Part shown: piece after piece, positions 1 to 64,000 of the stretch | Layout of the letters: the number at the start of each line of letters is the position of its first letter | Numbering within the stretch: position 1 is the first letter of the stretch | Assembly (NCBI GenBank): GCA_900450595.1 | Contig: UGGS01000001.1 | Span: 2,170,001-2,234,000 of the forward strand | Length of the DNA: 64,000 nucleotides | Direction of reading: 5' to 3' | From: [Flavobacterium] thermophilum | GTDB lineage: Bacteria > Bacillota > Bacilli > Bacillales > Anoxybacillaceae | The notes under the pieces: model-generated | Seen by the model: only the letters and a program-made list of their open reading frames with translations | Told to the model about the DNA's origin: nothing | The model's database searches: none | Translations under genes and position numbers: made by a program

Positions 1-124
<124 letters not shown>

Positions 125-185
125 CGTTCACCCTTCCTTTCGCTGGGCGGCGTCAGCCGCCATGCGCCAAATCCGGCGCCGTGGG

Positions 186-1370
186 TCATTTGTCTTCGAG
201 CGCGACGACACCCGGCAGCTGTTTTCCTTCCATAAACTCGAGCGAAGCGCCGCCGCCGGTGGAGATATGATCCATTTTGTCGGCCAAGCCGAATTTCTCA
301 ACCGCCGCCGCCGAATCCCCGCCGCCGATGACCGAATAGGTGTCGGGCGCTTCCGCCAATGCTTCAGCGATCGCTCTCGTCCCGTGCGCGAACGCGTCCA
401 TTTCAAAGACGCCCATCGGGCCGTTCCAGACAACGAGCTTCGACTCGCGAATGACATCGCGGTACAATTCGCGCGTTTTCGGGCCGATGTCAAGCGCCTC
501 CCAATCGGCTGGAATCGCGTCAATCGGCACGACTTTCGTGTTGGCGTCGTTCGCAAACCGGTCGGCGACGACCACGTCCACCGGCATATAAAAACGGACG
601 CCTTTTTCTTTTGCTTTTTCCATAAACGATTTCGCCAGTTCGATTTTATCTTCTTCAAGCAGCGACTTGCCGACATCATGCCCAAGCGCTTTGACGAACG
701 TGTACGCCAGTCCGCCGCCGATGATCAAGTTGTCGACTTTTTCAAGCAAATTGTCGATGACGCCGATTTTGTCTTTCACTTTCGCCCCGCCGATGATCGC
801 TGTAAACGGGCGGTCCGGATTCGAAAGCGCCTTGCCAAGCACTTCAAGTTCTTTTTCCATCAAAAATCCGGCCACCGCCGGCAAGTAATGGGCGATGCCT
901 TCCGTCGACGCATGGGCGCGATGGGCGGCGCCGAACGCATCGTTGACATATAGATCCGCAAGCTCCGCAAACGCTTTGGCGAGCTCGGGATCATTTTTCT
1001 CTTCGCCAGGGTAAAAACGGACGTTCTCAAGCAAGAGCACATCGCCTTCGTTCAAACGGTCGACCGCCGCTTTCACCTCATCGCCGACCGCTTCATTCGT
1101 TTTGGCGACCGGCCGTTCAAGCAGCTCGCCGAGCCGCTTCGCAACGGCATCCAAACGCAATTCTTCGACCACTTTTCCTTTCGGGCGGCCGAGGTGGCTC
1201 GCCAAAATGACTTTCGCCCCGTGCTCGATCAAATAGCGGATCGTCGGGAGTGCGGCGCGAATGCGTGTGTCATCAGTGATCGCGCCTTCTTCCATCGGCA
1301 CGTTGAAATCAACGCGGCAGAAGACGCGCTTCCCTTTGACATCAACGTCGCGAACCGTCTTCTTGTTCAT
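186..1370 (-). CDS. pgk: Phosphoglycerate kinase
   Basis: Pgk transfers the acyl phosphate of 1,3-bisphosphoglycerate to ADP in glycolysis. The 394-residue product has the family's usual length. It begins [25 protein letters not shown], with the substrate-binding DFNVP segment, and ends in the nucleotide-binding domain with the [13 protein letters not shown] motif. A longer in-frame extension to 1478 exists, but the extra 36 residues are unlike any Pgk, so the ATG at 1370 is chosen. It lies between gapA and tpiA and is presumably co-transcribed from the CggR-controlled promoter near 3660. Confidence 0.97.
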
Positions 1371-1491
1371 CGTTCCAGCCCCCTTCAACGATGGTGTTGG
1401 AAAAGGAAAAGGAGTGGGGATCATTTCCCCGCTCCCCTCCATTTTCCTATTATAGACTTGAACAGGCGGAAAACTCAATGCCGAGCCCGTC

Positions 1492-2541
<1,050 letters not shown>

Positions 2542-3561
2542 TTACTCCCCTACGAACGCTTTTGCGGCTCCTTCGTCCGTCACCAATAGCGAGTGCGGCG
2601 CCCGTTTCATGTACGCGCGAATGGCTTTCGCCTTCGACGCCCCTCCGGCGACAGCGATGACATGCTCGACATGCGGGAGATGCTCAAGTTGAATGCCGAC
2701 TGTTTTCACTTTATGGACGACGTCGCCGTACTCGTTGAAATAGTAGCCGAACGCCTCGGCGACCGCATGGCGGGCGATGATGTTCTCCATCTCTACAGGC
2801 GGCGTCTTCCGCCGCTTGGCCATCGTCACCGCTTCACCGATGCCATGGACGACCATGCGGCATGATTGGATGAGCTCAAGCACTTCTTTCACCGCCGGCT
2901 CTTCGACAAGCGACGCGTACGCTTCATCGCTCAGCTGGTCAGGCACGTGCAGCAACCGATAGCGGCCCATCGCTTTTTCCGCCATTTTCGCACAAATCGT
3001 GTTCGCCTGATTCTCGACATCTTCGCCAAGGCCGCCACGCGCCGGCACGAACAACACATCGCGAAGCTTCGAATCCGGCGTCATCATCTCCGCGACCGCC
3101 GCCATCGTCGTTCCGCCGGCCACGGCGACGATATCCCCGGGCTCAAGCAGCTCCTTCATGCAGGCGACACACGCTCTACCCATTTCTTTTTTTACCCAAG
3201 GGGAACGGTCGCTATCCCCGGCAACGACAATCACCCGCGGAATGCCGAGCTGCTCCTGCAGCGCGGCTTCCAGCTCTTTGAGCCCAAGCGCTTCCCGCAT
3301 CAAATCATTGAGCGTATGAAGGAGCGCCTGGCCTTCCTCCGTCAACCGCATGCCCGACACATCGGCGGAAAGCAAGTTTTGCCCTTTCAAAAACTCTGTT
3401 TCCGACCGCAGCACCCGCTCGCTCATGCCAAGGCTGGCAGCCAGCGCCCGCCGCCCGACCGGCGCCATAAGCGAAATGGAGTGCAAAATCTCGTACCGTT
3501 TTTGCATAACGTCAAGCAAGTCGGGCGATAATTTTTTTAATGCCTCTACTAACGGTTGCAT
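2542..3561 (-). CDS. cggR: Central glycolytic genes regulator CggR
   Basis: CggR is a SorC/DeoR-type repressor that senses fructose-1,6-bisphosphate and represses its own operon. The 339-residue product has an N-terminal DNA-binding region (about residues 25-65, with RRALAASLGMSERVLRSE) and a C-terminal sugar-phosphate sensor domain (about 90-339, including VVAGDSDRSPW and ARGGLGEDVENQANTI). The start follows AAGGGGAAGGATCG. It is the first gene of the gapA operon, and the operator it is expected to bind lies directly upstream at 3589-3624. Confidence 0.96.
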   Translation of the reverse strand: MQPLVEALKKLSPDLLDVMQKRYEILHSISLMAPVGRRALAASLGMSERVLRSETEFLKGQNLLSADVSGMRLTEEGQALLHTLNDLMREALGLKELEAALQEQLGIPRVIVVAGDSDRSPWVKKEMGRACVACMKELLEPGDIVAVAGGTTMAAVAEMMTPDSKLRDVLFVPARGGLGEDVENQANTICAKMAEKAMGRYRLLHVPDQLSDEAYASLVEEPAVKEVLELIQSCRMVVHGIGEAVTMAKRRKTPPVEMENIIARHAVAEAFGYYFNEYGDVVHKVKTVGIQLEHLPHVEHVIAVAGGASKAKAIRAYMKRAPHSLLVTDEGAAKAFVGE

Positions 3562-3588
3562 CGATCCTTCCCCTTAGCAGAACATAGG

Positions 3589-3624
3589 GACGTTTTTTGT
3601 CCCGGTATGACATATTATGTCCCG
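3589..3624 (-). promoter_or_regulatory. CggR operator
   Basis: Read on the minus strand, this 36-bp site is CGGGAC-N6-TGTC-N4-CGGGAC-N6-CGTC. It matches the known B. subtilis CggR operator (CGGGAC-N6-TGTC-N4-CGGGAC-N6-TGTC) except for one base in the last half-site. It lies between the promoter at 3659-3687 and the cggR start, where bound CggR would block elongation. Confidence 0.9.
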
Positions 3625-3658
3625 CCAATCGATAAAAAATTCCTCCCGCGCCATTTTC

Positions 3659-3687
3659 ATTATAGCAGGAGGAATTGAGCCGTTCAA
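3659..3687 (-). promoter_or_regulatory. Sigma-A promoter of the cggR-gapA operon
   Basis: On the minus strand there is a -35 TTGAAC (3682-3687), a 17-nt spacer and a perfect -10 TATAAT (3659-3664). The -35 overlaps the 3' end of the upstream glutaredoxin-like gene. It is correctly placed about 35 nt upstream of the CggR operator. Confidence 0.85.
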
Positions 3688-3929
3688 CTGTTTCGCACTT
3701 GCCGCAACCGCTTTCTCACCATTTCTTTTTCAATCATCCCATACCCGATTTCTTCCCCGTCAAGCTCGACGACCGGAATCATCAACTGATATTTCTCGAG
3801 AAGCGCGTCGTCTTCATAAATATCGATCTCTTCCATCGTAAACCGATAGTCTGCCTGCAGCTCCGTCAAAACCGCTTTCGCTTTGTCGCAAAGCGGACAG
3901 TTCGTCTTCGTGTACAACCGGATGTGCAT
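3684..3929 (-). CDS. Glutaredoxin/thioredoxin-like thiol protein
   Basis: The 81-residue product has the thioredoxin fold and starts MHIRLYTKTNCPLCDKAKAVL, with a CPLC redox motif close to the N terminus, followed by the conserved cis-proline segment IPVVELDGEEI. A thiol-disulfide exchange role is inferred from the fold. An in-frame extension to 3962 is possible but does not align with the fold. It is between rpoN (30 nt upstream) and cggR on the same strand, and its last codons overlap the -35 of the gapA operon promoter. A similar small gene is common next to sigL in Geobacillus (from memory). Confidence 0.8.
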   Translation of the reverse strand: MHIRLYTKTNCPLCDKAKAVLTELQADYRFTMEEIDIYEDDALLEKYQLMIPVVELDGEEIGYGMIEKEMVRKRLRQVRNS

Positions 3930-3958
3930 CACGTTCTTCCTTTCTTTCACCGGTCGCA

Positions 3959-5266
3959 TCAAGCTCCGGTGTATTGCTTTCGTTTCGCCGAAGAAGGAAT
4001 GCGCAGCTGCTCGCGGTATTTGGCGACCGTGCGGCGGGAAATGGCGATGCCGTAGCGGCCATGAAGCAAATCGGCCAGCTGTTGGTCAGAAAGCGGCGCC
4101 TGTCGGTCTTCCGCCGCGATCAGCTCTTGGATGATCGCTTTCACTTGAGCGGAGGAAGCCACCTCGATCGTTTCCTTGACCGTCGCGGCGTTCGAAAAGA
4201 AGCGGCGCAGCTCGATCGTGCCAAACGGCGTTTGCACATATTTATGCCGGACCGCGCGGCTCACCGTCGATTCATGAACGCCGAGCTCCTCGGCCACCTC
4301 GCGCATCGTCATCGGCTTGAGCGCCGAAAGCCCAAACTCCAAACACGAGCGCTGGCGGTCGATGATGACGGCCGTCAAATGGAGAAGCGTCTGTTTCCGT
4401 TGCTCCAAACTTTTCGCGAGCCATGTAAACTGCCGATATTTTTCTTTGATAAACTGTTCGGCATGCCGGTCGCCGGATGCAGCGATGCGCCGCTCGTACT
4501 CCCGATTCCATCCGAGCTCCGGATGGATGTCATCATTATAGGCGGCCATCCAGTCCCCTTCCGCCCCGCGGACGACGATGACATCCGGCACCACCAAAGG
4601 CGGTGTTTCGCTCGAATAGTGAATGCCTGGCCGCGGCTCGAGTGTGCGAATGAGCTCGAAGACGCGTTGCAGTTCGCCAAGGCTGACGCCAAGCTGCTTG
4701 GCCAGTGTTTTCCACGACTTTTCCGCAAAGGGGACAAAATGGTAGCGGACGATCATCTCCGCCAGCTCGTCACGCTCAGGAAGACGTTCAAGTTGCAGCA
4801 AGAGGCATTCCGCCAAATCGCGGGCGCCGACTCCCGGCGGGTCGAGCGACTGCACAAGGCGCAGCCCCCGTTCCATCTCTTGTTCCGATGCGGAAAACCG
4901 CGCCGCCAGCTCGGCAAGCGGCACGCGCAAATAGCCATCCTCATCGAGCGAGGCAATGAGATAACGGACGATGCGCTCTTCCCGATCGGCCAGCTTCAAC
5001 GCAGGCAGCTGAGAAAGCAAATGGCCAACAAGTGTCTCTGCGCGGGCGCCAATGTTCTCGAGCCATTGCTTTTGGTCTCTTTCTGTCCGGCTTGGCCGTT
5101 GCCGCACCCGGGTGCGGCGAATTTCCAAAAACGGGTTTTCCAGCGACTGTTCATATAAAAACGCTTCCAAATCCACTGCGGAATATTGCAACAGTTCAAT
5201 CGCCTGCACCAGTTCCTTTGTCAGCGACAACTGCAGCCGCTGCTCTTGCCATAACTCCGCCCTCAT
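3959..5266 (-). CDS. rpoN: RNA polymerase sigma-54 factor (SigL/RpoN)
   Basis: Sigma-54 directs RNA polymerase to -12/-24 promoters that need an AAA+ activator. The product is 435 residues. The Gln/Leu-rich region I is at the start (MRAELWQEQRLQLSLTKELVQAIELLQYS), the core-binding domain is in the middle, and the C-terminal DNA-binding region has the HTH (REVAEELGVHESTVSRAVRHKYVQTPFG) and the RpoN box with ISRRTVAKYREQL. The ATG at 5266 follows a GGGGGG-rich ribosome site; the longer frame to 5653 reads into intergenic DNA. The island begins about 220 nt upstream of this gene. Confidence 0.97.
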   Translation of the reverse strand: MRAELWQEQRLQLSLTKELVQAIELLQYSAVDLEAFLYEQSLENPFLEIRRTRVRQRPSRTERDQKQWLENIGARAETLVGHLLSQLPALKLADREERIVRYLIASLDEDGYLRVPLAELAARFSASEQEMERGLRLVQSLDPPGVGARDLAECLLLQLERLPERDELAEMIVRYHFVPFAEKSWKTLAKQLGVSLGELQRVFELIRTLEPRPGIHYSSETPPLVVPDVIVVRGAEGDWMAAYNDDIHPELGWNREYERRIAASGDRHAEQFIKEKYRQFTWLAKSLEQRKQTLLHLTAVIIDRQRSCLEFGLSALKPMTMREVAEELGVHESTVSRAVRHKYVQTPFGTIELRRFFSNAATVKETIEVASSAQVKAIIQELIAAEDRQAPLSDQQLADLLHGRYGIAISRRTVAKYREQLRIPSSAKRKQYTGA

Positions 5267-5488
5267 CGTCACGCCCCCCCTTTCTTTTATTGTACACAAC
5301 GGGAGCGGGAGGGGGTAGGAGAAATTTTTGACGGCGGAAAGCGGCCTTGGCGACCGCCCGAACCGGCGCCTGTTCAGACGAAAAAACCCAATGCCCCGCC
5401 CGAGCCCTTGATTTGGGAACCCTCTCGAGGAAAGCGGCGCGTCCGCTGCTGATCTAAAAGAAAAACAGCCGCCTAGGCGGCTGTTTTG
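5267..5488. other. Leader region upstream of rpoN, no gene
   Basis: No coding frame is supported. The only clear structure is the terminator hairpin at 5466-5483. A TACAAT hexamer at about 5289-5294 on the minus strand could be the rpoN -10, but no convincing -35 is seen. Confidence 0.5.
5466..5483 (-). terminator. Intrinsic terminator, probably the original tRNA-Arg terminator
   Basis: CAGCCGCCTAGGCGGCTG is a perfect hairpin, followed on the minus strand by TTTTTCTTTT. It lies just outside the left island boundary. Before the island inserted, it would have been directly downstream of the tRNA-Arg gene now at 18919-18990 (inference). Confidence 0.75.
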
Positions 5489-5500
5489 CCTCGGCAGGAT
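5489..5500 (+). repeat. Candidate left attachment site
   Basis: CCTCGGCAGGAT matches the tRNA-Arg 3' half at 18922-18933 in the same orientation, and AACC recurs 3 nt further on in both copies. It lies immediately after the terminator at 5466-5483. Confidence 0.65.
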
Positions 5501-5607
5501 GATAACCATATACCTAAAGCATTGATATTTCAATGTTTGAGCGACACATTCTTTTGTGTTGTGCAAAATTTGTGCAAAATTATCTCCAGTGCGTAAATCC
5601 ATGCAAA

Positions 5608-5627
5608 AAGGCGGAGTGATCCGCCTT
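5608..5627 (-). terminator. Intrinsic terminator hairpin
   Basis: AAGGCGGA-GTGA-TCCGCCTT forms an 8-bp stem, followed by a T tract on the minus strand. It is in the left island arm and would stop leftward transcripts from the island. Confidence 0.55.
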
Positions 5628-5633
5628 CCTTTA

Positions 5634-5640
5634 AAGTTAC
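5634..5640 (+). repeat. Target-site duplication, left copy
   Basis: AAGTTAC directly precedes the transposon terminal TGT and recurs directly after the terminal ACA at 8751-8757. Confidence 0.85.
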
Positions 5641-5649
5641 TGTAAATTA

Positions 5650-5771
5650 GCACATTATTTCAGAATCACTTTTTCAAATTATTTCAGATGGATTCTGAAA
5701 TAATGTGCAAAATTTTTGCGGATTGTTCCGGATTTTGCACATTCTTTCGGAACGTTTGCACGCTCTTTCAG
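5650..5771. repeat. Left-end transposase-binding repeats
   Basis: There are four copies of a 14-mer close to GCACATTCTTTCAG, three direct and one inverted, followed by GATGAAGATTTCC, which also has an inverted counterpart near the right end (about 8618-8632). The pattern is that of clustered binding sites for a TnsB/TniA-type transposase; binding is inferred. Confidence 0.7.
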
Positions 5772-5847
5772 ATGAAGATTTCCAGCGCGCCTGATGGACC
5801 GATGGAAAAGAGAAAGCACAAAAGAGGCCGATTCGGCCCCTTTCGTG

Positions 5848-6648
5848 CTAATACCCCATTTCCTCTGCGGCCATGCGCACCACTTCTTCGTCAATGGCGT
5901 CCTTTTTCAGCTGATACCCGTATAACAGGCACGTCGTGGCCAACGTGTTGATCACCCGAGGCCATCCCCGCAACTGCAGGGCAATCGCCTCTAACGCCGA
6001 TGGAGTGAAGATCGGATGCTTCGCCCCGGCCTGTTTCATCCGATGCTCGATGTAGCCCGCCACCTCTTCCCTCTCCAGCGGCCCCATCCGGTATCGCATG
6101 ATGATCCGTTGGTCGAGAGGGTGGTGCTGATTGAGCCGCAGCTTCCCCTGTAAATGGGGCAGCCCGGCCAACATCAAGACAAATGGGTTGGTCGAATCCA
6201 TCTCAAAGTTGAACAAGATGGCGATGTCCTGTAAAAATGCATCCTTTGCTAAATGCATCTCGTCCAAAATGAACACCGGCGTGATCCGCCGTTCATGATA
6301 CAATCGCTCGATCGCCTGCTGGATTTGGCGGAAGAGATCTACCTTGCGGTACTTCGGTTCTTCTCCTAATCCCAAGGCCAGTCCACGGTAAAAATCCATC
6401 ACGCCTCCGGTCGATAACGGGAAGTAGACCACATGATACAACGAAGGGGACAACGATTCCTTCCACGCCCGAAGGGCGAACGTCTTGCCCGCCCCCGGCT
6501 CTCCGATCAACAGCCCGATCCCCCGGGTTCGTTTCACGTACTCCAGCGCCCGCAACGCTTCCTGAAATGACGCCCCTTGATACGCCTCGGACGGGTCTGT
6601 TTCTTTCGCAAACGGCTCCCGCGAAAGGGAGTAAAACGATTTATACAC
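5848..6648 (-). CDS. AAA ATPase of the transposon (TniB/ExeA-like)
   Basis: This 266-residue P-loop ATPase has Walker A GEPGAGKT near residue 50 and Walker B VFILDEMH. It resembles the ExeA/TniB/IstB-like ATPases that partner DDE transposases in target selection. The GTG start at 6648 is chosen because GGAGGG lies at the right distance and because it overlaps the transposase stop (6641-6643) by 8 nt, which implies translational coupling. The ATG at 6681 would add an Arg-rich tail that is the shadow of the transposase C terminus. Confidence 0.88.
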   Translation of the reverse strand: MYKSFYSLSREPFAKETDPSEAYQGASFQEALRALEYVKRTRGIGLLIGEPGAGKTFALRAWKESLSPSLYHVVYFPLSTGGVMDFYRGLALGLGEEPKYRKVDLFRQIQQAIERLYHERRITPVFILDEMHLAKDAFLQDIAILFNFEMDSTNPFVLMLAGLPHLQGKLRLNQHHPLDQRIIMRYRMGPLEREEVAGYIEHRMKQAGAKHPIFTPSALEAIALQLRGWPRVINTLATTCLLYGYQLKKDAIDEEVVRMAAEEMGY

Positions 6649-7891
6649 CGTGTTCTCCCTCCTTCGCCGGAATCGCCGCAAACGGGGACCGATGGCGTTT
6701 TACATAGGCGTTGTCCTCCAAACGAACCCGAACGGCCTCCGCCACCTTCCTTCCATCTTCGTACACATAGACGCCCCGTTCGTCATAGCGGAGTTCAATC
6801 GATTGCCCAATGAACCGGGGCGGCACTTCATACAGCTGCTTGTTCAAGGTGATCGTTCCATCGGCTTTGACCTTGCGGTGCTCCCGCTTCAGAAAAATCG
6901 CGTCCAGCCAATCGATGTCTTCGATCCACACCACTCGTTCCACTTGGGACTGAAACACCTCATGCGGCGTTTTCCCATCAAGCGAGGCGTGAGGTTTTCG
7001 ATGATACTCTTCTTCAAGCCACTTCCAAAAACGCTCGTTCAACTCGTCAAGCGACTTCGGCGGATTCAGCTCCAACAGTGGATAAAACCGTGTCTGTACG
7101 GTGCGGAAGAACCGTTCGATTTTTCCCTTGCTTTGCGGGTCATACGGCTGGGTGTGGATGAGTGTAATCCCCATCTCGGCGCACGCATACTGCAGCACCT
7201 CGGACCGATAAATTTTCCCGTTGTCCGAGTAAATGCGTTTCGGCTTCCCGCAACGAAGCACCGCTTCCTTCGTGACGATCCGCAGCCCGTCAAACTTCTC
7301 CGAAGGGAAAAATTGGGCATATGGCACTAACCGCGAGCAGTCATCGATATACGCGATCAAAAACGTTTTCTGGGCTTTCCCATGGACGCGAATCGTGGGT
7401 CCATGGGATAAGTCCCCTTGCCATAGCTCATTGATCTGGTCATACGCAAAACGCTTTCGCTCCGGCATCGGCAAGATTTCTTTTCCCACCAGGTTGTGTT
7501 TTTTCAACAATCGGTATATAGTAAAGTATGAGAGGGTGGTGGGAATGTCCCCCTGCTTGGTGAGTTGTTCGTAGAATAGGGTCACGGGCATGGTGGGATG
7601 TTCCTTCCTCAATGCTAGAATATGATCCTCATCATCGGGGGACAGACGTCTGGAGCGGCCGCGGTCCGAACGGCGCTTCGGCTTCAAGGCGTCGAAGCCC
7701 CCTTTTTTGTATCGGGCGCACCAATCCAGAATCGTCTTCGCCGCAATGGGTTTGTCCCCTTGATGGGGAATCGAGTGCACTCGCCCGCCCACCTCATTCA
7801 AATACGCCTTGGGCTCCACCTGGCCATTCACCAACGGAGCGATCAGCCCGTACCGAAACAGCGCGATGTCGTGTCTCATCGATTCATCCAT
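6641..7891 (-). CDS. DDE transposase (rve-type, TniA-like)
   Basis: The 416-residue transposase has an N-terminal HTH region (residues 45-140, with AAKTILDWCARYKKGGFDAL) and a retroviral-integrase catalytic core. The acidic triad is visible as D160 (WQGDLSHG), D223 (IYSDNGK) and E259 (GKIERFF), giving DD35E spacing. A C-terminal Mu-type beta-barrel region follows. The ATG at 7891 is preceded by GGAGGAG. It is the middle gene of a three-gene transposon, with the ATPase overlapping downstream. The reading frame is intact and the motifs are complete, so it may be active. Confidence 0.93.
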   Translation of the reverse strand: MDESMRHDIALFRYGLIAPLVNGQVEPKAYLNEVGGRVHSIPHQGDKPIAAKTILDWCARYKKGGFDALKPKRRSDRGRSRRLSPDDEDHILALRKEHPTMPVTLFYEQLTKQGDIPTTLSYFTIYRLLKKHNLVGKEILPMPERKRFAYDQINELWQGDLSHGPTIRVHGKAQKTFLIAYIDDCSRLVPYAQFFPSEKFDGLRIVTKEAVLRCGKPKRIYSDNGKIYRSEVLQYACAEMGITLIHTQPYDPQSKGKIERFFRTVQTRFYPLLELNPPKSLDELNERFWKWLEEEYHRKPHASLDGKTPHEVFQSQVERVVWIEDIDWLDAIFLKREHRKVKADGTITLNKQLYEVPPRFIGQSIELRYDERGVYVYEDGRKVAEAVRVRLEDNAYVKRHRSPFAAIPAKEGEHGV

Positions 7892-8033
7892 CCGGATCTC
7901 CTCCCTGTCTCCCTGTGATGTTGGACCGTCCCGGTCCCCTCTGCCTCCTATCTTACGAAACGGCTCGAGATTCGTCGAGAGGAAGGGTTTGTGGGAACAT
8001 CAACCATCTCCATTTTTGGTGTTAAGTAGAAAA

Positions 8034-8596
8034 TCAGGAAGCAATTTGATCCGCAAACAGATGCCACCTCTCGTTTGTCCACAGGTCTTGGATGATCGAG
8101 CCCACCCCCCGTCCCTCCAAAGTCTGCATCCACCAAACCGCCCGTTCTGTTCTTGCGTTCCCCACAGGGCCGATGATCCCCCACCTTCTCGCCGCCGCGT
8201 GATGCAAGCGGGAGAGATTCCGTAAAAATCGTCGGACATAAAATAAGATGACCTCCTTGGTGGGAAAACCAACCTGTTTGGTCTTCGCTCCTCGCCTTGG
8301 CGTTTCGAGCCATGCTTTGACCGCTTGCCAAATAACCGATCGTGTATATTGAACATACGGGAGGAGAAAAGAAGGCAGCACACTCACGGTTTTGCGGCAC
8401 TCTCGCGAGCGTATCGTGCGATCCAAAGGTGATACTCCCCCTCTGCCGTCAACGCATAGCGTTGGTAGTATCCATGACGATGCAAGGGGCGGCGGGACGG
8501 ACAGTGGGGGCATTGTCTCACGTCAGGAAAATCGTTCCCTTTCCCACGATCCGTATACGTTTGAATGTCAATGCCAAAGTCGTGAAACTGGATCAC
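8034..8596 (-). pseudogene. DUF6431-like zinc-ribbon protein, frameshifted
   Basis: The first frame starts at 8596 with MIQFHDFGIDIQTYTDRGKG and a CPHC-type zinc ribbon, ending as ARESAAKP near 8390. The remainder continues in another frame as ECRKTVSVLPSFLLPYVQYT and runs to 8034. The second half of the ribbon (CxxC before RKTVSVLP) falls at the junction near 8404, in a GAGAG run. The family (DUF6431, recognised from memory) often accompanies this kind of transposase/ATPase pair. The shift may be a disabling mutation or an error; a programmed shift is not supported by an obvious slippery site. Confidence 0.7.
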
Positions 8597-8661
8597 ACTT
8601 CCTTCCCCCTCTCCTTGAAACGAATGGAAATCTTCGTCCGAAACAATTCACAAAAAAATTA

Positions 8662-8707
8662 GCACATTCCTTCAGAAAAGGGGAGAGGGCTTTCTGAAAG
8701 AATGTGC
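8662..8707. repeat. Right-end transposase-binding repeats
   Basis: GCACATTCCTTCAG (8662-8675) and its inverted partner CTGAAAGAATGTGC (8694-8707) flank a GA-rich spacer. They match the left-end repeats. Confidence 0.7.
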
Positions 8708-8929
8708 AAAAAAATGGGTGTTTTGTGCTGAAATAAAATGATAATTTACAAAGTTACTTTTAAAAAACTTACGTATTGCAGTCGGCACATCCCATAATAG
8801 CCAGTAAATTAAGAAATCCGATTACTCAATTTAACAAAAAGAATTTTCTGATACATAATTGTGTATTGTAATATTTCAATAAATATAGGAAAATACCCAT
8901 ATTTTCGTGTTATGGCTCATCAAGAAGGC

Positions 8930-8944
8930 CGGAGTCTTACTCCG
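8930..8944 (+). terminator. Short intrinsic terminator
   Basis: CGGAGT-CTT-ACTCCG hairpin with CCCTC then TTTTTT on the plus strand. The gene served is unknown. Confidence 0.4.
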
Positions 8945-8971
8945 CCCTCTTTTTTATGATGAACAAAAAAG

Positions 8972-8994
8972 AGCCTACTCAAAACGAGTAGGCT
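8972..8994 (-). terminator. Intrinsic terminator, downstream of the RiPP operon
   Basis: AGCCTACTC-AAAAC-GAGTAGGCT hairpin with a TTTTTT run on the minus strand. It is the first strong terminator after the MFS gene on that strand, beyond the MITE. Confidence 0.6.
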
Positions 8995-9049
8995 GCATTC
9001 GTTTATTAATTAATTTTCCACATTGGAACATAAAGCTCGCGTTAGTACC

Positions 9050-9217
9050 TATATACATGCAACATGAAGAGTTAACCTCTCCGTTATCCTGCACACCCTA
9101 AGCGCTGCAGCACTTCCTCCAAAGATCCTGTAGGCTCAATCTGCAAGCTGAGCCATGGGGGGAGGAAGTTAGTTGCAGGAGAAGGCAAATGTTAATTTTT
9201 CAATGAGCATGTATATA
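9050..9217. mobile_element. MITE related to the IS630 element
   Basis: A 164-bp non-coding element lies between TA dinucleotides (9050-9051 and 9216-9217). Its ends are TATACATGCAACATGAAG and, inverted, TATACATGCTCATTGAAAA, the same two distinct ends as the IS630 element at 13139-14335 but in the opposite orientation. About 70 bp of the left end, up to the CCTCC near 9121, is nearly identical to the IS630 right end including its transposase 3' end; the interior is unrelated. It would be mobilised in trans by the IS630 transposase (inference). Confidence 0.8.
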
Positions 9218-9470
9218 GTTCACTTTCGCCTTTATAGTCATACATAACAGTGTATTCGGCTGTTCCAGGCTTACCGGTTTCAGATAGCTGTAATCAACGG
9301 TGATAAAATGGCTCTTATGCAATATTGGTGATAGAGGGAGCTAATTGGGAAAATTAGTGTGCAATTCGAATTTTTTAGCTTCTCATTCTCAAGTATCTTG
9401 GCTTTTTCACCAAAAGAACTTAAGAGTCAATTTTAAATCGTTGTTGACAGTAAGCAATCATTTTTTTCTC
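9218..9470. other. Intergenic region downstream of the MFS gene
   Basis: No supported coding frame, RNA or strong terminator is seen. It lies between the MITE and the 3' end of the transporter gene. Confidence 0.4.
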
Positions 9471-10691
9471 TTACAAAACTACTTGATCATCGGATAGTAT
9501 GTTTCTGTACTTTCTTATATCGGAATTTATCATCCAAAAGTTTGAAAATATTAAGAGTATCCCTGCTAAAATCAAGACAGTTCTCAACCCTAATATATCA
9601 CTCACTAAACCTCCAACCATTGAACCAAGGGGTATCATCCCCCATGTTATCATCATCATTACACCACTTATTTCCCCCCTTATATGAGAAGGGAGTATAA
9701 TTTGTTGAACCGTCATTCTCGCAATACTACCTATACTCCTCGCAGCATAACAGAAAATTATACCTGTTATAAAAACAAATATTCCTGCTTTTCCATAAGA
9801 AAATCCCATAAAAAGCAGGCCAAAACTCGGTATGATGGGACCAAAAATCATAACTGACAGCACATCAAATTTTTTTATCAATCTTGGGGTAATAAAAGAC
9901 CCTAATAATGCTCCGACTCCTCCTAAGGACAAAATTATGCCAGTTAAAGATTCACTAAGCTTCAAATCCTTAATTAAAAAAATGATAACAATTGCTCCGT
10001 ACATTGACATTGAAAAATTAATAGTACTGGTAGTAAGAACTATGGACTTTAAGATATTGTTTTTTAAGATATATTTTATATTCTTTATAATGTTTATTTT
10101 TCTTGTGCGTTCTACTGTCACCTTATTTGAATTTTTAATACCTAACATTAGAATCGAGCTTATTAATAATGAGCATGAAATAAATGTCATTGTCAACTCT
10201 TCTCCAAAAATCCCTATAACTACTCCACCTAATGCTGGACCTAATAAATTGGCACTAGATCTAGAAAATTGGAGTAAGCTGTTAATTCCTGCTAATTCAT
10301 CCTTACTATAAATATCAGGAATCCATGCTGTTAAAGTAGTTTCTATAATTACTATGACTAGTCCTATTAAAAAAATTATTAAAAAATAATTTAACTTAGT
10401 TAAATTTGAAGATAATGCTAAATATGCAAACATACCAAATAGAAGAGATTTAATAAGTAGAAGAGTTACCATCATATATTTTCTGTTCCACGAATCGGCT
10501 ATTAAACCTGCTATATAACCAAATATCAAAAATCCAATTGATGATAAAGAAATAGCAAAACCAATAGATGAGTTATTTAAATTTAATATATTGATACCTA
10601 AAATAGGAATTAAAATCATTAATATTTCTGTAGATAGAAGTCTTAATATTTCTGCGATTCCTATTTGGAAATTTTTTAATAAATTTTTCAT
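9471..10691 (-). CDS. MFS transporter, probable exporter of the RiPP cluster
   Basis: The 406-residue membrane protein has about 12 hydrophobic segments and the MFS loop-2/3 motif A (GYIAGLIADSWNRKYMM, residues about 58-74). The closest general type is the drug/macrolide-efflux branch of MFS. It is very AT-rich and AT-biased in codons, unlike the flanking chromosome. It is the last gene of the minus-strand cluster, 14 nt after the GST-PqqD gene. Export of the modified peptide, or self-protection, is inferred from the context; the substrate is unknown. Confidence 0.85.
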   Translation of the reverse strand: MKNLLKNFQIGIAEILRLLSTEILMILIPILGINILNLNNSSIGFAISLSSIGFLIFGYIAGLIADSWNRKYMMVTLLLIKSLLFGMFAYLALSSNLTKLNYFLIIFLIGLVIVIIETTLTAWIPDIYSKDELAGINSLLQFSRSSANLLGPALGGVVIGIFGEELTMTFISCSLLISSILMLGIKNSNKVTVERTRKINIIKNIKYILKNNILKSIVLTTSTINFSMSMYGAIVIIFLIKDLKLSESLTGIILSLGGVGALLGSFITPRLIKKFDVLSVMIFGPIIPSFGLLFMGFSYGKAGIFVFITGIIFCYAARSIGSIARMTVQQIILPSHIRGEISGVMMMITWGMIPLGSMVGGLVSDILGLRTVLILAGILLIFSNFWMINSDIRKYRNILSDDQVVL

Positions 10692-10705
10692 TGTTAAAAA
10701 CCTCG

Positions 10706-11767
10706 CTACAAAACATCAATTAAGCTATTTTCTACAACTCTGTTCGGATGTATCTTATTGAAGAAATCTTCTATATCTTTCAATATCGTTTTTTCATCGA
10801 CATCGTACTCATTTAAAACAGTTTTTGCTATCTCTTCTTTAGAATATCCTTTAAATGCCAAATTAAAGAATAATAAACCCACATCATCTTCTAAAATATG
10901 ATATACATCGTTTTCACAATTATGAATCATCCTTATTTCTTCCCAAATTCTATAGTGTCTTGCAATCCAAGTAGGAGAATTTTCTTTTGCCTCTTCCAGT
11001 AATTTATATGGTTGTTTCGCTTCCTCTAAATATAATTTTATGGATTCCCTATTAAGCAATGAATCTAAATAGTTGTTGACTTCGTTATTTGTAACTTTTA
11101 TATTCCATCCTCGAATTTGTTGAGCAATTGGTGCAAACATTGCATCAGCTAAAGAGAAGTCTCCAAATAAAAATTCCCCTGTCCAACCTTTTGCTTTTTT
11201 TCGGGCCAAAGTATTCTCTAATAATTCCAAAGTCTCTTTTAACTGTTCTAAAGCATCATTAGGTATTTCTTTTTGATTATTTTTTCTAAATGAGTTAGCA
11301 TAAGACATTCCACTCATTAATGGTAATAAATCAGCATGAATATGACTACTAAAAACTCGAATATCACTTCTCTTTACGATATCATCACTCAAAAGGCTAG
11401 GATAATCCTTGAAATTTTCTTCCAAATACTCAGATATAGCTAAAACATCACAAATTACAGCACCTGTTTCGGGATCTATTAAAATAGGTACTCTTGGTAA
11501 ATGCTCTACAATACTATTTTCTATTAACTGTGTATCATCAATGTTCAATAGTTGGGTTATTTGACATCCACAACCAGATGCAGGTTCTTTAGGCAAGTCA
11601 TAATCGTCCTTATCTTTTATTGGAATTATTCCATTTTTAGTAAATTTAATAGGCCAATCGAGTCCAGCAATAATTTCCCTATAAGGTATTTTTCTCTCTC
11701 TTAGAATAATAGATGCTCTCATGGACCAAGAGGAAAATTGTTTATCCCCTATAATTAACGTCAACAT
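10706..11767 (-). CDS. Glutathione-S-transferase-like protein fused to a PqqD-like (RRE) domain
   Basis: This is a 353-residue fusion. Residues 1-125 look like the GST thioredoxin-fold domain (SSWSMRASIILRERKIPY, then RVPILID with the cis-Pro), broken by a 40-50 residue insert carrying C66 and C68 (GCGC). Residues 126-260 are the helical GST domain (FGDFSLADAMFAPIAQQ). Residues about 285-340 (HILEDDVGLLFFNLAFKGYSKE and onward) resemble the PqqD/RiPP recognition element found at the start of the neighbouring maturase. The ATG at 11767 follows AGGGAGG, so the longer frame to 11875 is rejected. A role in modifying or carrying the peptide is inference; bacilli use bacillithiol rather than glutathione, so the thiol partner is open. 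Confidence 0.8.
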   Translation of the reverse strand: MLTLIIGDKQFSSWSMRASIILRERKIPYREIIAGLDWPIKFTKNGIIPIKDKDDYDLPKEPASGCGCQITQLLNIDDTQLIENSIVEHLPRVPILIDPETGAVICDVLAISEYLEENFKDYPSLLSDDIVKRSDIRVFSSHIHADLLPLMSGMSYANSFRKNNQKEIPNDALEQLKETLELLENTLARKKAKGWTGEFLFGDFSLADAMFAPIAQQIRGWNIKVTNNEVNNYLDSLLNRESIKLYLEEAKQPYKLLEEAKENSPTWIARHYRIWEEIRMIHNCENDVYHILEDDVGLLFFNLAFKGYSKEEIAKTVLNEYDVDEKTILKDIEDFFNKIHPNRVVENSLIDVL

Positions 11768-11789
11768 AAAATTCAACCTCCCTAAATCA

Positions 11790-13151
11790 TTAAACTGAAC
11801 ATTGCGACTTTGCAGATGAAGAAGGTTCAAAAAAGTAAGGTAAATGACATCCACCTCTACAACTATATAACTCACTACAACCCATACATGTATTACGTGG
11901 TGTAAGTACCTCGGAAACTTTCTTTGTCATTTTATTCCATATACTTTTTATCCCGTCTGTCGTTACATCACCAAAATATACATTGCTATGTGGACAATGT
12001 CTTAACTTACCATTAAAAGATATACTCCCCCAAACCAAACCAGCTTCACAGTGCCCTGATAATTGGCGTTTTCTTAAAGGTAAGGTCGGATCATCGGCAC
12101 TTAGAGGAGAATCCTCTATTGAAGTGCACATTTTTTGACCACATGGCCAAGCAATTACTAAATCATCATATTGTTTTTGTAATTCGTCAATCTGTTTCAT
12201 TAGTGGCAGCATATTTTCAATGGGCACGCCGTATTTATCATCATTTTTTCCAGTTGGTACATATCTCATAACACTAAAATACCTAGCTCCTCTATTATAC
12301 GCATCTTTCATTACATCAATTGCGCTGTTAAAATTCTCTTTTACTAAAGTCAGCTCTACAACAACTTCAATTCCTGTCTTTACAAGAGTTTCAATCGCAC
12401 TGACTGCTTTCTGATAAGCCATCTTATGTCCAGTTAGCAAATTATGTAGTCTCTTATCACCATGTAAAGAAATTAAAACCGTGCCCACATTGTATTTTTT
12501 AAAACGTTCTGCACGTTCAGGTGTTATAAAATGACCATTTGTAAACACTACTTGATAAAGACCCAAACTCCCCCCATATTCAAGAATTTCCTCTATATCA
12601 GGATGCAATAAAGTTTCTCCCCCACTATATCGCACTATGAAACAACCGTTTTCATTACATTCATCTAGAATCTTAAAGACTGTTTCTTTGGGAAGATGCT
12701 TTTGTGGCAACATTTTTATTTTCTTTTGAACATCCTCATCACTAAGATTAGGATCAATTTTCCAGACATTGTAGCAGAATCCGCAATTCCAGTTGCATAG
12801 GGAAGTTACCTCTATTTCAATGCGAAGAGGGAATTCTAGTAATTTATTATGCTTTTTTTCAATGTCCCACTCCCATACTTTTTCCTTATGTTCACAAATA
12901 TTTGATATAAATACAAATATATCATCTATTAACTCCTCTTCTTGAACATCATACTCTTGTAAAATGTAATTTTTGATATAGTTAATATCATGATTTTGAC
13001 GAATTAAAGATAATATTAACACACCTATGTCTCCATCTACTCTGTGAATGATACCAGTATTACTTTCGAACAATAGTCCTAGATCTTCCCTAAACTTCAT
13101 TTTTTTTATCTTTTCTATATATGGTATTAAACTTTCTATATACATGCTCAT
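11790..13151 (-). CDS. Radical SAM/SPASM peptide maturase with N-terminal PqqD-like domain, 5' end replaced by IS630
   Basis: The 453-residue frame as it now stands starts at an ATG inside the IS630 end. It has a PqqD-like RRE (residues about 20-88), the radical SAM cluster motif CNWNCGFC (C119, C123, C126), a GGETLLHPDIEE segment, and a C-terminal SPASM-type Cys set (CEAG, RHCPHS, CMGCSELYSCRGGC, QCSV) for auxiliary Fe-S clusters. The original start is at 14350 (ATG AGC CAA AAC TTA), after AAAGGAGG. Excising the 1197-bp IS and one TA joins it in frame. Such enzymes install thioether, C-C or epimer modifications on RiPP precursors; the chemistry here is unknown. Confidence 0.85.
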   Translation of the reverse strand: MSMYIESLIPYIEKIKKMKFREDLGLLFESNTGIIHRVDGDIGVLILSLIRQNHDINYIKNYILQEYDVQEEELIDDIFVFISNICEHKEKVWEWDIEKKHNKLLEFPLRIEIEVTSLCNWNCGFCYNVWKIDPNLSDEDVQKKIKMLPQKHLPKETVFKILDECNENGCFIVRYSGGETLLHPDIEEILEYGGSLGLYQVVFTNGHFITPERAERFKKYNVGTVLISLHGDKRLHNLLTGHKMAYQKAVSAIETLVKTGIEVVVELTLVKENFNSAIDVMKDAYNRGARYFSVMRYVPTGKNDDKYGVPIENMLPLMKQIDELQKQYDDLVIAWPCGQKMCTSIEDSPLSADDPTLPLRKRQLSGHCEAGLVWGSISFNGKLRHCPHSNVYFGDVTTDGIKSIWNKMTKKVSEVLTPRNTCMGCSELYSCRGGCHLPYFFEPSSSAKSQCSV

Positions 13152-14337
13152 TGAAAAGTTAACCTTCGCATAAGCGGTGCCCACTCTGGTTATACTGCTC
13201 CTAATGAAAAACATGGAAAAGGAGCGGAATTCTGCATGAAACGTCTCAAAATCACCAACGATCACGGATGGACACCTCGGACACTTCGCAAACAGGAACG
13301 GAAAATCAAAAACACCCTTCTTCGCCAACGTGTGATGGCCGTCCGCCTGGTCATGGAAGGCTATTTGGGCAAAGAGGTGGCCTCCATGGTCAACGTGTGC
13401 CGACAAACCGTTTCCCATTATGTGTCGCTGTTCAACGAAGGCGGTCTGGAGCTCTTGCTTCATCGGGATTTCGCCCCTGGGCGGGAGCCGTTTCTCACGG
13501 AAGAACAGCAAGAAAAGATCAAACAGCTTGTATTGACCACCACTCCCGCGGAACTGGGCTGGGACGTCGCTTCGGCGTGGAACACCAAACTCCTGCAATC
13601 CTATGTCGCAAAGCAATTCGGTGTTTCCATTTCCCGCGAAGCGTTGCGAAAACTCCTGCACCGCAAAGGGCTGTCGTGGACACGACCGACGTACACACTG
13701 GCGAAAGGAAATCCGGATGAGCAAAAGCAATTTGAAAAACAAATGGATCTGATAAAAAAAAACTTGATCACCAAGGAGACAGAAGATGCTGTTCTTCTGT
13801 ACATCGATGAAACCCATATCCGCTCTTACCATGTCTTGCGGTCCACATGGTCGGAAGTCGGCCGCCAAAAACAAGTGCCGACGTTTGGCCATCATGCCCA
13901 CGTATCGCTGTTTGGCGCGGTCAACGTCCATGATGGTGAAACGGTGCTTCATCAAACAACTGCCGCCAATGCTGCGACGTTCTTGGATTTCTTGAGAATG
14001 CTCAAAGAGCGCTATCCAGACCGTCTCATGGTCTTGGTGTTGGATAACGCCCGCATTCACCATGCCAAGATGGTCAAGGAGTTTTTGCGGGAAGAAGGGC
14101 AGTGTTTTCACTTTATTTACCTTCCTCCCTATTCGCCACAGCTGAACCCGATCGAACGCTTATGGAAATGGCTGAAAGATACGGTGATTGCCAATGTATT
14201 TCACAAGGATCGCAACGATATCATTCAAGCCATTACTCGGTTTGTCAACTACATCCACGAACGTCCGGAGGAAGTGCTGCAGCGCTTAGGGTGTGCAGGA
14301 TGACTGAGAAGTTAACTCTTCATGTTGCATGTATATA
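13137..14337 (+). mobile_element. IS630-family insertion sequence
   Basis: The element of 1197 bp (13139-14335) lies between duplicated TA dinucleotides (13137-13138, 14336-14337), as IS630/Tc1 elements do. Its ends TATACATGCTCATTG and TATACATGCAACATG share the outer TATACATGC and an inner GTTAAC. It is inserted in codon 5 of the radical SAM gene and encodes an intact transposase. Confidence 0.9.
13236..14303 (+). CDS. IS630-family transposase
   Basis: The 355-residue transposase has an N-terminal winged HTH (residues about 25-135, GKEVASMVNVCRQTVSHYV) and the DDE core: YIDETHIRS, LVLDNARIHH, and PYSPQLNPIERLWKWLK with the acidic residue of the NPIE motif. The frame is complete and opposite in direction to the interrupted maturase. 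Codon use and GC are closer to the host chromosome than to the RiPP genes around it, which suggests arrival after the cluster. Confidence 0.95.
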   Translation: MKRLKITNDHGWTPRTLRKQERKIKNTLLRQRVMAVRLVMEGYLGKEVASMVNVCRQTVSHYVSLFNEGGLELLLHRDFAPGREPFLTEEQQEKIKQLVLTTTPAELGWDVASAWNTKLLQSYVAKQFGVSISREALRKLLHRKGLSWTRPTYTLAKGNPDEQKQFEKQMDLIKKNLITKETEDAVLLYIDETHIRSYHVLRSTWSEVGRQKQVPTFGHHAHVSLFGAVNVHDGETVLHQTTAANAATFLDFLRMLKERYPDRLMVLVLDNARIHHAKMVKEFLREEGQCFHFIYLPPYSPQLNPIERLWKWLKDTVIANVFHKDRNDIIQAITRFVNYIHERPEEVLQRLGCAG

Positions 14338-14350
14338 AGTTTTGGCTCAT
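14338..14350 (-). pseudogene. Severed 5' end of the radical SAM gene
   Basis: ATGAGCCAAAACT, preceded by AAAGGAGGATAAT, is the original ribosome site and first codons of the maturase gene. The IS630 separates it from the rest. Joined to GAAAGTTTAATACC at 13136 through one TA, it reads MSQNLESLIPYIEKIKK without interruption. Confidence 0.85.
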
Positions 14351-14378
14351 ATTATCCTCCTTTACTATTGCAAATTAA

Positions 14379-14406
14379 GAGGAGGTCAACTATAGTTGCC
14401 CTCCTC
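14379..14406 (-). terminator. Hairpin between precursor and maturase genes
   Basis: GAGGAGGGCAAC-TATA-GTTGACCTCCTC on the minus strand gives a 12-bp stem with one G-T pair and no strong T run after it. In RiPP operons such a hairpin often limits read-through so that the precursor is made in excess. It may act as a leaky terminator or an mRNA stabiliser (inference). Confidence 0.55.
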
Positions 14407-14414
14407 CTATTAAA

Positions 14415-14489
14415 TTAGTTGCACTGTAAAGATGGTCCTTTTGCTGATTTAACAGTTGGACGTTTGTATTCTTTTTTTGCTTTTGCCAT
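14415..14489 (-). CDS. Candidate RiPP precursor peptide, 24 residues
   Basis: This short gene has a very strong ribosome site (AAAGGGGGGAG, 4 nt before the ATG). The peptide is basic, with seven Lys and one Arg. It begins MAKAKKEYKRPT, so residues 8-11 form a YxxP motif of the kind bound by RRE domains in lasso-peptide and related leaders, and it ends GPSLQCN with a single Cys at position 23. It is the first gene of the cluster, followed by a hairpin and then the maturase. Assignment as a precursor rests on size, motif and position; no homologue was searched for. Confidence 0.72.
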   Translation of the reverse strand: MAKAKKEYKRPTVKSAKGPSLQCN

Positions 14490-14515
14490 TATTCTCCCCC
14501 CTTTAGATTGTATGT

Positions 14516-14546
14516 ATATAAATAAGCGCTTAGCGCTTATTTATAT
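14516..14546. promoter_or_regulatory. Perfect 14-bp inverted repeat in the precursor leader
   Basis: ATATAAATAAGCGC-TTA-GCGCTTATTTATAT has 14-bp arms and a 3-nt centre. It lies 27 nt upstream of the precursor ATG and downstream of the promoter at 14596-14624. It could be a repressor operator or an RNA hairpin. On the plus strand a T-rich tract follows, so it may also terminate rightward transcripts. Confidence 0.6.
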
Positions 14547-14595
14547 CCCTTTTTTGTTTTTTATTTTTAAAATGATTATAATATTTGTTATTTAT

Positions 14596-14624
14596 ACTAT
14601 AATATGTAAATTAACGCAATTCAA
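14596..14624 (-). promoter_or_regulatory. Predicted promoter of the RiPP cluster
   Basis: Minus strand: -35 TTGAAT (14619-14624), 17-nt spacer, -10 TATAGT (14596-14601). It lies upstream of the inverted repeat and of the precursor gene in a very AT-rich region, which lowers certainty. Confidence 0.55.
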
Positions 14625-14812
14625 GTATATTTTTGCTTTTTTGCATTTATTTTTACTTTTTTTATATTAAACATAAAAAATGATTTTTATTGGTCAGGCG
14701 TGTTGATTATCCAATAAAATCCAAAGGGTATAGAAAAAAGAGCACCTTTCCTGTAGAATGTGAGTAGCGACACAAACAAACCCAGGAGGTGCTCTCTATG
14801 AACAAGCATACC

Positions 14813-15442
14813 CCGAGTTCGACAGTCACTAGGCAAACAAAATGCCTCTCGCCCCTTGATGCAAAAGGGACGAGAGACATTTGGGCACACTTTGGGCGTG
14901 TATCTAGGCGCGAGGATGGATGCCTAGGATCTTCAGAGGAGGCTCCAGCCCTAGAGCCACAAAGAGTTGAGCCTGTTTGGCCGTTAGTTCGGTTCGTTGA
15001 GAAAGGTCTCCGTTTTTGGAAGAAAAATGTCCAAGCATGAGACGCTCACACCCGTCTCTTACTTTCGGATATGATTCATGAGTCAGGGGAAAGGAATCGC
15101 AACTTTTGGCCAAACGCTCCAAGACAGCACAATCCACCTCGTCTTCGCACTCGAACGAATCCATCACCTTCGCTTTCGCATATTTGGCCTTCGGATCCCA
15201 ATTCGTTGTGAGCAAGCTGGAGATAGGCCACGGTCGTTCCGTCTTTGTTTTTGCGTGTGACTCGTCGTATGTACGTGCCTATATGATAAACGATATTGGG
15301 CTTTTTAAAAGAATAAATTGTCAAGTCGTGTGCCTATGAAATTTGGCGTTTTTTCCTAGGATCCGCATCACGAAACCCTTGATATAACAGCATTTTGGTC
15401 ATTTCCATTTGCCTAAAATGACCTCAAAACTGTCGAACTCGG
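14813..15442 (-). mobile_element. Internally deleted IS1634-like element
   Basis: It has perfect 14-bp inverted ends CCGAGTTCGACAGT (14813-14826 and 15429-15442) and a 7-bp target duplication GCATACC (14806-14812, 15443-15449). At 630 bp it is far shorter than a full family member. It carries only the N-terminal quarter of a transposase. It is inserted in the IS4 transposase gene. Confidence 0.82.
14904..15324 (-). pseudogene. IS1634-family transposase remnant, truncated and frameshifted
   Basis: One frame reads TYIRRVTRKNKDGTTVAYLQLAHNE, typical of the IS1634 N terminus but with the expected Met replaced by Thr. The frame then shifts near 15205 to WDPKAKYAKAKVMDSFECEDEVD and ends at 14904 inside the element. 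Most of the catalytic domain is gone. Confidence 0.75.
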
Positions 15443-16629
15443 GCATACCACACTCCCGAATTTGATGCAAAAACTTGTTTCGGATGAAGAGATTCAACTG
15501 ATTGCCGAAGCGGTTGGGTATCGTGATTCGTCTCGAACCTTTACGTTGCGCGAGTTGATTCACTTCTTCCTGCTGGCCGCCATGCATCAATGGAAAAGCT
15601 TTCGCCACGGAGCCGATGTGGGGCCTCTGTATGGATTGCCGCGATTCCATTATTCAACTGTATCCAAGAAAGCGAAAGAAGTTCCCTATGACATCATGAA
15701 ACGCTTGTTGGCGTTGATCATTTCCAAGTGCAACCGCCAAACCCGCCGTTCGCTTCGGTTTCCCAAACCGCTTCGGGTGGTGGATTCGACGACCGTCACA
15801 GTCGGGAAAAACCGCCTCCCATGGGCGCCGTATCACGGCGAACGCGCCGGAGTGAAGCTGCACGTCGCGTATTCGCCGGAATCCTCGCTGCCGGCAGACG
15901 TGGTGGAAACCATCGGACTGCGTCATGATGGCCCGGTGGGAGAACAGTTGACGAACGCTCAACAAGTGCTCGTGGAAGACCGGGCGTATTTCAAAATCGA
16001 ACGCCTCGATCGATTTGTGGAGCAGCATCAGCTCTTTGTCATTCGGATGAAGGACAACATCGAACTTCATCAGAAAAAAAGCTTGAAACGCCTTTCCAGC
16101 ACATCCTCATCGGTTCAAGCCGACTTCACGTGCCAGTTGGGGACGAAACAATGCCGCTCCACCAAGCGTCACCGGGTGGTGATCTTTCGAGATGCGAATG
16201 GCCGCGACATTCGGGTCGTGACGAACCTCTTCCATGCGTCTGCGGAAACCATTGCCGACATGTACCAACAACGTTGGACTGTTGAGGTCTTTTTCCGTTG
16301 GGTGAAGCAATATCTGAATGTCCCGACCTTGTTTGGCACGACGGAAAATGCGGTATACAACCAACTGTTTGCGGCGTTCATCGCGTATGTGTTGCTGCGA
16401 TGGCTGTATGATCAAACCAAAAAACAGACGAACGTCTCTCTTTCCTTCATTTCGTTCGTTCGCCGTTTTTTCTCTGGGCAGCTTCCTCTCGATTGGAAAT
16501 CCGGGATGGCCGCTGCTTTGTTTGAGTATGCCCAAATTTATGGAAGGCGTATGTATAATTTTGGATAATCAACACTCGTGCAATGATGCGATAGTATGAT
16601 TATTGCAATACATATACATGTATATGTAT

Positions 16630-17234
16630 AATACAGCGTGTATATGTGTACCCGTGGTGCTAGTTGAGCGTCAACGCTCCACTAGCCCAAGAACAACGAG
16701 AGAATGGGCCAATAAAATGCCATCAAGCGCTGTTTCAAATCCAGAAACCGAATTGGCACGAATTTCCGTAATCCGAAATGAATCCACTAAAACCGAGAAC
16801 GCAGTTTCGACGATTTTGCGTTTTTGCTTCATCCATTGTTTCCATTTTTTTGATTGCGCAACTCGTTGATTTTTCCGAGCAGGCGTCCAAAAAGCGATTT
16901 TGTATTCATCGTATAGTTTCTTTTGCAAGGCTTGGCTCACATATCCTTTGTCGCCAAGTGTATACGGATGAGGAAGTTGGGCCATCACGGTTTCCGCAGC
17001 TGTCCGGTCGTGGCAGGATGCTTCGGTCAGGACATATCCCATCGGAAGCGCTTGGTCGGTAATCTGAAGATGAAGCTTAAATCCATAGTAAGCCATCTTT
17101 TTGGATGCACAATACCCAATATCTGCGATTCCTTGAAATCGTTTGACGCGATACATTCGTGCGTGGTGGCAGAGTTCAATGGGTAAGCTATCCACCACCG
17201 CATAAGCGTGATGTTGTCCACGTTTGGCGATGAT
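16630..17234 (-). mobile_element. IS982-family fragment, truncated by IS256
   Basis: The fragment carries the 3' two thirds of an IS982-type transposase and its downstream end. Its 5' side stops exactly where the IS256 left end begins (17235). Confidence 0.65.
16671..17234 (-). pseudogene. IS982-family transposase, 5' truncated
   Basis: The remaining reading frame shows VVDSLPIELCHHARMYRVKRF, then IGYCASKKMAYYGFKLHL, GDKGYVS and KRKIVETAFSVL, which carry the three catalytic acidic residues of IS982 enzymes. The N-terminal domain and start codon are missing because the IS256 element abuts at 17235. Not functional by itself. Confidence 0.8.
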
Positions 17235-18661
17235 GTATAAAATTTTGTGTAAAGCATTTTGCTAGAACAAAAGAAAAAAGGTAGGGTATTCTCTGATTTG
17301 GACCACAACACATTCCAGAGAAAGGAGTACCCTACCTATGTCTAAAAGAAGTATACCGAATGTCGACTGGGCAAATCAACTGGAAAATGCCATTCGTCAG
17401 TTTGTAAAAGAAAAATTAGAACTGATTATGCGGGAAGAAATCAAAAATTTCCTCGAAATCGAACAGGCTGGAACGCCGAATATGAGAAACGGCTACTATC
17501 AGCGAAATCTAGATACACAATATGGCCGGATTGAGGGTCTTTTGGTTCCAAGAGACCGAAACGGGGAATTTCAAACACAGTTGTTTGCCCCTTACCAACG
17601 GCACACGGGCTGGCTGGAGGAAGCAATCATTAGGATGTACCAAAGTGGCATGAGCACGCGTGAAATTGGCAAGTTTATCGAACGAATTCTAGGAAGCACC
17701 TATTCTCCTGCGACGATCAGCCGGATTACCGATGTCGTGAAGGAAGACATCGAGAAATGGCACGCTCGTCCACTACACCAGCGTTATTCGGTCTTATATT
17801 TGGACGGCTTGTACGTGAAACTTCGCCGGGATACGGTAGAGAAAGAAGTTATTTATGTGGTATTGGGGGTGAACGAAGAAGGGTATCGTGAAATTCTTGA
17901 TTTCTTCGTAGGAGGACAAGAAAGCGCCTATGTATGGCAGGAGATTCTCCAACAGCTCTACAAAAGAGGCGTCAAGGAAGTGCTTCTTGGCGTCTTCGAT
18001 GGCCTTCCGGGGTTGGAGGAAGCCTTTAAGGCGGTGTATCCGAAAGCCGATGTGCAGCGCTGTGTCGTGCACAAAGTCCGCAACACCCTCAGCCGTGTTC
18101 GGAAAAAAGATCAATTCGAAATGGCGGAGGACCTGAAACTCATTTATCGTTCTCCGAATAAAGAAATCGCATTGGAGATGTTTCAACAGTTTCAATCCAA
18201 ATGGTCTCACAAATACCCAAGGGAAGTCCAATCTTGGGCAAATGAGTTGGATGTCCTTCTCACCTTTATGGACTATCCAAGCAGTATTCGAAGTGTGATT
18301 TATACGACCAATGCCATCGAACGAACGATCAAGGAGATTCGGAAACGCCTAAAACCGATGAACAGTTTGAGCAGTTTAGAAGCCGCTGAAAAAGTCGTAT
18401 ATTTGACGATACAGGACTTTAACGAGAAATGGGCAGGGCGAAAGTTGCGAGGATTTGCCGAAGCGCAAGAAGCCCTTCAACGAATGTTCGAAGAACGTTA
18501 TTGTTAACCAAATATTGTAAATAAACAAAATAAGGGGATTTTCCCTTTCCACACAAGAGACTGAATATTCAGTCTCTTGTGTGAAGGAAACCGGTTCCCT
18601 ATCCATTCCAAATCCATTTCAGAGATACCCTATCTATCTTACATTACACAAAATTCTTGAC
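17235..18661 (+). mobile_element. IS256-family insertion sequence
   Basis: The ends GTATAAAATTTTGTGTAAAG (17235-17254) and, inverted, GTCAAGAATTTTGTGTAATG (18642-18661) agree at 16 of 20 positions. The interior encodes an intact Mutator-type transposase. The flanks (GGCGATGAT on the left, GGTACCCGG on the right) share no 8-9 bp duplication, and both flanks are broken genes, which points to an IS-mediated deletion. Confidence 0.82.
17338..18507 (+). CDS. IS256-family (Mutator-type) transposase
   Basis: The 389-residue transposase matches the family length. The DDE residues lie in YLDGLYVKLRR, GVFDGLPGLEEAF and TTNAIERTIKEIRKR, and the family motif VQRCVVHKVRN is present. The start follows AGAAAGGAG in the IS leader. 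It appears complete. Confidence 0.95.
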   Translation: MSKRSIPNVDWANQLENAIRQFVKEKLELIMREEIKNFLEIEQAGTPNMRNGYYQRNLDTQYGRIEGLLVPRDRNGEFQTQLFAPYQRHTGWLEEAIIRMYQSGMSTREIGKFIERILGSTYSPATISRITDVVKEDIEKWHARPLHQRYSVLYLDGLYVKLRRDTVEKEVIYVVLGVNEEGYREILDFFVGGQESAYVWQEILQQLYKRGVKEVLLGVFDGLPGLEEAFKAVYPKADVQRCVVHKVRNTLSRVRKKDQFEMAEDLKLIYRSPNKEIALEMFQQFQSKWSHKYPREVQSWANELDVLLTFMDYPSSIRSVIYTTNAIERTIKEIRKRLKPMNSLSSLEAAEKVVYLTIQDFNEKWAGRKLRGFAEAQEALQRMFEERYC

Positions 18662-18662
18662 G

Positions 18663-18794
18663 GTACCCGGCGGCCTGGGGCATAAAGATATTGTGACCAC
18701 CCTACAAACATATTCGCACATTTTGGACGAGATGGAACAAAAAGAATCTCGGCAGGTCAATCTCGCGATGGAGGAGCTGTATCATGCCAAATAG
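18663..18794 (+). pseudogene. C-terminal end of a tyrosine integrase
   Basis: The last 43 codons of a phage/ICE-type integrase read GLGHKDIVTTLQTYSHILDEME and end ELYHAK. They include the LGH motif and the nucleophilic Tyr in TYSHI. The upstream part was removed at the right end of IS256 (18661). The fragment lies 125 nt from the tRNA-Arg gene, as expected for an element that integrates at tRNA 3' ends. Confidence 0.82.
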
Positions 18795-18851
18795 CCGTGT
18801 AAAATTTTTTCGGATTCTATCGGTTTTTTCGGGATTCCCCAAAAACGAAAA

Positions 18852-18871
18852 ACGACCGCGAACGCGGTCGT
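18852..18871 (-). terminator. Terminator now serving tRNA-Arg
   Basis: ACGACCGCGTTCGCGGTCGT hairpin followed by TTTTCGTTTTT on the minus strand, about 48 nt downstream of the tRNA 3' end. It lies on the island side of the att core. Confidence 0.8.
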
Positions 18872-18918
18872 ATCAAGGGATTTGGGAATCTCAATCCGAA
18901 CTTGTCGGATAGTTGGAA

Positions 18919-18990
18919 CGCCCTCGGCAGGATTCGAACCCACGCTAAGAGAACCGGAATCTCTCGTGCTATCCACTACACTACGAGGGC
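18919..18990 (-). tRNA. tRNA-Arg (anticodon CCG)
   Basis: A 72-nt cloverleaf on the minus strand. The acceptor GCCCTCG pairs with CGAGGGC, the anticodon stem AGAGA/TCTCT encloses the loop TTCCGGT (anticodon CCG), and the T arm has GGTTCGAATCC. CCA is not encoded. The 3' half carries the core repeat shared with 5489-5500, so this gene is the inferred integration site. Confidence 0.95.
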
Positions 18991-19263
18991 ATATCGATTG
19001 ATTGTTTTGCTGTTTCGTTCCGTTGCATGTTCTATTATAGCAGGATCGAAAAAAAATGCAAGGGGAAAATGCAATAAAAAAAGAGGAAAAATTGGGCGCC
19101 CATTCCACACCTTATCGCCTGCACCGACGGCCGCGGTTCTTCGCCCCGGTTGCAGAGGCGGCGGAAAACAGTGGTTTAAAAAATGAAAAAGCGGTTATGA
19201 TGAAAAGAGGGATGTTCGCCGTCGTTCGCGAATATATATAACTGGCGGGAAGAGGGCATTTTG
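18991..19263. other. Intergenic region between tRNA-Arg and clpP
   Basis: No supported gene. It contains the upstream region of the tRNA (minus strand) and, at its right edge, the clpP control region. Confidence 0.5.
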
Positions 19264-19280
19264 TTTGACCTTCATTGACC
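19264..19280 (+). promoter_or_regulatory. CtsR operator of clpP
   Basis: Read on the minus strand it is GGTCAATGAAGGTCAAA, the tandem heptad bound by CtsR, the class III heat-shock repressor of Gram-positive bacteria. It overlaps the -35 of the clpP promoter. Confidence 0.85.
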
Positions 19281-19293
19281 ATTCGTGTATGAT
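19265..19293 (+). promoter_or_regulatory. clpP sigma-A promoter
   Basis: -35 TTGACC (19265-19270), 17-nt spacer, -10 TATGAT (19288-19293). The CtsR site covers the -35 and spacer. Confidence 0.8.
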
Positions 19294-19336
19294 GAAGGCG
19301 TACATATTTATGAAAGGGGAAAAGGAGGCGTTTTGG

Positions 19337-19927
19337 ATGTATTTGATTCCGACGGTCATTGAACAGACGAACCGCGGGGAACGGGCGTATGACATTTATT
19401 CGCGGTTGTTGAAAGACCGGATCATTTTCCTCGGCAGCCCGATCGACGACCAAGTGGCCAACTCGATCGTGTCGCAGCTGCTGTTTTTGGCGGCGGAAGA
19501 CCCGGACAAAGACATTTCCTTGTACATCAACAGCCCGGGCGGTTCGATCACGGCCGGCTTGGCGATTTACGACACGATGCAGTTCATTAAGCCAGACGTA
19601 TCGACGATTTGCATCGGCATGGCGGCATCGATGGGGGCGTTTCTGCTGGCGGCTGGCGCCAAAGGAAAACGGTTTGCCCTTCCGAACAGCGAGGTAATGA
19701 TCCACCAACCGCTCGGCGGCGCCCAAGGGCAGGCGACGGAAATCGAAATCGCCGCGAAGCGCATTTTGTTCTTGCGCGACAAACTGAACCGCATTTTGGC
19801 GGAAAACACCGGCCAGCCGATCGAAGTGATCGAACGCGATACGGACCGCGACAACTTCATGACGGCGCAAAAAGCGATGGAATATGGCATTATCGACCGG
19901 GTGCTGACGCGTTCGGACGAAAAATAA
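19337..19927 (+). CDS. clpP: ATP-dependent Clp protease proteolytic subunit
   Basis: ClpP is the 14-mer serine protease chamber fed by ClpX/ClpC. The product has 196 residues, the standard length. The catalytic Ser is S98 in IGMAASMG and the His is H123 in MIHQPLGG; the Asp lies further on in the RDTDRDNF region. The ATG at 19337 ([19 protein letters not shown]) follows AAAAGGAGG; the in-frame upstream Met residues belong to the leader. It is one of the few plus-strand genes and is controlled by the CtsR site upstream. Confidence 0.98.
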
Positions 19928-19938
19928 GCCGAAACAAT

Positions 19939-19967
19939 AAAGGCTGCTTCGGAAACGGAGCAGCCTT
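19939..19967. terminator. clpP/crh bidirectional terminator
   Basis: AAGGCTGCTTCG-GAAA-CGGAGCAGCCTT, a strong hairpin between the convergent clpP and crh genes, with A and T tracts on both sides. Confidence 0.85.
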
Positions 19968-20015
19968 GTCTCATATTTGCCCGCGAACGCACCGACGGTC
20001 GTTCCGGCGCACCAC

Positions 20016-20273
20016 TCACTTTTCTTTTTGCACATAGGCGGCGAGCTTTTCGATCGCTTCTTGCTCATCCGGACCGTCGGCAATGAGCGTGACCACCGCT
20101 CCGTGGCCGACAGCGAGGCTCATCAAGCCCATAATGCTTTTCGCGTTGACCCGTTTTCCGTCTTTTTCCAAAAACACATCAGCGGAAAAACGGTTCGCTT
20201 CTTGGACGAACAACGCCGCCGGGCGCGCCTGCAGCCCGGTTTTCAATTTCACTTCCACTTGTTTTTCCACCAT
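20016..20273 (-). CDS. crh: Catabolite repression HPr-like protein Crh
   Basis: Crh is an HPr paralogue. When phosphorylated on Ser46 by HprK it acts as a CcpA corepressor. The 85-residue product has Gln at position 15 (LKTGLQARPA) where HPr has the PTS-phosphorylated His, and Ser46 in NAKSIMGLM. It therefore cannot serve in PTS transfer. It is the last gene of the rapZ-yvcK-whiA-crh run, 14 nt after whiA; its kinase HprK is encoded at 38629-39564. Confidence 0.95.
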   Translation of the reverse strand: MVEKQVEVKLKTGLQARPAALFVQEANRFSADVFLEKDGKRVNAKSIMGLMSLAVGHGAVVTLIADGPDEQEAIEKLAAYVQKEK

Positions 20274-20287
20274 TCTCCATCTCCCCT

Positions 20288-21250
20288 TTACAGCGATTTA
20301 TGGAAATCGACCGGCTTTCCCGCCCGCAGCCGCTCCGCGATCTCATCAATTTTGCGCAGCCGGTGGTTGATGCCGGATTTGCTGATTTTGCCGCCGGCGA
20401 CCATCTCGCCAAGCTCTTTCAGCGTCACGTCTTGATGCTCGATGCGAAGCTTCGCGATTTCCCGCAGCTTCGCTGGCAAGGCGTCGAGGCCGATCGTCTC
20501 GTCGATGTAGCGGATGTTTTCGACTTGACGGAGTGCAGCGCCGATCGTCTTGTTCAAATTGGCCGTCTCGCAGTTGACAAGCCGGTTGACCGAGTTGCGC
20601 ATATCGCGGACGATGCGGATGTCTTCAAAGCGGAGCAGCGCCTGGTGAGCGCCGATGATGTTCAAAAACTCGGCAATTTTCTCCGCCTCTTTTAAATACG
20701 TAATAAACCCCTTTTTCCGTTCCAACGTTTTCGCATTTAAAAAAAAGTGGCTGTTCATCAGTTCACATAAAGAGCGGTTATGATCCTCGTACAAAGAAAA
20801 AATCTCCAAGTGATACGAGGACGTCTCCGGATTGTTGACCGAGCCGCCGGCCAAAAACGCACCGCGCAAATACGAGCGCTTGCAGCACTTTTTCTTGACA
20901 AGTTCCGGATCGATGTCATGAATGAACGAAAAATCGCCGTTCCAAATGCAAAGATCACGGAGCAGCGGGGCGGCGCCGTCGGTAATGCGGACGATATACA
21001 CGTTATTTTTCTTTAAACGCATTTTTTTGCGGACAAACAGCTCAACCGCGACGTCATACCCTTTTTTCAACAGCGTATAAATGCGCCGGGCGATCGCCGC
21101 ATTTTCCGTTTGGACATCGACCGCCATCCGCCCGCCGGAAAACGCCAGTGAGCCGTTCATGCGCAACAGCGCCGACAGCTCGGCCCGCAAGCAGCAGCGC
21201 TTGACCTCTAAATTCGTCAGCTCCTTCTTCGTTTCGGACGCAAAAGACAT
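20288..21250 (-). CDS. whiA: DNA-binding protein WhiA
   Basis: WhiA binds DNA and affects cell division and chromosome segregation in bacilli. The 320-residue product has an N-terminal LAGLIDADG-like fold ([14 protein letters not shown] through the [18 protein letters not shown] region) and a C-terminal HTH ([28 protein letters not shown], about residues 270-300). The ATG at 21250 is chosen by alignment with the family; 41 upstream in-frame residues are shadow sequence. It lies between yvcK and crh as in B. subtilis. Confidence 0.95.
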
Positions 21251-21387
21251 GATCGTTCCACCTCCATTCGCTCCCGTACCGGCCGGTTGGAGGTGCCCAA
21301 CTCTCGGCGCGGCCATGCGGCCGCCGCCCCTCGCGCCCCGTCTCCTTGGCCTATGCGTATGCGGATCAGGCACACAGCGCCCGCCGT

Positions 21388-22341
21388 CTAGCAGCGGGGA
21401 AGCAACCCGAGAAGGAGGGCGGCGACTTTCCCTGTATTATGGCGAATGACCCCATCATCGTACGTAACAATATCGTCACGGATCACCTGCAAGCCGAGCG
21501 TGCCGCTGTCATCATGCACCGGCTCGGCCCGCTCCTCTTCATACCGGCGGCAGATGAATTCCGGAATCGCCCCGCTGTTGACGATGACGGCATCCAAAAA
21601 CGGGACGCCAAGATGGTCATGAAGCGCCTTCACATGGTCGCTCACCGTATAGTGCGGCGTCTCGCCGGCCTGAGTCATAATGTTGCATATATAGACTTTT
21701 TTCGCCTTCGCCTTGCACACTTCCTGCCCGATTTTCGGCACGAGCAAGTTCGGCAAAATGCTTGTGTACAGACTCCCCGGGCCGATGACAATCAAGTCGG
21801 CGCGGCGGATGGCATCAACCGTCTCCGGCAACGGTTCAATATCTTCCGGCGTTAAAAACACCCTCTTAATTTTTTTTCCCGCACTCGGGATTTTTGACTC
21901 GCCAGAGATGATGGAACCATCTTCCATTTCCGCGTGCAACACGACGCTTTTGTTCGCCGCCGGCAACACTTGGCCGCGCACGTTCAACACTTTGCTCATT
22001 TCGCGGATCGCCTTCACAAAATCTCCGGTGATCGATGTGAGCGCCGCCAAAATCAAATTGCCGAGCGAGTGTCCCGATAAGCCGTTGCCGTTTTGAAAAC
22101 GGTGTTGAAACAGCTCAACAATAAGCGGTTCGACATCAGACAGCGCAGCGAGCACGTTGCGCACATCCCCAGGCGGCGGGATGTGCAGTTCATCCCGGAG
22201 CCGCCCGGAACTCCCCCCGTCATCGGCGACGGTGACGATAGCCGTCAAGTCAAGATCGTGCTGTTTCAGACCCCGAAGCAGGACGGGAAGCCCAGTGCCG
22301 CCGCCGATGACGACGATCTTCGCTGCTCGTTTGTCTCTCAT
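21388..22341 (-). CDS. yvcK: YvcK/CofD-like gluconeogenesis factor
   Basis: The 317-residue protein opens with a Rossmann-like [17 protein letters not shown] and the family segment [23 protein letters not shown]. YvcK binds UDP-sugars and is needed for growth on gluconeogenic carbon sources and for correct peptidoglycan synthesis in B. subtilis. It overlaps the rapZ stop by 4 nt (ATGA), so translation is coupled. Confidence 0.95.
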
Positions 22342-23234
22342 CGATGCGCTTCCTTTCTCCTCTCCATGTCCCGGTGCGAGACAACCGTTTTATAATCGGC
22401 GGAAAAATGGCGGGCGATATGCTCAGCGAGCGCCACGGAACGATGCTGACCGCCCGTGCAGCCGATGGCGATCACCAGCTGGCTTTTTCCTTCGCGCTGG
22501 TAATACGGCAGCATAAACGCCAGCAAATCAATCAGCTTTTCCAAAAACTTTTGCGTTTCTCCCCATTTGAGCACATATGACGCCACTTCCTCATCGAGCC
22601 CGGTTTTCGGCCGCATATGCTCAATGTAGTGCGGGTTCGGCAAAAAGCGGACATCAAACACCAAGTCAGCGTCAATCGGGATGCCGTATTTAAATCCAAA
22701 CGACATAACGTTGACCGTAAAGCCGGACTGGGCGTGCGATGAAAACTGGCGGACGATTTTCTCCCGCAGTTCGCGCGGCTTGAGCCCAGTCGTGTCATAA
22801 ACGATTTGCGCCCGCCCTTTGAGCTCCTCAAGCAGTTTCCGCTCCAGGCGGATGCCTTCAAGCGGCGGCTCATTCGGCGCGAGCGGATGCGTCCGCCGCG
22901 TTTCTTTATAGCGGGCCACAAGCGTCGAGTCTTGCGCATCCAAAAACAAAATTTGCGGCATAATCCACGCCTGCCCGGCCAACTCATCGAGCGCGGCAAA
23001 CAAGTGGTCGAAAAAGTCGCGGCTGCGCAAATCCATGACGAGCGCGACTTTATTCATTTTATTCCCGGACTCTTTCACAAGCTCCAAAAACTTCGGCAAC
23101 AGCGTCGGCGGCAAGTTGTCGACGCAAAAAAAGCCGAGGTCTTCAAAGCTTTGGATCGCCACCGTTTTGCCCGCCCCGGACATGCCGGTGATGATGACGA
23201 GCTGAATCGGTTGCTGCGCCCCGTGTTTCCCCAT
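22338..23234 (-). CDS. rapZ: RNase adapter RapZ / nucleotide-binding protein YvcJ
   Basis: This is a 298-residue P-loop protein. Walker A is GMSGAGKT (residues 17-24), followed by [14 protein letters not shown], and the C-terminal domain shows [18 protein letters not shown]. In E. coli RapZ controls glmZ RNA decay; the bacillar protein (YvcJ) hydrolyses GTP and affects competence, and its RNA role is not established. It is in an operon with the NUDIX gene upstream and yvcK downstream. Confidence 0.95.
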
Positions 23235-23252
23235 TTCTCTGCTCCCCTTCCG

Positions 23253-23738
23253 CTAACTTGGATCAAGACGATACGAAAGCAGCTCAAACTCCTCCGTATA
23301 TACAAACGTTCCGTACATGACCCCTTCGCCTTTGACAGCGTATTCTAAAATATGGTAGTCTCCCGGGGCCATCGGCAACGTGGACAGCGCTTCAACCTCA
23401 TGCCAGGCGAGCGTCCCTTCTTCGGAAGACGGCACGTTTTCGCCGATGAAGTCGTCGGCGAAAAACGTAAACATCATCCACTCCGATACCGTTTCATTCC
23501 CGTTTTTCATCACGATCGTAAAAACGCCCTTGAGCCTCGGATTTTTCAAATAAATGCCCGTCTCTTCCCGGTATTCACGAATGCAAGCTTCACGCACCGT
23601 TTCACCGGGCTCCATTTTGCCGCCTGGGGCGACCCACCACCCGCGCTTTGGTTTTTGCAAAAGCAACACGCGGCCGTCTTTATATAGTACGCAATTCGTT
23701 ACCCGTTGCAAGTCGTTCCCCCCAACTGTTGCGCGCAT
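23253..23738 (-). CDS. yvcI: NUDIX hydrolase YvcI, 8-oxo-dGTP diphosphatase type
   Basis: This 161-residue NUDIX protein has the full Nudix box GGKMEPGETVREACIREYREETGI (near residues 38-62), giving the metal-binding REYREE. It begins with residues that may be a longer N terminus than the B. subtilis protein (LQRVTNCVLYKDGRVLLLQ aligns with the family). Substrate unproven. It is 18 nt upstream of rapZ, the same order as trxB-yvcI-yvcJ in B. subtilis. Confidence 0.9.
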   Translation of the reverse strand: MRATVGGNDLQRVTNCVLYKDGRVLLLQKPKRGWWVAPGGKMEPGETVREACIREYREETGIYLKNPRLKGVFTIVMKNGNETVSEWMMFTFFADDFIGENVPSSEEGTLAWHEVEALSTLPMAPGDYHILEYAVKGEGVMYGTFVYTEEFELLSYRLDPS

Positions 23739-23875
23739 CTCATTATTTTTATTTTACCATAAATGGCTAGGCCGCTCCACCTTCAAACCGTTGGAAAACG
23801 CCCGTCTGTCAAAACGCCGGCGGCCTTCCCGCACTCCGCCCGGCCAACGCCTTTCGCGCCCAGCGAGCGCCAGAC

Positions 23876-23903
23876 AAAAAAAGACGCGGACAAATGCCCG
23901 CGC
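23876..23903 (-). terminator. trxB terminator
   Basis: CGCGG-GCATTTGT-CCGCG hairpin with a run of seven T on the minus strand, between trxB and yvcI. Confidence 0.75.
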
Positions 23904-24026
23904 CGAATCAAGGATCTATATAAAAGGGGGTCAATTACTTACTTATAGCATACGACAAATGTGTTGCGCCCGTGTTACAGCTGGGTTAAATAACCATTAC
24001 GATTTGATTGCGATTTGGTTACCGGA

Positions 24027-25046
<1,020 letters not shown>

Positions 25047-25058
25047 CTATTGATTTGC

Positions 25059-26528
25059 TCATGACCATAGTTGGCGCGCTTTTTGCACATATTTTCCCAC
25101 CGTTGCCGCCGAGACGCCATATTTGGCCGCCATCTCTTTTTGCGTCACTTTCTCTCCTTGCTGGCGGCGCCACATGTATTCAATCGCCGCCGCCCACGCC
25201 GCTCCGTTCGCAAACCGTTCGCCATCGGCCAGCGGATGGACGGCAATCGCAAACGCAAAGCGGCAGAGTGCTTCCTTTTCTTCATTATTTGCCGAAAGCG
25301 CATCGACCATGCGGCCGACGTTCCCCGCCCGGGCGGACGGGCCGTCGGTCAAGCCAAATAAAAACGAGTCGATGAATGGACGCAAGCGTGGGTCGGCCGG
25401 CAACAAGCGGCAGACCGCCAGCGACATGGCCGTTTCCTCCGCTTGCTTCGAGCGGCTGAACAAATATAAGCCGTACAACTGGTCAGCCAATCCTTCCTGC
25501 TCAATCCAGCGGATGATGCGGGCAAACGCTTCGTCGAACGACGGAACAGCCCACGGCTCCTCGCCGCGCTTTTCCGGATGAAACACGAGAAACTCTTCCC
25601 ACATGTTCCGAGCGAGCGATTCATGCCCCGTATGGTAGGCGGTGCAGGCGAGCCAGTAGTAAAACGGCCCGTCGCCGCGAAAGCCGCTTTTGTACAGGCG
25701 GTGCAGCCAGCGGAACGCCAAATCGAACCGCCCGACAAGCGCGAACGTCGCCCCGAGCTTGTATTGATGCTCATGGAAAAACGGATAAAGCCCGGCGAGC
25801 GTCCGGCAAAGGGAAGAGACTTGCTCCTGATCATGCAAGTAATACGCGAAAACGAGCGCATTGCAAAGCGCATGCAAGTTGCCGGGGTCGCGTTTGAGCA
25901 CTTCACGCACTTTCTGTTTCGCTTTGTCGACATCGCCGCTGTAAAAATACGCAAGCGCCAGGTTGTTGTGCGCCGCCCACACGTCCGGATAGCGGGCGAC
26001 AATCGCCTCGAGCGCCTCAATCGCTTCCGCAAACCGCTCCTCCTCAAGCAACCGGCGGGCGCGATCCTCGAGCGCCATAAGGTCTTCCTGCTCCTCCGTC
26101 CATTCCGGACCATCGAGCCGAAGCAGCTCAAGCAAGTCGGCGGCATCGTCGGCAAACTCCCCGTCCGGCTCATTCGCCAAGTACTGTTCAGCGTATTGCC
26201 GAGCCTCGCGGAACAAGCCGAGGCAGGCGAAATTGTTCGCCAAAAAATACAAACAGTCGTCCATCGTTTCATCGAGATCATGAATAATTTTGAACAGCCA
26301 TTGGTTTGAAAACTGGTATTCACCAAGTTCGGACAATACTAGCGCCAGCTGCAGGGCAAACGACGCATCGCGCTCATCCAAACGGACGGCGCGCTCGAAA
26401 TACTTCCTCGCCTTATGCAAATCGCCCCGATCGTATGCTTTCATTCCTTTTTTGAAAAAATACTCTCCGTTCTGGATAAACGGCACAATCGTCGCTTTTC
26501 GTGATGACTGCTTCAGTTGTTTTCCCAT
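25059..26528 (-). CDS. TPR-repeat protein (YvcD-like)
   Basis: The 489-residue cytosolic protein has several tetratricopeptide-like helical repeats (for example GMKAYDRGDLHKARKYFERAVRLDE near residues 29-52 and the stretch from EAIEALEAIVARYPDVWAAHNNLALAYFYSGD onward). A C-terminal segment (QKEMAAKYGVSAATVGKYVQKA) looks like an HTH. Its position between the his operon and trxB corresponds to B. subtilis yvcD. TPR proteins usually mediate protein-protein contacts; the partner is unknown. Confidence 0.88.
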   Translation of the reverse strand: MGKQLKQSSRKATIVPFIQNGEYFFKKGMKAYDRGDLHKARKYFERAVRLDERDASFALQLALVLSELGEYQFSNQWLFKIIHDLDETMDDCLYFLANNFACLGLFREARQYAEQYLANEPDGEFADDAADLLELLRLDGPEWTEEQEDLMALEDRARRLLEEERFAEAIEALEAIVARYPDVWAAHNNLALAYFYSGDVDKAKQKVREVLKRDPGNLHALCNALVFAYYLHDQEQVSSLCRTLAGLYPFFHEHQYKLGATFALVGRFDLAFRWLHRLYKSGFRGDGPFYYWLACTAYHTGHESLARNMWEEFLVFHPEKRGEEPWAVPSFDEAFARIIRWIEQEGLADQLYGLYLFSRSKQAEETAMSLAVCRLLPADPRLRPFIDSFLFGLTDGPSARAGNVGRMVDALSANNEEKEALCRFAFAIAVHPLADGERFANGAAWAAAIEYMWRRQQGEKVTQKEMAAKYGVSAATVGKYVQKARQLWS

Positions 26529-26806
26529 TCTGTCCTCCGTTGTCCGTAAAATTCGTCGAACAACAGTATATCATATTGGCCGCTGAAACAAACAACAAAA
26601 CTCAGCTCAAAAACATGGCAGCCGCGCCATCGCCGTCCGCCAAACGGCGGAGACGTCAAAAAAGGATGCCCCGCCCTCCGGCTGCCTCCGCGGTTCGCTC
26701 ACGCGAGCCATGAGCCCGGCAGTCTGAGTGGCGGGCATCCCGTTTTCCCATTCCTCCGTTTCCAATCGTCCCCGTGAACAAGCCTTCGCCAACCATCGGC
26801 TTACGA
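26529..26806. other. Intergenic region between hisIE and the TPR gene
   Basis: No gene is supported. It holds the structured terminator at 26664-26740 and the presumed promoter region of the TPR gene. Confidence 0.5.
26664..26740 (-). terminator. Large structured terminator of the his operon
   Basis: The outer stem GGATGCCCGCC/GGCGGGGCATCC (one bulge) is followed by TTTTTT on the minus strand. Inside are nested helices CTGCC/GGCAG and GCTCA/TGAGC, so the folded RNA has at least three levels in about 77 nt. It is unusually elaborate for a simple terminator; it may be a small structured RNA as well. Confidence 0.65.
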
Positions 26807-27454
26807 TTAGGTTTGTTCCGCTGCTTCCGTTTTTTGTGCGTGCCGCTCGGCAAGCGTTGCCAGCACGGCGTCAAGCGGCAGCTTTTGTTCCCGCAACAGC
26901 ACAAGCAAATGGTACAACAAATCAGCCGCTTCCCATTTCAGCTCGTCATGACTCCGGTTTTTCGCCGCAATAATCACTTCGGCCGCTTCTTCGCCGACTT
27001 TTTTCAAAATTTTATCGACGCCTTTTTCAAACAAATACGTCGTGTACGACCCTTCTGGCCGTTCGGCGTCGCGCTTGGCGATGATCTGTTCGAGCTCGTT
27101 CAAAATGGCGAACCGGTCGGCCTGCGGCGCGCGCGCCGCGCCGTCCAGCGAGCGGGAAAAACAGGAATACGACCCGGTATGGCAAGCCGGGCCGGCCGGC
27201 TCGACGAGAACGAGCAGGGCGTCGGCGTCGCAGTCGTAGCGGATGTCGACAACGCGCTGCACGTTTCCAGATGTCGCCCCTTTATGCCATAGTTCTTGGC
27301 GCGAGCGGCTGTAAAACCATGTTTCTCCGGTCTCCAGCGTTTTTTTAAGCGACTCTTTGTTCATATAGGCAAGCGTGAGCACTTCCTTGCTTTGCGCATC
27401 TTGGACGATCGCGGGCACCAGCCCTTTTTCGTCAAAGCGAATGTCCGCCGTCAT
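26807..27454 (-). CDS. hisI: Bifunctional phosphoribosyl-AMP cyclohydrolase / phosphoribosyl-ATP pyrophosphatase
   Basis: The fused HisIE enzyme performs steps 2 and 3 of histidine synthesis. It has 215 residues: an N-terminal cyclohydrolase (residues about 5-115) with the metal-binding [11 protein letters not shown] and HTGSYSCF segments, and a C-terminal pyrophosphatase (about 120-210) with [14 protein letters not shown] and the E/D residues of the helical MazG-like fold. The start overlaps the hisF stop by 4 nt. It is the last gene of the his operon and is followed by the terminator at 26664-26740. Confidence 0.97.
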
Positions 27455-28209
27455 CGCACGTTCACCCCTCTTTCTTTCAAGTACGCTTTCACTTGCCCAA
27501 CCGACGTTTCTTTGTAATGGAAAATGGAGGCCGCGAGCGCCGCGTCTGCTTTCCCTTTTTCGAACGCTTCGAGGAAATGCTCCGCCTTGCCGGCGCCGCC
27601 CGAGGCGATGACCGGAACCGGGACCGCTTCGCTCACCCGCCGCGTCAAGGCAATATCAAAACCGTTTTTGCCGCCATCGGCATCCATGCTCGTCAGCAAA
27701 ATCTCCCCGGCGCCAAGACGGACCGCTTCCTGCGCCCACGCGACGACTTCCCAATTCGTGGCGTTGCGGCCGCCGTGCGTATAGACGCGCCATGAACCAA
27801 GCGTTTCATCGTATTTCGCGTCAATGGCGACGACGATGCATTGCGAGCCGAAAAAGTCCGCCCCTTCCGCGATCAAGGCCGGATGGAGCACCGCGGCGGT
27901 GTTGAGCGACACTTTGTCCGCGCCCGCGCGCAGCATCCGCTTCATATCGTCAAGCGAGTGGATGCCGCCGCCGACCGTAAACGGAATCGCTAGCTGGGCG
28001 GCGACGCGCTCGACGACATCGACCATCGTTTTCCGCCCTTCATGGGAAGCGGAAATGTCCAAAAACACGAGCTCGTCCGCCCCTTGCTCATCGTACGCCT
28101 TCGCCAGCTCCACCGGATCGCCGGCATCGCGCAGCTGGACAAATTGCACTCCTTTGACGACGCGCCCGTCTTTCACATCGAGGCACGGGATGATGCGCTT
28201 CGTGATCAT
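27451..28209 (-). CDS. hisF: Imidazole glycerol phosphate synthase, cyclase subunit
   Basis: HisF is the TIM-barrel cyclase that uses ammonia from HisH to form IGP and AICAR. It has 252 residues. The catalytic Asp is in [14 protein letters not shown] (residue 11), and the phosphate sites GGGI and ASGGAG are present. It overlaps hisA by 4 nt and hisI by 4 nt, so the last three genes are translationally coupled. Confidence 0.98.
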
Positions 28210-28940
28210 CGCTCGTTCACCACCTTGAGCGCTTCCGCGAGCGTAAACTGATTCGTATAAAGCGCCTTGCCGACGATCGCCCCACCGATGCCTTGTCCAG
28301 CATATTGGCAGAGCGCGCGCAAATCGTCAAGCGAGCTGACGCCGCCAGAAGCAATCACTTCTTTTCCCGTCGCCTCGGCCAACCGGACCGCGGCGGCGAT
28401 GTTCGGGCCCGACAGCGTGCCGTCCGTTGCAATGTCCGTAAAGATAAACGTCTCCGCCCCCGCCTCGACGAGCATCCGCCCGAGTTCTTCCGCCTTAACG
28501 TTCGACGTCGCAAGCCACCCTTCCGTCGCCACGAAGCCGTCGCGGGCGTCAATGCCAATCACGATGCGGCGGCCGTATGTTTGGAGCATCTTTTTCACAA
28601 ACGGCGGGTCGGCAATGGCCGCACTTCCTAAAATGACGCGGGCGACCCCATTTTCTAAATAATGCACGATATCCTCTTCCGTCCGGATGCCGCCGCCGAC
28701 TTGCACGTTGACGCCCAGGCGGGCCGCTTCAATGACAAACCGGTCGTTGACGCGCCGCCCTTCTTTCGCTCCGTCCAAATCGACCATATGAATCCACTCC
28801 GCCCCTTGGGCCACGAATTGCTCGGCCATCGCGACCGGCGAATCGCCGTACACCGTTTCTTTGCTGTAATCGCCTTGCAGCAGGCGGACGCATTTTCCGC
28901 CGCGCATATCGATCGCCGGATACACCGTAAACGCCGCCAT
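28206..28940 (-). CDS. hisA: ProFAR isomerase HisA
   Basis: HisA catalyses the fourth step, the Amadori-type isomerisation of ProFAR. This 244-residue TIM barrel begins with [17 protein letters not shown], which holds the catalytic Asp, and has the second Asp in [13 protein letters not shown]. Its start shares one base with the hisH stop (TGATG). Confidence 0.98.
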
Positions 28941-29575
28941 CAGCGATTCCCCCTTCCCGTGACGATGCCGACATAATTGTTCAAGATGCGCATGCCGACC
29001 GCCCCGCTTTTTTCGGGATGAAACTGCGTGCCCCAGACGTTGCCGCGCCCGACAACCGCCGGAACGTCCACGTCATACTCGCTGCTCGCGAGCACGACGT
29101 CCTCATCGCCCGGGACGACGTAATACGAATGGACAAAATACACATGCCCTTCCTCGACGCCATGAAGAAGCGGCGACGGGCGATGGAAACGGAGCCGGTT
29201 CCAGCCCATATGCGGCACTTTGTATGGCTCGCCGGTTTTCGTGACGCCCGGAAAACGGACGACGCGGCCGCGCAAAAGCCCAAGCCCTTTGGTCGGCCCG
29301 TTTTCCTCGCTTTCGTCAAACAACAGCTGCATCCCTAAACAAATGCCAAGCAACGGCGTGCCGTTTTCAGCCGCCGCACGGATGAAATCGGCCAACCCGG
29401 TTTCACGCAAAATGTGCATCGCATCGCGAAACGAGCCAACCCCAGGCAAAAGGAGCCCGCGCGCCCGCGCCAACTCCTTGTTGTCGCCGCTCACGATATA
29501 CGGGCAGCCGAGCCGCTCGAGCGCTTTGCGGACGCTGTATAAGTTGCCCATGCCATAGTCGATGATCCCGATCAT
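28940..29575 (-). CDS. hisH: Imidazole glycerol phosphate synthase, glutaminase subunit
   Basis: HisH hydrolyses glutamine to feed HisF. The class I glutamine amidotransferase triad is visible: Cys in [12 protein letters not shown], and His and Glu in [11 protein letters not shown]. The start chosen ([15 protein letters not shown], 29575) matches the family; an ATG two codons upstream (29581) is also possible, since AAAGGA lies upstream of both. Length is 211 residues. Confidence 0.96.
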
Positions 29576-29754
29576 CGCCATCCCATTCCTTTCTTCGCTG
29601 ATCCATGCCAATCGATCGTTTTTCTTCATCCACCGAACCACTTGATGACGGCATCCCTTTTCCTCACGGCGCTCCTTTCACGGGCGCCTCTCCTTGGCGC
29701 CCGGCCGCCTTCCTCCGCGGAACTTTTCCCACAGGGAGCGCCGCATGCAATCGG
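29576..29754. other. Intra-operon gap between hisB and hisH
   Basis: 179 nt without a gene. It holds a GC-rich palindrome CGGGCGCC/GGCGCCCG (29681-29703, 7-nt loop) without a T run, possibly an mRNA processing or stability element. Confidence 0.5.
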
Positions 29755-30342
29755 CTACAGCATCCCTTTTGTCGACGGAACGCCTTTGACGCGCGGGTCG
29801 ATCATCGTCGCTTCATCGAGCGCCCGCCCGAGCGCTTTAAACACCGCTTCGATCATATGGTGCGTATTGCGCCCGTAATGGACGATGACATGCAAGTTCA
29901 TGCGCGCCTCCAGCGCCAGCTTCCATAAAAACTCATGGACGAGCTCAACATCGAACGCGCCGACTTTCGCTGCCGGAAACTCGCCGCGAAACTCGAAATG
30001 CGGGCGGTTGCTCAAGTCAATGACCACTTGGGCCAAGGCGTCATCCATCGGCACAAACGCGTTGCCGTACCGCTTGATTCCTTTTTTGTCTCCAAGCGCT
30101 TCTTTGATCGCCTGCCCGAGGCAAATGCCGATGTCTTCCGTCGTATGGTGGTCGTCAATATGAGTGTCGCCTTTGGCGTCAATGCGCAAATCGAACTGGC
30201 CGTGTTTCGCAAACAAATCGAGCATATGGGTCAAAAACGGCACGCCCGTTTCCAGTTCGGCTTTTCCTTCGCCGTCAATCGCCAAACGCAGCTCAATGCT
30301 CGTCTCGTTCGTCGTTCTCGCGACCGTCGCTTCCCTTGCCAT
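29755..30342 (-). CDS. hisB: Imidazoleglycerol-phosphate dehydratase
   Basis: HisB dehydrates IGP (step 6). The 195-residue monofunctional bacterial type shows the metal-binding clusters HMLDLFAKHGQFDL, DDHHTTEDIGI and, near the C terminus, HHMIEAVFKALGRALDEA. It starts 3 nt after the hisD stop. Confidence 0.98.
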   Translation of the reverse strand: MAREATVARTTNETSIELRLAIDGEGKAELETGVPFLTHMLDLFAKHGQFDLRIDAKGDTHIDDHHTTEDIGICLGQAIKEALGDKKGIKRYGNAFVPMDDALAQVVIDLSNRPHFEFRGEFPAAKVGAFDVELVHEFLWKLALEARMNLHVIVHYGRNTHHMIEAVFKALGRALDEATMIDPRVKGVPSTKGML

Positions 30343-30345
30343 CGT

Positions 30346-31620
30346 TCATTCCCCCTTCTTCAGCCGCATCTCAACGGCGCGCGCGTGCGCCTCGAGCCCC
30401 TCGAGGCGGGCAAAGGCGGCGATTTTGCCGCCGTGTTGTGCCAATGCCGCATCGCTGTAAACGATCACGCTTGATTTTTTCACAAACTCATCGACACCCA
30501 AACCGCTTGAAAACCTTGCCGTCCCGTTCGTCGGCAGCACGTGGTTCGGCCCGGCGAAATAGTCGCCGACCGGCTCGGAGCTGAAGCGGCCGAAAAACAT
30601 CGCCCCTGCATGGCGGAGCTTCCCTAATAGCGCGAGTGGTTCGGCCGTCATCACTTCCAAATGCTCCGGCGCCAGTTCGTTCACGACATCGACCGCTTCC
30701 TCAAGCGTCTCCGTGACGTAAATGGCGCCATAGTGCTCAAGCGCCGCTTGGGCGATGCCGCGGCGCGGCAGCGTTTCAAGCTGTCGTTCGACTTCACTCG
30801 CCACCGCCAGCGCCAATTTCATCGACGGCGTCACCAAAATCGCTGACGCCCGCACGTCATGCTCGGCTTGCGACAACAAATCGGCCGCAATCTCATCCGC
30901 ATGCGCCGTCTCATCGGCGAGCACGACAATTTCGCTCGGCCCGGCGATCATGTCGATCGCCACATGCCCAAACACTTCCCGCTTCGCCAATGCGACATAA
31001 ATATTGCCCGGCCCGAAAATTTTGTCAACCGGCCGGATCGTTTCCGTCCCGTACGCGAGCGCGGCGACCGCCTGCGCGCCGCCGACTTTGTAAATTTCCG
31101 TCACCCCAAGTTCATAGGCCGCCGCCAGCACGCCAGCCGGAAGCGCGCCGTCTTGGTTTGGCGGCGAGGTGATGACAATCCGCTTCACTCCCGCCACTTG
31201 TGCGGGAATGACGTTCATGAGCACAGACGACGGGTAAGCGGCCGTCCCGCCCGGCACGTACAATCCGACCGCATCAAGCGGCGTTACCTTCTGCCCGAGA
31301 ATCGTGCCGTCTTCGTTCGTCATCCACCATGATGAGCGCTTTTGCCGCTCATGATAGGTGCGAATGTTGGCCGCCGCTTCGCGAATGATCTGAAGCATCT
31401 CCGCGTCCATCGCCGCATGCGCCCGCTCCAGTTCCGCTTCCGTCACCTTGAGCGAATCCAAGCGGACGCCGTCAAACCGTTCCGTGTATTCTTTCAGCGC
31501 TTCGTCGCCGCGGGCGCGCACAGCGGCGATGATATCGAGCACCGCACGCCGCTGCTCCTCCGTTCCGCTTTCAATCGTCCGCCTTAGCGACACGCCACCT
31601 CGGATCCGTTCGATTTTCAT
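30346..31620 (-). CDS. hisD: Histidinol dehydrogenase
   Basis: HisD carries out the last two oxidations to histidine and is Zn- and NAD-dependent. The 424-residue product has the family [29 protein letters not shown] stretch and the LAPEHLEVM motif with the catalytic Glu-His pair. It begins after a ribosome site overlapping AAAGGGGAG. It lies 136 nt from the hisG end; that gap holds no gene. Confidence 0.98.
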
Positions 31621-31756
31621 CGTTCGCTCCCCTTTCTATGGCATCGATCCGTTTTCCTCCACCAAGCCCCCATCAGCGCCGCGGACGCCGTTCCGCCAAC
31701 GCCGCGCCGAGCCTCCATCAAGCTCTCTGCGGACAACCGCCCGTTTCCATCTTTTT

Positions 31757-32380
31757 CTATGGTTGTGGAATCACCGCCGCCAATCGGTCGACCAACCGCT
31801 CAATGTCCCCGCCGTTTAGCCGGTAGCTCGCCGGGTTGACAATCAGGCGCGACGTCACCTCGGCGATTCGTTCCAGCTCGACAAGCCCGTTTTCTCTGAG
31901 CGTCCGCCCCGTGGAAACGATGTCCACGATCCGGTCGGCAAGGCCGATCAGCGGGGCGAGCTCGATCGAGCCGTTTAGGCGGATGATCTCAACTTGCTCA
32001 CCTTGTTCGCGAAAATACGTTGACGCGATGTTCGGGTATTTCGTCGCCACCCTTGGCGCGATTTCATTCATCTTGGCACCGGGCAGCCCGGCGACCGCCA
32101 AATGGCAGCGGCTGATGTGCAAATCGAGCAGCTCATAGACGTTCCGTTCTTCCTCCATTAAGACATCTTTTCCCGCTATGCCCAAATCCGCCACCCCATG
32201 TTCGACATAGGTGACGACATCCATCGGTTTCGCCAAAATAAAGCGCATCTGCTCCTCCGGCACGTCAATGACGAGCTTGCGCGACTCGTCAAATTCCGGC
32301 GGCAGCACATAATCCGCCCGCCGCAGCAGCCCGACCGCCTCATCAAAAATGCGCCCTTTTGGCATCGCAATCGTCAGCAT
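31757..32380 (-). CDS. hisG: ATP phosphoribosyltransferase, short form
   Basis: HisG commits PRPP and ATP to histidine synthesis. At 207 residues it is the short form that lacks the C-terminal regulatory domain and needs HisZ, which is encoded upstream. It starts [15 protein letters not shown] at 32380 after GGGAGGAAGAG; upstream in-frame sequence to 32767 is not part of the protein. The PRPP-binding segment is [14 protein letters not shown]. Confidence 0.97.
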
Positions 32381-32555
32381 CACTCTTCCTCCCTGCTCGT
32401 CGTCATGTGCAAACGCGGCGCTTTTCCGCCAAACTCTCCCTCTCGCCGAACTAGCGCAGCCGGACACCCTCGTGGCTTTAGCCGTTCCATCTCCCGCCTC
32501 ATCAACAGCCGTTCCATTCGTTCCTGTTCGAGACGTTCTCCTCTTTTTGCGGCAT

Positions 32556-33731
32556 TCATTGCCCGCTGCGGCCAAGCAAATAGACGATCGACCGGTAGCG
32601 CTGGCTGTAGGCATCAATATCACGAATGCCGGCAATGTGCTGCAAGACGACGCGCTTGCCTTCCGCCCGTTTCGCCTCGGCGAGCTCCACCGCTTCCGCC
32701 AGCCGCTCTTGGCTAAAGACGATGCACTCGATGTCGCCGCGCACATCCGTTTCCCCAATCGCCTCAATCAACCGATCGACGCGCAAGCCAAACCCCGTCG
32801 CCGGCGACGGGCGGGAAAACTTCGCCAGCAAATCATCATACCGGCCGCCGTTGCCGATCGGGAATCCGACTTGCTCGGCGTACACGTCAAATAAAATGCC
32901 GGTGTAATAGCTCATATGGCTGACAAGCGCCATATCGAGCTTCACCGCCTCGGCCACCCCATACGTCCGAAGCGCTGCCATGAGCGCCGCCAGCTCGTCG
33001 GACGCCCGCCGCCCCTCCTCACTTGTGACGAGCGTTTTCGCCTGTTCGATCACGTCCGTTCCGCCGCGCAAGGAAAGAAGATCCAACAGCCGCTTTTGAT
33101 CGATCGACGAAAGCGGCCACGACTTCACATGTTCGCGGTAACCGACGTAATTTTTCTCATATAAAAAACGGCGCAATACACTCGCCCGCTCCTCATTCCC
33201 TAAAATCTCCAAAAACAGCGCATTGACATACCCGATATGGCCGATGGCCACCGAAAAGCGGCCCAACCCCACGCGCTTCAACAACGCGACCATTAAGCTG
33301 ATGACTTCGGCGTCGGCAGCCACCGTGCCGTCGCCGATCAGCTCGACGCCGATCTGCTCAAACTCCGCCGGCCGGCCGCCCTCGCGCTGCTGGGCGCGGA
33401 ACACATTGGCGTTGTACGCCAACCGGAGCGGATTGCCGTCGTCATAAAGCCTTGACGCCGCCACCCGGGCGATCGGCGCCGTCATATCGGGCCGCAGCAC
33501 GAGCGTATGCCCTTGCTGGTCGAGAAGCTTAAACAGCCGATGATCGGCAATCGCCGACGCCGCCCCGACCGTTTCATAATACTCAAGCGTCGGCGTTTCA
33601 ATAAACTCATACCCCCAACGCTCAATTTCCTCCGCCATCACCGAGCGCACTTGCTTTTTCAACTCATATAAAAACGGCAGCGTATCGCGCATGCCCAACG
33701 GTTTTTCAAACATGAACAACTTTTTTGCCAT
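32556..33731 (-). CDS. hisZ: ATP phosphoribosyltransferase regulatory subunit
   Basis: HisZ is a HisRS-like protein without synthetase function that completes and regulates short-form HisG. The 391-residue product has class II motifs (motif 2-like [29 protein letters not shown]) and starts [19 protein letters not shown] at 33731. It is the first gene of the his operon. No T-box or His-rich leader peptide is seen upstream. A direct repeat of CTAAAGTATTTC lies in the 50 nt before the start. Confidence 0.95.
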
Positions 33732-34120
33732 GTCCCCACGCCCTTTATCGAAATACTTTAGGAAATACTTTAGTTTGCTAATATGGTAGAGAAGTGAAGT
33801 TATTAGTAGTTTACTCCTTTGCGTCCACAGCGTCAAGAGGAAACGCGCCATCCGCAATAAAATGGATAAGGACTCTTCCAGACGAAGAAACGCCTGTCCA
33901 TTTCGCTCCACCTTGTGCATACGGCTGCTCACGAAATCTCCAAGGCACAAAAAAACTCCGAATCGTCGAATATGTAGAAGCGACAAGAAGTCATGCTTCC
34001 GGATACGAAAGAGAACCTTCGTCGTGGAACAGAGAACTCTTACTTCATAAAAATAGTTTGTTCATTCATTTTACCATTTTTTCAGAATCTTTTCTCTCCG
34101 CAAACAAAAACCCGCCCCCG
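33732..34120. other. Upstream region of the his operon, no supported gene
   Basis: A plus-strand frame (about 33794-34110) has the look of a protein remnant (for example GTKKLRIVEYVEATRSHASG), but it has no ribosome site and I recognise no family. The region probably contains decayed mobile DNA. Confidence 0.35.
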
Positions 34121-34399
34121 TTACTCGGAAGGCGGTTCGTTCGTGCGGACGATGCGCATCGGGCAGCCGGCGACCATGGCCCCGGGCGGGACGTCTTGAT
34201 GGACGATGGTGCCGGCGGTGACGACGGCGCGGTCGCCGATCACCACGCCGGGCAAAATGGTCGAGTTCGCGCCGATCATCACCTCATCGCCGATCACGAC
34301 ATCGCCGAGGCGGTATTCGTCCACTAAATATTCGTCCACTAAATATTCGTCGGCGAGAATCGGCTTGAGAAAATCAAAGAGCACAAAAAAATACCACAT
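34121..34399 (-). pseudogene. Partial duplicate of the yvoF-like acyltransferase
   Basis: The frame encodes only the C-terminal half of the hexapeptide acyltransferase at 35430-35951 ([20 protein letters not shown] to RIV-NEPPS), with a few substitutions. The joint is preceded by a triplicated DEYLV unit. The similarity extends through the downstream hairpin (CCGCCCCC...GGCGG). The upstream half and start are missing, so it is not a working gene. Confidence 0.8.
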
Positions 34400-35058
34400 C
34401 TACAAGTGCAAGAACAACGATTGCCCGTTTTACTAAGCCAATCTTCGCCGGATGACCAAGAAGGAGCGCTGACGTTTCAAGCAAGATTCTCAAGCCTTCG
34501 AGTTGCAGTGTCGATTCCGGGAGTTCCTGTTTGACTTTCTCCCTTTGGTTCCATCATCACTCATCAAACTGAAGGTCGATTTGTCCCGGATGGCCGTTTC
34601 ACCGCACATTCTGGGGGCTCGTATTGACGTACCACGTCAACTTCGTGATGTTCTCCCGCATGACGGAGGCAGCCATGAAGGACATCCACGGCGGGCGTGT
34701 CGATCTCACATCAGACGGTGCTCAATGATGAATATTATAAAATATTCGATGTTTTAGTGTTATAATTGTTGGTAATTCGCATTTTCAAACCCAAAAAAGC
34801 AAAAGACGGCGTTTTCAAATTAACAAGCGAACAAATGGACTTGATTGACGAAAAAATCCGTAGGATGTACACTAAACTTAGAAAAGATCCAGAAAACCGT
34901 TCTTGACACTTCTGTCAAAATGCTTTATTATTTTCTTTGCATGAGATTCGGAAAACAAGCATACGATAAATAATGCCCTTTGAGTTCCTTGAACTCAAGT
35001 GCGGCCAAAAATATTTTTCAACTGACCGCCGCATGCGCGGTCCAAAAGGAAAAGCCGC

Positions 35059-35080
35059 CCCATTTACGGGGCGGCTTTTT
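35059..35080. terminator. Bidirectional intrinsic terminator
   Basis: AAGCCGCCCC-ATTTAC-GGGGCGGCTT, preceded by A and followed by a T run. It is orphaned in the scar region. Confidence 0.65.
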
Positions 35081-35179
35081 ACGTGTTTCGCTGACTTTGC
35101 ATCTTGTGAACTCTCTCTTATACACCTTCACCGAAAGTTGTTATTCCCATTCTCACCTAAACAGGTTAGACGTCAACTA

Positions 35180-35209
35180 CCCCCACTTCGCTAACGCTTG
35201 AAGTGGGGG
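35180..35209. repeat. Solitary IS200/IS605-type end hairpin
   Basis: CCCCCACTTC-10 nt-GAAGTGGGGG is a 10-bp stem followed by CTTGCAACTCC, the style of hairpin found at ends of Bacillus IS200/IS605 elements. No transposase frame is attached. Confidence 0.5.
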
Positions 35210-35429
35210 CTTGCAACTCCCCAGAAGTGCGAGCGGACTTCGTCGTCAAGTACACTTTGTGGTGAAGAGCCAACAATTTTTAGTTCTGCCACCTAAAGTT
35301 TCATATTTTCATCATTGATCCTATATAAATCCAACTGGAAGTTTAACTTATAGGGGGCAAAAAAAACAGACTCTCTGTTTTTTCGTTTCTTTCATTTTTT
35401 CCTATTCCAAAATGGAAAACCGCCCCCAT

Positions 35430-35951
35430 TCAATTGGAAGGCGGTTCATTCCGGCGGACAATGCGCATCGGGCAGCCGGCGACCATCGCCCCGGGCGGGA
35501 CGTCTTGATGGACGACGGTGCCGGCGGCGACGACGGCGCGGTCGCCGATCACCACGCCGGGCAAAATGGTCGAGTTCGCGCCGATCATCACCTCATCGCC
35601 GATCACCACATCGCCGAGGCGGTATTCGTCAACCAAATATTCGTGGGCGAGAATCGTCGTGTTGTAGCCGATGACGCAGTTGCGGCCGATGTGAATTTTT
35701 TCTGGGAATAGAATGTCCGGCATGACCATAAAGGCGAGCGCGGTTTGCTCGCCGATGTTCATGCCGAGAAACGTGCGGTACAGCCAGTTTTTCAGCGGCA
35801 AAAACGGCGTGTAGCGCCCGATTTGAATGATGATGACGTTTTTCAGCACTTTCCAAAACGATACGGTGCGATACAACTGCCAGAGCGAGTTCGCCCCTCG
35901 GACAGGGTATTTGGTCGTTCGTCTCACTGGGAGGATGATTCCTCCTTTCAT
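35430..35951 (-). CDS. Hexapeptide-repeat acetyltransferase, YvoF-like
   Basis: The protein is up to 173 residues with left-handed beta-helix hexapeptide repeats ([74 protein letters not shown]), typical of CoA-dependent O-acetyltransferases. The ATG at 35951 overlaps the ppaX stop (ATGA); a GTG at 35927 (VRRTTKYP) matches the YvoF N terminus better, so the start is uncertain. It is downstream of ppaX as in B. subtilis. Acceptor unknown. Confidence 0.88.
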
Positions 35952-36592
35952 TCGTTGATGCCGACAATGGCGAGCAAGTCGCTCATTTTCTCGAGCATAT
36001 AGTCCGGTTCATATTGTTCCAAATACTCGCGCCCTTTAATCGCCCAGGCGACGCCGGCTGTTTTGACGCCGGCGTTTTTGCCGGCCAACATGTCGTGGTA
36101 GTTGTCGCCGACCATGAGCGCTTCGTCCGGTGTTGACTGCAGCACCTCAAGCGCCTTGTAAATCGGCTCGGGGTCCGGCTTTGGCCGCGTGACGTCATCG
36201 AGGCCGATGACGCACGAGAAAAACGGCGCCAGCCGCGTTTTTCTTAACCCCATCAGGGCGGTGTCGTGCATTTTCGTCGTCACAACGCCAAGGCGGAAGC
36301 CATGGCGGTGGAGCGTTTCGATCGTTTCATACACGGTGTCAAACTCGCGAATCAGTTCGTCATGATGGGCGTGGTTGAACGTGCGGTACGTCTTCACCAT
36401 CTCCTCGACCCGTTCCGGATCGAGCGAGCCGAACGTTTCATAGAGCGACGGGCCGATGAACGGCAGGACGTCCTCACGTTTGTAACGGCCTGGATAGTAC
36501 TTCTCCAACGTATGCAAAAACGACTGGATGATGAGCTCGTTCGTATCAATCAATGTGCCGTCAAGATCAAACAAAATGGTGCGAATCGTCAT
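35948..36592 (-). CDS. ppaX: Pyrophosphatase PpaX
   Basis: PpaX is a HAD-superfamily pyrophosphatase that hydrolyses the PPi released by HPrK/P when it dephosphorylates P-Ser-HPr. The 214-residue product has the HAD motifs [12 protein letters not shown] (nucleophile D9), VVTTKMH, and [16 protein letters not shown]. It overlaps yvoD upstream and yvoF downstream by 4 nt each. The nearby hprK gene supports the role. Confidence 0.95.
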
Positions 36593-37527
36593 GAAGCGGC
36601 TTCCTTTCTAGTCGGTTGTTCAAAGCGGCGCCAAACGAACGCCACCGCCATTGTCAGCAATACGGCCGTCACCAAGCGGATGAAAAGCAGCGGCCAAACA
36701 GAGATGCCAAGCGGGACGAAAATGAGCGTATCTTCGACGACCGCATGGCAAGATACGAGAAAAATGAACGCCAGCGTCAAGTCGCGCTTCGAGACGCCGT
36801 CTTCTTTCGCCGCCTGAATCATCACCCCCGCCCCGTACGCCAAGCCGAACACAAACCCGGCGGCGAGCGTGAGCGATGTGTTCGCGCTCATGCCCAGCAT
36901 CTTCGTCGCCGGCGCCATCCAGCGCGAAACGGCTTCGATCCAATGGCGTTCTTTTAAAATTTGAATGACCGTCATGAGCGGAATGACGATCGCGACAAGC
37001 TGCACAATGCCGGCGGCCGCTTTTTTCAGCGCCGCCAAGATGATCTCTCCCCAGCCGGACGGCGGGGCGGCTTCATGCGTGACAAACCCGTATTGGGCGA
37101 TCTCCTGCCCCCCGTCCCAGAAATGGGCGATCAACAAACCTGACACGACAGCGAGCCCGACGCGCACGACGATCATCAGCCAGACGCTCATGCCGGTGCG
37201 CGAGGCGACGGATGACTCGACGATCAAGTTATGGGAAAAGGAAAGCATGACCGCGAGAATGAACACTTCCTTCACCGTCAACTCGATCGTCAGCATCGCC
37301 CCGATCGCCGCGTACAATCCAAGCAAATTGCCGAGCACAAGCGGCACAGCCGCATCGCCGGATAAGCCGAACCATTTCATCAGCGGCGTAACCCCATCAA
37401 TGATCCATGAAAAAAGCGGCGTCGGCTGCAGCAACGCCAACAGGAGCGTCACGGGGAAAATGATTTTCCCCAGCGCCCACGATGTCTTCAGCCCGGCGAG
37501 CACACCGCGCTGCAACGTTCCTGTCAT
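36589..37527 (-). CDS. yvoD: Nucleoside-recognition (Gate) domain membrane protein YvoD
   Basis: The 312-residue polytopic membrane protein has 7-8 hydrophobic helices and two Gate-like halves ([20 protein letters not shown] and [20 protein letters not shown]), the pattern of the nucleoside-recognition domain family. The substrate is unknown. The ATG at 37527 follows GAGGAGACC. It sits between lgt and ppaX, as in B. subtilis. Confidence 0.88.
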
Positions 37528-37756
37528 GGTCTCCTCTCTCCTTTGCTTGCCTTGATCACCGCGGTGCGGTGAAACCTTGATTCTCTGGATGCCGCGCACC
37601 GCATCTTGTTCATCCGTCCGCACCTAACCGAAAAAAGCGGGAATGCAGCTCCCCGACAAGATTGTTCCCGCTGCGAAGCGCGGCGGCGAAGGAGCTGCAT
37701 TCATCGCGGTTTCCCGCAAACCGAACAAGTCCGCAACGTTTCGCCGCCTCAAACGG

Positions 37757-38569
37757 CTATTCATCCCGATAGCGCGCGTCCGCCCAGCCTTTTGTCCGGC
37801 GCACGATCCAAAGCGCGACGGACAAAACGATGAGCGTCACGGACACGACTTGCGCCGCGCGCAGGCTGCCGGCGAGCATCAAGCTGTCGGTGCGCATCCC
37901 TTCAATCCAAAAGCGGCCGACGGAATACCAAATCAAATAGGACAAAAACAGCTCGCCGCGCCGCAAGTTGACGCGCCGGAGCCAAAGCAAAAGACAAAAA
38001 CCGGCCAAATTCCAAAGCGATTCGTACAAAAACGTCGGATGCCAATAGCGGCCGTCAATGTACATTTGGTTGATGATCCAGTCAGGCAAATGCAAGCTCT
38101 CCAAAAACGCGCGCGACACCGGGCCGCCGTGCGCCTCTTGGTTCATAAAATTGCCCCAGCGCCCGATCGCCTGGCCTAAAATGATGCTTGGCGCGGCAAT
38201 GTCGGCGAGCTTCCAAAACGACAGCCCGCGCGCGCGGGCGAACACCGCGCCCGTCGCCACCGCGCCAATCAAACCGCCGTGAATGGCGAGGCCCCCTTGC
38301 CAAATTTTCGGAATCTCTGACAAATGCTTTGAATAATAGTCCCATTCAAACAGCACGTAGTACGCCCGCGCGCAGACAATGGCGATCGGCACGGCAAATA
38401 ACACCAAATCGACAAACGTCTCTTTCGGCAAGCCGCGCCGCACCGCTTCGCGCGTCGCGAGCCACAAGCCGATCAAAACGCCTGTGCCGATAATGACCCC
38501 GTACCAGTAAATTGTAATCGGACCGAGATGCAAAAACACGCGGTCGAGCGGCTGAATCGTCGATTCCAT
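37757..38569 (-). CDS. lgt: Prolipoprotein diacylglyceryl transferase
   Basis: Lgt adds diacylglycerol to the lipobox Cys of preprolipoproteins in the membrane. The 270-residue product has about seven membrane segments and the conserved [11 protein letters not shown] and [14 protein letters not shown] motifs with the essential His and Arg. The ATG at 38569 follows AGGAGGTGGAAACG; an ATG three codons upstream is less well placed. One likely substrate is encoded nearby: the cytochrome c551 lipoprotein at 58681-59016. Confidence 0.97.
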
Positions 38570-38628
38570 CGTTTCCACCTCCTATGCTTCATGCCCAAAC
38601 GAGATCCATTCCTTTGACGCAAGAAACA

Positions 38629-39564
38629 TCAGTCGTAATCGTGCGCGCCGTCTTCGATGGCGTCGCTCAATCGCGCCGAAAACTCCTCAGCCGCGTTGAC
38701 CCCGAGCCGCTTCAGCCGGAAATTCATCGCCGCCACTTCGACGATGACCGCCAAGTTGCGCCCCGGACGAACCGGAATCGTCAATTTCGGCAATTCGGTA
38801 TCCAAAATTTTCACTTTCTCTTCTTCCAACCCAAGCCGGTCGTACTGCTTCTCCGGATCCCAAAGCTCCAAGTCGACGACGAGCGAAATGCGCTTATGCG
38901 TCCGCACCGCCCCGGCGCCGAACAGCGTCATCATATTAATAATGCCGAGGCCGCGAATTTCAAGCAGATGCTCGATCAGCTCCGGCGCGCTGCCGACGAG
39001 CGTGTCTTCATCTTCTTGGCGGATTTCCACACAGTCGTCGGCGACCAACCGATGGCCGCGTTTGACGAGCTCCAGCGCTGTTTCGCTTTTGCCGACGCCG
39101 CTTTTGCCCGTGATCAACACCCCGACGCCGTACACATCGACCAACACCCCGTGCACCGCGGTCGTGGGGGCGAGCTTGCTTTCCAAATAGTTCGTCAACC
39201 GGCTGGACAGGCGGGTCGTTTTCATCGTCGAGCGCATCACGGGCACCGACTGGCGCTCCGACGCTTCGATCAACTCCGGCGGCACTTCCAATCCACGCGA
39301 GACGATGATGCCTGGCGTAATGTCGGTGCAAAGCCGCTCCATCCGCGACCGTTTCTCTTCCGGCGTCAACGTTTCATAAAACGACAGTTCCGTCCGCCCG
39401 AGCAGCTGCAGGCGCTCCGCCGGGTAATAGGCGAAATAGCCGGCCATTTCAATCCCCGGCCGCGACAAGTCGCTCGTCGTAATCGGACGGTAAATGCCTT
39501 CCGCGCCGCTCACAAGCTCGAGCTGGAACTGTTCGATGATGTCTTTCGTCCGCACTTTCGGCAT
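38629..39564 (-). CDS. hprK: HPr kinase/phosphorylase
   Basis: HprK phosphorylates Ser46 of HPr and Crh, and removes it, linking carbon status to CcpA. The 311-residue product has an N-terminal domain, Walker A GKSGVGKS (residues 153-160) and the HPrK signature [18 protein letters not shown]. The start [13 protein letters not shown] at 39564 matches the family; upstream in-frame sequence to 39780 does not. It is the head of hprK-lgt-yvoD-ppaX-yvoF. Confidence 0.97.
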
Positions 39565-39654
39565 ACGCAGCCTTTCTCTCCTTTCCTCATCTTTTTTCAT
39601 TGTAGCACGTTTCGTTTCGCCATTGAAGAAAACATTCCGCAGAAAACAAAACAA

Positions 39655-39671
39655 GGACGGTTCCCCCGTCC
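39655..39671 (-). terminator. Terminator downstream of the yvlD-like gene
   Basis: GGACGG-GGGAA-CCGTCC hairpin followed by TTGTTTTGTTTT on the minus strand. Confidence 0.65.
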
Positions 39672-39794
39672 CGATCACGCCCAATCCATTAAGCCGAAAC
39701 GATCTTTCCTGCATCGCTTCTCCAACGGCGAAACATTGCCGCATCCGCCTCGCGGACACACGGCGCCACCCGCTTGGCAATGAACCGCGCCCCG

Positions 39795-40157
39795 TTACGA
39801 CCGGTTGCGGAGCGGCTCGATCACCGCTTTTTGCACAAGCAAATGGAAAAACGACAAGACGATCGACGCAAGCAGCGCGGTGCCAAAGCCGCCGATTTGA
39901 AACGCATCGCCCATCAGCCCTGCAGTCATCATGAGCGTGATGGCGTTAATGACAAACAAAAACAAACCGAGCGTCAACACGGTCACCGGCAGCGTCAACA
40001 AGATGAGCACAGGGCGGACGACGGCGTTGAGCACCGCCAAAATGACGCTCGCCAAAAACGCCGCGCCGATGCCGCTGAAGTGAATATCGTCAAAATAGCC
40101 GTCAATCGCCATGAGCAGCACCGTATTGATCAACACACCGATCAGCCAATTGAGCAT
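39795..40157 (-). CDS. Small membrane protein, YvlD/phage-holin family
   Basis: This 120-residue protein has four hydrophobic helices ([80 protein letters not shown]). The pattern fits the YvlD (phage holin family 4) group, which in B. subtilis is linked to envelope stress. The ATG at 40157 gives a start aligned to the family; the in-frame extension to 40235 is hydrophilic and unlike it. Confidence 0.85.
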
Positions 40158-40259
40158 CCCATCACCATCTTTATTCGAGTCTCGCGCCCGCCGGCCACAC
40201 CTTGTTACAGTCCCAAAGAAACGGGGCCACGGCATTCGCCGGCAAACGGGCGCTTTCTC

Positions 40260-40586
40260 TTATTTTAACACTTGAATCCCTTTTATGACATTCCAAACGA
40301 TGACAACAAGATTCACCGCCCCAGCAACGAGGAACCCAAGCCAGACGAGCCCACCGCCAAAAAGAAGCGATTCCTCGCCCCAATGGCCGAACAGCACCGG
40401 CGACGCGGCCAACGCAATGAACAAGAGGATCGTAACGGCCGGAATCAAATGCGACACGAGCGACCGCTTCGCATGGCGTTTGACTTCGAGATCTTCGACA
40501 ACAAAATAGACGACAATCGGCAAAATGAACGGCGCAAAAAAGACGCTGAAATAACAAAGCGCGGATAACACTTTGTTCGTCGACAA
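40260..40586 (-). CDS. DUF4870-type membrane protein
   Basis: This 108-residue protein begins MSTNKVLSALCYFSVFFAPFILPIVVYFV and has about three membrane segments with VKRHAKRSLVSHLIP in the loop, the DUF4870 pattern. Function unknown. It is 102 nt upstream of the YvlD-like gene. Confidence 0.82.
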   Translation of the reverse strand: MSTNKVLSALCYFSVFFAPFILPIVVYFVVEDLEVKRHAKRSLVSHLIPAVTILLFIALAASPVLFGHWGEESLLFGGGLVWLGFLVAGAVNLVVIVWNVIKGIQVLK

Positions 40587-40714
40587 TCGGCAATCCCCTT
40601 TCCAAGTTTCCTTTACCTGTATATACGACGGCCGCTAGGAAAAGTTTCCTGCCGACGGCAAAAAAAGGCGGCGGCCGCCGGTGTCCCAAGCGGCGGACAA
40701 AGCCGCAAAGGCCT

Positions 40715-43582
40715 TTACGCCTTCACCGCTTCATATTGCGCCTGCATGCGCGCCCGGTCGCGCTCGAGAATCGGTTTTAAGTAGCGGCCGGTGTGCGATG
40801 CCTCGACCTCGGCCACCTCTTCCGGCGTGCCGACGGCCACGATTTGCCCGCCGCGGTCGCCGCCTTCCGGACCTAAGTCAATGATATAGTCCGCGGTTTT
40901 GATGACGTCCAAGTTATGTTCAATGACAAGCACGGTATCGCCGTTGTCGACGAGCCGGTGGAGCACATCAAGCAGCCGGGCGATGTCATCGACATGAAGC
41001 CCGGTCGTCGGCTCGTCCAAAATGTAGAGCGTCCGGCCGTTGGAGCGGCGGTGAAGCTCAGCGGCGAGCTTGACGCGCTGCGCCTCGCCGCCGGAGAGCG
41101 TTGTCGCCGGCTGGCCGAGCTTCATATACCCAAGCCCGACGTCATAGAGCGTCTCGAGCTTGCGTTTGATTTTCGGGATCGAGGAGAAAAAGTCGAGCGC
41201 ATCTTCGACCGTCATGTCGAGCACCTCGGCGATGTTTTTCCCTTTATACGTCACCTCAAGCGTTTCGCGATTGTACCGTTTGCCGTGGCACACTTCGCAC
41301 GGGACGTACACGTCCGGCAAAAAGTGCATCTCAATTTTGATGATCCCATCGCCATGGCACGCCTCGCAGCGCCCGCCTTTGACATTGAAGCTGAACCGCC
41401 CTTTTTTGTAGCCGCGCACTTTCGCTTCGTTCGTTGAGGCAAACACGTCGCGGATGTCGTCAAACACCCCGGTGTACGTCGCCGGGTTCGACCGTGGCGT
41501 GCGGCCGATCGGCGACTGGTCGATGTCAATCACTTTGTCGAGATGCTCCAGCCCGCGGATGCCGCGATGTTCGCCCGGTTTCGCCTTCGCCCGGTGCAGC
41601 TTTTGCGCCAGCGCCTTATACAACACTTCGTTCACGAGCGTGCTTTTGCCCGAGCCCGACACCCCGGTGACAGCGACAAACGTGCCAAGCGGGATTTTCA
41701 CCGATACGTTTTTCAAGTTATGCTCGCGCGCGCCGACGACCTCAAGCCAACGTCCGTCCGGACGGCGACGCTCGGCCGGAATCGGGATGAATTTTTTCCC
41801 CGATAAATACTGGCCGGTGAGCGAGTTCGGGTCGTTCATCACTTCTTCCGGCGTGCCGGCGGCGACGACCTCGCCGCCGTGGATGCCCGCCCCCGGACCG
41901 ATGTCAATCAAATAGTCCGCGGCCAGCATGGTATCCTCGTCGTGCTCCACCACAATGAGCGTATTGCCGAGGTCGCGCATGCTTTTCAACGTCGCGATCA
42001 AACGGTCGTTGTCGCGCTGATGAAGCCCGATCGACGGCTCGTCGAGGACGTACAGCACCCCCGTCAGCCGCGAGCCGATCTGCGTCGCCAAGCGGATGCG
42101 CTGCGCCTCGCCGCCCGAGAGCGTCCCGGCCGAGCGGCTGAGCGTCAAGTAGTCGAGGCCGACGTTTTGCAAAAAGCCGAGCCGGTCGCGGATTTCCCGC
42201 AAAATGAGGCGGGCGATTTGCGCTTCTTTTTCGGTCAGTTCGAGCCCGTCAAAGAACGCGAGCGCCTCGGTCACCGACATGGCGGTGACCTCGCCGATAT
42301 GCTTGCCCCCAACCAAAACGGCAAGGCTTTCTTTTTTCAGCCGGTAGCCTTGGCATGTCGGACACGGTTGTTCCGCCATATACTTTTCCATCTGCTCGCG
42401 GATGTAGTCCGAGCTCGTCTCGCGATAGCGGCGTTCGACGTTCGGAATGACGCCTTCAAATGCGATGTATTGTTCGCGCACTTGTCCGAAATCATTCGTA
42501 TAGCGGAAATAAATCAGCTCCCCGCCGCTGCCGTACAAAATTTTCGCGAGCTGCTCTTTCGGCAACTCCTTCACCGGCACGTCCATCGGGATGCCGTAGT
42601 GGCGGCACACAGCTTCGAGCAGCTGCGGGTAATATTGCGAGCTTTGCGGCTCCCACGGAGCGATGGCGTGTTCTTTTAACGTCAGCTCATCGTTCGGGAT
42701 GACCAAATCGAGATCCACTTCGAGCTTCACCCCGAGCCCGTCGCAGTCCGGGCAGGCGCCGTACGGGCTGTTGAACGAAAACAGCCGCGGCTCGAGCTCG
42801 CCGATCGAAAAGCCGCAATACGGGCAGGCGTGCTTTTCGCTGAACAGCAGCTCGCCTTCGCCGATCACATCGACGATCACCTTGCCGTCGGCGAGCTTCA
42901 GCGCGGTCTCCAACGAATCGGCAAGCCTTGATGCGATGCCGTCCTTGATGACAATCCGGTCGACGACGACATCAATCGAATGTTTTTTGTTTTTTTCAAG
43001 CTCAATGTCCTCCGTCAACTCGCGCATCTCACCGTCAATGCGAACGCGCACATACCCTTGTTTGCGAATATCCTCCAATGTCTTGGCGTGCGTCCCTTTT
43101 TTTCCCGAGACGATCGGCGCCAAAATTTGCATTTTCGTCCGCTCTGGATAAGCAAGCAGCCGGTCGACCATTTGCTCGATCGTCTGCGATTCGATTTCAA
43201 TGCCGTGCGTCGGACAAACAGGGCGGCCGATGCGGGCGAACAGGAGCCGCAAGTAATCGTAAATTTCTGTCACCGTGCCGACGGTTGAGCGCGGGTTGCG
43301 GCTCGTCGTTTTTTGGTCGATCGAAATGGCCGGCGACAACCCTTCAATCGCATCGACGTCCGGTTTTTCCATCTGCCCTAAAAACTGGCGGGCATAAGCC
43401 GACAGCGATTCAACATAGCGCCGCTGGCCTTCCGCGTAAATCGTATCAAACGCCAACGACGACTTCCCCGACCCGGACAGCCCGGTCAAGACGACGAGCT
43501 TGCCGCGCGGGATTTCGACGTCAATGTTTTTCAAGTTGTGGGCGCGCGCCCCTTTGACGATAATTTTATCCATTCCGTTCAC
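40715..43582 (-). CDS. uvrA: Excinuclease ABC subunit A
   Basis: UvrA is the damage-recognition ATPase of nucleotide excision repair. It has up to 955 residues with two ABC ATPase halves: Walker [15 protein letters not shown] and [14 protein letters not shown], signatures LSGGEAQRI and LSGGEAQRV, and zinc modules CPYCGFS with CPDCDG and CEACHGDG with CEVCHG. The first codon is GTG at 43582; an ATG three codons later (43573) is an alternative. It begins 7 nt after uvrB, in a LexA-controlled operon. Confidence 0.98.
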
Positions 43583-43589
43583 CCGGCCA

Positions 43590-45566
43590 TCACCCTTCCG
43601 CTTTCAATTCGAAAATGATATCGCGCAGCTGGGCGGCCCGCTCGAAGTCGAGCGCTTTGGCCGCCTCTTTCATTTCCGCTTCGAGCTTTTGAATCAGCTC
43701 TTCCCGTTCCTGTTTCGTCATCGTCGCCGCCGGCTTCGTTTCGTACGTTCCCGTCTCCTCCGCCGCGTACGTCGCGCGGATGACATCACGAATGTCCTTT
43801 TGAACGGTGCGCGGCACGATGCCGTGCTTTCGGTTGTACTCTTCTTGAATCGCGCGGCGCCGCTTCGTCTCTTGAATGGCGATTTCCATCGATTTCGTGA
43901 TCGTATCGGCGTACATGATCACATGGCCGTTCGCGTTGCGCGCCGCCCGGCCGATCGTCTGAATGAGCGAGCGCTCCGAGCGCAAAAATCCTTCTTTGTC
44001 GGCGTCCAAAATGGCCACCAGCGACACCTCGGGAATATCGAGCCCTTCCCGCAGCAAGTTGATGCCGATCAACACATCGTATTTGCCAAGCCGCAAATCG
44101 CGGATGATTTCAATGCGCTCAAGCGTCTTAATTTCCGAATGCAAATAGGCGACTTTGATGCCGGCTTCTTTCAAATAATCGGTCAAATCTTCCGCCATCT
44201 TTTTCGTCAGCGTCGTGACCAACGTTCGCTCGTTCCGCTCGACGCGTTCGCGGATTTCCCCGATCAAATCGTCAATTTGCCCTTCGATCGGACGGACGTC
44301 AATCGTCGGATCCAACAGCCCGGTCGGGCGGATGATTTGTTCAACGACTCCCGGGCTGTGTTCGAGCTCGTACGGCCCCGGCGTCGCCGAGACGTAAATG
44401 ATTTGATTGATTTTTTGCTCGAACTCTTCAAACGTGAGCGGACGGTTGTCCAGCGCCGACGGCAGGCGGAAGCCGTGGTCGACGAGCACTTGCTTGCGCG
44501 CCCGGTCGCCGTTGTACATGCCGCGCAGCTGCGGCAGGGTGACGTGCGACTCATCAATGATGATCAAAAAATCGTCCGGAAAGTAGTCAAGCAGCGTATA
44601 CGGCGTCGACCCCGGCGGCCGGAGCGCCAAATGGCGCGAATAGTTTTCAATCCCGGAACAAAAGCCCATCTCGCGCATCATTTCCAAATCATAGCGCGTC
44701 CGCTGCTCCAGCCGCTGCGCCTCCAAAAGCTTCCCTTGTCCGCGCAGCTCGGCGAGCCGCTCTTCCAGCTCTTTTTCAATGTTCTCGATCGCAATCCGCA
44801 TTTTCTCCTCGCGCGTGACGAAGTGCGACGCCGGAAAAATGGCGACATGCTCGCGCTCGCCGAGCACTTCGCCGGTGAGGGCGTCCACCTCGCGGATGCG
44901 CTCAATTTCATCGCCGAAAAACTCGATGCGAATGCAATGTTCATCGCGCGACGCCGGGAAAATTTCCACTACATCGCCGCGGACGCGGAACGTGCCGCGC
45001 CGAAAGTCGATGTCATTGCGGTCGTACTGAATGTCAACGAGCCGCCGCAGCAGCACGTTGCGCTCGATTTCCATCCCGACGCGCAATGAAACGACAAGCT
45101 CGCGGTATTCTTCCGGCGACCCTAAGCCGTAAATGCATGAGACGCTGGCGACGATAATGACGTCCCGGCGCTCAAACAACGCCGACGTCGCCGAATGCCG
45201 CAATTTGTCGATTTCATCGTTGATTTTCGCGTCCTTTTCAATATACGTATCCGTCTGCGGCACGTACGCTTCCGGCTGATAGTAATCGTAATAGCTGACA
45301 AAATATTCGACGGCGTTATGCGGGAAAAACTCTTTCAGCTCGCTGTACAATTGACCGGCGAGCGTTTTGTTGTGGGCGATGACGAGCGTCGGCTTGTTGA
45401 CTTGGGCGATCACGTTCGAGATCGTAAACGTTTTGCCCGTCCCCGTCGCCCCAAGGAGCGTTTGATGTTTCACACCCCGCTGCAAGCCGTCCACAAGCTT
45501 GGCGATCGCCTGCGGCTGATCGCCTTGCGGTTCGTACGGCGACACTAATTGAAAACGGCCCTCCAC
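43590..45566 (-). CDS. uvrB: Excinuclease ABC subunit B
   Basis: UvrB is the central helicase-like subunit loaded onto lesions by UvrA. The 658-residue product has Walker [11 protein letters not shown], the beta-hairpin region [12 protein letters not shown], helicase motifs ([32 protein letters not shown]) and a C-terminal UVR domain ([26 protein letters not shown]) that contacts UvrC. A LexA box lies about 70 nt upstream. Confidence 0.98.
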
Positions 45567-45636
45567 CGTTTCGCCTCCTTCTTCAATCCATCTTTCCCCA
45601 TTGTATCATATCCTCTGCGCAGATGCACAAAAAATG

Positions 45637-45650
45637 CGAACTGGTATTCG
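45637..45650 (-). promoter_or_regulatory. LexA (DinR) box of uvrBA
   Basis: On the minus strand it is CGAATACCAGTTCG, one mismatch from the Bacillus SOS consensus CGAAC-N4-GTTCG. It lies 71 nt upstream of uvrB. Confidence 0.8.
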
Positions 45651-45704
45651 TTCCAACCTGCACAGCGATTTCCATTCCGTCAGGCCGCTTCCAGCTGCAT
45701 AGAT

Positions 45705-45736
45705 GAAAAAGCGGACCGCTGCAGATGGGTCCGCTT
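45705..45736 (-). terminator. csbA terminator
   Basis: AAGCGGACC/GGTCCGCTT stem followed by TTTT on the minus strand, between csbA and uvrB. Confidence 0.8.
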
Positions 45737-45741
45737 CTCTG

Positions 45742-45963
45742 TCATTTCTTTAAGTTGTCCAACATTCGCCCCGCCAACAGAAAACCGGCAATCGTCGAGG
45801 CGATGTCGGCGACGATTTCGTGCAGCTCGTCCGTATACCCTTTGGCATACGAGGCGACAAGCAAGGCAACGGTCAACAACAACGCAATGTAACGGTTGTA
45901 CGTCACCCGCGCAAACAGCAGCAACAAAAGGCACGGGATGATAAGGGCCGCGAGAAACCACAT
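45742..45963 (-). CDS. csbA: CsbA-family small membrane protein
   Basis: This 73-residue protein has two hydrophobic helices (FLAALIIPCLLLLLFARV, YIALLLTVALLVASYAKGY) and the CsbA/DUF2198 pattern. In B. subtilis csbA is a sigma-B-controlled gene directly upstream of uvrB, the same position as here. Its function is not known. Confidence 0.9.
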   Translation of the reverse strand: MWFLAALIIPCLLLLLFARVTYNRYIALLLTVALLVASYAKGYTDELHEIVADIASTIAGFLLAGRMLDNLKK

Positions 45964-45977
45964 ACGTCTAGTCTCCT

Positions 45978-47150
45978 TTACGACACAGCTTCGGACGCCG
46001 AAGCGCCTCGTTGATGAACGAACAGCAGACCAAGTTCGTGGTGGCCGTCTTCATACACCGCTCCTTGAACGAAGCGGATCTCGCCGTTATGGCTGATGAC
46101 TTCCAGCTTGCAAAACGCGCGGTTGCGCTGGAGCGCCTCGTAAAACTCGGCCTCAGTCTGCACTGGAACGCCGTTCGCTTTTACAATCACTTCACCAATG
46201 CTTAACCCCATTTGTTCCGCTTTGGAATTCGGGAGCACCCCGACGATCACCACGCCTTGCGGATGGCGGGCAAACCGGGGCGGGCGGGCGCGGTCGGCGC
46301 GGTGACCGGAAAAGGCAATCCACTCCCGCCCAATGATGGCTGCAGCTCCTGCGGCAGCCCCTAGCAACGGATGCCATAATCCGAAGACGGCCAGCACGGC
46401 GACAAGCCAAGCGAGGCGAAGCACGCGCCGCCCTTCTTCACGAGCTGCTTCCGCTGGCAGCACGTGCTGCCGGCGCTGCGAAAAGCCGAGAAGAAACGGC
46501 ACAAGCCAAAACGAATAGCCGTCCCCAGCTGGAATGAGCGGCCACCACGAAACCGACGGCAACGCGCCGTCGGATATCGGCAGCACGACCGGCACAAACC
46601 AAAACCGTTGCGTCCACTGCATGCCGACAATCATTCCGCGTTTGCTTCTCGCAAGCTGCGGCGAGGCCGCCCCATTTCGCGAGCGGAGAATCAGCCATCC
46701 TTCCGCCAACAGCAACAACACAAGCAGGGCGGCAAGCGCCCCTCCATCCGCCGCGCCGTCTGACAACAGATGAGCGGCAAGTCCGCTTGGCCCCGCCAAG
46801 CCGAGCAAGACGAGCGCTCCGCCCACCGTATAAGCCGGTGAAAGGAGGCGCGCCTCCATCGTCAGGCCAAGCAGGATCGTCAACCCCGTCACCGCCCACA
46901 CCGCATCCGGCGGCAACGCGAGCCCGATGCCGGACGCAATGACAGACAGCACAGCGCCCGCAACCCATCCCCACGTCCAAAGCCCACGCCATTCTTGCCC
47001 CAGCCGATAGACGCGCACATGAAAATCGCGGCGCTCCCGCTTCACCCGCCGCCAGCCGGCACCCCAGGCCAACAGCAGGCCGTAATACAAGAGCGGCTGC
47101 CGCCACACATCGGCGACGCCTTCCAACCATTCCAATCCCCAAGTTGCCAT
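45978..47150 (-). CDS. minJ: MinJ-like membrane protein with C-terminal PDZ domain
   Basis: The 390-residue protein has several membrane segments over residues about 10-290 and a C-terminal PDZ domain (about 300-375, VVIVGVLPNSKAEQMGLSIGEVIVKANGVPVQTEAEFYEAL). Size, topology and position (next to csbA, near ctpB) match B. subtilis MinJ, which bridges DivIVA and MinD at poles and septa. The ATG at 47150 follows GGGGGAAGGCGG; sequence upstream to 47453 is not part of the protein. Confidence 0.88.
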   Translation of the reverse strand: MATWGLEWLEGVADVWRQPLLYYGLLLAWGAGWRRVKRERRDFHVRVYRLGQEWRGLWTWGWVAGAVLSVIASGIGLALPPDAVWAVTGLTILLGLTMEARLLSPAYTVGGALVLLGLAGPSGLAAHLLSDGAADGGALAALLVLLLLAEGWLILRSRNGAASPQLARSKRGMIVGMQWTQRFWFVPVVLPISDGALPSVSWWPLIPAGDGYSFWLVPFLLGFSQRRQHVLPAEAAREEGRRVLRLAWLVAVLAVFGLWHPLLGAAAGAAAIIGREWIAFSGHRADRARPPRFARHPQGVVIVGVLPNSKAEQMGLSIGEVIVKANGVPVQTEAEFYEALQRNRAFCKLEVISHNGEIRFVQGAVYEDGHHELGLLFVHQRGASASEAVS

Positions 47151-47370
47151 CCGCCTTCCCCCTCGCTTCGTTCCCCATTCTTTATCTTCTATTCTACCAA
47201 ATGACTGGGACAAATCCCATGCCTGTCGCCATCTTTTTTGCCTGAATGGCGAATTTGCGCTGTTTTCCACTTTCTTTGCCGAATGGACACTAGTTTTGTC
47301 GCCCGGGCAGGATTTCTTATGCCAATGAAAAAAGGGATATAGAAGAAGACAAAAAAGGAGGAGTGGAACG

Positions 47371-47913
47371 ATGGAGTTAAAAACACCCGACGTTGCCGCC
47401 CGTCTCGGAGTGTCGCCAAAAACGATCCAGCGCTGGGTGCGGAAATACAACATTCCGCTGCAAAAAAATGAAGCCGGCCACTACTTGTTTGACGAAAAAA
47501 CGATCGCTCTGCTTGAGCGGGTCAAATTTGAACAAGGCGCCGCGCTCGAAACGCAGCCGAAAGCAGAACCGAAAACACCGCCGGCCCCTAGCCGTCCTTC
47601 AACATCGCCGCCGAACGTTCCCATTCACGCCCTGTTTCAAGAATATGTCGGACCGGAAATCGGCCGCGTTTCCTCGCGCCTTGATCAACTCGAGCAGCAA
47701 CTGGAACAAAAAGCTGACGATGTCGTTTCCATCCAATTGCTGCACCACCGCCGGGAGATGGAGGAAATCACAGCCCGCCTGACCGCCTTGGAACAGCTCG
47801 TCGCCCGCCTCGAGCAGCAGCTGAATCACCAGCCGCCCGCCCCGCACAATCCGTCGGAAGAACCGAAGCGGAAACGGCGCGGCCTCGGGCGGGTGATGAA
47901 CTTGTTTGTCTAA
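47371..47913 (+). CDS. racA: RacA-like chromosome-anchoring HTH protein
   Basis: This 180-residue protein has a MerR-type HTH at residues 3-50 (TPDVAARLGVSPKTIQRWVRKYNIPLQKNEAGHYLFDEKTI), a Pro-rich linker (about 65-90), a coiled coil (about 100-155, EQQLEQKADD, LTALEQLVARLEQQL) and a basic tail KRKRRGLGR. This is the domain layout of RacA, which anchors chromosome origins at poles during sporulation. A strong ribosome site (AAAAAGGAGGAG) precedes it. It is on the plus strand between minJ and ctpB, where B. subtilis has swrA. Confidence 0.68.
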   Translation: MELKTPDVAARLGVSPKTIQRWVRKYNIPLQKNEAGHYLFDEKTIALLERVKFEQGAALETQPKAEPKTPPAPSRPSTSPPNVPIHALFQEYVGPEIGRVSSRLDQLEQQLEQKADDVVSIQLLHHRREMEEITARLTALEQLVARLEQQLNHQPPAPHNPSEEPKRKRRGLGRVMNLFV

Positions 47914-47967
47914 TCGTGCGAAGGCACAATCAGCCCCGCCAAGCAGGCAACGAGTTTATCGTGTGCT

Positions 47968-47995
47968 CTGCCTTAGGCAGGGCGTTTTTCTTTTC
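47968..47995 (+). terminator. racA terminator
   Basis: CTGCCTTAGGCAG palindrome followed by GGCGTTTTTCTTTT on the plus strand. Confidence 0.7.
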
Positions 47996-48003
47996 ATCAA
48001 AAA

Positions 48004-48027
48004 GAGCCCCCATTGTCGGGAGCTCCG
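48004..48027 (-). terminator. ctpB terminator
   Basis: GAGCTCCC-GACAAT-GGGGGCTC followed by TTTTT on the minus strand. Confidence 0.75.
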
Positions 48028-48037
48028 TTGTTGGTTA

Positions 48038-49480
48038 TCAGAATAAGGCGTTTAGCGCCGCCTTCAGCTGCACATCATGCTTCGGATCGCGGACGGCTTC
48101 CATGATTTTCGTTTGCAGCACATCCGCCGTCGTCTCATCGATTCGCCCCGTAACCGGGAGCTGATTCGCTTTTTGGAACGCTTGGACGGCTTGCTCGGTG
48201 TCTTTGCTGAAGTAGCCGTCCGTGCGGCCCGGGTTGAAGCCAAGCCCTTTGAGCATTTTTTGCGCATTGGCGATTTGCTCGTCGTTCATGTCATACCGAA
48301 GCGGTTTTTCCACATGAAGCGGAGCGACGTGGAAATAATCCGGCTGCGCCACCGCGACATCCGGCTTGATCCCTTTTTTATGGATCCAATGCCCGTCCGG
48401 CGTCAGCCATTTGTACAGCGTCAATTTGATGTTGCTGCCGTCGCCCATCGGAATCGCCTGCTGCACCGTCCCTTTGCCGAACGTTGCCTCGCCGACCAGC
48501 TTGTAGCCGCCCGCTTCCTTCATCGCTCCGGCCAAAATCTCTGACGCCGATGCGCTTCCTTTGTCGATGAGCACGACGATCGGGTATGGCTTTTTCGCCG
48601 TTAAATCGGAATAAAACTTTTGCCGATCGCCATCGCGTTCTTCAATTTGCACATATGGTTTGCCTTTCGGGATGAGTTGCTTCAAAATTTCCTCAACGCT
48701 TTGCAAATAGCCGCCCGGGTTGCCGCGCACATCGATGATCAAGCCATCAATATGTTCGGCCTCAAGCTTCGCCAGTTTCTTTTTAAAATCGGCGGCCGTG
48801 TTTTCCGAGAATGATGTAATTTGCAAATAGCCGGCCTTTTTGCCTTCATACGTTTTGACCGACTCATACACCGTCTGAATCGGAATTTCGTCGCGGACGA
48901 CTTTGACTTTCATCACGTTTTTGACGCCCGGGCGCAAAATGTCAAGCTCCACTGTCGTCCCTTTTTTGCCGCGGATTTTCAGCACCGCTTCATACAAGTC
49001 AAGCCCCTCTAGGCTTTCCCCGTTCACTCGCAAAATTTGGTCGTTCGGCTTCAGCCCCGCTTTTTCCGCCGGCGAATTTTTGATCGGAGCGACGATCGTC
49101 ACCTTGCCGTCGATCATGCTCACTTCGGCGCCGATTCCTTCAAACGACGAGTCGAGCGACTCATTGAACTGCTCCGTCGTTTCCGCATCCATGTAGACGG
49201 AATACGGATCATGGAGCGTGTCGATCATCCCTTGAATGGCGCCTTCCGTTAATGTTTCTTCATCCACTTTTTCCACATACCGGTTTTTAATGAGTTCGTA
49301 CGCCTGGCGGATTTTTTTCATTTCGTCATGATCGCTGGCCGTCTTGGACAGTTCCTCGGAAATGGCCGCCGGCATCGGCCCGTCTTCTGCTCCGCCGGCC
49401 AACTGCAAGCCGACATACGTCCCGCCGGCCCCGACGAGCATTGAGATGGCCATGAGTGCGGCCGTTGTCGTTTTCTTCAC
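48038..49480 (-). CDS. ctpB: Carboxy-terminal processing protease CtpB (S41 family)
   Basis: CtpB is a secreted PDZ serine protease; in B. subtilis sporulation it cleaves SpoIVFA to trigger sigma-K processing. The 480-residue product has an N-terminal signal anchor (TTAALMAISMLVGAGGTYVG), a PDZ domain (about 105-190), the catalytic Ser in KGSASASEILAGA with the Lys in ATFGKGTVQQ, and a C-terminal peptidoglycan-binding domain (AQKMLKGLGFNPGRTDGYFSKDTEQAVQAFQ). The start is a GTG with GAGGAGG 7 nt upstream. Confidence 0.95.
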   Translation of the reverse strand: MKKTTTAALMAISMLVGAGGTYVGLQLAGGAEDGPMPAAISEELSKTASDHDEMKKIRQAYELIKNRYVEKVDEETLTEGAIQGMIDTLHDPYSVYMDAETTEQFNESLDSSFEGIGAEVSMIDGKVTIVAPIKNSPAEKAGLKPNDQILRVNGESLEGLDLYEAVLKIRGKKGTTVELDILRPGVKNVMKVKVVRDEIPIQTVYESVKTYEGKKAGYLQITSFSENTAADFKKKLAKLEAEHIDGLIIDVRGNPGGYLQSVEEILKQLIPKGKPYVQIEERDGDRQKFYSDLTAKKPYPIVVLIDKGSASASEILAGAMKEAGGYKLVGEATFGKGTVQQAIPMGDGSNIKLTLYKWLTPDGHWIHKKGIKPDVAVAQPDYFHVAPLHVEKPLRYDMNDEQIANAQKMLKGLGFNPGRTDGYFSKDTEQAVQAFQKANQLPVTGRIDETTADVLQTKIMEAVRDPKHDVQLKAALNALF

Positions 49481-49734
49481 GTTGTTTCCTCCTCACCCTA
49501 AACCTGCCCTTTCCATTGCCTGCAACGGAAGGGAAAGGGGGTCTCTTCGTTCTCCTTCGGCGAAACAAGCGGATGCCTCTAACGCCAATGAGAAAAGGAA
49601 AAGCACCGCCCAAACGCCGTGCCATGCCTTTATCTCCATCATATGTTAGGCTTGTACCGAGTATGCTCATTCGTTGTCTATCCTTTACTAGTTTACACGC
49701 TGCGTTTTGATTTCTCAACTCATACGGGCGCGGA

Positions 49735-49780
49735 AAAAAGAGGCACCCCCCGCCATTTTGGCGAACGATGCCTCTTTTTG
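49735..49780 (-). terminator. Terminator upstream of ctpB
   Basis: AAAAAGAGGCA/TGCCTCTTTTT long stem followed by TTTTTT on the minus strand. It closes the transcription unit of the IS605-split small gene. Confidence 0.8.
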
Positions 49781-49846
49781 ATTCGTCTTCTTAGCCGCAT
49801 CCGAAGTGGCTGTCAAACGAATGAACCGCACAAAAACGAAATGCTC

Positions 49847-49921
49847 TTACTCCTCTTTGGGCAAATCAATGAGCATGAACTGCGCTCCTTCGTTCGTCAC
49901 CAAGCGAAGCGCCGGCGTGTC
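49847..49921 (-). pseudogene. 3' part of a small gene split by IS200/IS605
   Basis: The frame DTPALRLVTNEGAQFMLI and onward ends DLPKEE at 49847, followed by the terminator at 49735-49780. Its left edge is the IS right end at about 49922. The matching 5' part (MIRIDRAS, with AAGGAG) lies at 52092-52115. If the IS ends at TTCA, joining the parts gives an in-frame protein of about 33 residues. I do not recognise the family. Confidence 0.5.
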
Positions 49922-50083
49922 CCTGAACCTCCCGATGGCTAAAGCCACGGGGTTCTTGTGTACTATAGAGCTTCTTCCATACCTTCGCATGGACACTGAC
50001 TCTAATTCCACAAGACTTTCATGGGCAAACACCTTACTGGTGCTTATCGCCCTGTGCGCCCGATTCAAGACGCTTTTTATCAT

Positions 50084-51550
50084 TTAAATTCCCATACTAC
50101 TTACGACACATGAATGAAGATGAAGTCGTTTGATTTCTTCATCATGCAGTCGAATAAATTGATCCCATCTCTCTAAACATTTTTGTCTATCTATTTCTTT
50201 TCGATTGTCTTTCACATTCATGATTAAAAATGCGCTGTATAAATCTCGTTGCACTCTGCGTCCGTCTACTTCGTGCCATCGTTGGGAAAGTGTTTTCTTG
50301 TTGTACTCATCGTTTTGGTGGTCGTATTGACTTGCCTTGACGCGAAATGTGTCGATGTATTGAAGGGAATAGCCTTCATATTGCAGTTTTTGATTCAGTA
50401 TGTTTAAAAACAAACTTGGTGCACGATTCGCAATACTTTTTCCAAATCGTTTTTTCTTTTTGTATTTTCCGTTGGCATCGACTTTTGTTTCTTTTGCCTT
50501 TGCTTGAAGTGCTCTGAAATTCATTTTTTCTACTTGGATATGATGACCTAATGCGATGATCCAATTGGCAAGCCGTTGATGATCTTGTTTCCGTTTATCT
50601 GCCATTTTTCTTTGTAATTCTGCTAACTGATTTCTCGTTTTGAGATAATTTTTACTCCAAACCCATTTTTCCTTGTTGTCTTTTTTTATTGTCCCATCTT
50701 CATTGTATTTGTGCGGATTATTCGCCCGTCTTTGACGATCCAATTTTCGTTGAAGAACTCGCTTTTGCTTTTCTATGTTTTCGACACTCGGCGCAAGAAT
50801 AAGCAACTTGACATTATTCATCGAGCAAATAGCGACGGTTTGTGTTCCTATGTCGATACCAACATCGCCTCGCCCTATTGGATGTTTTATTTCTCCTGTT
50901 TGGCGGTTTATTTTCTTTGGTGGCACACCTTCAAGAGTGAGTTGAAGAAAATACTTGATTTTTCCTCTAATTCGTCTACGGACGATGCGACAATATTTTA
51001 TACGGTCTTGTAGAGCCAGATGTGTATATATGTCGTTTGGGTGAATTATAACAGGAATAGATAAACCATTCCAAAGCAAATGTTTGTTTTTGAAACGGAT
51101 GCCTGCGCTATTTGTTTTTCCTTCTAATGAATCCATATCGTTGTATTTCTTAAAAGACACTTTTTTTGCATTACCAAAGATGAGTTCTTCCATTGCCATC
51201 CATGCTCTCGTAGCGATTTTTTGTGCGGTGTGTGAGTCGATGTGTTTCTTGAAATGGTGTTGCATTGGCTTAACAAAATCGTGCATAGCGTATTCATTGA
51301 TTCCGTACTGACGATATAACTCATTTAGCAAGTTGTTTCTTTCTTTTGATTTTGGTTGTTGGGCTAGATGACGATACTGCTTATCATGTTGTAGTTTTTT
51401 ATGCCGTTTCAACAATTCGCCCAAACAAGCGTTGTATATTTTTCTGCCAATTTCAAAACGTTTCTCTAATATGTACGCCTGCCATAGTTCTGTTTTGAGT
51501 TTCAACGTCAGCACATAACTTTTGGTTTTTGTTTTCGCCAACGACACCAC
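50084..51550 (-). CDS. tnpB: TnpB RNA-guided nuclease homologue lacking the zinc finger
   Basis: TnpB is an OmegaRNA-guided DNA nuclease that preserves IS605 elements and is the ancestor of Cas12. The 488-residue protein keeps the RuvC residues D233 (GIDIGTQTV), E341 (VEKMNFRAL) and D436 (VQRDLYSAFL). The four-cysteine zinc ribbon normally between the second and third RuvC motifs is absent: residues 407-430 read SQYDHQNDEYNKKTLSQRWH and onward without Cys. It lies 5 nt after tnpA. The OmegaRNA would be expected from the 3' end of this gene through the right end near 49925. Confidence 0.9.
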   Translation of the reverse strand: MVSLAKTKTKSYVLTLKLKTELWQAYILEKRFEIGRKIYNACLGELLKRHKKLQHDKQYRHLAQQPKSKERNNLLNELYRQYGINEYAMHDFVKPMQHHFKKHIDSHTAQKIATRAWMAMEELIFGNAKKVSFKKYNDMDSLEGKTNSAGIRFKNKHLLWNGLSIPVIIHPNDIYTHLALQDRIKYCRIVRRRIRGKIKYFLQLTLEGVPPKKINRQTGEIKHPIGRGDVGIDIGTQTVAICSMNNVKLLILAPSVENIEKQKRVLQRKLDRQRRANNPHKYNEDGTIKKDNKEKWVWSKNYLKTRNQLAELQRKMADKRKQDHQRLANWIIALGHHIQVEKMNFRALQAKAKETKVDANGKYKKKKRFGKSIANRAPSLFLNILNQKLQYEGYSLQYIDTFRVKASQYDHQNDEYNKKTLSQRWHEVDGRRVQRDLYSAFLIMNVKDNRKEIDRQKCLERWDQFIRLHDEEIKRLHLHSCVVSSMGI

Positions 51551-51555
51551 TTCCT

Positions 51556-51963
51556 TTATACGTTCTTTTGATTTTCGATGTATTGTTTAACCGCTTCTTC
51601 TGAAATATAGCCGACAGTACAACAAAAATAACTTCGTGTCCATAGCGATGGTAGTCTGCTTTTTAACGAAGGATATTTCTCCCTTAATATTCGACTGCTT
51701 TTCCCTTTAAACGCTTGTATAATTTTGTGCAAATGTTGACGAGGGTCAAAAGAAATGAACAAATGAACATGATCAGGCATAATTTCCATTGCTTTGATTT
51801 GTACATCATGTTCTTTGGCAACTTCTTCAAAAATTTTTTTTAAATCTCGTTCAATATCTCCAACTAACACTTTTCTACGGTATTTTGGACAAAACACAAT
51901 ATGATATTGATTGAGATAAACAATCCCTTTTTTATGGGTGTATTTTTCGTTTTCCAAAAACAA
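51556..51963 (-). CDS. tnpA: IS200/IS605 Y1 transposase TnpA
   Basis: This 135-residue HUH single-strand transposase has the HUH pair in PDHVHLFI (H65, H67) and the catalytic Tyr at Y128 in AVKQYIENQ. It cuts and joins single-stranded IS ends. It is upstream of tnpB in the same orientation. The frame is complete, so the element may be mobile. Confidence 0.95.
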   Translation of the reverse strand: MFLENEKYTHKKGIVYLNQYHIVFCPKYRRKVLVGDIERDLKKIFEEVAKEHDVQIKAMEIMPDHVHLFISFDPRQHLHKIIQAFKGKSSRILREKYPSLKSRLPSLWTRSYFCCTVGYISEEAVKQYIENQKNV

Positions 51964-52091
51964 TCACCTCTATACTAAATATACCATTAACAATAGATAA
52001 AATAAACACATCTAATAAATTTATCAAAAAAATACGCAATTCATCCCCTTGTCTAAAGACAGGGGCTTTCTTGCGCTTCCCCCGTAATAAC

Positions 52092-52115
52092 GGGATGAAG
52101 CCCGGTCGATGCGGA
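52092..52115 (-). pseudogene. 5' part of a small gene split by IS200/IS605
   Basis: ATGATCCGCATCGACCGG opens a frame MIRIDRAS with an AAGGAG ribosome site, and then runs into the IS left end. See the 3' part at 49847-49921. It lies about 155 nt downstream of the promoter at 52290-52318. Confidence 0.5.
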
Positions 52116-52272
52116 TCATCTTTTCCACTCCTTCATTGCAAGAAATGATCGTCCATCAAGCGCTTGCTGTTCTGAGCCAGCAAGCGCCATCACCACCACG
52201 GCCTACGATATTGATTCCCGTTTTGCGTTGTCTCATCCCCGTTGGGCGCAACCATTTCTCTTTATTCAATAA

Positions 52273-52288
52273 ATCTCGAATTCGAGAT
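52273..52288. promoter_or_regulatory. MhqR-like operator palindrome
   Basis: ATCTCGAATTCGAGAT is a perfect 16-bp palindrome, matching the B. subtilis MhqR (MarR-family, quinone-sensing) site as I recall it. It directly follows the -10 of the promoter at 52290-52318, where a repressor would block initiation. Confidence 0.75.
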
Positions 52289-52289
52289 A

Positions 52290-52318
52290 ATTATATAAAA
52301 CCCGCCTTCGCTTGTCAA
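52290..52318 (-). promoter_or_regulatory. Consensus sigma-A promoter of the IS-split small gene
   Basis: Minus strand: perfect -35 TTGACA (52313-52318), 17-nt spacer, perfect -10 TATAAT (52290-52295). So strong a promoter behind an operator suggests a tightly repressed gene. Confidence 0.85.
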
Positions 52319-52352
52319 TCGGGAAACAGGCGACAAAACCGTTGAGCAGACA

Positions 52353-52398
52353 AACAGCTGCCCCCACTAGCCGGGAACCCGGCTAATGAGAGCAGCTT
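52353..52398 (-). terminator. Hairpin downstream of merR
   Basis: Outer AGCTGC/GCAGCT and inner TAGCCGGG/CCCGGCTA form a long stem after merR; the T run is weak (TGTTTGT) on the minus strand. Confidence 0.6.
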
Positions 52399-52518
52399 TA
52401 TTTTAATTGGGGCTTCCCGCCGCCTATTTCCTGACCCCCGTTGCCGCGACGCCCCAGGGAATGGCCCATGTGTTTCCTATGGCGCTGCCGAAAGCTGCCG
52501 GCGCCTCCCATCGCCCGT

Positions 52519-52989
52519 TTATTTCCATCGTTCATTTGGGACAATATCCCGCATCCAAAACCACATATCATCGACCTTGCTGAAATATGCCCCTTCGAGC
52601 AATAAGTCAATAATCGGGCAGTTGTAGAGATTCTCCTCATGGGGGCAACATGCCTTCAGCTCAAGGAGCATCGCCTCCATTTTCATTAAGTCCTGAATCT
52701 TCTCCTTGATCTCCTTGATTTTCTGCTCGACAAATTGGTACATATCTTTGCATCGGTCGCGATCCCGATCGACAACGCCAAGCAGTTTATCAATCTCTGC
52801 CAAGGTGAACCCGAGCGCTTGCAACCGCTTAATAAACTGGATGCGCCTGACGGTTTCCTCCGTATACAGACGGTATCCGCCTTCCGTCCGCTCGGTTTCG
52901 GGAATGAGCCCCTTCCGTTCGTAGTACCGAATGGTTTCTTTGTTGACATGGCATCTTTCTGCCAGCTCCCCGATGCGGTAATGTTTCAC
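52519..52989 (-). CDS. merR: Mercury-responsive MerR regulator
   Basis: MerR activates mer promoters by twisting the over-long spacer when Hg(II) binds. The 156-residue product has the MerR HTH (RIGELAERCHVNKETIRYYERKGLIPETERTEGGYR) and the three Hg ligands C80, C115 (in KACCP) and C124 (YNCPII). It is longer than the usual 130 residues, with about 20 extra at the C terminus. It lies downstream of merA in the same orientation and has its own promoter and operator at 53018-53038. Confidence 0.93.
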   Translation of the reverse strand: MKHYRIGELAERCHVNKETIRYYERKGLIPETERTEGGYRLYTEETVRRIQFIKRLQALGFTLAEIDKLLGVVDRDRDRCKDMYQFVEQKIKEIKEKIQDLMKMEAMLLELKACCPHEENLYNCPIIDLLLEGAYFSKVDDMWFWMRDIVPNERWK

Positions 52990-53017
52990 ATAACCACCTC
53001 ACCCAAAAGGATCACCG

Positions 53018-53038
53018 TGCACGATCGTACAGGGTCAA
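53018..53038 (-). promoter_or_regulatory. MerR operator and -35 of merR
   Basis: Minus strand: -35 TTGACC (53033-53038), then TGTACGATCGTGCA (53018-53031), close to the dyad at the main mer promoter. A good -10 is not visible. Confidence 0.65.
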
Positions 53039-53087
53039 GGAAATAGGAACGTTGCGCCGACATTTCGTTATGAATCGGGAAGCGCCC

Positions 53088-53187
53088 GGTCAAACGGATC
53101 GCTTCTTATTCCGCTTCATTGCAACCGCAATGAGTTCCAGCCCCTTCATAACGGTCCGCGAAGCGGCGGCCCAATTCGAAGGCCTCA
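53088..53187 (-). CDS. Possible small protein overlapping the merA stop
   Basis: An ATG overlaps the merA TGA (ATGA) and opens a 32-codon frame, [16 protein letters not shown] and onward, rich in Lys/Arg at its end. The coupling arrangement is suggestive, but there is no family match and no independent ribosome site, so this may be chance. Confidence 0.25.
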
Positions 53188-54825
53188 TCCCGCACAGCAC
53201 GATAACTTCGAAACATCTTGGTCAAACGTCAGCGCCGCTAATTTCAGCCCCTCCGCCATCGTTAAATACGGAGCCAACGTGCTGCGAAGGTCGTCAATCG
53301 TTAATCCGAATTGAATCGCCAACGTGGCGGCATAAATGACATCACCGGCATTGTCCGCCACAACATGGGCGCCTAACAGCTTGCCCGTGCGCGCCTCAGC
53401 CACGAGTTTAAACACTCCTGTCGTGTCCCGGTTGACGATCGCGCGCGGCACCGCCTCAAGCGGCAAGACAGACGCTTTCACGTCATACCCTTTTTCTTTC
53501 GCCTGTTGCTCAGTCAACCCGACGGTGGCGATGGCCGGATGGGTGAACGTCACCGCCGGAACAACGGCCGTATCCCAGCGCTTGTTCAGTCCGCCGACGG
53601 CATTGGCTGCGGCAACGGCGCCTTGATAGGCTGCGACATAGACAAACTGCGGGCCAAGCGTGACATCGCCTGCCGCATAAATGTACGGGTTCGTCGTTCG
53701 CCCGTATTCGTCAATCAAAATCTCCCCGCGCGCCCCGACGTCCACACCGGCTGCCGGCAAGTTCAACGCGGCTGTATTCGGCGTTCTCCCCGTCGCCACA
53801 AGCAGTTCGTCCGCTTCGATGACCCGGGTGCGCCCGTCTACGTTCACATATACGTTTTTCGTGTTTCCGTTTTGTTCGACCCGTTCAAACGAAGCGCCCG
53901 TGATGACGCGGATGCCTTGTTCCGCGAGCGCCTCTGCCACCGCTTCGGAAATTTCCGGGTCATACGCTTTCAAGAGGCGCGGGCTCCGCTGCATCAATGT
54001 CACCTCGGAGCCAAGATGGTGGAACAGCTGCCCCAACTCCATCCCGATGTAACCGGCGCCGATGACAGCAAGCCGCTTCGGCACCTTTTTCAGCTCAAGC
54101 AGCGTCGTGCTTGTCAAGTAATCGACATCATGGAGCCCCGGAATGTCCGGCACGGCCGGGGAAGCACCCGTCGCAATCAAAAACCGTTTCGCCGACAGCG
54201 TTTGGCCGTTGACGTTAATCGTTTGACGTCCGACGAATCGGGCTTCCCCTTGGATGAAATCGAACCCGTACTCCGCGATTAAATCGGCATACTTCGCTTG
54301 GCGAAGCTGTCCGACCAATTCATTTTTTTGCTTCACTAACGGCGCCAAGTCAACCGGACCGGCAGAGGTATGCAGGCCAAAAAACGGATGATTGCGCGCC
54401 AACGCATTGATTTCCCCAGCCCGAAGCAACGTCTTTGACGGCACGCAGCCGATATTGACGCACGTCCCCCCGACCGTGCCGCGTTCGACCATGGCTACTT
54501 TCGCCCCGTATTTCACCGCTTCGATCGCCGAGGAAAACGCGGCCCCGCCGGAACCGATGACGATGTAATCATACTCTCCCCCGCCATCGAAGGAAGGGGT
54601 GGCTGGCACGGTGATCTCCTCGATATCCCCCGGCTCGTAATGAGCGTTTCGGACCGCTTGTTTCGCCAGGCCAATATCCGTGCCATCAGGAAGCGCGAAT
54701 ACCGCTTCACCGCGCCGGAAGCTGACGTCAATCTGCTTGGCCCCAATCGCCTCCAGCGCTGCAGTGACATGTTGTTCACAACCGGTGCATGTCATGCCTT
54801 GTACATTCATTCGGTACGTTTTCAT
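53185..54825 (-). CDS. merA: Mercuric reductase
   Basis: MerA reduces Hg(II) to volatile Hg(0) with NADPH in the cytosol. The 546-residue product has an N-terminal heavy-metal domain (GMTCTGC, C13/C16), the FAD site [11 protein letters not shown], the redox pair C122/C127 in [13 protein letters not shown], the NADPH domain ([12 protein letters not shown]) and the C-terminal Cys pair C543/C544 that delivers Hg. The start at 54825 (MKTYRMNV) is chosen over 54837 by alignment. All catalytic cysteines are present. Confidence 0.97.
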
Positions 54826-54907
54826 GGTCACAAACACTCCTTAATGAAAAGTGGTCTTTCCTAGTTTTGAGCAAAAAGGCGGCTCCTACCACAAAAAAAC
54901 ACGAACG

Positions 54908-55183
54908 TCACTCCTGCCTGAACGGAGCACAGCACGCCTCATCGCCGTTTCCCGTTTTCCCCGGGGAGCAGCCGGCCGTTTCGCCTGACGGTTTTGGCTT
55001 TCGCCTGTAAAATATCATTGTCAGTGAAACGAAACATAACACCGTCAAAAGACCAACAGCAAGACTTTGGTGCCGGGTCAAATACGCACCGGCCGATGTT
55101 CCGGCCAACAGCGGCAGAACAAGCGCCAAATGGCACGGGCAGCTGAGCAGCGCCAGCACCGCCCAAAACGATGGTTTGACCAT
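54908..55183 (-). CDS. merE: MerE-like mercury transporter
   Basis: This 91-residue membrane protein has two hydrophobic helices and the LSCPCHLALVLPLLAGTSAGAYL motif, closely resembling MerE (LTCPCHLP...LAGTTAGAF). C15 and C17 would bind Hg(II). A Cys-containing tail (GCSPGKTG, ACCAPF) follows. It probably imports Hg(II) or organomercurials for MerA. It is the first gene after the mer promoter; no merT or merP is present. Confidence 0.82.
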   Translation of the reverse strand: MVKPSFWAVLALLSCPCHLALVLPLLAGTSAGAYLTRHQSLAVGLLTVLCFVSLTMIFYRRKPKPSGETAGCSPGKTGNGDEACCAPFRQE

Positions 55184-55236
55184 TTCGTCCGTTCCCCCTC
55201 CTCACCATGACGAAACGTTTCTCCTCGTTGTTTCCC

Positions 55237-55268
55237 ATTATAAACGGTGTACTACGGTACAGAGTCAA
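55237..55268 (-). promoter_or_regulatory. mer operon promoter with MerR operator
   Basis: Minus strand: -35 TTGACT (55263-55268), an over-long 20-nt spacer containing the dyad TGTAC-CGTA-GTACA (55248-55261), and -10 TATAAT (55237-55242). The extended spacer with an internal dyad is the hallmark of MerR-activated promoters. Confidence 0.88.
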
Positions 55269-55478
55269 GAGAAAGGAAAACGGACGAAGAGGACAAGGCA
55301 GTTTCAATGGCCGCCCCCCCGCCCGGAAGACTGTTGATTTCATGAGAAGCCTGCCCAACACGCGCCTTTCTCAAGTTGAGAAGCCTGTTAAAACCCGATT
55401 CTTTATGGCGGCTGCCAATACCTGTTGAAGGAAAATGGCCGTTTTTCACCGGCAGTCGACACGAACGAATGACAAAAA

Positions 55479-55520
55479 AATACGCAGCTTGTCCGCCTCA
55501 TAGACAGACAAGTTGCGTAT
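55479..55520 (-). terminator. Terminator of the M23 hydrolase gene
   Basis: TACGCAACTTGTC/GACAAGCTGCGTA stem followed by TTTTTTTG on the minus strand. Confidence 0.8.
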
Positions 55521-55528
55521 AGCAGAAT

Positions 55529-56827
55529 TTAGAAAGCGATGTAATTACGCGGATCGACCGCATTCGTTTTTCCTGGGTTCCAGCTACCGCGATGCAGTTC
55601 AAAATGAAGGTGCGGACCGGTCGAATTCCCGGTATTGCCCATATAGCCGATCACTTGCCCTTTGCGGACGCGCTGTCCTTCCCCGGCCAGACGCGCCTCG
55701 AGGTGGGCGTAGACGGTTGTGTACGTTTGTCCGTTGATGACATGGCTGACGAAAATGACGTTGCCGTAGCTGCTAGAATAGTAGGAGCGGAACACAATGC
55801 CGTCCGCTGCCGCGACAACCGGCACAACAGGAGCTCGCTTGCCAATGTCGACCCCGGGATGGAAGTCCGTGCCACCAAACCGGTAGCCAAAGCCCGAGTT
55901 GATCGGACCGTTGGCTGGACGGGTGAAGGCCCCGCTCGACACAGGCGGTGTGCTGCCGCCCGATGGCGCTTCTTCTGATGACGATCCTCCATCGTTTGGC
56001 GCGGTATATGTACGTCCCCTCTGTTTCGCTTCTTCTTCCGCCCGTTTTTGCCGTTCGAGTTCGGCAAGCTGCTCTTTCACCGCCGCTTCTTGTTTGGCGA
56101 TCAGTTCTTTTTCTTCTTCAAGCGCCATCTTATGATCATGCTCTTCTTCCTCTTTTTGCTTCAAATCAGCCATCAGGCGATTTTTTTGTTCCAACTGGCC
56201 AGCCAGTTCAGCCTGCAGCTGCTTCAATTCTTGCAAATCCGCTTGCAGCTTGTTCCGCTTTTCGGTCAATTCTGTTTCCTTTTTTTCTTTCAGCGCTTTG
56301 TCCGCTTCCTGTTCACGAATGATTTGCTGGTCCGCTTCCATAATCGTGGTGACGGCGCTCATCCGGTCGATGAAGTCGCTGAAGCTTTGGGCGCCGAGCA
56401 ACACTTCCAAGTAGCTGATCGCTCCGCCGCTTTCCTGCAAGGAACGAAGCCGCTCCTTCAAAATTTCATTCCGCTTTTCAATCCGTTCTTGAATTTCGGC
56501 AATTTCTTGTTTCAATTGGTCAATGGCTTGCTCCGTTTGGTCAATATCTGCGCTGACGTTGCGGATTTTGCCGCTCGTTTCGTCAATCGCCACGTTGAGT
56601 TTTTGAATGTCATTGGCAACTTGGCGCTGTTGCGAGCGAAGCGATTCGATCGTTTTTTGCGCCTCATTGATTTTTTGCTCGACATCGGACCGCTTCGAAC
56701 GAAGCGCGTCGATCTCGCCCCGCTTTTGTTCGATATCACGAGTGCTGACGGCGTCCGCCGCCGGCGGGAGAATGCCCAGCCCAAGCGCCCCGGCAACAGC
56801 GAGCGCCAACATGCGTTTCTTTTTCAT
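55529..56827 (-). CDS. EnvC-like murein hydrolase/activator (coiled coil plus LytM/M23)
   Basis: The 432-residue secreted protein has a signal peptide (KRMLALAVAGALGLGILPPAADA), a long coiled coil (about residues 28-265), a Ser/Gly/Pro linker (about 270-300) and an M23 domain (about 315-432) with HPGVDIG and HLHFELH, so the Zn ligands are intact. It is directly downstream of ftsEX. FtsEX in B. subtilis activates the coiled-coil hydrolase CwlO, and in E. coli EnvC; this protein is probably the FtsEX-controlled partner (inference). ATG at 56827. Confidence 0.9.
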   Translation of the reverse strand: MKKKRMLALAVAGALGLGILPPAADAVSTRDIEQKRGEIDALRSKRSDVEQKINEAQKTIESLRSQQRQVANDIQKLNVAIDETSGKIRNVSADIDQTEQAIDQLKQEIAEIQERIEKRNEILKERLRSLQESGGAISYLEVLLGAQSFSDFIDRMSAVTTIMEADQQIIREQEADKALKEKKETELTEKRNKLQADLQELKQLQAELAGQLEQKNRLMADLKQKEEEEHDHKMALEEEKELIAKQEAAVKEQLAELERQKRAEEEAKQRGRTYTAPNDGGSSSEEAPSGGSTPPVSSGAFTRPANGPINSGFGYRFGGTDFHPGVDIGKRAPVVPVVAAADGIVFRSYYSSSYGNVIFVSHVINGQTYTTVYAHLEARLAGEGQRVRKGQVIGYMGNTGNSTGPHLHFELHRGSWNPGKTNAVDPRNYIAF

Positions 56828-56851
56828 CTTTCCCCTCTCCCTTTCTATCAT

Positions 56852-57745
56852 TTATACTTTTAAAAACTTGCGCACAGACATAACGCTTCCCCAGACGCCG
56901 ATGCCGGCGCCAATCACTAGCAGCAGCCCGCTTAACTGCCACATAAACGGCGAAAACGGAAGAAGTTCAAAAAACGGCAAGGAAACCCACTGTTCATACA
57001 CTTGATACACGTTGTAGTACACGATCGAAAGCGCCGCGATCGGGAAGAGAGCGCCAAGCATTCCAAGCCATAGCCCTTCCAAAAAGAACGGCCAGCGGAT
57101 AAACCCGTTCGTCGCGCCCACGAGCCGCATGATTTCAATCTCGCGGCGGCGGGCGAAAATCGTAATTTTGATCGTGTTGGAAATGAGAAACATCGCCGTA
57201 AACAACAATCCGAGAATGAGCACGAGCCCGACGTTACGCGCCACTTTCAGTGCGTCAAACAGCTTCTCGACCGTCCCTTGGCCATAATTGACTTTATGGA
57301 CGAACGGCAATGTTTCGATTTGTTTGGCGATTTTCACTGTATCTTGCGGATGGGCCGCTTTCACGACGTATACATCGCTTAGTGGGTTGTCCTGTTCAAA
57401 TAAGCGGAACGACGAGCCTTCCTCCCCCATGCTTTTGATCAGCCGCTTCAGCTCTTCGTCCTTTGATGAATAGCGCACTTCCTTCACGTTTGGAATGGCT
57501 TCAATTTGCCGGCGCAAGGCGTCTTTTTGCCGGCTGTCAGCCGTCAGCTCGATATGGACGCGAATTTCGACATCGTTTTCGACTTTCTGGGCGAAATGGT
57601 TGATGTTAAACATGACGACAAAAAAGACACCGACAAGCAACAACGTCACCGTGACGGCGCTCGCGGACGCAAATGTCATCCAACCGTTGCGGCCGAGGCT
57701 TTTCATGCTCTCCCGAACGTGGCGCTTGAACGTATTAAGCGTCAT
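56852..57745 (-). CDS. ftsX: Cell division ABC transporter permease FtsX
   Basis: The 297-residue membrane protein has an N-terminal helix (ASAVTVTLLLVGVFFVVMF), an extracytoplasmic domain (about 50-165) and three C-terminal helices. With FtsE it transmits ATP hydrolysis to periplasmic/wall hydrolases. The ATG at 57745 overlaps ftsE by 11 nt. The coiled-coil M23 protein follows 24 nt downstream. Confidence 0.96.
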   Translation of the reverse strand: MTLNTFKRHVRESMKSLGRNGWMTFASASAVTVTLLLVGVFFVVMFNINHFAQKVENDVEIRVHIELTADSRQKDALRRQIEAIPNVKEVRYSSKDEELKRLIKSMGEEGSSFRLFEQDNPLSDVYVVKAAHPQDTVKIAKQIETLPFVHKVNYGQGTVEKLFDALKVARNVGLVLILGLLFTAMFLISNTIKITIFARRREIEIMRLVGATNGFIRWPFFLEGLWLGMLGALFPIAALSIVYYNVYQVYEQWVSLPFFELLPFSPFMWQLSGLLLVIGAGIGVWGSVMSVRKFLKV

Positions 57746-58421
57746 AACCGTATTCCCCCTTCGCCTCGTCACGGACAATTTTTCCGTTTTCGATGGCGAT
57801 GACGCGCCGCCGGGTCGCATTGACGATCTCTTTGTTGTGGGTCGCCATCACAATCGTCGTTCCCCGGTCATTGATTTTTTCAAACAGCTCCACAATGCCC
57901 CATGAGGTTTCCGGGTCCAAGTTTCCTGTCGGTTCGTCGGCAATCACGATTTTCGGGGAGTTGACGATTGAGCGGGCGATCGAGACGCGCTGCTGTTCGC
58001 CCCCGGACAGTTCGTTCGGGTAAGAGCGGACTTTATGTTTGAGGCCGACTAGGTCGAGTACTTCCATCACTTTTTTGCGGATCGCTTTCGGCGATTCTTC
58101 AATGACTTCCAACGCAAACGCCACATTTTCATAGACATTGAGCTTCGGAAGCAGCTTGAAATCTTGAAACACAACGCCGATATGGCGGCGCAAAAGAGGA
58201 ACTTTGCTGTCTTTCAGCTTGGCAAGGTTGACGCCGTTGACCATAATGGTCCCGCTCGTCGGCTTTTCCTCGCGGTACATCATTTTAATAAACGTCGACT
58301 TCCCAGCTCCGCTGGGCCCAACGACGTAGACGAATTCTCCTTGCTTGATGCGAACGTTGACGCCGTTTAGCGCCACAACGCCGTTTGGATACGTTTTGTA
58401 TACATCTTGCATTTCAATCAT
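57735..58421 (-). CDS. ftsE: Cell division ABC transporter ATPase FtsE
   Basis: This 228-residue ABC ATPase has Walker A GPSGAGKS, signature LSGGEQQRVSIARS and Walker B IVIADEPTGNLDPE. Several in-frame ATG codons occur at the start (58430-58421); the last, MIEMQDVYKTYPNGVV, matches the family. A -10-like TATAAT lies near 58504 on the minus strand. Confidence 0.96.
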   Translation of the reverse strand: MIEMQDVYKTYPNGVVALNGVNVRIKQGEFVYVVGPSGAGKSTFIKMMYREEKPTSGTIMVNGVNLAKLKDSKVPLLRRHIGVVFQDFKLLPKLNVYENVAFALEVIEESPKAIRKKVMEVLDLVGLKHKVRSYPNELSGGEQQRVSIARSIVNSPKIVIADEPTGNLDPETSWGIVELFEKINDRGTTIVMATHNKEIVNATRRRVIAIENGKIVRDEAKGEYGYDA

Positions 58422-58593
58422 CATCATCACCTATTTTCGACTTTCCTGCTGCCATTTCTCGAGCTGTTTCGAATGAATCCCGCAAAATTCCGCAAGGATT
58501 ATTATAACACGATTTTCTATTGTCGAATTTTACATTTATATTTCAAATGGGGAACAATGGAGAAACTAGGACAAAAGACGCAAAAACAGAAAA

Positions 58594-58625
58594 CACCGCC
58601 CAGTTCTTGAGCGAACAAGGCGGTG
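58594..58625 (-). terminator. cccB terminator
   Basis: CACCGCC/GGCGGTG stem followed by TTTTCTGTTTTT on the minus strand. Confidence 0.7.
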
Positions 58626-58680
58626 CACTTTCCTTGAGTGAAACGATCTTTTCTTTCAAAGAGTCAGAAACATCCATCCA

Positions 58681-59016
58681 TTATTTTTTCGCGGCCAGCC
58701 ACTCGGCCACTTTATCAGCGTCTTCCCCTTTGATGATTCCGGCCGGCATAGCGCCGCGGCCGTTGGCGATAATGTCTTTAATCTGATCTTTCGAATACTT
58801 GCTTCCAACCTTTTGCAAGTTCGGGCCGACCCCGCCCGACAGGTCTTGTCCATGACAGGACGCACAGTTTTGTTTAAAAATTTGCTCGGCAGCCGCTGCA
58901 GTATCCCCTCCACCGTTGCCGCCGCCGTTTTTCTCCCCAGCGTTGTCATCACCGCCGCCGCATGCTGCAAGCGCGAGCGAAACGCCAAGGAACATCGCAG
59001 CCAACTTCCACTTCAT
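58681..59016 (-). CDS. cccB: Cytochrome c551, lipoprotein type
   Basis: This 111-residue lipoprotein has a signal peptide with lipobox LALAAC (Cys19), a Gly/Asn-rich linker and a c-type haem site CASCH, with axial Met in GRGAMPAGI. It is a membrane-anchored electron carrier on the outer face, as B. subtilis CccB. Its lipid anchor would need Lgt. It is located between ftsE and the YitT gene as in Bacillus. Confidence 0.95.
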
Positions 59017-59078
59017 GGCGAACTCCCCCCAGAAAACAAAAATTTCATTCTCCTTTATTATAACCGATTTTTTCCGCT

Positions 59079-59942
59079 TTACGTACGTTGAAATCCCTCT
59101 CCAAGCACTTCAGCGGCGTTGGCAACGACGACAAACGCTGTCGGATCAATGGTTCGCACGATTTGTTTCAATTTTGTGAACTCCGATTGAGCGACGACGC
59201 ACATCAACACCGGCCGTTCGTGTTCGGTGTAACCGCCGTACGCCGGCAGCCGCGTCACCCCGCGATCGATTTCGTGCAAAATGGCGCGGCGCACTTTTTC
59301 CTCTTCATTGGTAATAATCAAGGCAATTTTCGAATACCCAAGACCGACTTGGACGAGGTCGATCGTTTTGCTCGTCACATACAAGGCGATCAGCGCGTAG
59401 AGCGCTCGCTCAATGTCAAAGACAAACGCCGCGGTCAACACGATCAAGCCGTCAATCAAAATCACACACATGCCGAGCGACAGCCCGGTATATTTATGGA
59501 TGATTTGCGCCGCCAAATCGGTGCCGCCCGTCGAAGCGCGGCCGCGAAATACAATGCCAAGGCCGAGTCCGACGCCGATACCGCCAAAGATCGCGCCAAG
59601 AAGCGGATTCGTCGTTGCCGGCTCCATCCCTTTCGTCATGTAGACGACCAGCGGCAAAAACACCGTTCCGACAAACGTCTTGACGCCAAACTGCCGGCCT
59701 AGCAGCACAACGCCAGCGATAAAGAGCGGAATGTTAAGCGCCCATTGGACGTAGGCAGGCTCAATGCCAAACAACGCGTGCATAATCGTGCTCACGCCGC
59801 TTACCCCGCCCGAGGCGATCCGATTCGGCAGCAAAAACACGTTAAACGCCACCGCGACAACTGCCGCGCCGACCAGAACATACACATACTCCAAAGCTCC
59901 CTCCACCGCCGGAGGCATCGCTTTCTCTCTTCGCTTCCGCAT
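59079..59942 (-). CDS. YitT-family membrane protein (YvjA-like)
   Basis: The 287-residue protein has five or six N-terminal membrane helices (including [27 protein letters not shown] and [27 protein letters not shown]) and a C-terminal cytosolic DUF2179 domain (about 205-285). Function unknown. The position between cccB and prfB matches B. subtilis yvjA. The ATG at 59942 follows GGTGGGG. Confidence 0.9.
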
Positions 59943-60032
59943 GCTTCCCCACCTTCCTCTGTGAGTATAGCATGCCCGTTTTGGCAAGTAAATGACAGCC
60001 GGTTAACGCGATAACGGTCTGCTATGATAAAG

Positions 60033-60060
60033 GAAAAAAGGACGATCCGATGATCGCCCT
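60033..60060 (-). repeat. Copy of the prfB terminator, left
   Basis: This 28-bp segment is identical to 60648-60675. It folds as a GATC-containing hairpin with a T run on the minus strand, so it can terminate the toxin transcript. Confidence 0.85.
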
Positions 60061-60078
60061 AGCCAAAAAATACAAGCC

Positions 60079-60339
60079 TCAATACACATCGCCACGGTTG
60101 CCGATCGCCTCAATATAGATGATTCGTTCATCATGATCGATGCGAAACAACACACGATATGTTCCGATTCGCAGCCAATATAATCCATCCTGCCCCTTCA
60201 ACTTTTTAATATCCCCCTGTGGTGGGATCGCAAGCAGACCTTGCAACCCAGAGGCCAACCGTTCTTGAACCTCTTTTTCTTGCCTAGCGATGAATTTGAC
60301 TGCAGCCTTACGGTAAATCAACTTGTAGCCCGAATTCAC
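60079..60339 (-). CDS. RelE/ParE-type toxin
   Basis: The roughly 86-residue product shows YKLIYRKAAVKFIARQEKEVQERL, then KKLKGQDGLYWLRIGTYRVLFRIDHDERIIYI, the RelE-like fold that cleaves ribosome-bound mRNA or targets other proteins. The GTG at 60339 has GGGGGAG 9 nt upstream and is preferred to an ATG at 60372. It overlaps the antitoxin gene by 32 nt. Typical two-gene TA arrangement. Confidence 0.82.
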   Translation of the reverse strand: MNSGYKLIYRKAAVKFIARQEKEVQERLASGLQGLLAIPPQGDIKKLKGQDGLYWLRIGTYRVLFRIDHDERIIYIEAIGNRGDVY

Positions 60340-60565
60340 GCTTGGCTTCTCCCCCGGTGATATATCCTTCATCGCTTTGCAGCTGCTGGCGCTCTTCTTC
60401 CGTCAACGCTTCTTCATCTGTTTCGTCAATCCGCTCCCATACCATTCGTTCCTTTCTGGACCGATCAAGCAAGTACATCAAAAAATCGTACGCGGTTTGA
60501 TGATCCGTTTCATCCAACCGGTCAATCAGTTCGTAAAGCAATTGTTTGCGCACAGCCAAAGCCAT
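60308..60565 (-). CDS. Antitoxin of the RelE-type pair
   Basis: This 85-residue acidic protein starts MALAVRKQLLYELIDRLDETDHQTAYDFLMYLLDRS after AAAGGAGGGCG and ends GEAKREFGLQVDLP. It looks like a short helical DNA-binding/toxin-binding antitoxin. It overlaps the toxin and is first in the pair. The module lies between prfB and the YitT gene, where B. subtilis has none. Confidence 0.78.
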   Translation of the reverse strand: MALAVRKQLLYELIDRLDETDHQTAYDFLMYLLDRSRKERMVWERIDETDEEALTEEERQQLQSDEGYITGGEAKREFGLQVDLP

Positions 60566-60647
60566 CGCCCTCCTTTTTCCTTATCATTACCTTCAGCGTA
60601 TCACGAAAGCATAGATGCGTCAAAAGGCCAAAACACGATTTTGAAGC

Positions 60648-60675
60648 GAAAAAAGGACGATCCGATGATCGCCCT
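60648..60675 (-). terminator. prfB terminator, right copy of a 28-bp repeat
   Basis: GGGCGATC-ATCG-GATCGTCC followed by TTTTTT on the minus strand, directly after the prfB stop. An identical copy lies at 60033-60060. Confidence 0.85.
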
Positions 60676-61780
60676 TTACTTCAACTTCGCACGCAAATAC
60701 GCGTCAATAAACACATCAATTTCCCCATCCATCACCGCTTGCACGTTGCCGACCTCAACGTTCGTCCGATGGTCTTTGACAAGCGAATACGGATGGAAGA
60801 CGTACGAACGAATTTGGTTGCCCCAGCCGATTTCTTTTTGCTCGCCGCGCAGCTCGGCGAGTTCGGCCTGCTGTTCCTCGAGTTTCTTTTGGTACAACTT
60901 CGCCTTCAACATGTTCATTGCTTTTTCGCGGTTTTTAATTTGCGACCGCTCCGACTGACACGTCACGACAATGCCAGTCGGCAAGTGGGTGATGCGCACG
61001 GCCGAGTCGGTCGTGTTGACGTGCTGTCCGCCCGCGCCGCTTGAGCGGTATGTGTCGATTTTCAGCTCTTCCGGCCGGATCTCAATCTCAATGTTATCAT
61101 CCATCTCCGGCACGACTTCGCACGAGACGAACGACGTATGGCGGCGGCCCGAGGCATCAAACGGGGAGATGCGCACAAGGCGGTGCACCCCTTTTTCCGC
61201 TTTTAAGTAGCCGTAGGCGTTGTGCCCTTTAATGAGCAGCGTGACGCTTTTAATCCCCGCTTCCTCGCCCGGGAGGTAATCGAGCGTCTCGACTTTGAAC
61301 CCTTTTTTCTCCGCCCAGCGCGTGTACATGCGCAACAACATCGACGCCCAGTCTTGCGACTCCGTGCCGCCCGCGCCCGGGTGGAGCTCCAAAATAGCGT
61401 TGTTTTGATCGTACGGCTCATTGAGCAGCAGCTGCAACTCAAACTCGCTGAAGTCTTTTGTCAGCTTTTTCGCTTCCTCGACCAGCTCAGCTTGGAGCTC
61501 GTCATCCGGCTCCTCCTTGAGCAATTCGTACGTCACTTCCAAGTTGTCAAACCGTTCTTCCAGTGAAGAAAATTCCTCGACAAGATCTTTAAGCGCATTC
61601 GCTTCGGAAATGACCGCCTGCGCCGCCTTTTGATCATCCCAAAAGTTGGGCGCGGCCATTTGCTCCTCTAATTCGCGAATGCGCGCCTGCTTCGCTTCGA
61701 GGTCAAAGAGACCCCCTAATTTCCGCTAATCGCTTAGCCATTTTCTCAAGCTCTTGCTTAATTTCCACCAAATCGATCAT
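60676..61780 (-). CDS. prfB: Peptide chain release factor 2 with programmed +1 frameshift
   Basis: RF2 ends translation at UGA/UAA. The first frame starts at 61780 ([20 protein letters not shown]) and stops at a UGA at 61703-61705. The site AGGGGG-TCT-CTT-TGA-C is the classical autoregulatory frameshift: an internal Shine-Dalgarno, then CUU slipping over U. Translation continues in the +1 frame to 60676 for 367 residues, with the GGQ motif ([15 protein letters not shown]) and the SPF tripeptide ([14 protein letters not shown]). Low RF2 favours the shift. Confidence 0.97.
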
Positions 61781-61837
61781 GTTGTCCTCACCTCATCATG
61801 AATATAGTATGTCAATGGTTCATATCTGCCATTCAAA

Positions 61838-61860
61838 AGGGAGGCAGCGCCCCCCTATTA
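61838..61860 (-). terminator. Possible secA terminator
   Basis: GGGGGGCGCTGCCTCCC hairpin followed by TTTT on the minus strand, just after secA. Confidence 0.5.
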
Positions 61861-61871
61861 TTTATAAACCG

Positions 61872-64000
61872 TTACACCGTTCTTCCGCAACAATGTTTAT
61901 ATTTCTTCCCGCTCCCGCACGGGCACGGTTCGTTGCGGCCGACGCGCACCGCCTTGCGGACCGGTTTTCGCTTCGGCTCTTCGCCGTCTTCTTTCGGATG
62001 CACGGCTTCGCCTTTCGCCACTTCTTGGCGTTCGAGGTTTTGATGGATTTCCGCTTTCATGATATACGTCGCGACTTCCTCTTCGATCGCGGCAATCATG
62101 TTTTCAAACATCGCATAGCCTTCCATTTGGTATTCGCGCAGCGGGTCAACTTGCCCGTACGCACGCAAATGAATGCCTTGGCGGAGCTGCTCCATCGCGT
62201 CGATATGGTTCATCCATTTCATATCGACGGCGCGCAAGACGACGACGCGTTCAAACTCGCGCATTTGTTCCGGCGGGATTTTCGCTTCCTTCTCATCATA
62301 GCGCACTTTTACTTTTTCCCAAATCAGCTCGATCATCTCTTCGGGCTCTTTGCCGCGCAAATCGCCCTCCGTCACATCGCCGTCTGGCAACAGATGGGCA
62401 TTTACGTAATCGACGAGCCCTTTCAAATTCCACTCTTCCGGCAAGTCCTCTTTCGGCGTATGAGCATGAACGGCGCGCTCAATGACCGAGCGGATCATGT
62501 TTTCAATGATGCCGCGCAAGTTGTCGGAATCAAGCACTTCAAAACGCTGGCGGTAAATGATTTCCCGCTGTTCGCGCAACACGTCGTCATATTGAAGCAG
62601 TTGCTTGCGGGCGTCGAAGTTGTTGCCTTCGACCCGTTTTTGCGCCGACTCAACGGCCCGTGTCACCATTTTGCTTTGGATCGGCTGCGAATCGTCCATT
62701 CCCAAGCGGTCCATCATCGCCATCAAGCTCTCGGAACCGAAACGGCGCATCAATTCGTCTTCAAGCGACAAATAGAACTGCGACACCCCAGGGTCGCCTT
62801 GGCGTCCCGAGCGGCCGCGCAGCTGGTTGTCAATCCGCCGGCTTTCATGTCGCTCCGTGCCGATGACGGCCAGTCCGCCAAGCTCCTTGACCCCTTCGCC
62901 AAGCTTAATGTCCGTCCCGCGCCCGGCCATGTTCGTCGCGATCGTCACCGCGCCTTTTTGCCCCGCTTGGGCGATGATCTCCGCCTCTTTCGCATGGTTT
63001 TTCGCGTTTAAGACGTTGTGCGGGATGCCCCGTTTTTTGAGCATCTCCGACAACAGCTCCGACGTTTCGATCGCCACCGTGCCGACAAGCACGGGCTGCC
63101 CTTTCGCATGGCGGGCGGCGATGTCCTCGACCACGGCGCGGAACTTCCCTTCCATCGTCCGATAAATCAAATCCGGGCGATCCTCCCGGATCACCGGGCG
63201 GTTCGTCGGAATGACGACGACGCGCATGTTGTAAATATTGCGGAACTCTTCCTCTTCCGTCTTCGCCGTCCCCGTCATCCCCGCGAGTTTTTCATACATG
63301 CGGAAGTAGTTTTGGAACGTAATCGTAGCCAACGTCATCGACTCGTTTTGAATCTCGAGCCCTTCCTTCGCCTCAATGGCTTGATGAAGTCCATCGCTGT
63401 AGCGGCGGCCGTGCATCAAGCGCCCGGTGAACGGGTCGACGATGATCACTTTTCCGTCTTGCACGACGTAGTCGACATCGCGCTGCATCACAACATGCGC
63501 CCGCAGCGCCAGCTGAATATGGTGGTTGAGCGTCACGTGCTTCAAATCAAACAAGTTGTCGATGCCAAACGCCCGCTCGGCTTTGTTCATTCCTTCTTCC
63601 GTCAGCTGGACGCTTTTCGATTTTTCATCGTATGTGTAATCGACATCTTTGCGCAGCGTGCGGACAAACGCATTCGCCTGCACGTACAGCTTCGTCGACT
63701 TCTGCGCCGTCCCTGAAATGATGAGCGGCGTCCGCGCTTCATCGATCAAAATCGAGTCAACCTCGTCGATCACGGCAAAATGCAGCGGCCGCTGCACCAT
63801 ATGCTCCTTATAAAGCACCATGTTGTCGCGCAAATAGTCAAAGCCAAACTCGTTGTTCGTCCCGTACGTAATGTCGGCGTTGTACGCCGCTTGCTTCTCC
63901 TCGCGCGACATGCCGCTTAAGTTCAACCCGACAGTCATGCCTAAAAACTCATACAGTTTGCCCATTTCCGTCGCATCGCGCGTTGCCAAGTATTCGTTGA
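61872..64000 (-). CDS. secA: Preprotein translocase ATPase SecA (C-terminal part)
   Basis: SecA drives Sec-dependent export. About 709 C-terminal residues lie in the window; the N terminus with Walker A is beyond 64000. Visible are [19 protein letters not shown] (motor), [15 protein letters not shown], the [19 protein letters not shown] motif, the helical scaffold and the zinc tail [14 protein letters not shown] that binds SecB-like partners and lipids. It precedes prfB as in Bacillus. Confidence 0.97.

Follow-up and report, generated by a model that had tools for sequence, protein, structure and literature searches.

In the PQQ (PqqA/D/E) and mycofactocin pathways, a precursor of very few residues whose core is invariant goes together with an RRE and a radical SAM enzyme. 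The core of PqqA carries Glu and Tyr, and the mycofactocin precursor ends in Val-Tyr. Leaders of lasso peptides contain the motif Y-x-x-P-x-[LV] and a Gly at the tenth residue counted from the Tyr. In 2020, RRE-Finder (PMC7470986) mentioned fusions of an RRE to glutathione S-transferase (GST) that are absent from the known RiPP classes. As described in passages of that paper, the fusions occur in putative RiPP clusters, with a radical SAM protein in four of the nine clusters of a figure; these passages offer neither a pathway nor a link to LadA, and the likeness to the present cluster is one of description. Excerpts of four papers (PMC7268733, PMC10036551, PMC12338566, PMC7794033) present LanJC enzymes as luciferase-like monooxygenases (PF00296) that tailor RiPPs in lanthipeptide and daptide clusters, where they work with dehydratases and are proposed to convert Ser to D-Ala by reducing dehydroalanine.

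The locus analyzed here lies in a 64,000-nucleotide stretch of the [Flavobacterium] thermophilum genome, referred to as the window. It very probably specifies a RiPP of some kind as its predicted product, and we consider it likely that the locus as a whole forms a RiPP biosynthetic cluster whose class has no name that we could find. The pathway is small and fully specified, comprising a peptide, two RRE enzymes (a radical SAM/SPASM maturase and a GST-fold protein) and an exporter, and it reaches no curated maturase cut-off among the matches listed. Where PQQ and mycofactocin clusters would resemble it in precursor, RRE and radical SAM enzyme, this cluster has a GST-RRE protein and an MFS transporter instead.

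Organization and distribution of the cluster

A preliminary description of this DNA had identified four minus-strand genes encoding a 24-residue peptide, a radical SAM/SPASM protein, a GST-PqqD protein and an MFS transporter, all AT-rich compared with their surroundings. All four genes are present as described (Table 1), with GC contents of 0.347, 0.338, 0.311 and 0.295, respectively, versus 0.543 and 0.564 in the two flanking stretches. The cluster had also been called undescribed. This remains apt in that no class name was found; it is too strong in that RRE-GST fusions already appear in passages of RRE-Finder (PMC7470986).

Table 1. Features of the cluster and its surroundings (window positions).
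Feature	Position	Strand	Basis
Precursor peptide, 24 aa, MAKAKKEYKRPTVKSAKGPSLQCN	14415..14489	-	ORF; homologues in L086, L005, L085, L098
Inverted repeat ahead of peptide gene, arms of 15 bp matching perfectly	14516..14546	.	Repeat search; arms identical in pLW1071
Stem-loop (imperfect palindrome) following the precursor gene, ahead of the maturase gene	14376..14409	-	Present in pLW1071 too
IS630-family element, inserted in maturase codon 5, ends approximate	13139..14335	+	Transposase, blastn, empty site in L086
Radical SAM/SPASM maturase, 453 aa, starts MSMYIESL... from IS-supplied ATG	11790..13151	-	ORF, domain and pLW1071 comparison
N-terminal RRE (PqqD-like) of maturase, about residues 15-90	12882..13109	-	Profile and model
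GST-fold protein (353 aa) carrying a C-terminal RRE, same sequence as on pLW1071	10706..11767	-	Domain, alignment, model
C-terminal RRE of GST-fold protein, approximate	10745..10954	-	Domain, model, profile
MFS transporter, identical to pLW1071 protein	9471..10691	-	Domain match; pLW1071 comparison
Deletion derivative of same IS630 element, both ends kept	9052..9215	-	blastn; pLW1071 gap
AT-rich mobile island, two IS insertions	8922..14640	.	blastn pieces, 95.1-99.7% identical to part of pLW1071

The gene order peptide–radical SAM–GST-RRE–MFS is kept, and the peptide conserved, in all five loci read with their context. The RiPP reading of the preliminary description, which would have been refuted by related clusters lacking a short conserved upstream peptide, stands: in each of these loci, the enzymes occur together behind a peptide with the YxxP motif and the C-terminal Cys. 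The cluster occurs in several Bacilli, and the plasmid that carries it is typed as conjugative. It is sparse in genome samples, with the GST-RRE protein in 2 of 397 genomes of the window's order and the maturase in 2 of 398 genomes of the class, 1 of 10 of the genus Priestia, 1 of 151 of the family of genome G774 and 1 of 398 of the phylum, counts that include the window or a known centre and come from overlapping samples. A search of 61 near relatives with the GST-RRE protein gave no match besides the window itself and a weak one in G001 (E 4.8e-4, 27%). A contig scan with a single pattern from alignment A1 yielded one true member (L005) among the 80 of 246 relatives that it kept; the other 79 are 24-30% identical over the GST part.

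Seven plasmid records match the GST-RRE protein, one of them truly, and one matches the maturase. Phage records searched for the cluster gave no match. In viral contigs, the maturase alignment found three loci, of which the true one is the L085 contig, and the peptide pattern returned this contig again. Protein lists also contain loci from Nocardia, Streptomyces, Rummeliibacillus and Staphylococcus; many maturase relatives, from Nocardia and others, are without a GST-RRE partner among the matches listed, which counts against the pathway favored below. The part of a report on Staphylococcus pseudintermedius that we considered (PMC12094015) concerns subtilosin, not the present cluster.

The precursor peptide

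Precursors of the five loci are 22-24 residues long and contain a lasso-like Y-x-x-P-x-V stretch followed by a C-terminal P-[SA]-[LM]-QCN, which agrees with the YxxP and C-terminal Cys noted earlier for the window's peptide. Each contains a single, invariant Cys and ends in Cys-Asn; the core Ser is Ala in the Priestia peptide. Over 22 codons, synonymous/non-synonymous differences are 5/2 (window-Bt), 7/4 (window-Priestia), 8/6 (window-G774), 3/2 (Priestia-Bt), 4/8 (Bt-G774) and 3/9 (Priestia-G774). Because of the last two pairs, selection on the peptide is not apparent in every comparison.

The peptide gene lies 64-74 bp upstream of the maturase gene in four loci; in the window, a 1.2-kb IS630 element (GC 0.497) separates them. 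The inverted repeat upstream of the peptide gene is a possible operator; it is absent among the matches listed upstream of three other loci (for L085, 5 of 18 pairs). The stem-loop between the two genes could possibly serve as an attenuator or processing site.

A mobile island interrupted by IS630

An uninterrupted version of the cluster resides on pLW1071, a plasmid of Geobacillus thermodenitrificans NG80-2. Homology by blastn covers 8922-9051 (99.2%), 9216-13138 (99.7%) and 14336-14640 (95.1%) and breaks where two IS630 copies sit, both of which pLW1071 (L086) lacks. Because this homology extends past the four genes, the island spans about 8922-14640 rather than 9471-14489, the extent first given to it. 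The preliminary description had also taken the genes for an uninterrupted tandem, missing the IS630 element between peptide and maturase. The transposase of this element (13236-14303, + strand) has an NCBIfam NF033545 score of 266.3 bits (cut-off 100). Its deletion derivative lies downstream of the MFS gene.

The insertion removed MSQNL of the maturase, with pLW1071 as reference, and the IS630 end supplies ATG-AGC-ATG-TAT-ATA in frame, which restores an ORF of 453 amino acids. It is conceivable, although we lean against it, that the window's cluster is dead, the maturase having lost its promoter to the insertion and the other genes being in the course of loss. Consistent with such decay, the element interrupts the fifth codon with its transposase on the opposite strand, and promoter-like matches in 13100-14700 do not exceed those of shuffles (four versus a mean of 3.0). 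However, the maturase ORF has neither stop nor frameshift and differs from that of pLW1071 at residues 3, 4 and 5 only, the GST-RRE and MFS proteins have stayed identical, and the element contributes, besides the in-frame ATG, a minus-strand promoter-like match (10 of 12) at 14248-14220. Since IS630 parts the maturase operon from the upstream region of the precursor, the pathway may run weakly or not at all in this strain.

Association of the cluster with LadA

Three of the five loci include a gene for LadA. In G774 and in a Bt-like contig this gene closes the operon (4-bp overlap and 31 bp, respectively), and on pLW1071 it is a divergent neighbour. The pLW1071 protein (WP_011888513.1) is that of PDB 3b9n/3b9o; its gene lies 450 bp from the peptide gene, and the element between them is presumably a transposase remnant. 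This remnant and the two loci without LadA speak against a tailoring role. LadA had no match in the genome of the window or in that of Priestia.

The three cluster LadAs are 66-79% identical to one another (that of L085 being the 79% relative), whereas the 17 best other LadA-like loci, drawn as best matches from overlapping samples of 299 and 250 genomes, are 53-56% identical to the pLW1071 protein by tblastn (56-59% in search tables). The three cluster LadAs group together with support of 100/100 against 10 outsiders and 99/99 against 17, in trees rooted at midpoint only. An outsider does enter this clade, which weighs against a tailoring role: L109 joins it as a long branch, and its genome (G632), an inferred member of the 398-genome class sample, has no maturase match there. 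Partial segments of other LadA-like matches reach 63%, and 1 of 739 plasmid records falls in the 60-80% identity band. Of 299 genomes of the window's order, 49 have a LadA-like gene and none of the 49 has a GST-RRE gene, their presence in the samples searched for GST-RRE being inferred. Viral contigs scanned by LadA's own letter patterns gave no match, in a scan that reaches near copies only and missed L085 (79%).

LadA of Geobacillus has long been described as a long-chain alkane monooxygenase. According to portions of PMC12449030, no activity of LadA was found on hexadecane, 2-hexadecanone or dibenzothiophene sulfone; the words operon, neighbor, peptide, gene cluster and genomic context do not occur in the portion of text consulted. 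Mireles et al. (2025) could not find alkane hydroxylation by LadA. We propose, with confidence just short of even, that LadA is natively a RiPP tailoring enzyme whose substrate would be the modified core of the 24-residue QCN peptide, perhaps at a C-S bond as in its relatives dimethyl-sulfide monooxygenase and DszA. The genome neighbourhood thereby gives LadA a concrete other substrate and makes the question testable; if the proposal is true, proteins annotated as "alkane monooxygenase LadA" by resemblance to 3b9n would need re-examination.

A somewhat less probable but substantial alternative is that the adjacency is coincidental and LadA a catabolic monooxygenase, collected by mobile elements, with no role on the peptide. 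Its patchy presence and its divergent, remnant-separated position on pLW1071 fit this alternative, as does the summary of Mireles et al. (2025), in which ladA is induced on crude oil and hexadecane and improves growth of AlkB-less Pseudomonas. The operon-final position in two loci, the closeness of the three proteins in identity and in the trees, and the 49 LadA-like genomes without a GST-RRE gene argue against it.

The two RRE enzymes

The preliminary description assigned an N-terminal PqqD domain to the maturase. Profile and model support the assignment, as does the G774 homologue (24.5 bits), which is above the Pfam cut-off of 23.4; the window's own domain stays below it at 15.6 bits. The SPASM domain is narrowly under its cut-off (20.9 versus 21.5 bits). 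By profile, the RREs of the maturase (E 1.8e-6) and the GST-RRE protein (E 1.2e-4) match that of the lasso protein TbiB1 (PDB 5v1u/5v1v). Both are modelled with one order of elements, three strands followed by three helices. The RRE fold proposed earlier for these domains is thus not refuted; a passage of RRE-Finder (PMC7470986) gives the reverse element order. For the C-terminal region of the modelled GST-fold protein, structure searches gave no RRE chain among the matches listed.

A lasso peptide was rejected because a match to the B2 protease (PF13471) is missing from the window's genome (E 0.01) and from those cluster proteins that were scanned with Pfam in the window and in G774. The operon proteins scanned at these two loci include no asparagine-synthetase-like cyclase, and the lasso-type leader Gly is not kept in the cluster peptides.

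We consider it unlikely that the locus is a known class in disguise, with an ordinary sactionine/ranthipeptide thioether or other radical SAM crosslink and a GST-fold protein that acts only as a leader-binding chaperone. SuiB (streptide) and SkfB (sporulation killing factor) are the top Foldseek matches of the maturase model, and the maturase also resembles the SkfB sequence profile (E 1.3e-20). However, it reaches no NCBIfam cut-off among the matches listed (25 of 66 families), on which ground the curated radical SAM RiPP families were rejected. Scores fall well short for the sactipeptide/ranthipeptide maturases SkfB (64 of 300 bits), AlbA (47.9 of 850) and PapB (42.7 of 340), and for WgkB (83 of 650). 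The same is true of PqqE (58.2 of 381), whose Glu/Tyr core the peptide lacks, and of mycofactocin (70.3 of 265), from which the Cys-Asn end differs. The precursor, with its one Cys and QCN end, also differs from those of SuiB and SkfB.

The GST-fold protein bears on this alternative in both directions. NCBI labels several such proteins "PqqD family peptide modification chaperone", and the glutathione-site residues are loosely kept: the G-site position is Ser in 12 of 12 plain GSTs, and Ser in 5 and Val in 14 of 26 GST-RRE rows. Loss of this Ser was rejected as a family rule, since five rows retain it. Bacillales are not known to contain glutathione, which counts against the pathway favored below. 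On the other hand, the GST domain is retained, with an inserted Cys loop. The invariant CxC loop suggested by alignment A1 was likewise rejected, as the second Cys is absent from 3 of 26 rows of the wider alignment (P0199, P0202 and P0203).

Proposed pathway

In the pathway that we favor, both RREs would bind the Y-x-x-P-x-V leader, and a single peptide would thereby pass from the radical SAM enzyme, which would be the first to change a bond of the short core, to the GST-fold enzyme for a thiol-linked step on it. The invariant Cys would be the likeliest site of this step; whether it is the modified residue we judge evenly balanced, and a thioether in particular, for which the one invariant Cys leaves room, seems doubtful. 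Where present, the LadA-clade enzyme would act on the intermediate as an FMNH2-dependent monooxygenase. A host protease is proposed to cut the leader because none was seen among the operon genes. Export by the MFS protein is predicted and plausible, its gene being present in all five loci.

That the LadA-clade enzyme belongs to the pathway as a LanJC-like reductase of a dehydrated residue, for example one derived from the core Ser, is improbable: the likeness consists in membership of PF00296, which LadA of all three loci shares with LanJC, whereas no lanthipeptide dehydratase was seen among the operon genes, the Priestia core with Ala for Ser comes from a locus without LadA, and the three LadAs score 530.2, 520.1 and 465.1 bits, above the cut-off of 279.7 for the FMN-dependent monooxygenases NtaA/DmoA (TIGR03860).

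Organization of the cluster

The four genes of the putative RiPP cluster, which encode a precursor peptide, a radical SAM/SPASM maturase, a GST-fold protein with a C-terminal RRE (GST-RRE or GST-PqqD), and an MFS transporter, have GC contents of 0.295-0.347 versus 0.543 and 0.564 for two segments of flanking DNA. The preliminary description of four AT-rich minus-strand genes is borne out, and its RiPP reading was correct in kind; its picture was incomplete in leaving unmentioned an IS630-family element between the first two genes. The same island, lacking both this element and its deletion derivative, is found on pLW1071 of Geobacillus thermodenitrificans NG80-2, a plasmid of 57,693 bp typed as conjugative. 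The maturase encoded by pLW1071 starts with AAAGGAGGATAATATGAGCCAAAACTTAGAAAG, which places the IS insertion in the window at codon 5. The IS end contributes ATGAGCATGTATATA in frame, and the window maturase is again 453 amino acids long, with residues 3-5 as the sole differences from its plasmid counterpart. The window and the plasmid encode identical GST-RRE and MFS proteins. The plasmid peptide, MSKAKKEYKRPTVKSAKGPSLQCN, is read at L086:1877-1951 (L086 being the cluster locus on pLW1071); the PLSDB gene table of the plasmid, incomplete by its own account, contains the maturase, GST-PqqD, and MFS genes and lacks this peptide.

Location of the cluster genes and of mobile-element and other features in the window
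Feature	Positions	Strand	Remark
MFS gene	9471-10691	-	
GST-PqqD gene	10706-11767	-	
Radical SAM/SPASM maturase gene	11790-13151	-	
Precursor peptide gene	14415-14489	-	24 codons
IS630-family element (transposase)	13236-14303	+	between peptide and maturase genes
Deletion derivative of same IS630-family element	9052-9215		
Transposase-like gene beyond island	15462-16568	+	putative
Transposase-like gene beyond island	16671-17198	-	putative
Transposase-like gene beyond island	17338-18507	+	putative
clpP-like gene	19265-19927	+	putative
TnpB-like protein of IS200/IS605-like pair	50084-51550	-	putative
Small transposase of IS200/IS605-like pair	51556-51963	-	putative

Conservation of the cluster and its peptide

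The cluster is rare, being present in 2 of the 397 genomes sampled from the window's order. The order peptide, maturase, GST-RRE, MFS holds in all five loci: the window, pLW1071, Priestia megaterium CH447_14T (L005), an IMG/VR contig (L085) whose maturase and GST-RRE share 99.8% and 99.7% identity, respectively, with Bacillus thuringiensis (Bt) proteins, and genome G774 (L098), which belongs to a different family within the window's class. The window peptide, MAKAKKEYKRPTVKSAKGPSLQCN, the plasmid peptide, and those of L005, L085, and L098 (MAKKGYKRPTVKSGKAPALQCN, MAKKEYKRPTVKSGKAPSLQCN, and MTKTKKVYVKPTVKSATGPSMQCN, respectively) share the pattern KK-x-Y-x-[KR]-PTVKS-x3-P-[SA]-[LM]-QCN. Counted over 22 codons, synonymous/non-synonymous differences are 5/2 for window-Bt, 7/4 for window-Priestia, 8/6 for window-G774, 3/2 for Priestia-Bt, 4/8 for Bt-G774, and 3/9 for Priestia-G774; synonymous changes thus exceed the others in the majority of compared pairs, with exceptions.

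When proteins were matched by identical size of the longest contig, 14 of 37 GST-RRE proteins could be paired with one of 77 maturase relatives, versus 0 of 91 plain GSTs. RRE-GST fusions are mentioned among possible new clusters in the RRE-Finder paper (PMC7470986). Maturase relatives also occur in Nocardia, Streptomyces, some Proteobacteria, and Staphylococcus pseudintermedius; in the last, one relative (P0129) represents 572 member sequences and a partial GST-RRE (P0024) represents 61. Upstream of the Bt-like peptide gene, L085 7824-8454 contains repeats in direct orientation, each as long as 184 nt at most, in 3-4 copies with a spacing of 184-203 bp. Divergent to the G774 operon, L098 6817-8112 (minus strand) encodes an HTH and TPR regulator resembling peptide-sensing regulators.

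Proposed pathway

Y-x-x-P-x-V is the leader type bound by lasso RREs. The peptide contains this lasso-like motif and two pathway enzymes carry such RREs, so both presumably use the same handle. The radical SAM enzyme would presumably hold the peptide first and the GST-fold enzyme second, with the changes presumably falling in the last residues, PSLQCN. The single invariant Cys ahead of the C-terminal Asn, together with the GST fold, points to sulphur chemistry; the chances that this Cys is the modified residue appear evenly balanced, and a thioether linkage in the product is conceivable but rather unlikely. A host protease would cut off the leader, and the MFS protein would export the product.

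LadA adjoins the cluster in relatives

The main interest of the cluster lies in an addition from its relatives: LadA, long described as an alkane monooxygenase, adjoins a peptide pathway. In G774, the MFS gene and a luciferase-like monooxygenase gene share 4 bp; in L085, such a gene comes 31 bp after the MFS gene. On pLW1071, such a gene lies divergent and 450 bp upstream of the peptide, beyond a stretch resembling a transposase remnant, and encodes LadA itself (WP_011888513.1, PDB 3b9n). The three proteins are 66, 67, and 79% identical in pairs. The 17 best other LadA-like sequences from 299 + 250 sampled genomes are 53-56% identical to pLW1071 LadA by tblastn and 56-59% in the hit tables of the genome scans, with partial segments reaching 63%. 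The three locus proteins group together with support of 100/100 in one tree and 99/99 in another; in the latter, one long outside branch (L109) adjoins the group.

Neither the window's genome nor the Priestia genome yielded a LadA match, which indicates that LadA is an optional part of the cluster. In a sample of 299 genomes from the order of the window, 49 contain a LadA-like gene, and GST-RRE was found in 0 of these 49 (sample membership inferred).

Mireles et al. 2025 (PMC12449030) failed to reproduce alkane hydroxylation with LadA itself, with a stabilised variant, and with four homologues, and LadA had no detected activity on 2-hexadecanone or dibenzothiophene sulfone; oil induction and growth effects are also noted. 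A study of Acinetobacter DR1 judged its ladA genes negligible (PMC5658608). Luciferase-like monooxygenases can serve as RiPP tailoring enzymes according to four reports (PMC7268733, PMC7794033, PMC10036551, PMC12338566), with LanJC already known in lanthipeptide clusters and similar genes in daptide clusters. Given this precedent, a RiPP role for LadA is less exceptional in kind; the precedent also suggests the rival reading that the LadA-clade enzyme would act reductively on the peptide, as a LanJC-like reductase. Within the titles, abstract openings, and term counts of the open-licence literature, we found no report joining LadA to a RiPP.

Surroundings of the island

Directly beyond the island, window 14640-20100 contains what we take to be three transposase-like genes and then a clpP-like gene; the region appears to be an insertion hot spot. 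A second AT-rich stretch (50084-51963) presumably holds an IS200/IS605-like pair, adjoined at 52519-54837 by what we take to be a MerR-like regulator and a mercuric-reductase-like protein. Elsewhere in the window's genome, a second PqqD match (L001, G000:C2:841539-841727) is followed by what we assume to be a radical-SAM-like protein whose C-terminus is rich in Cys, presumably a further PqqD/radical SAM locus.
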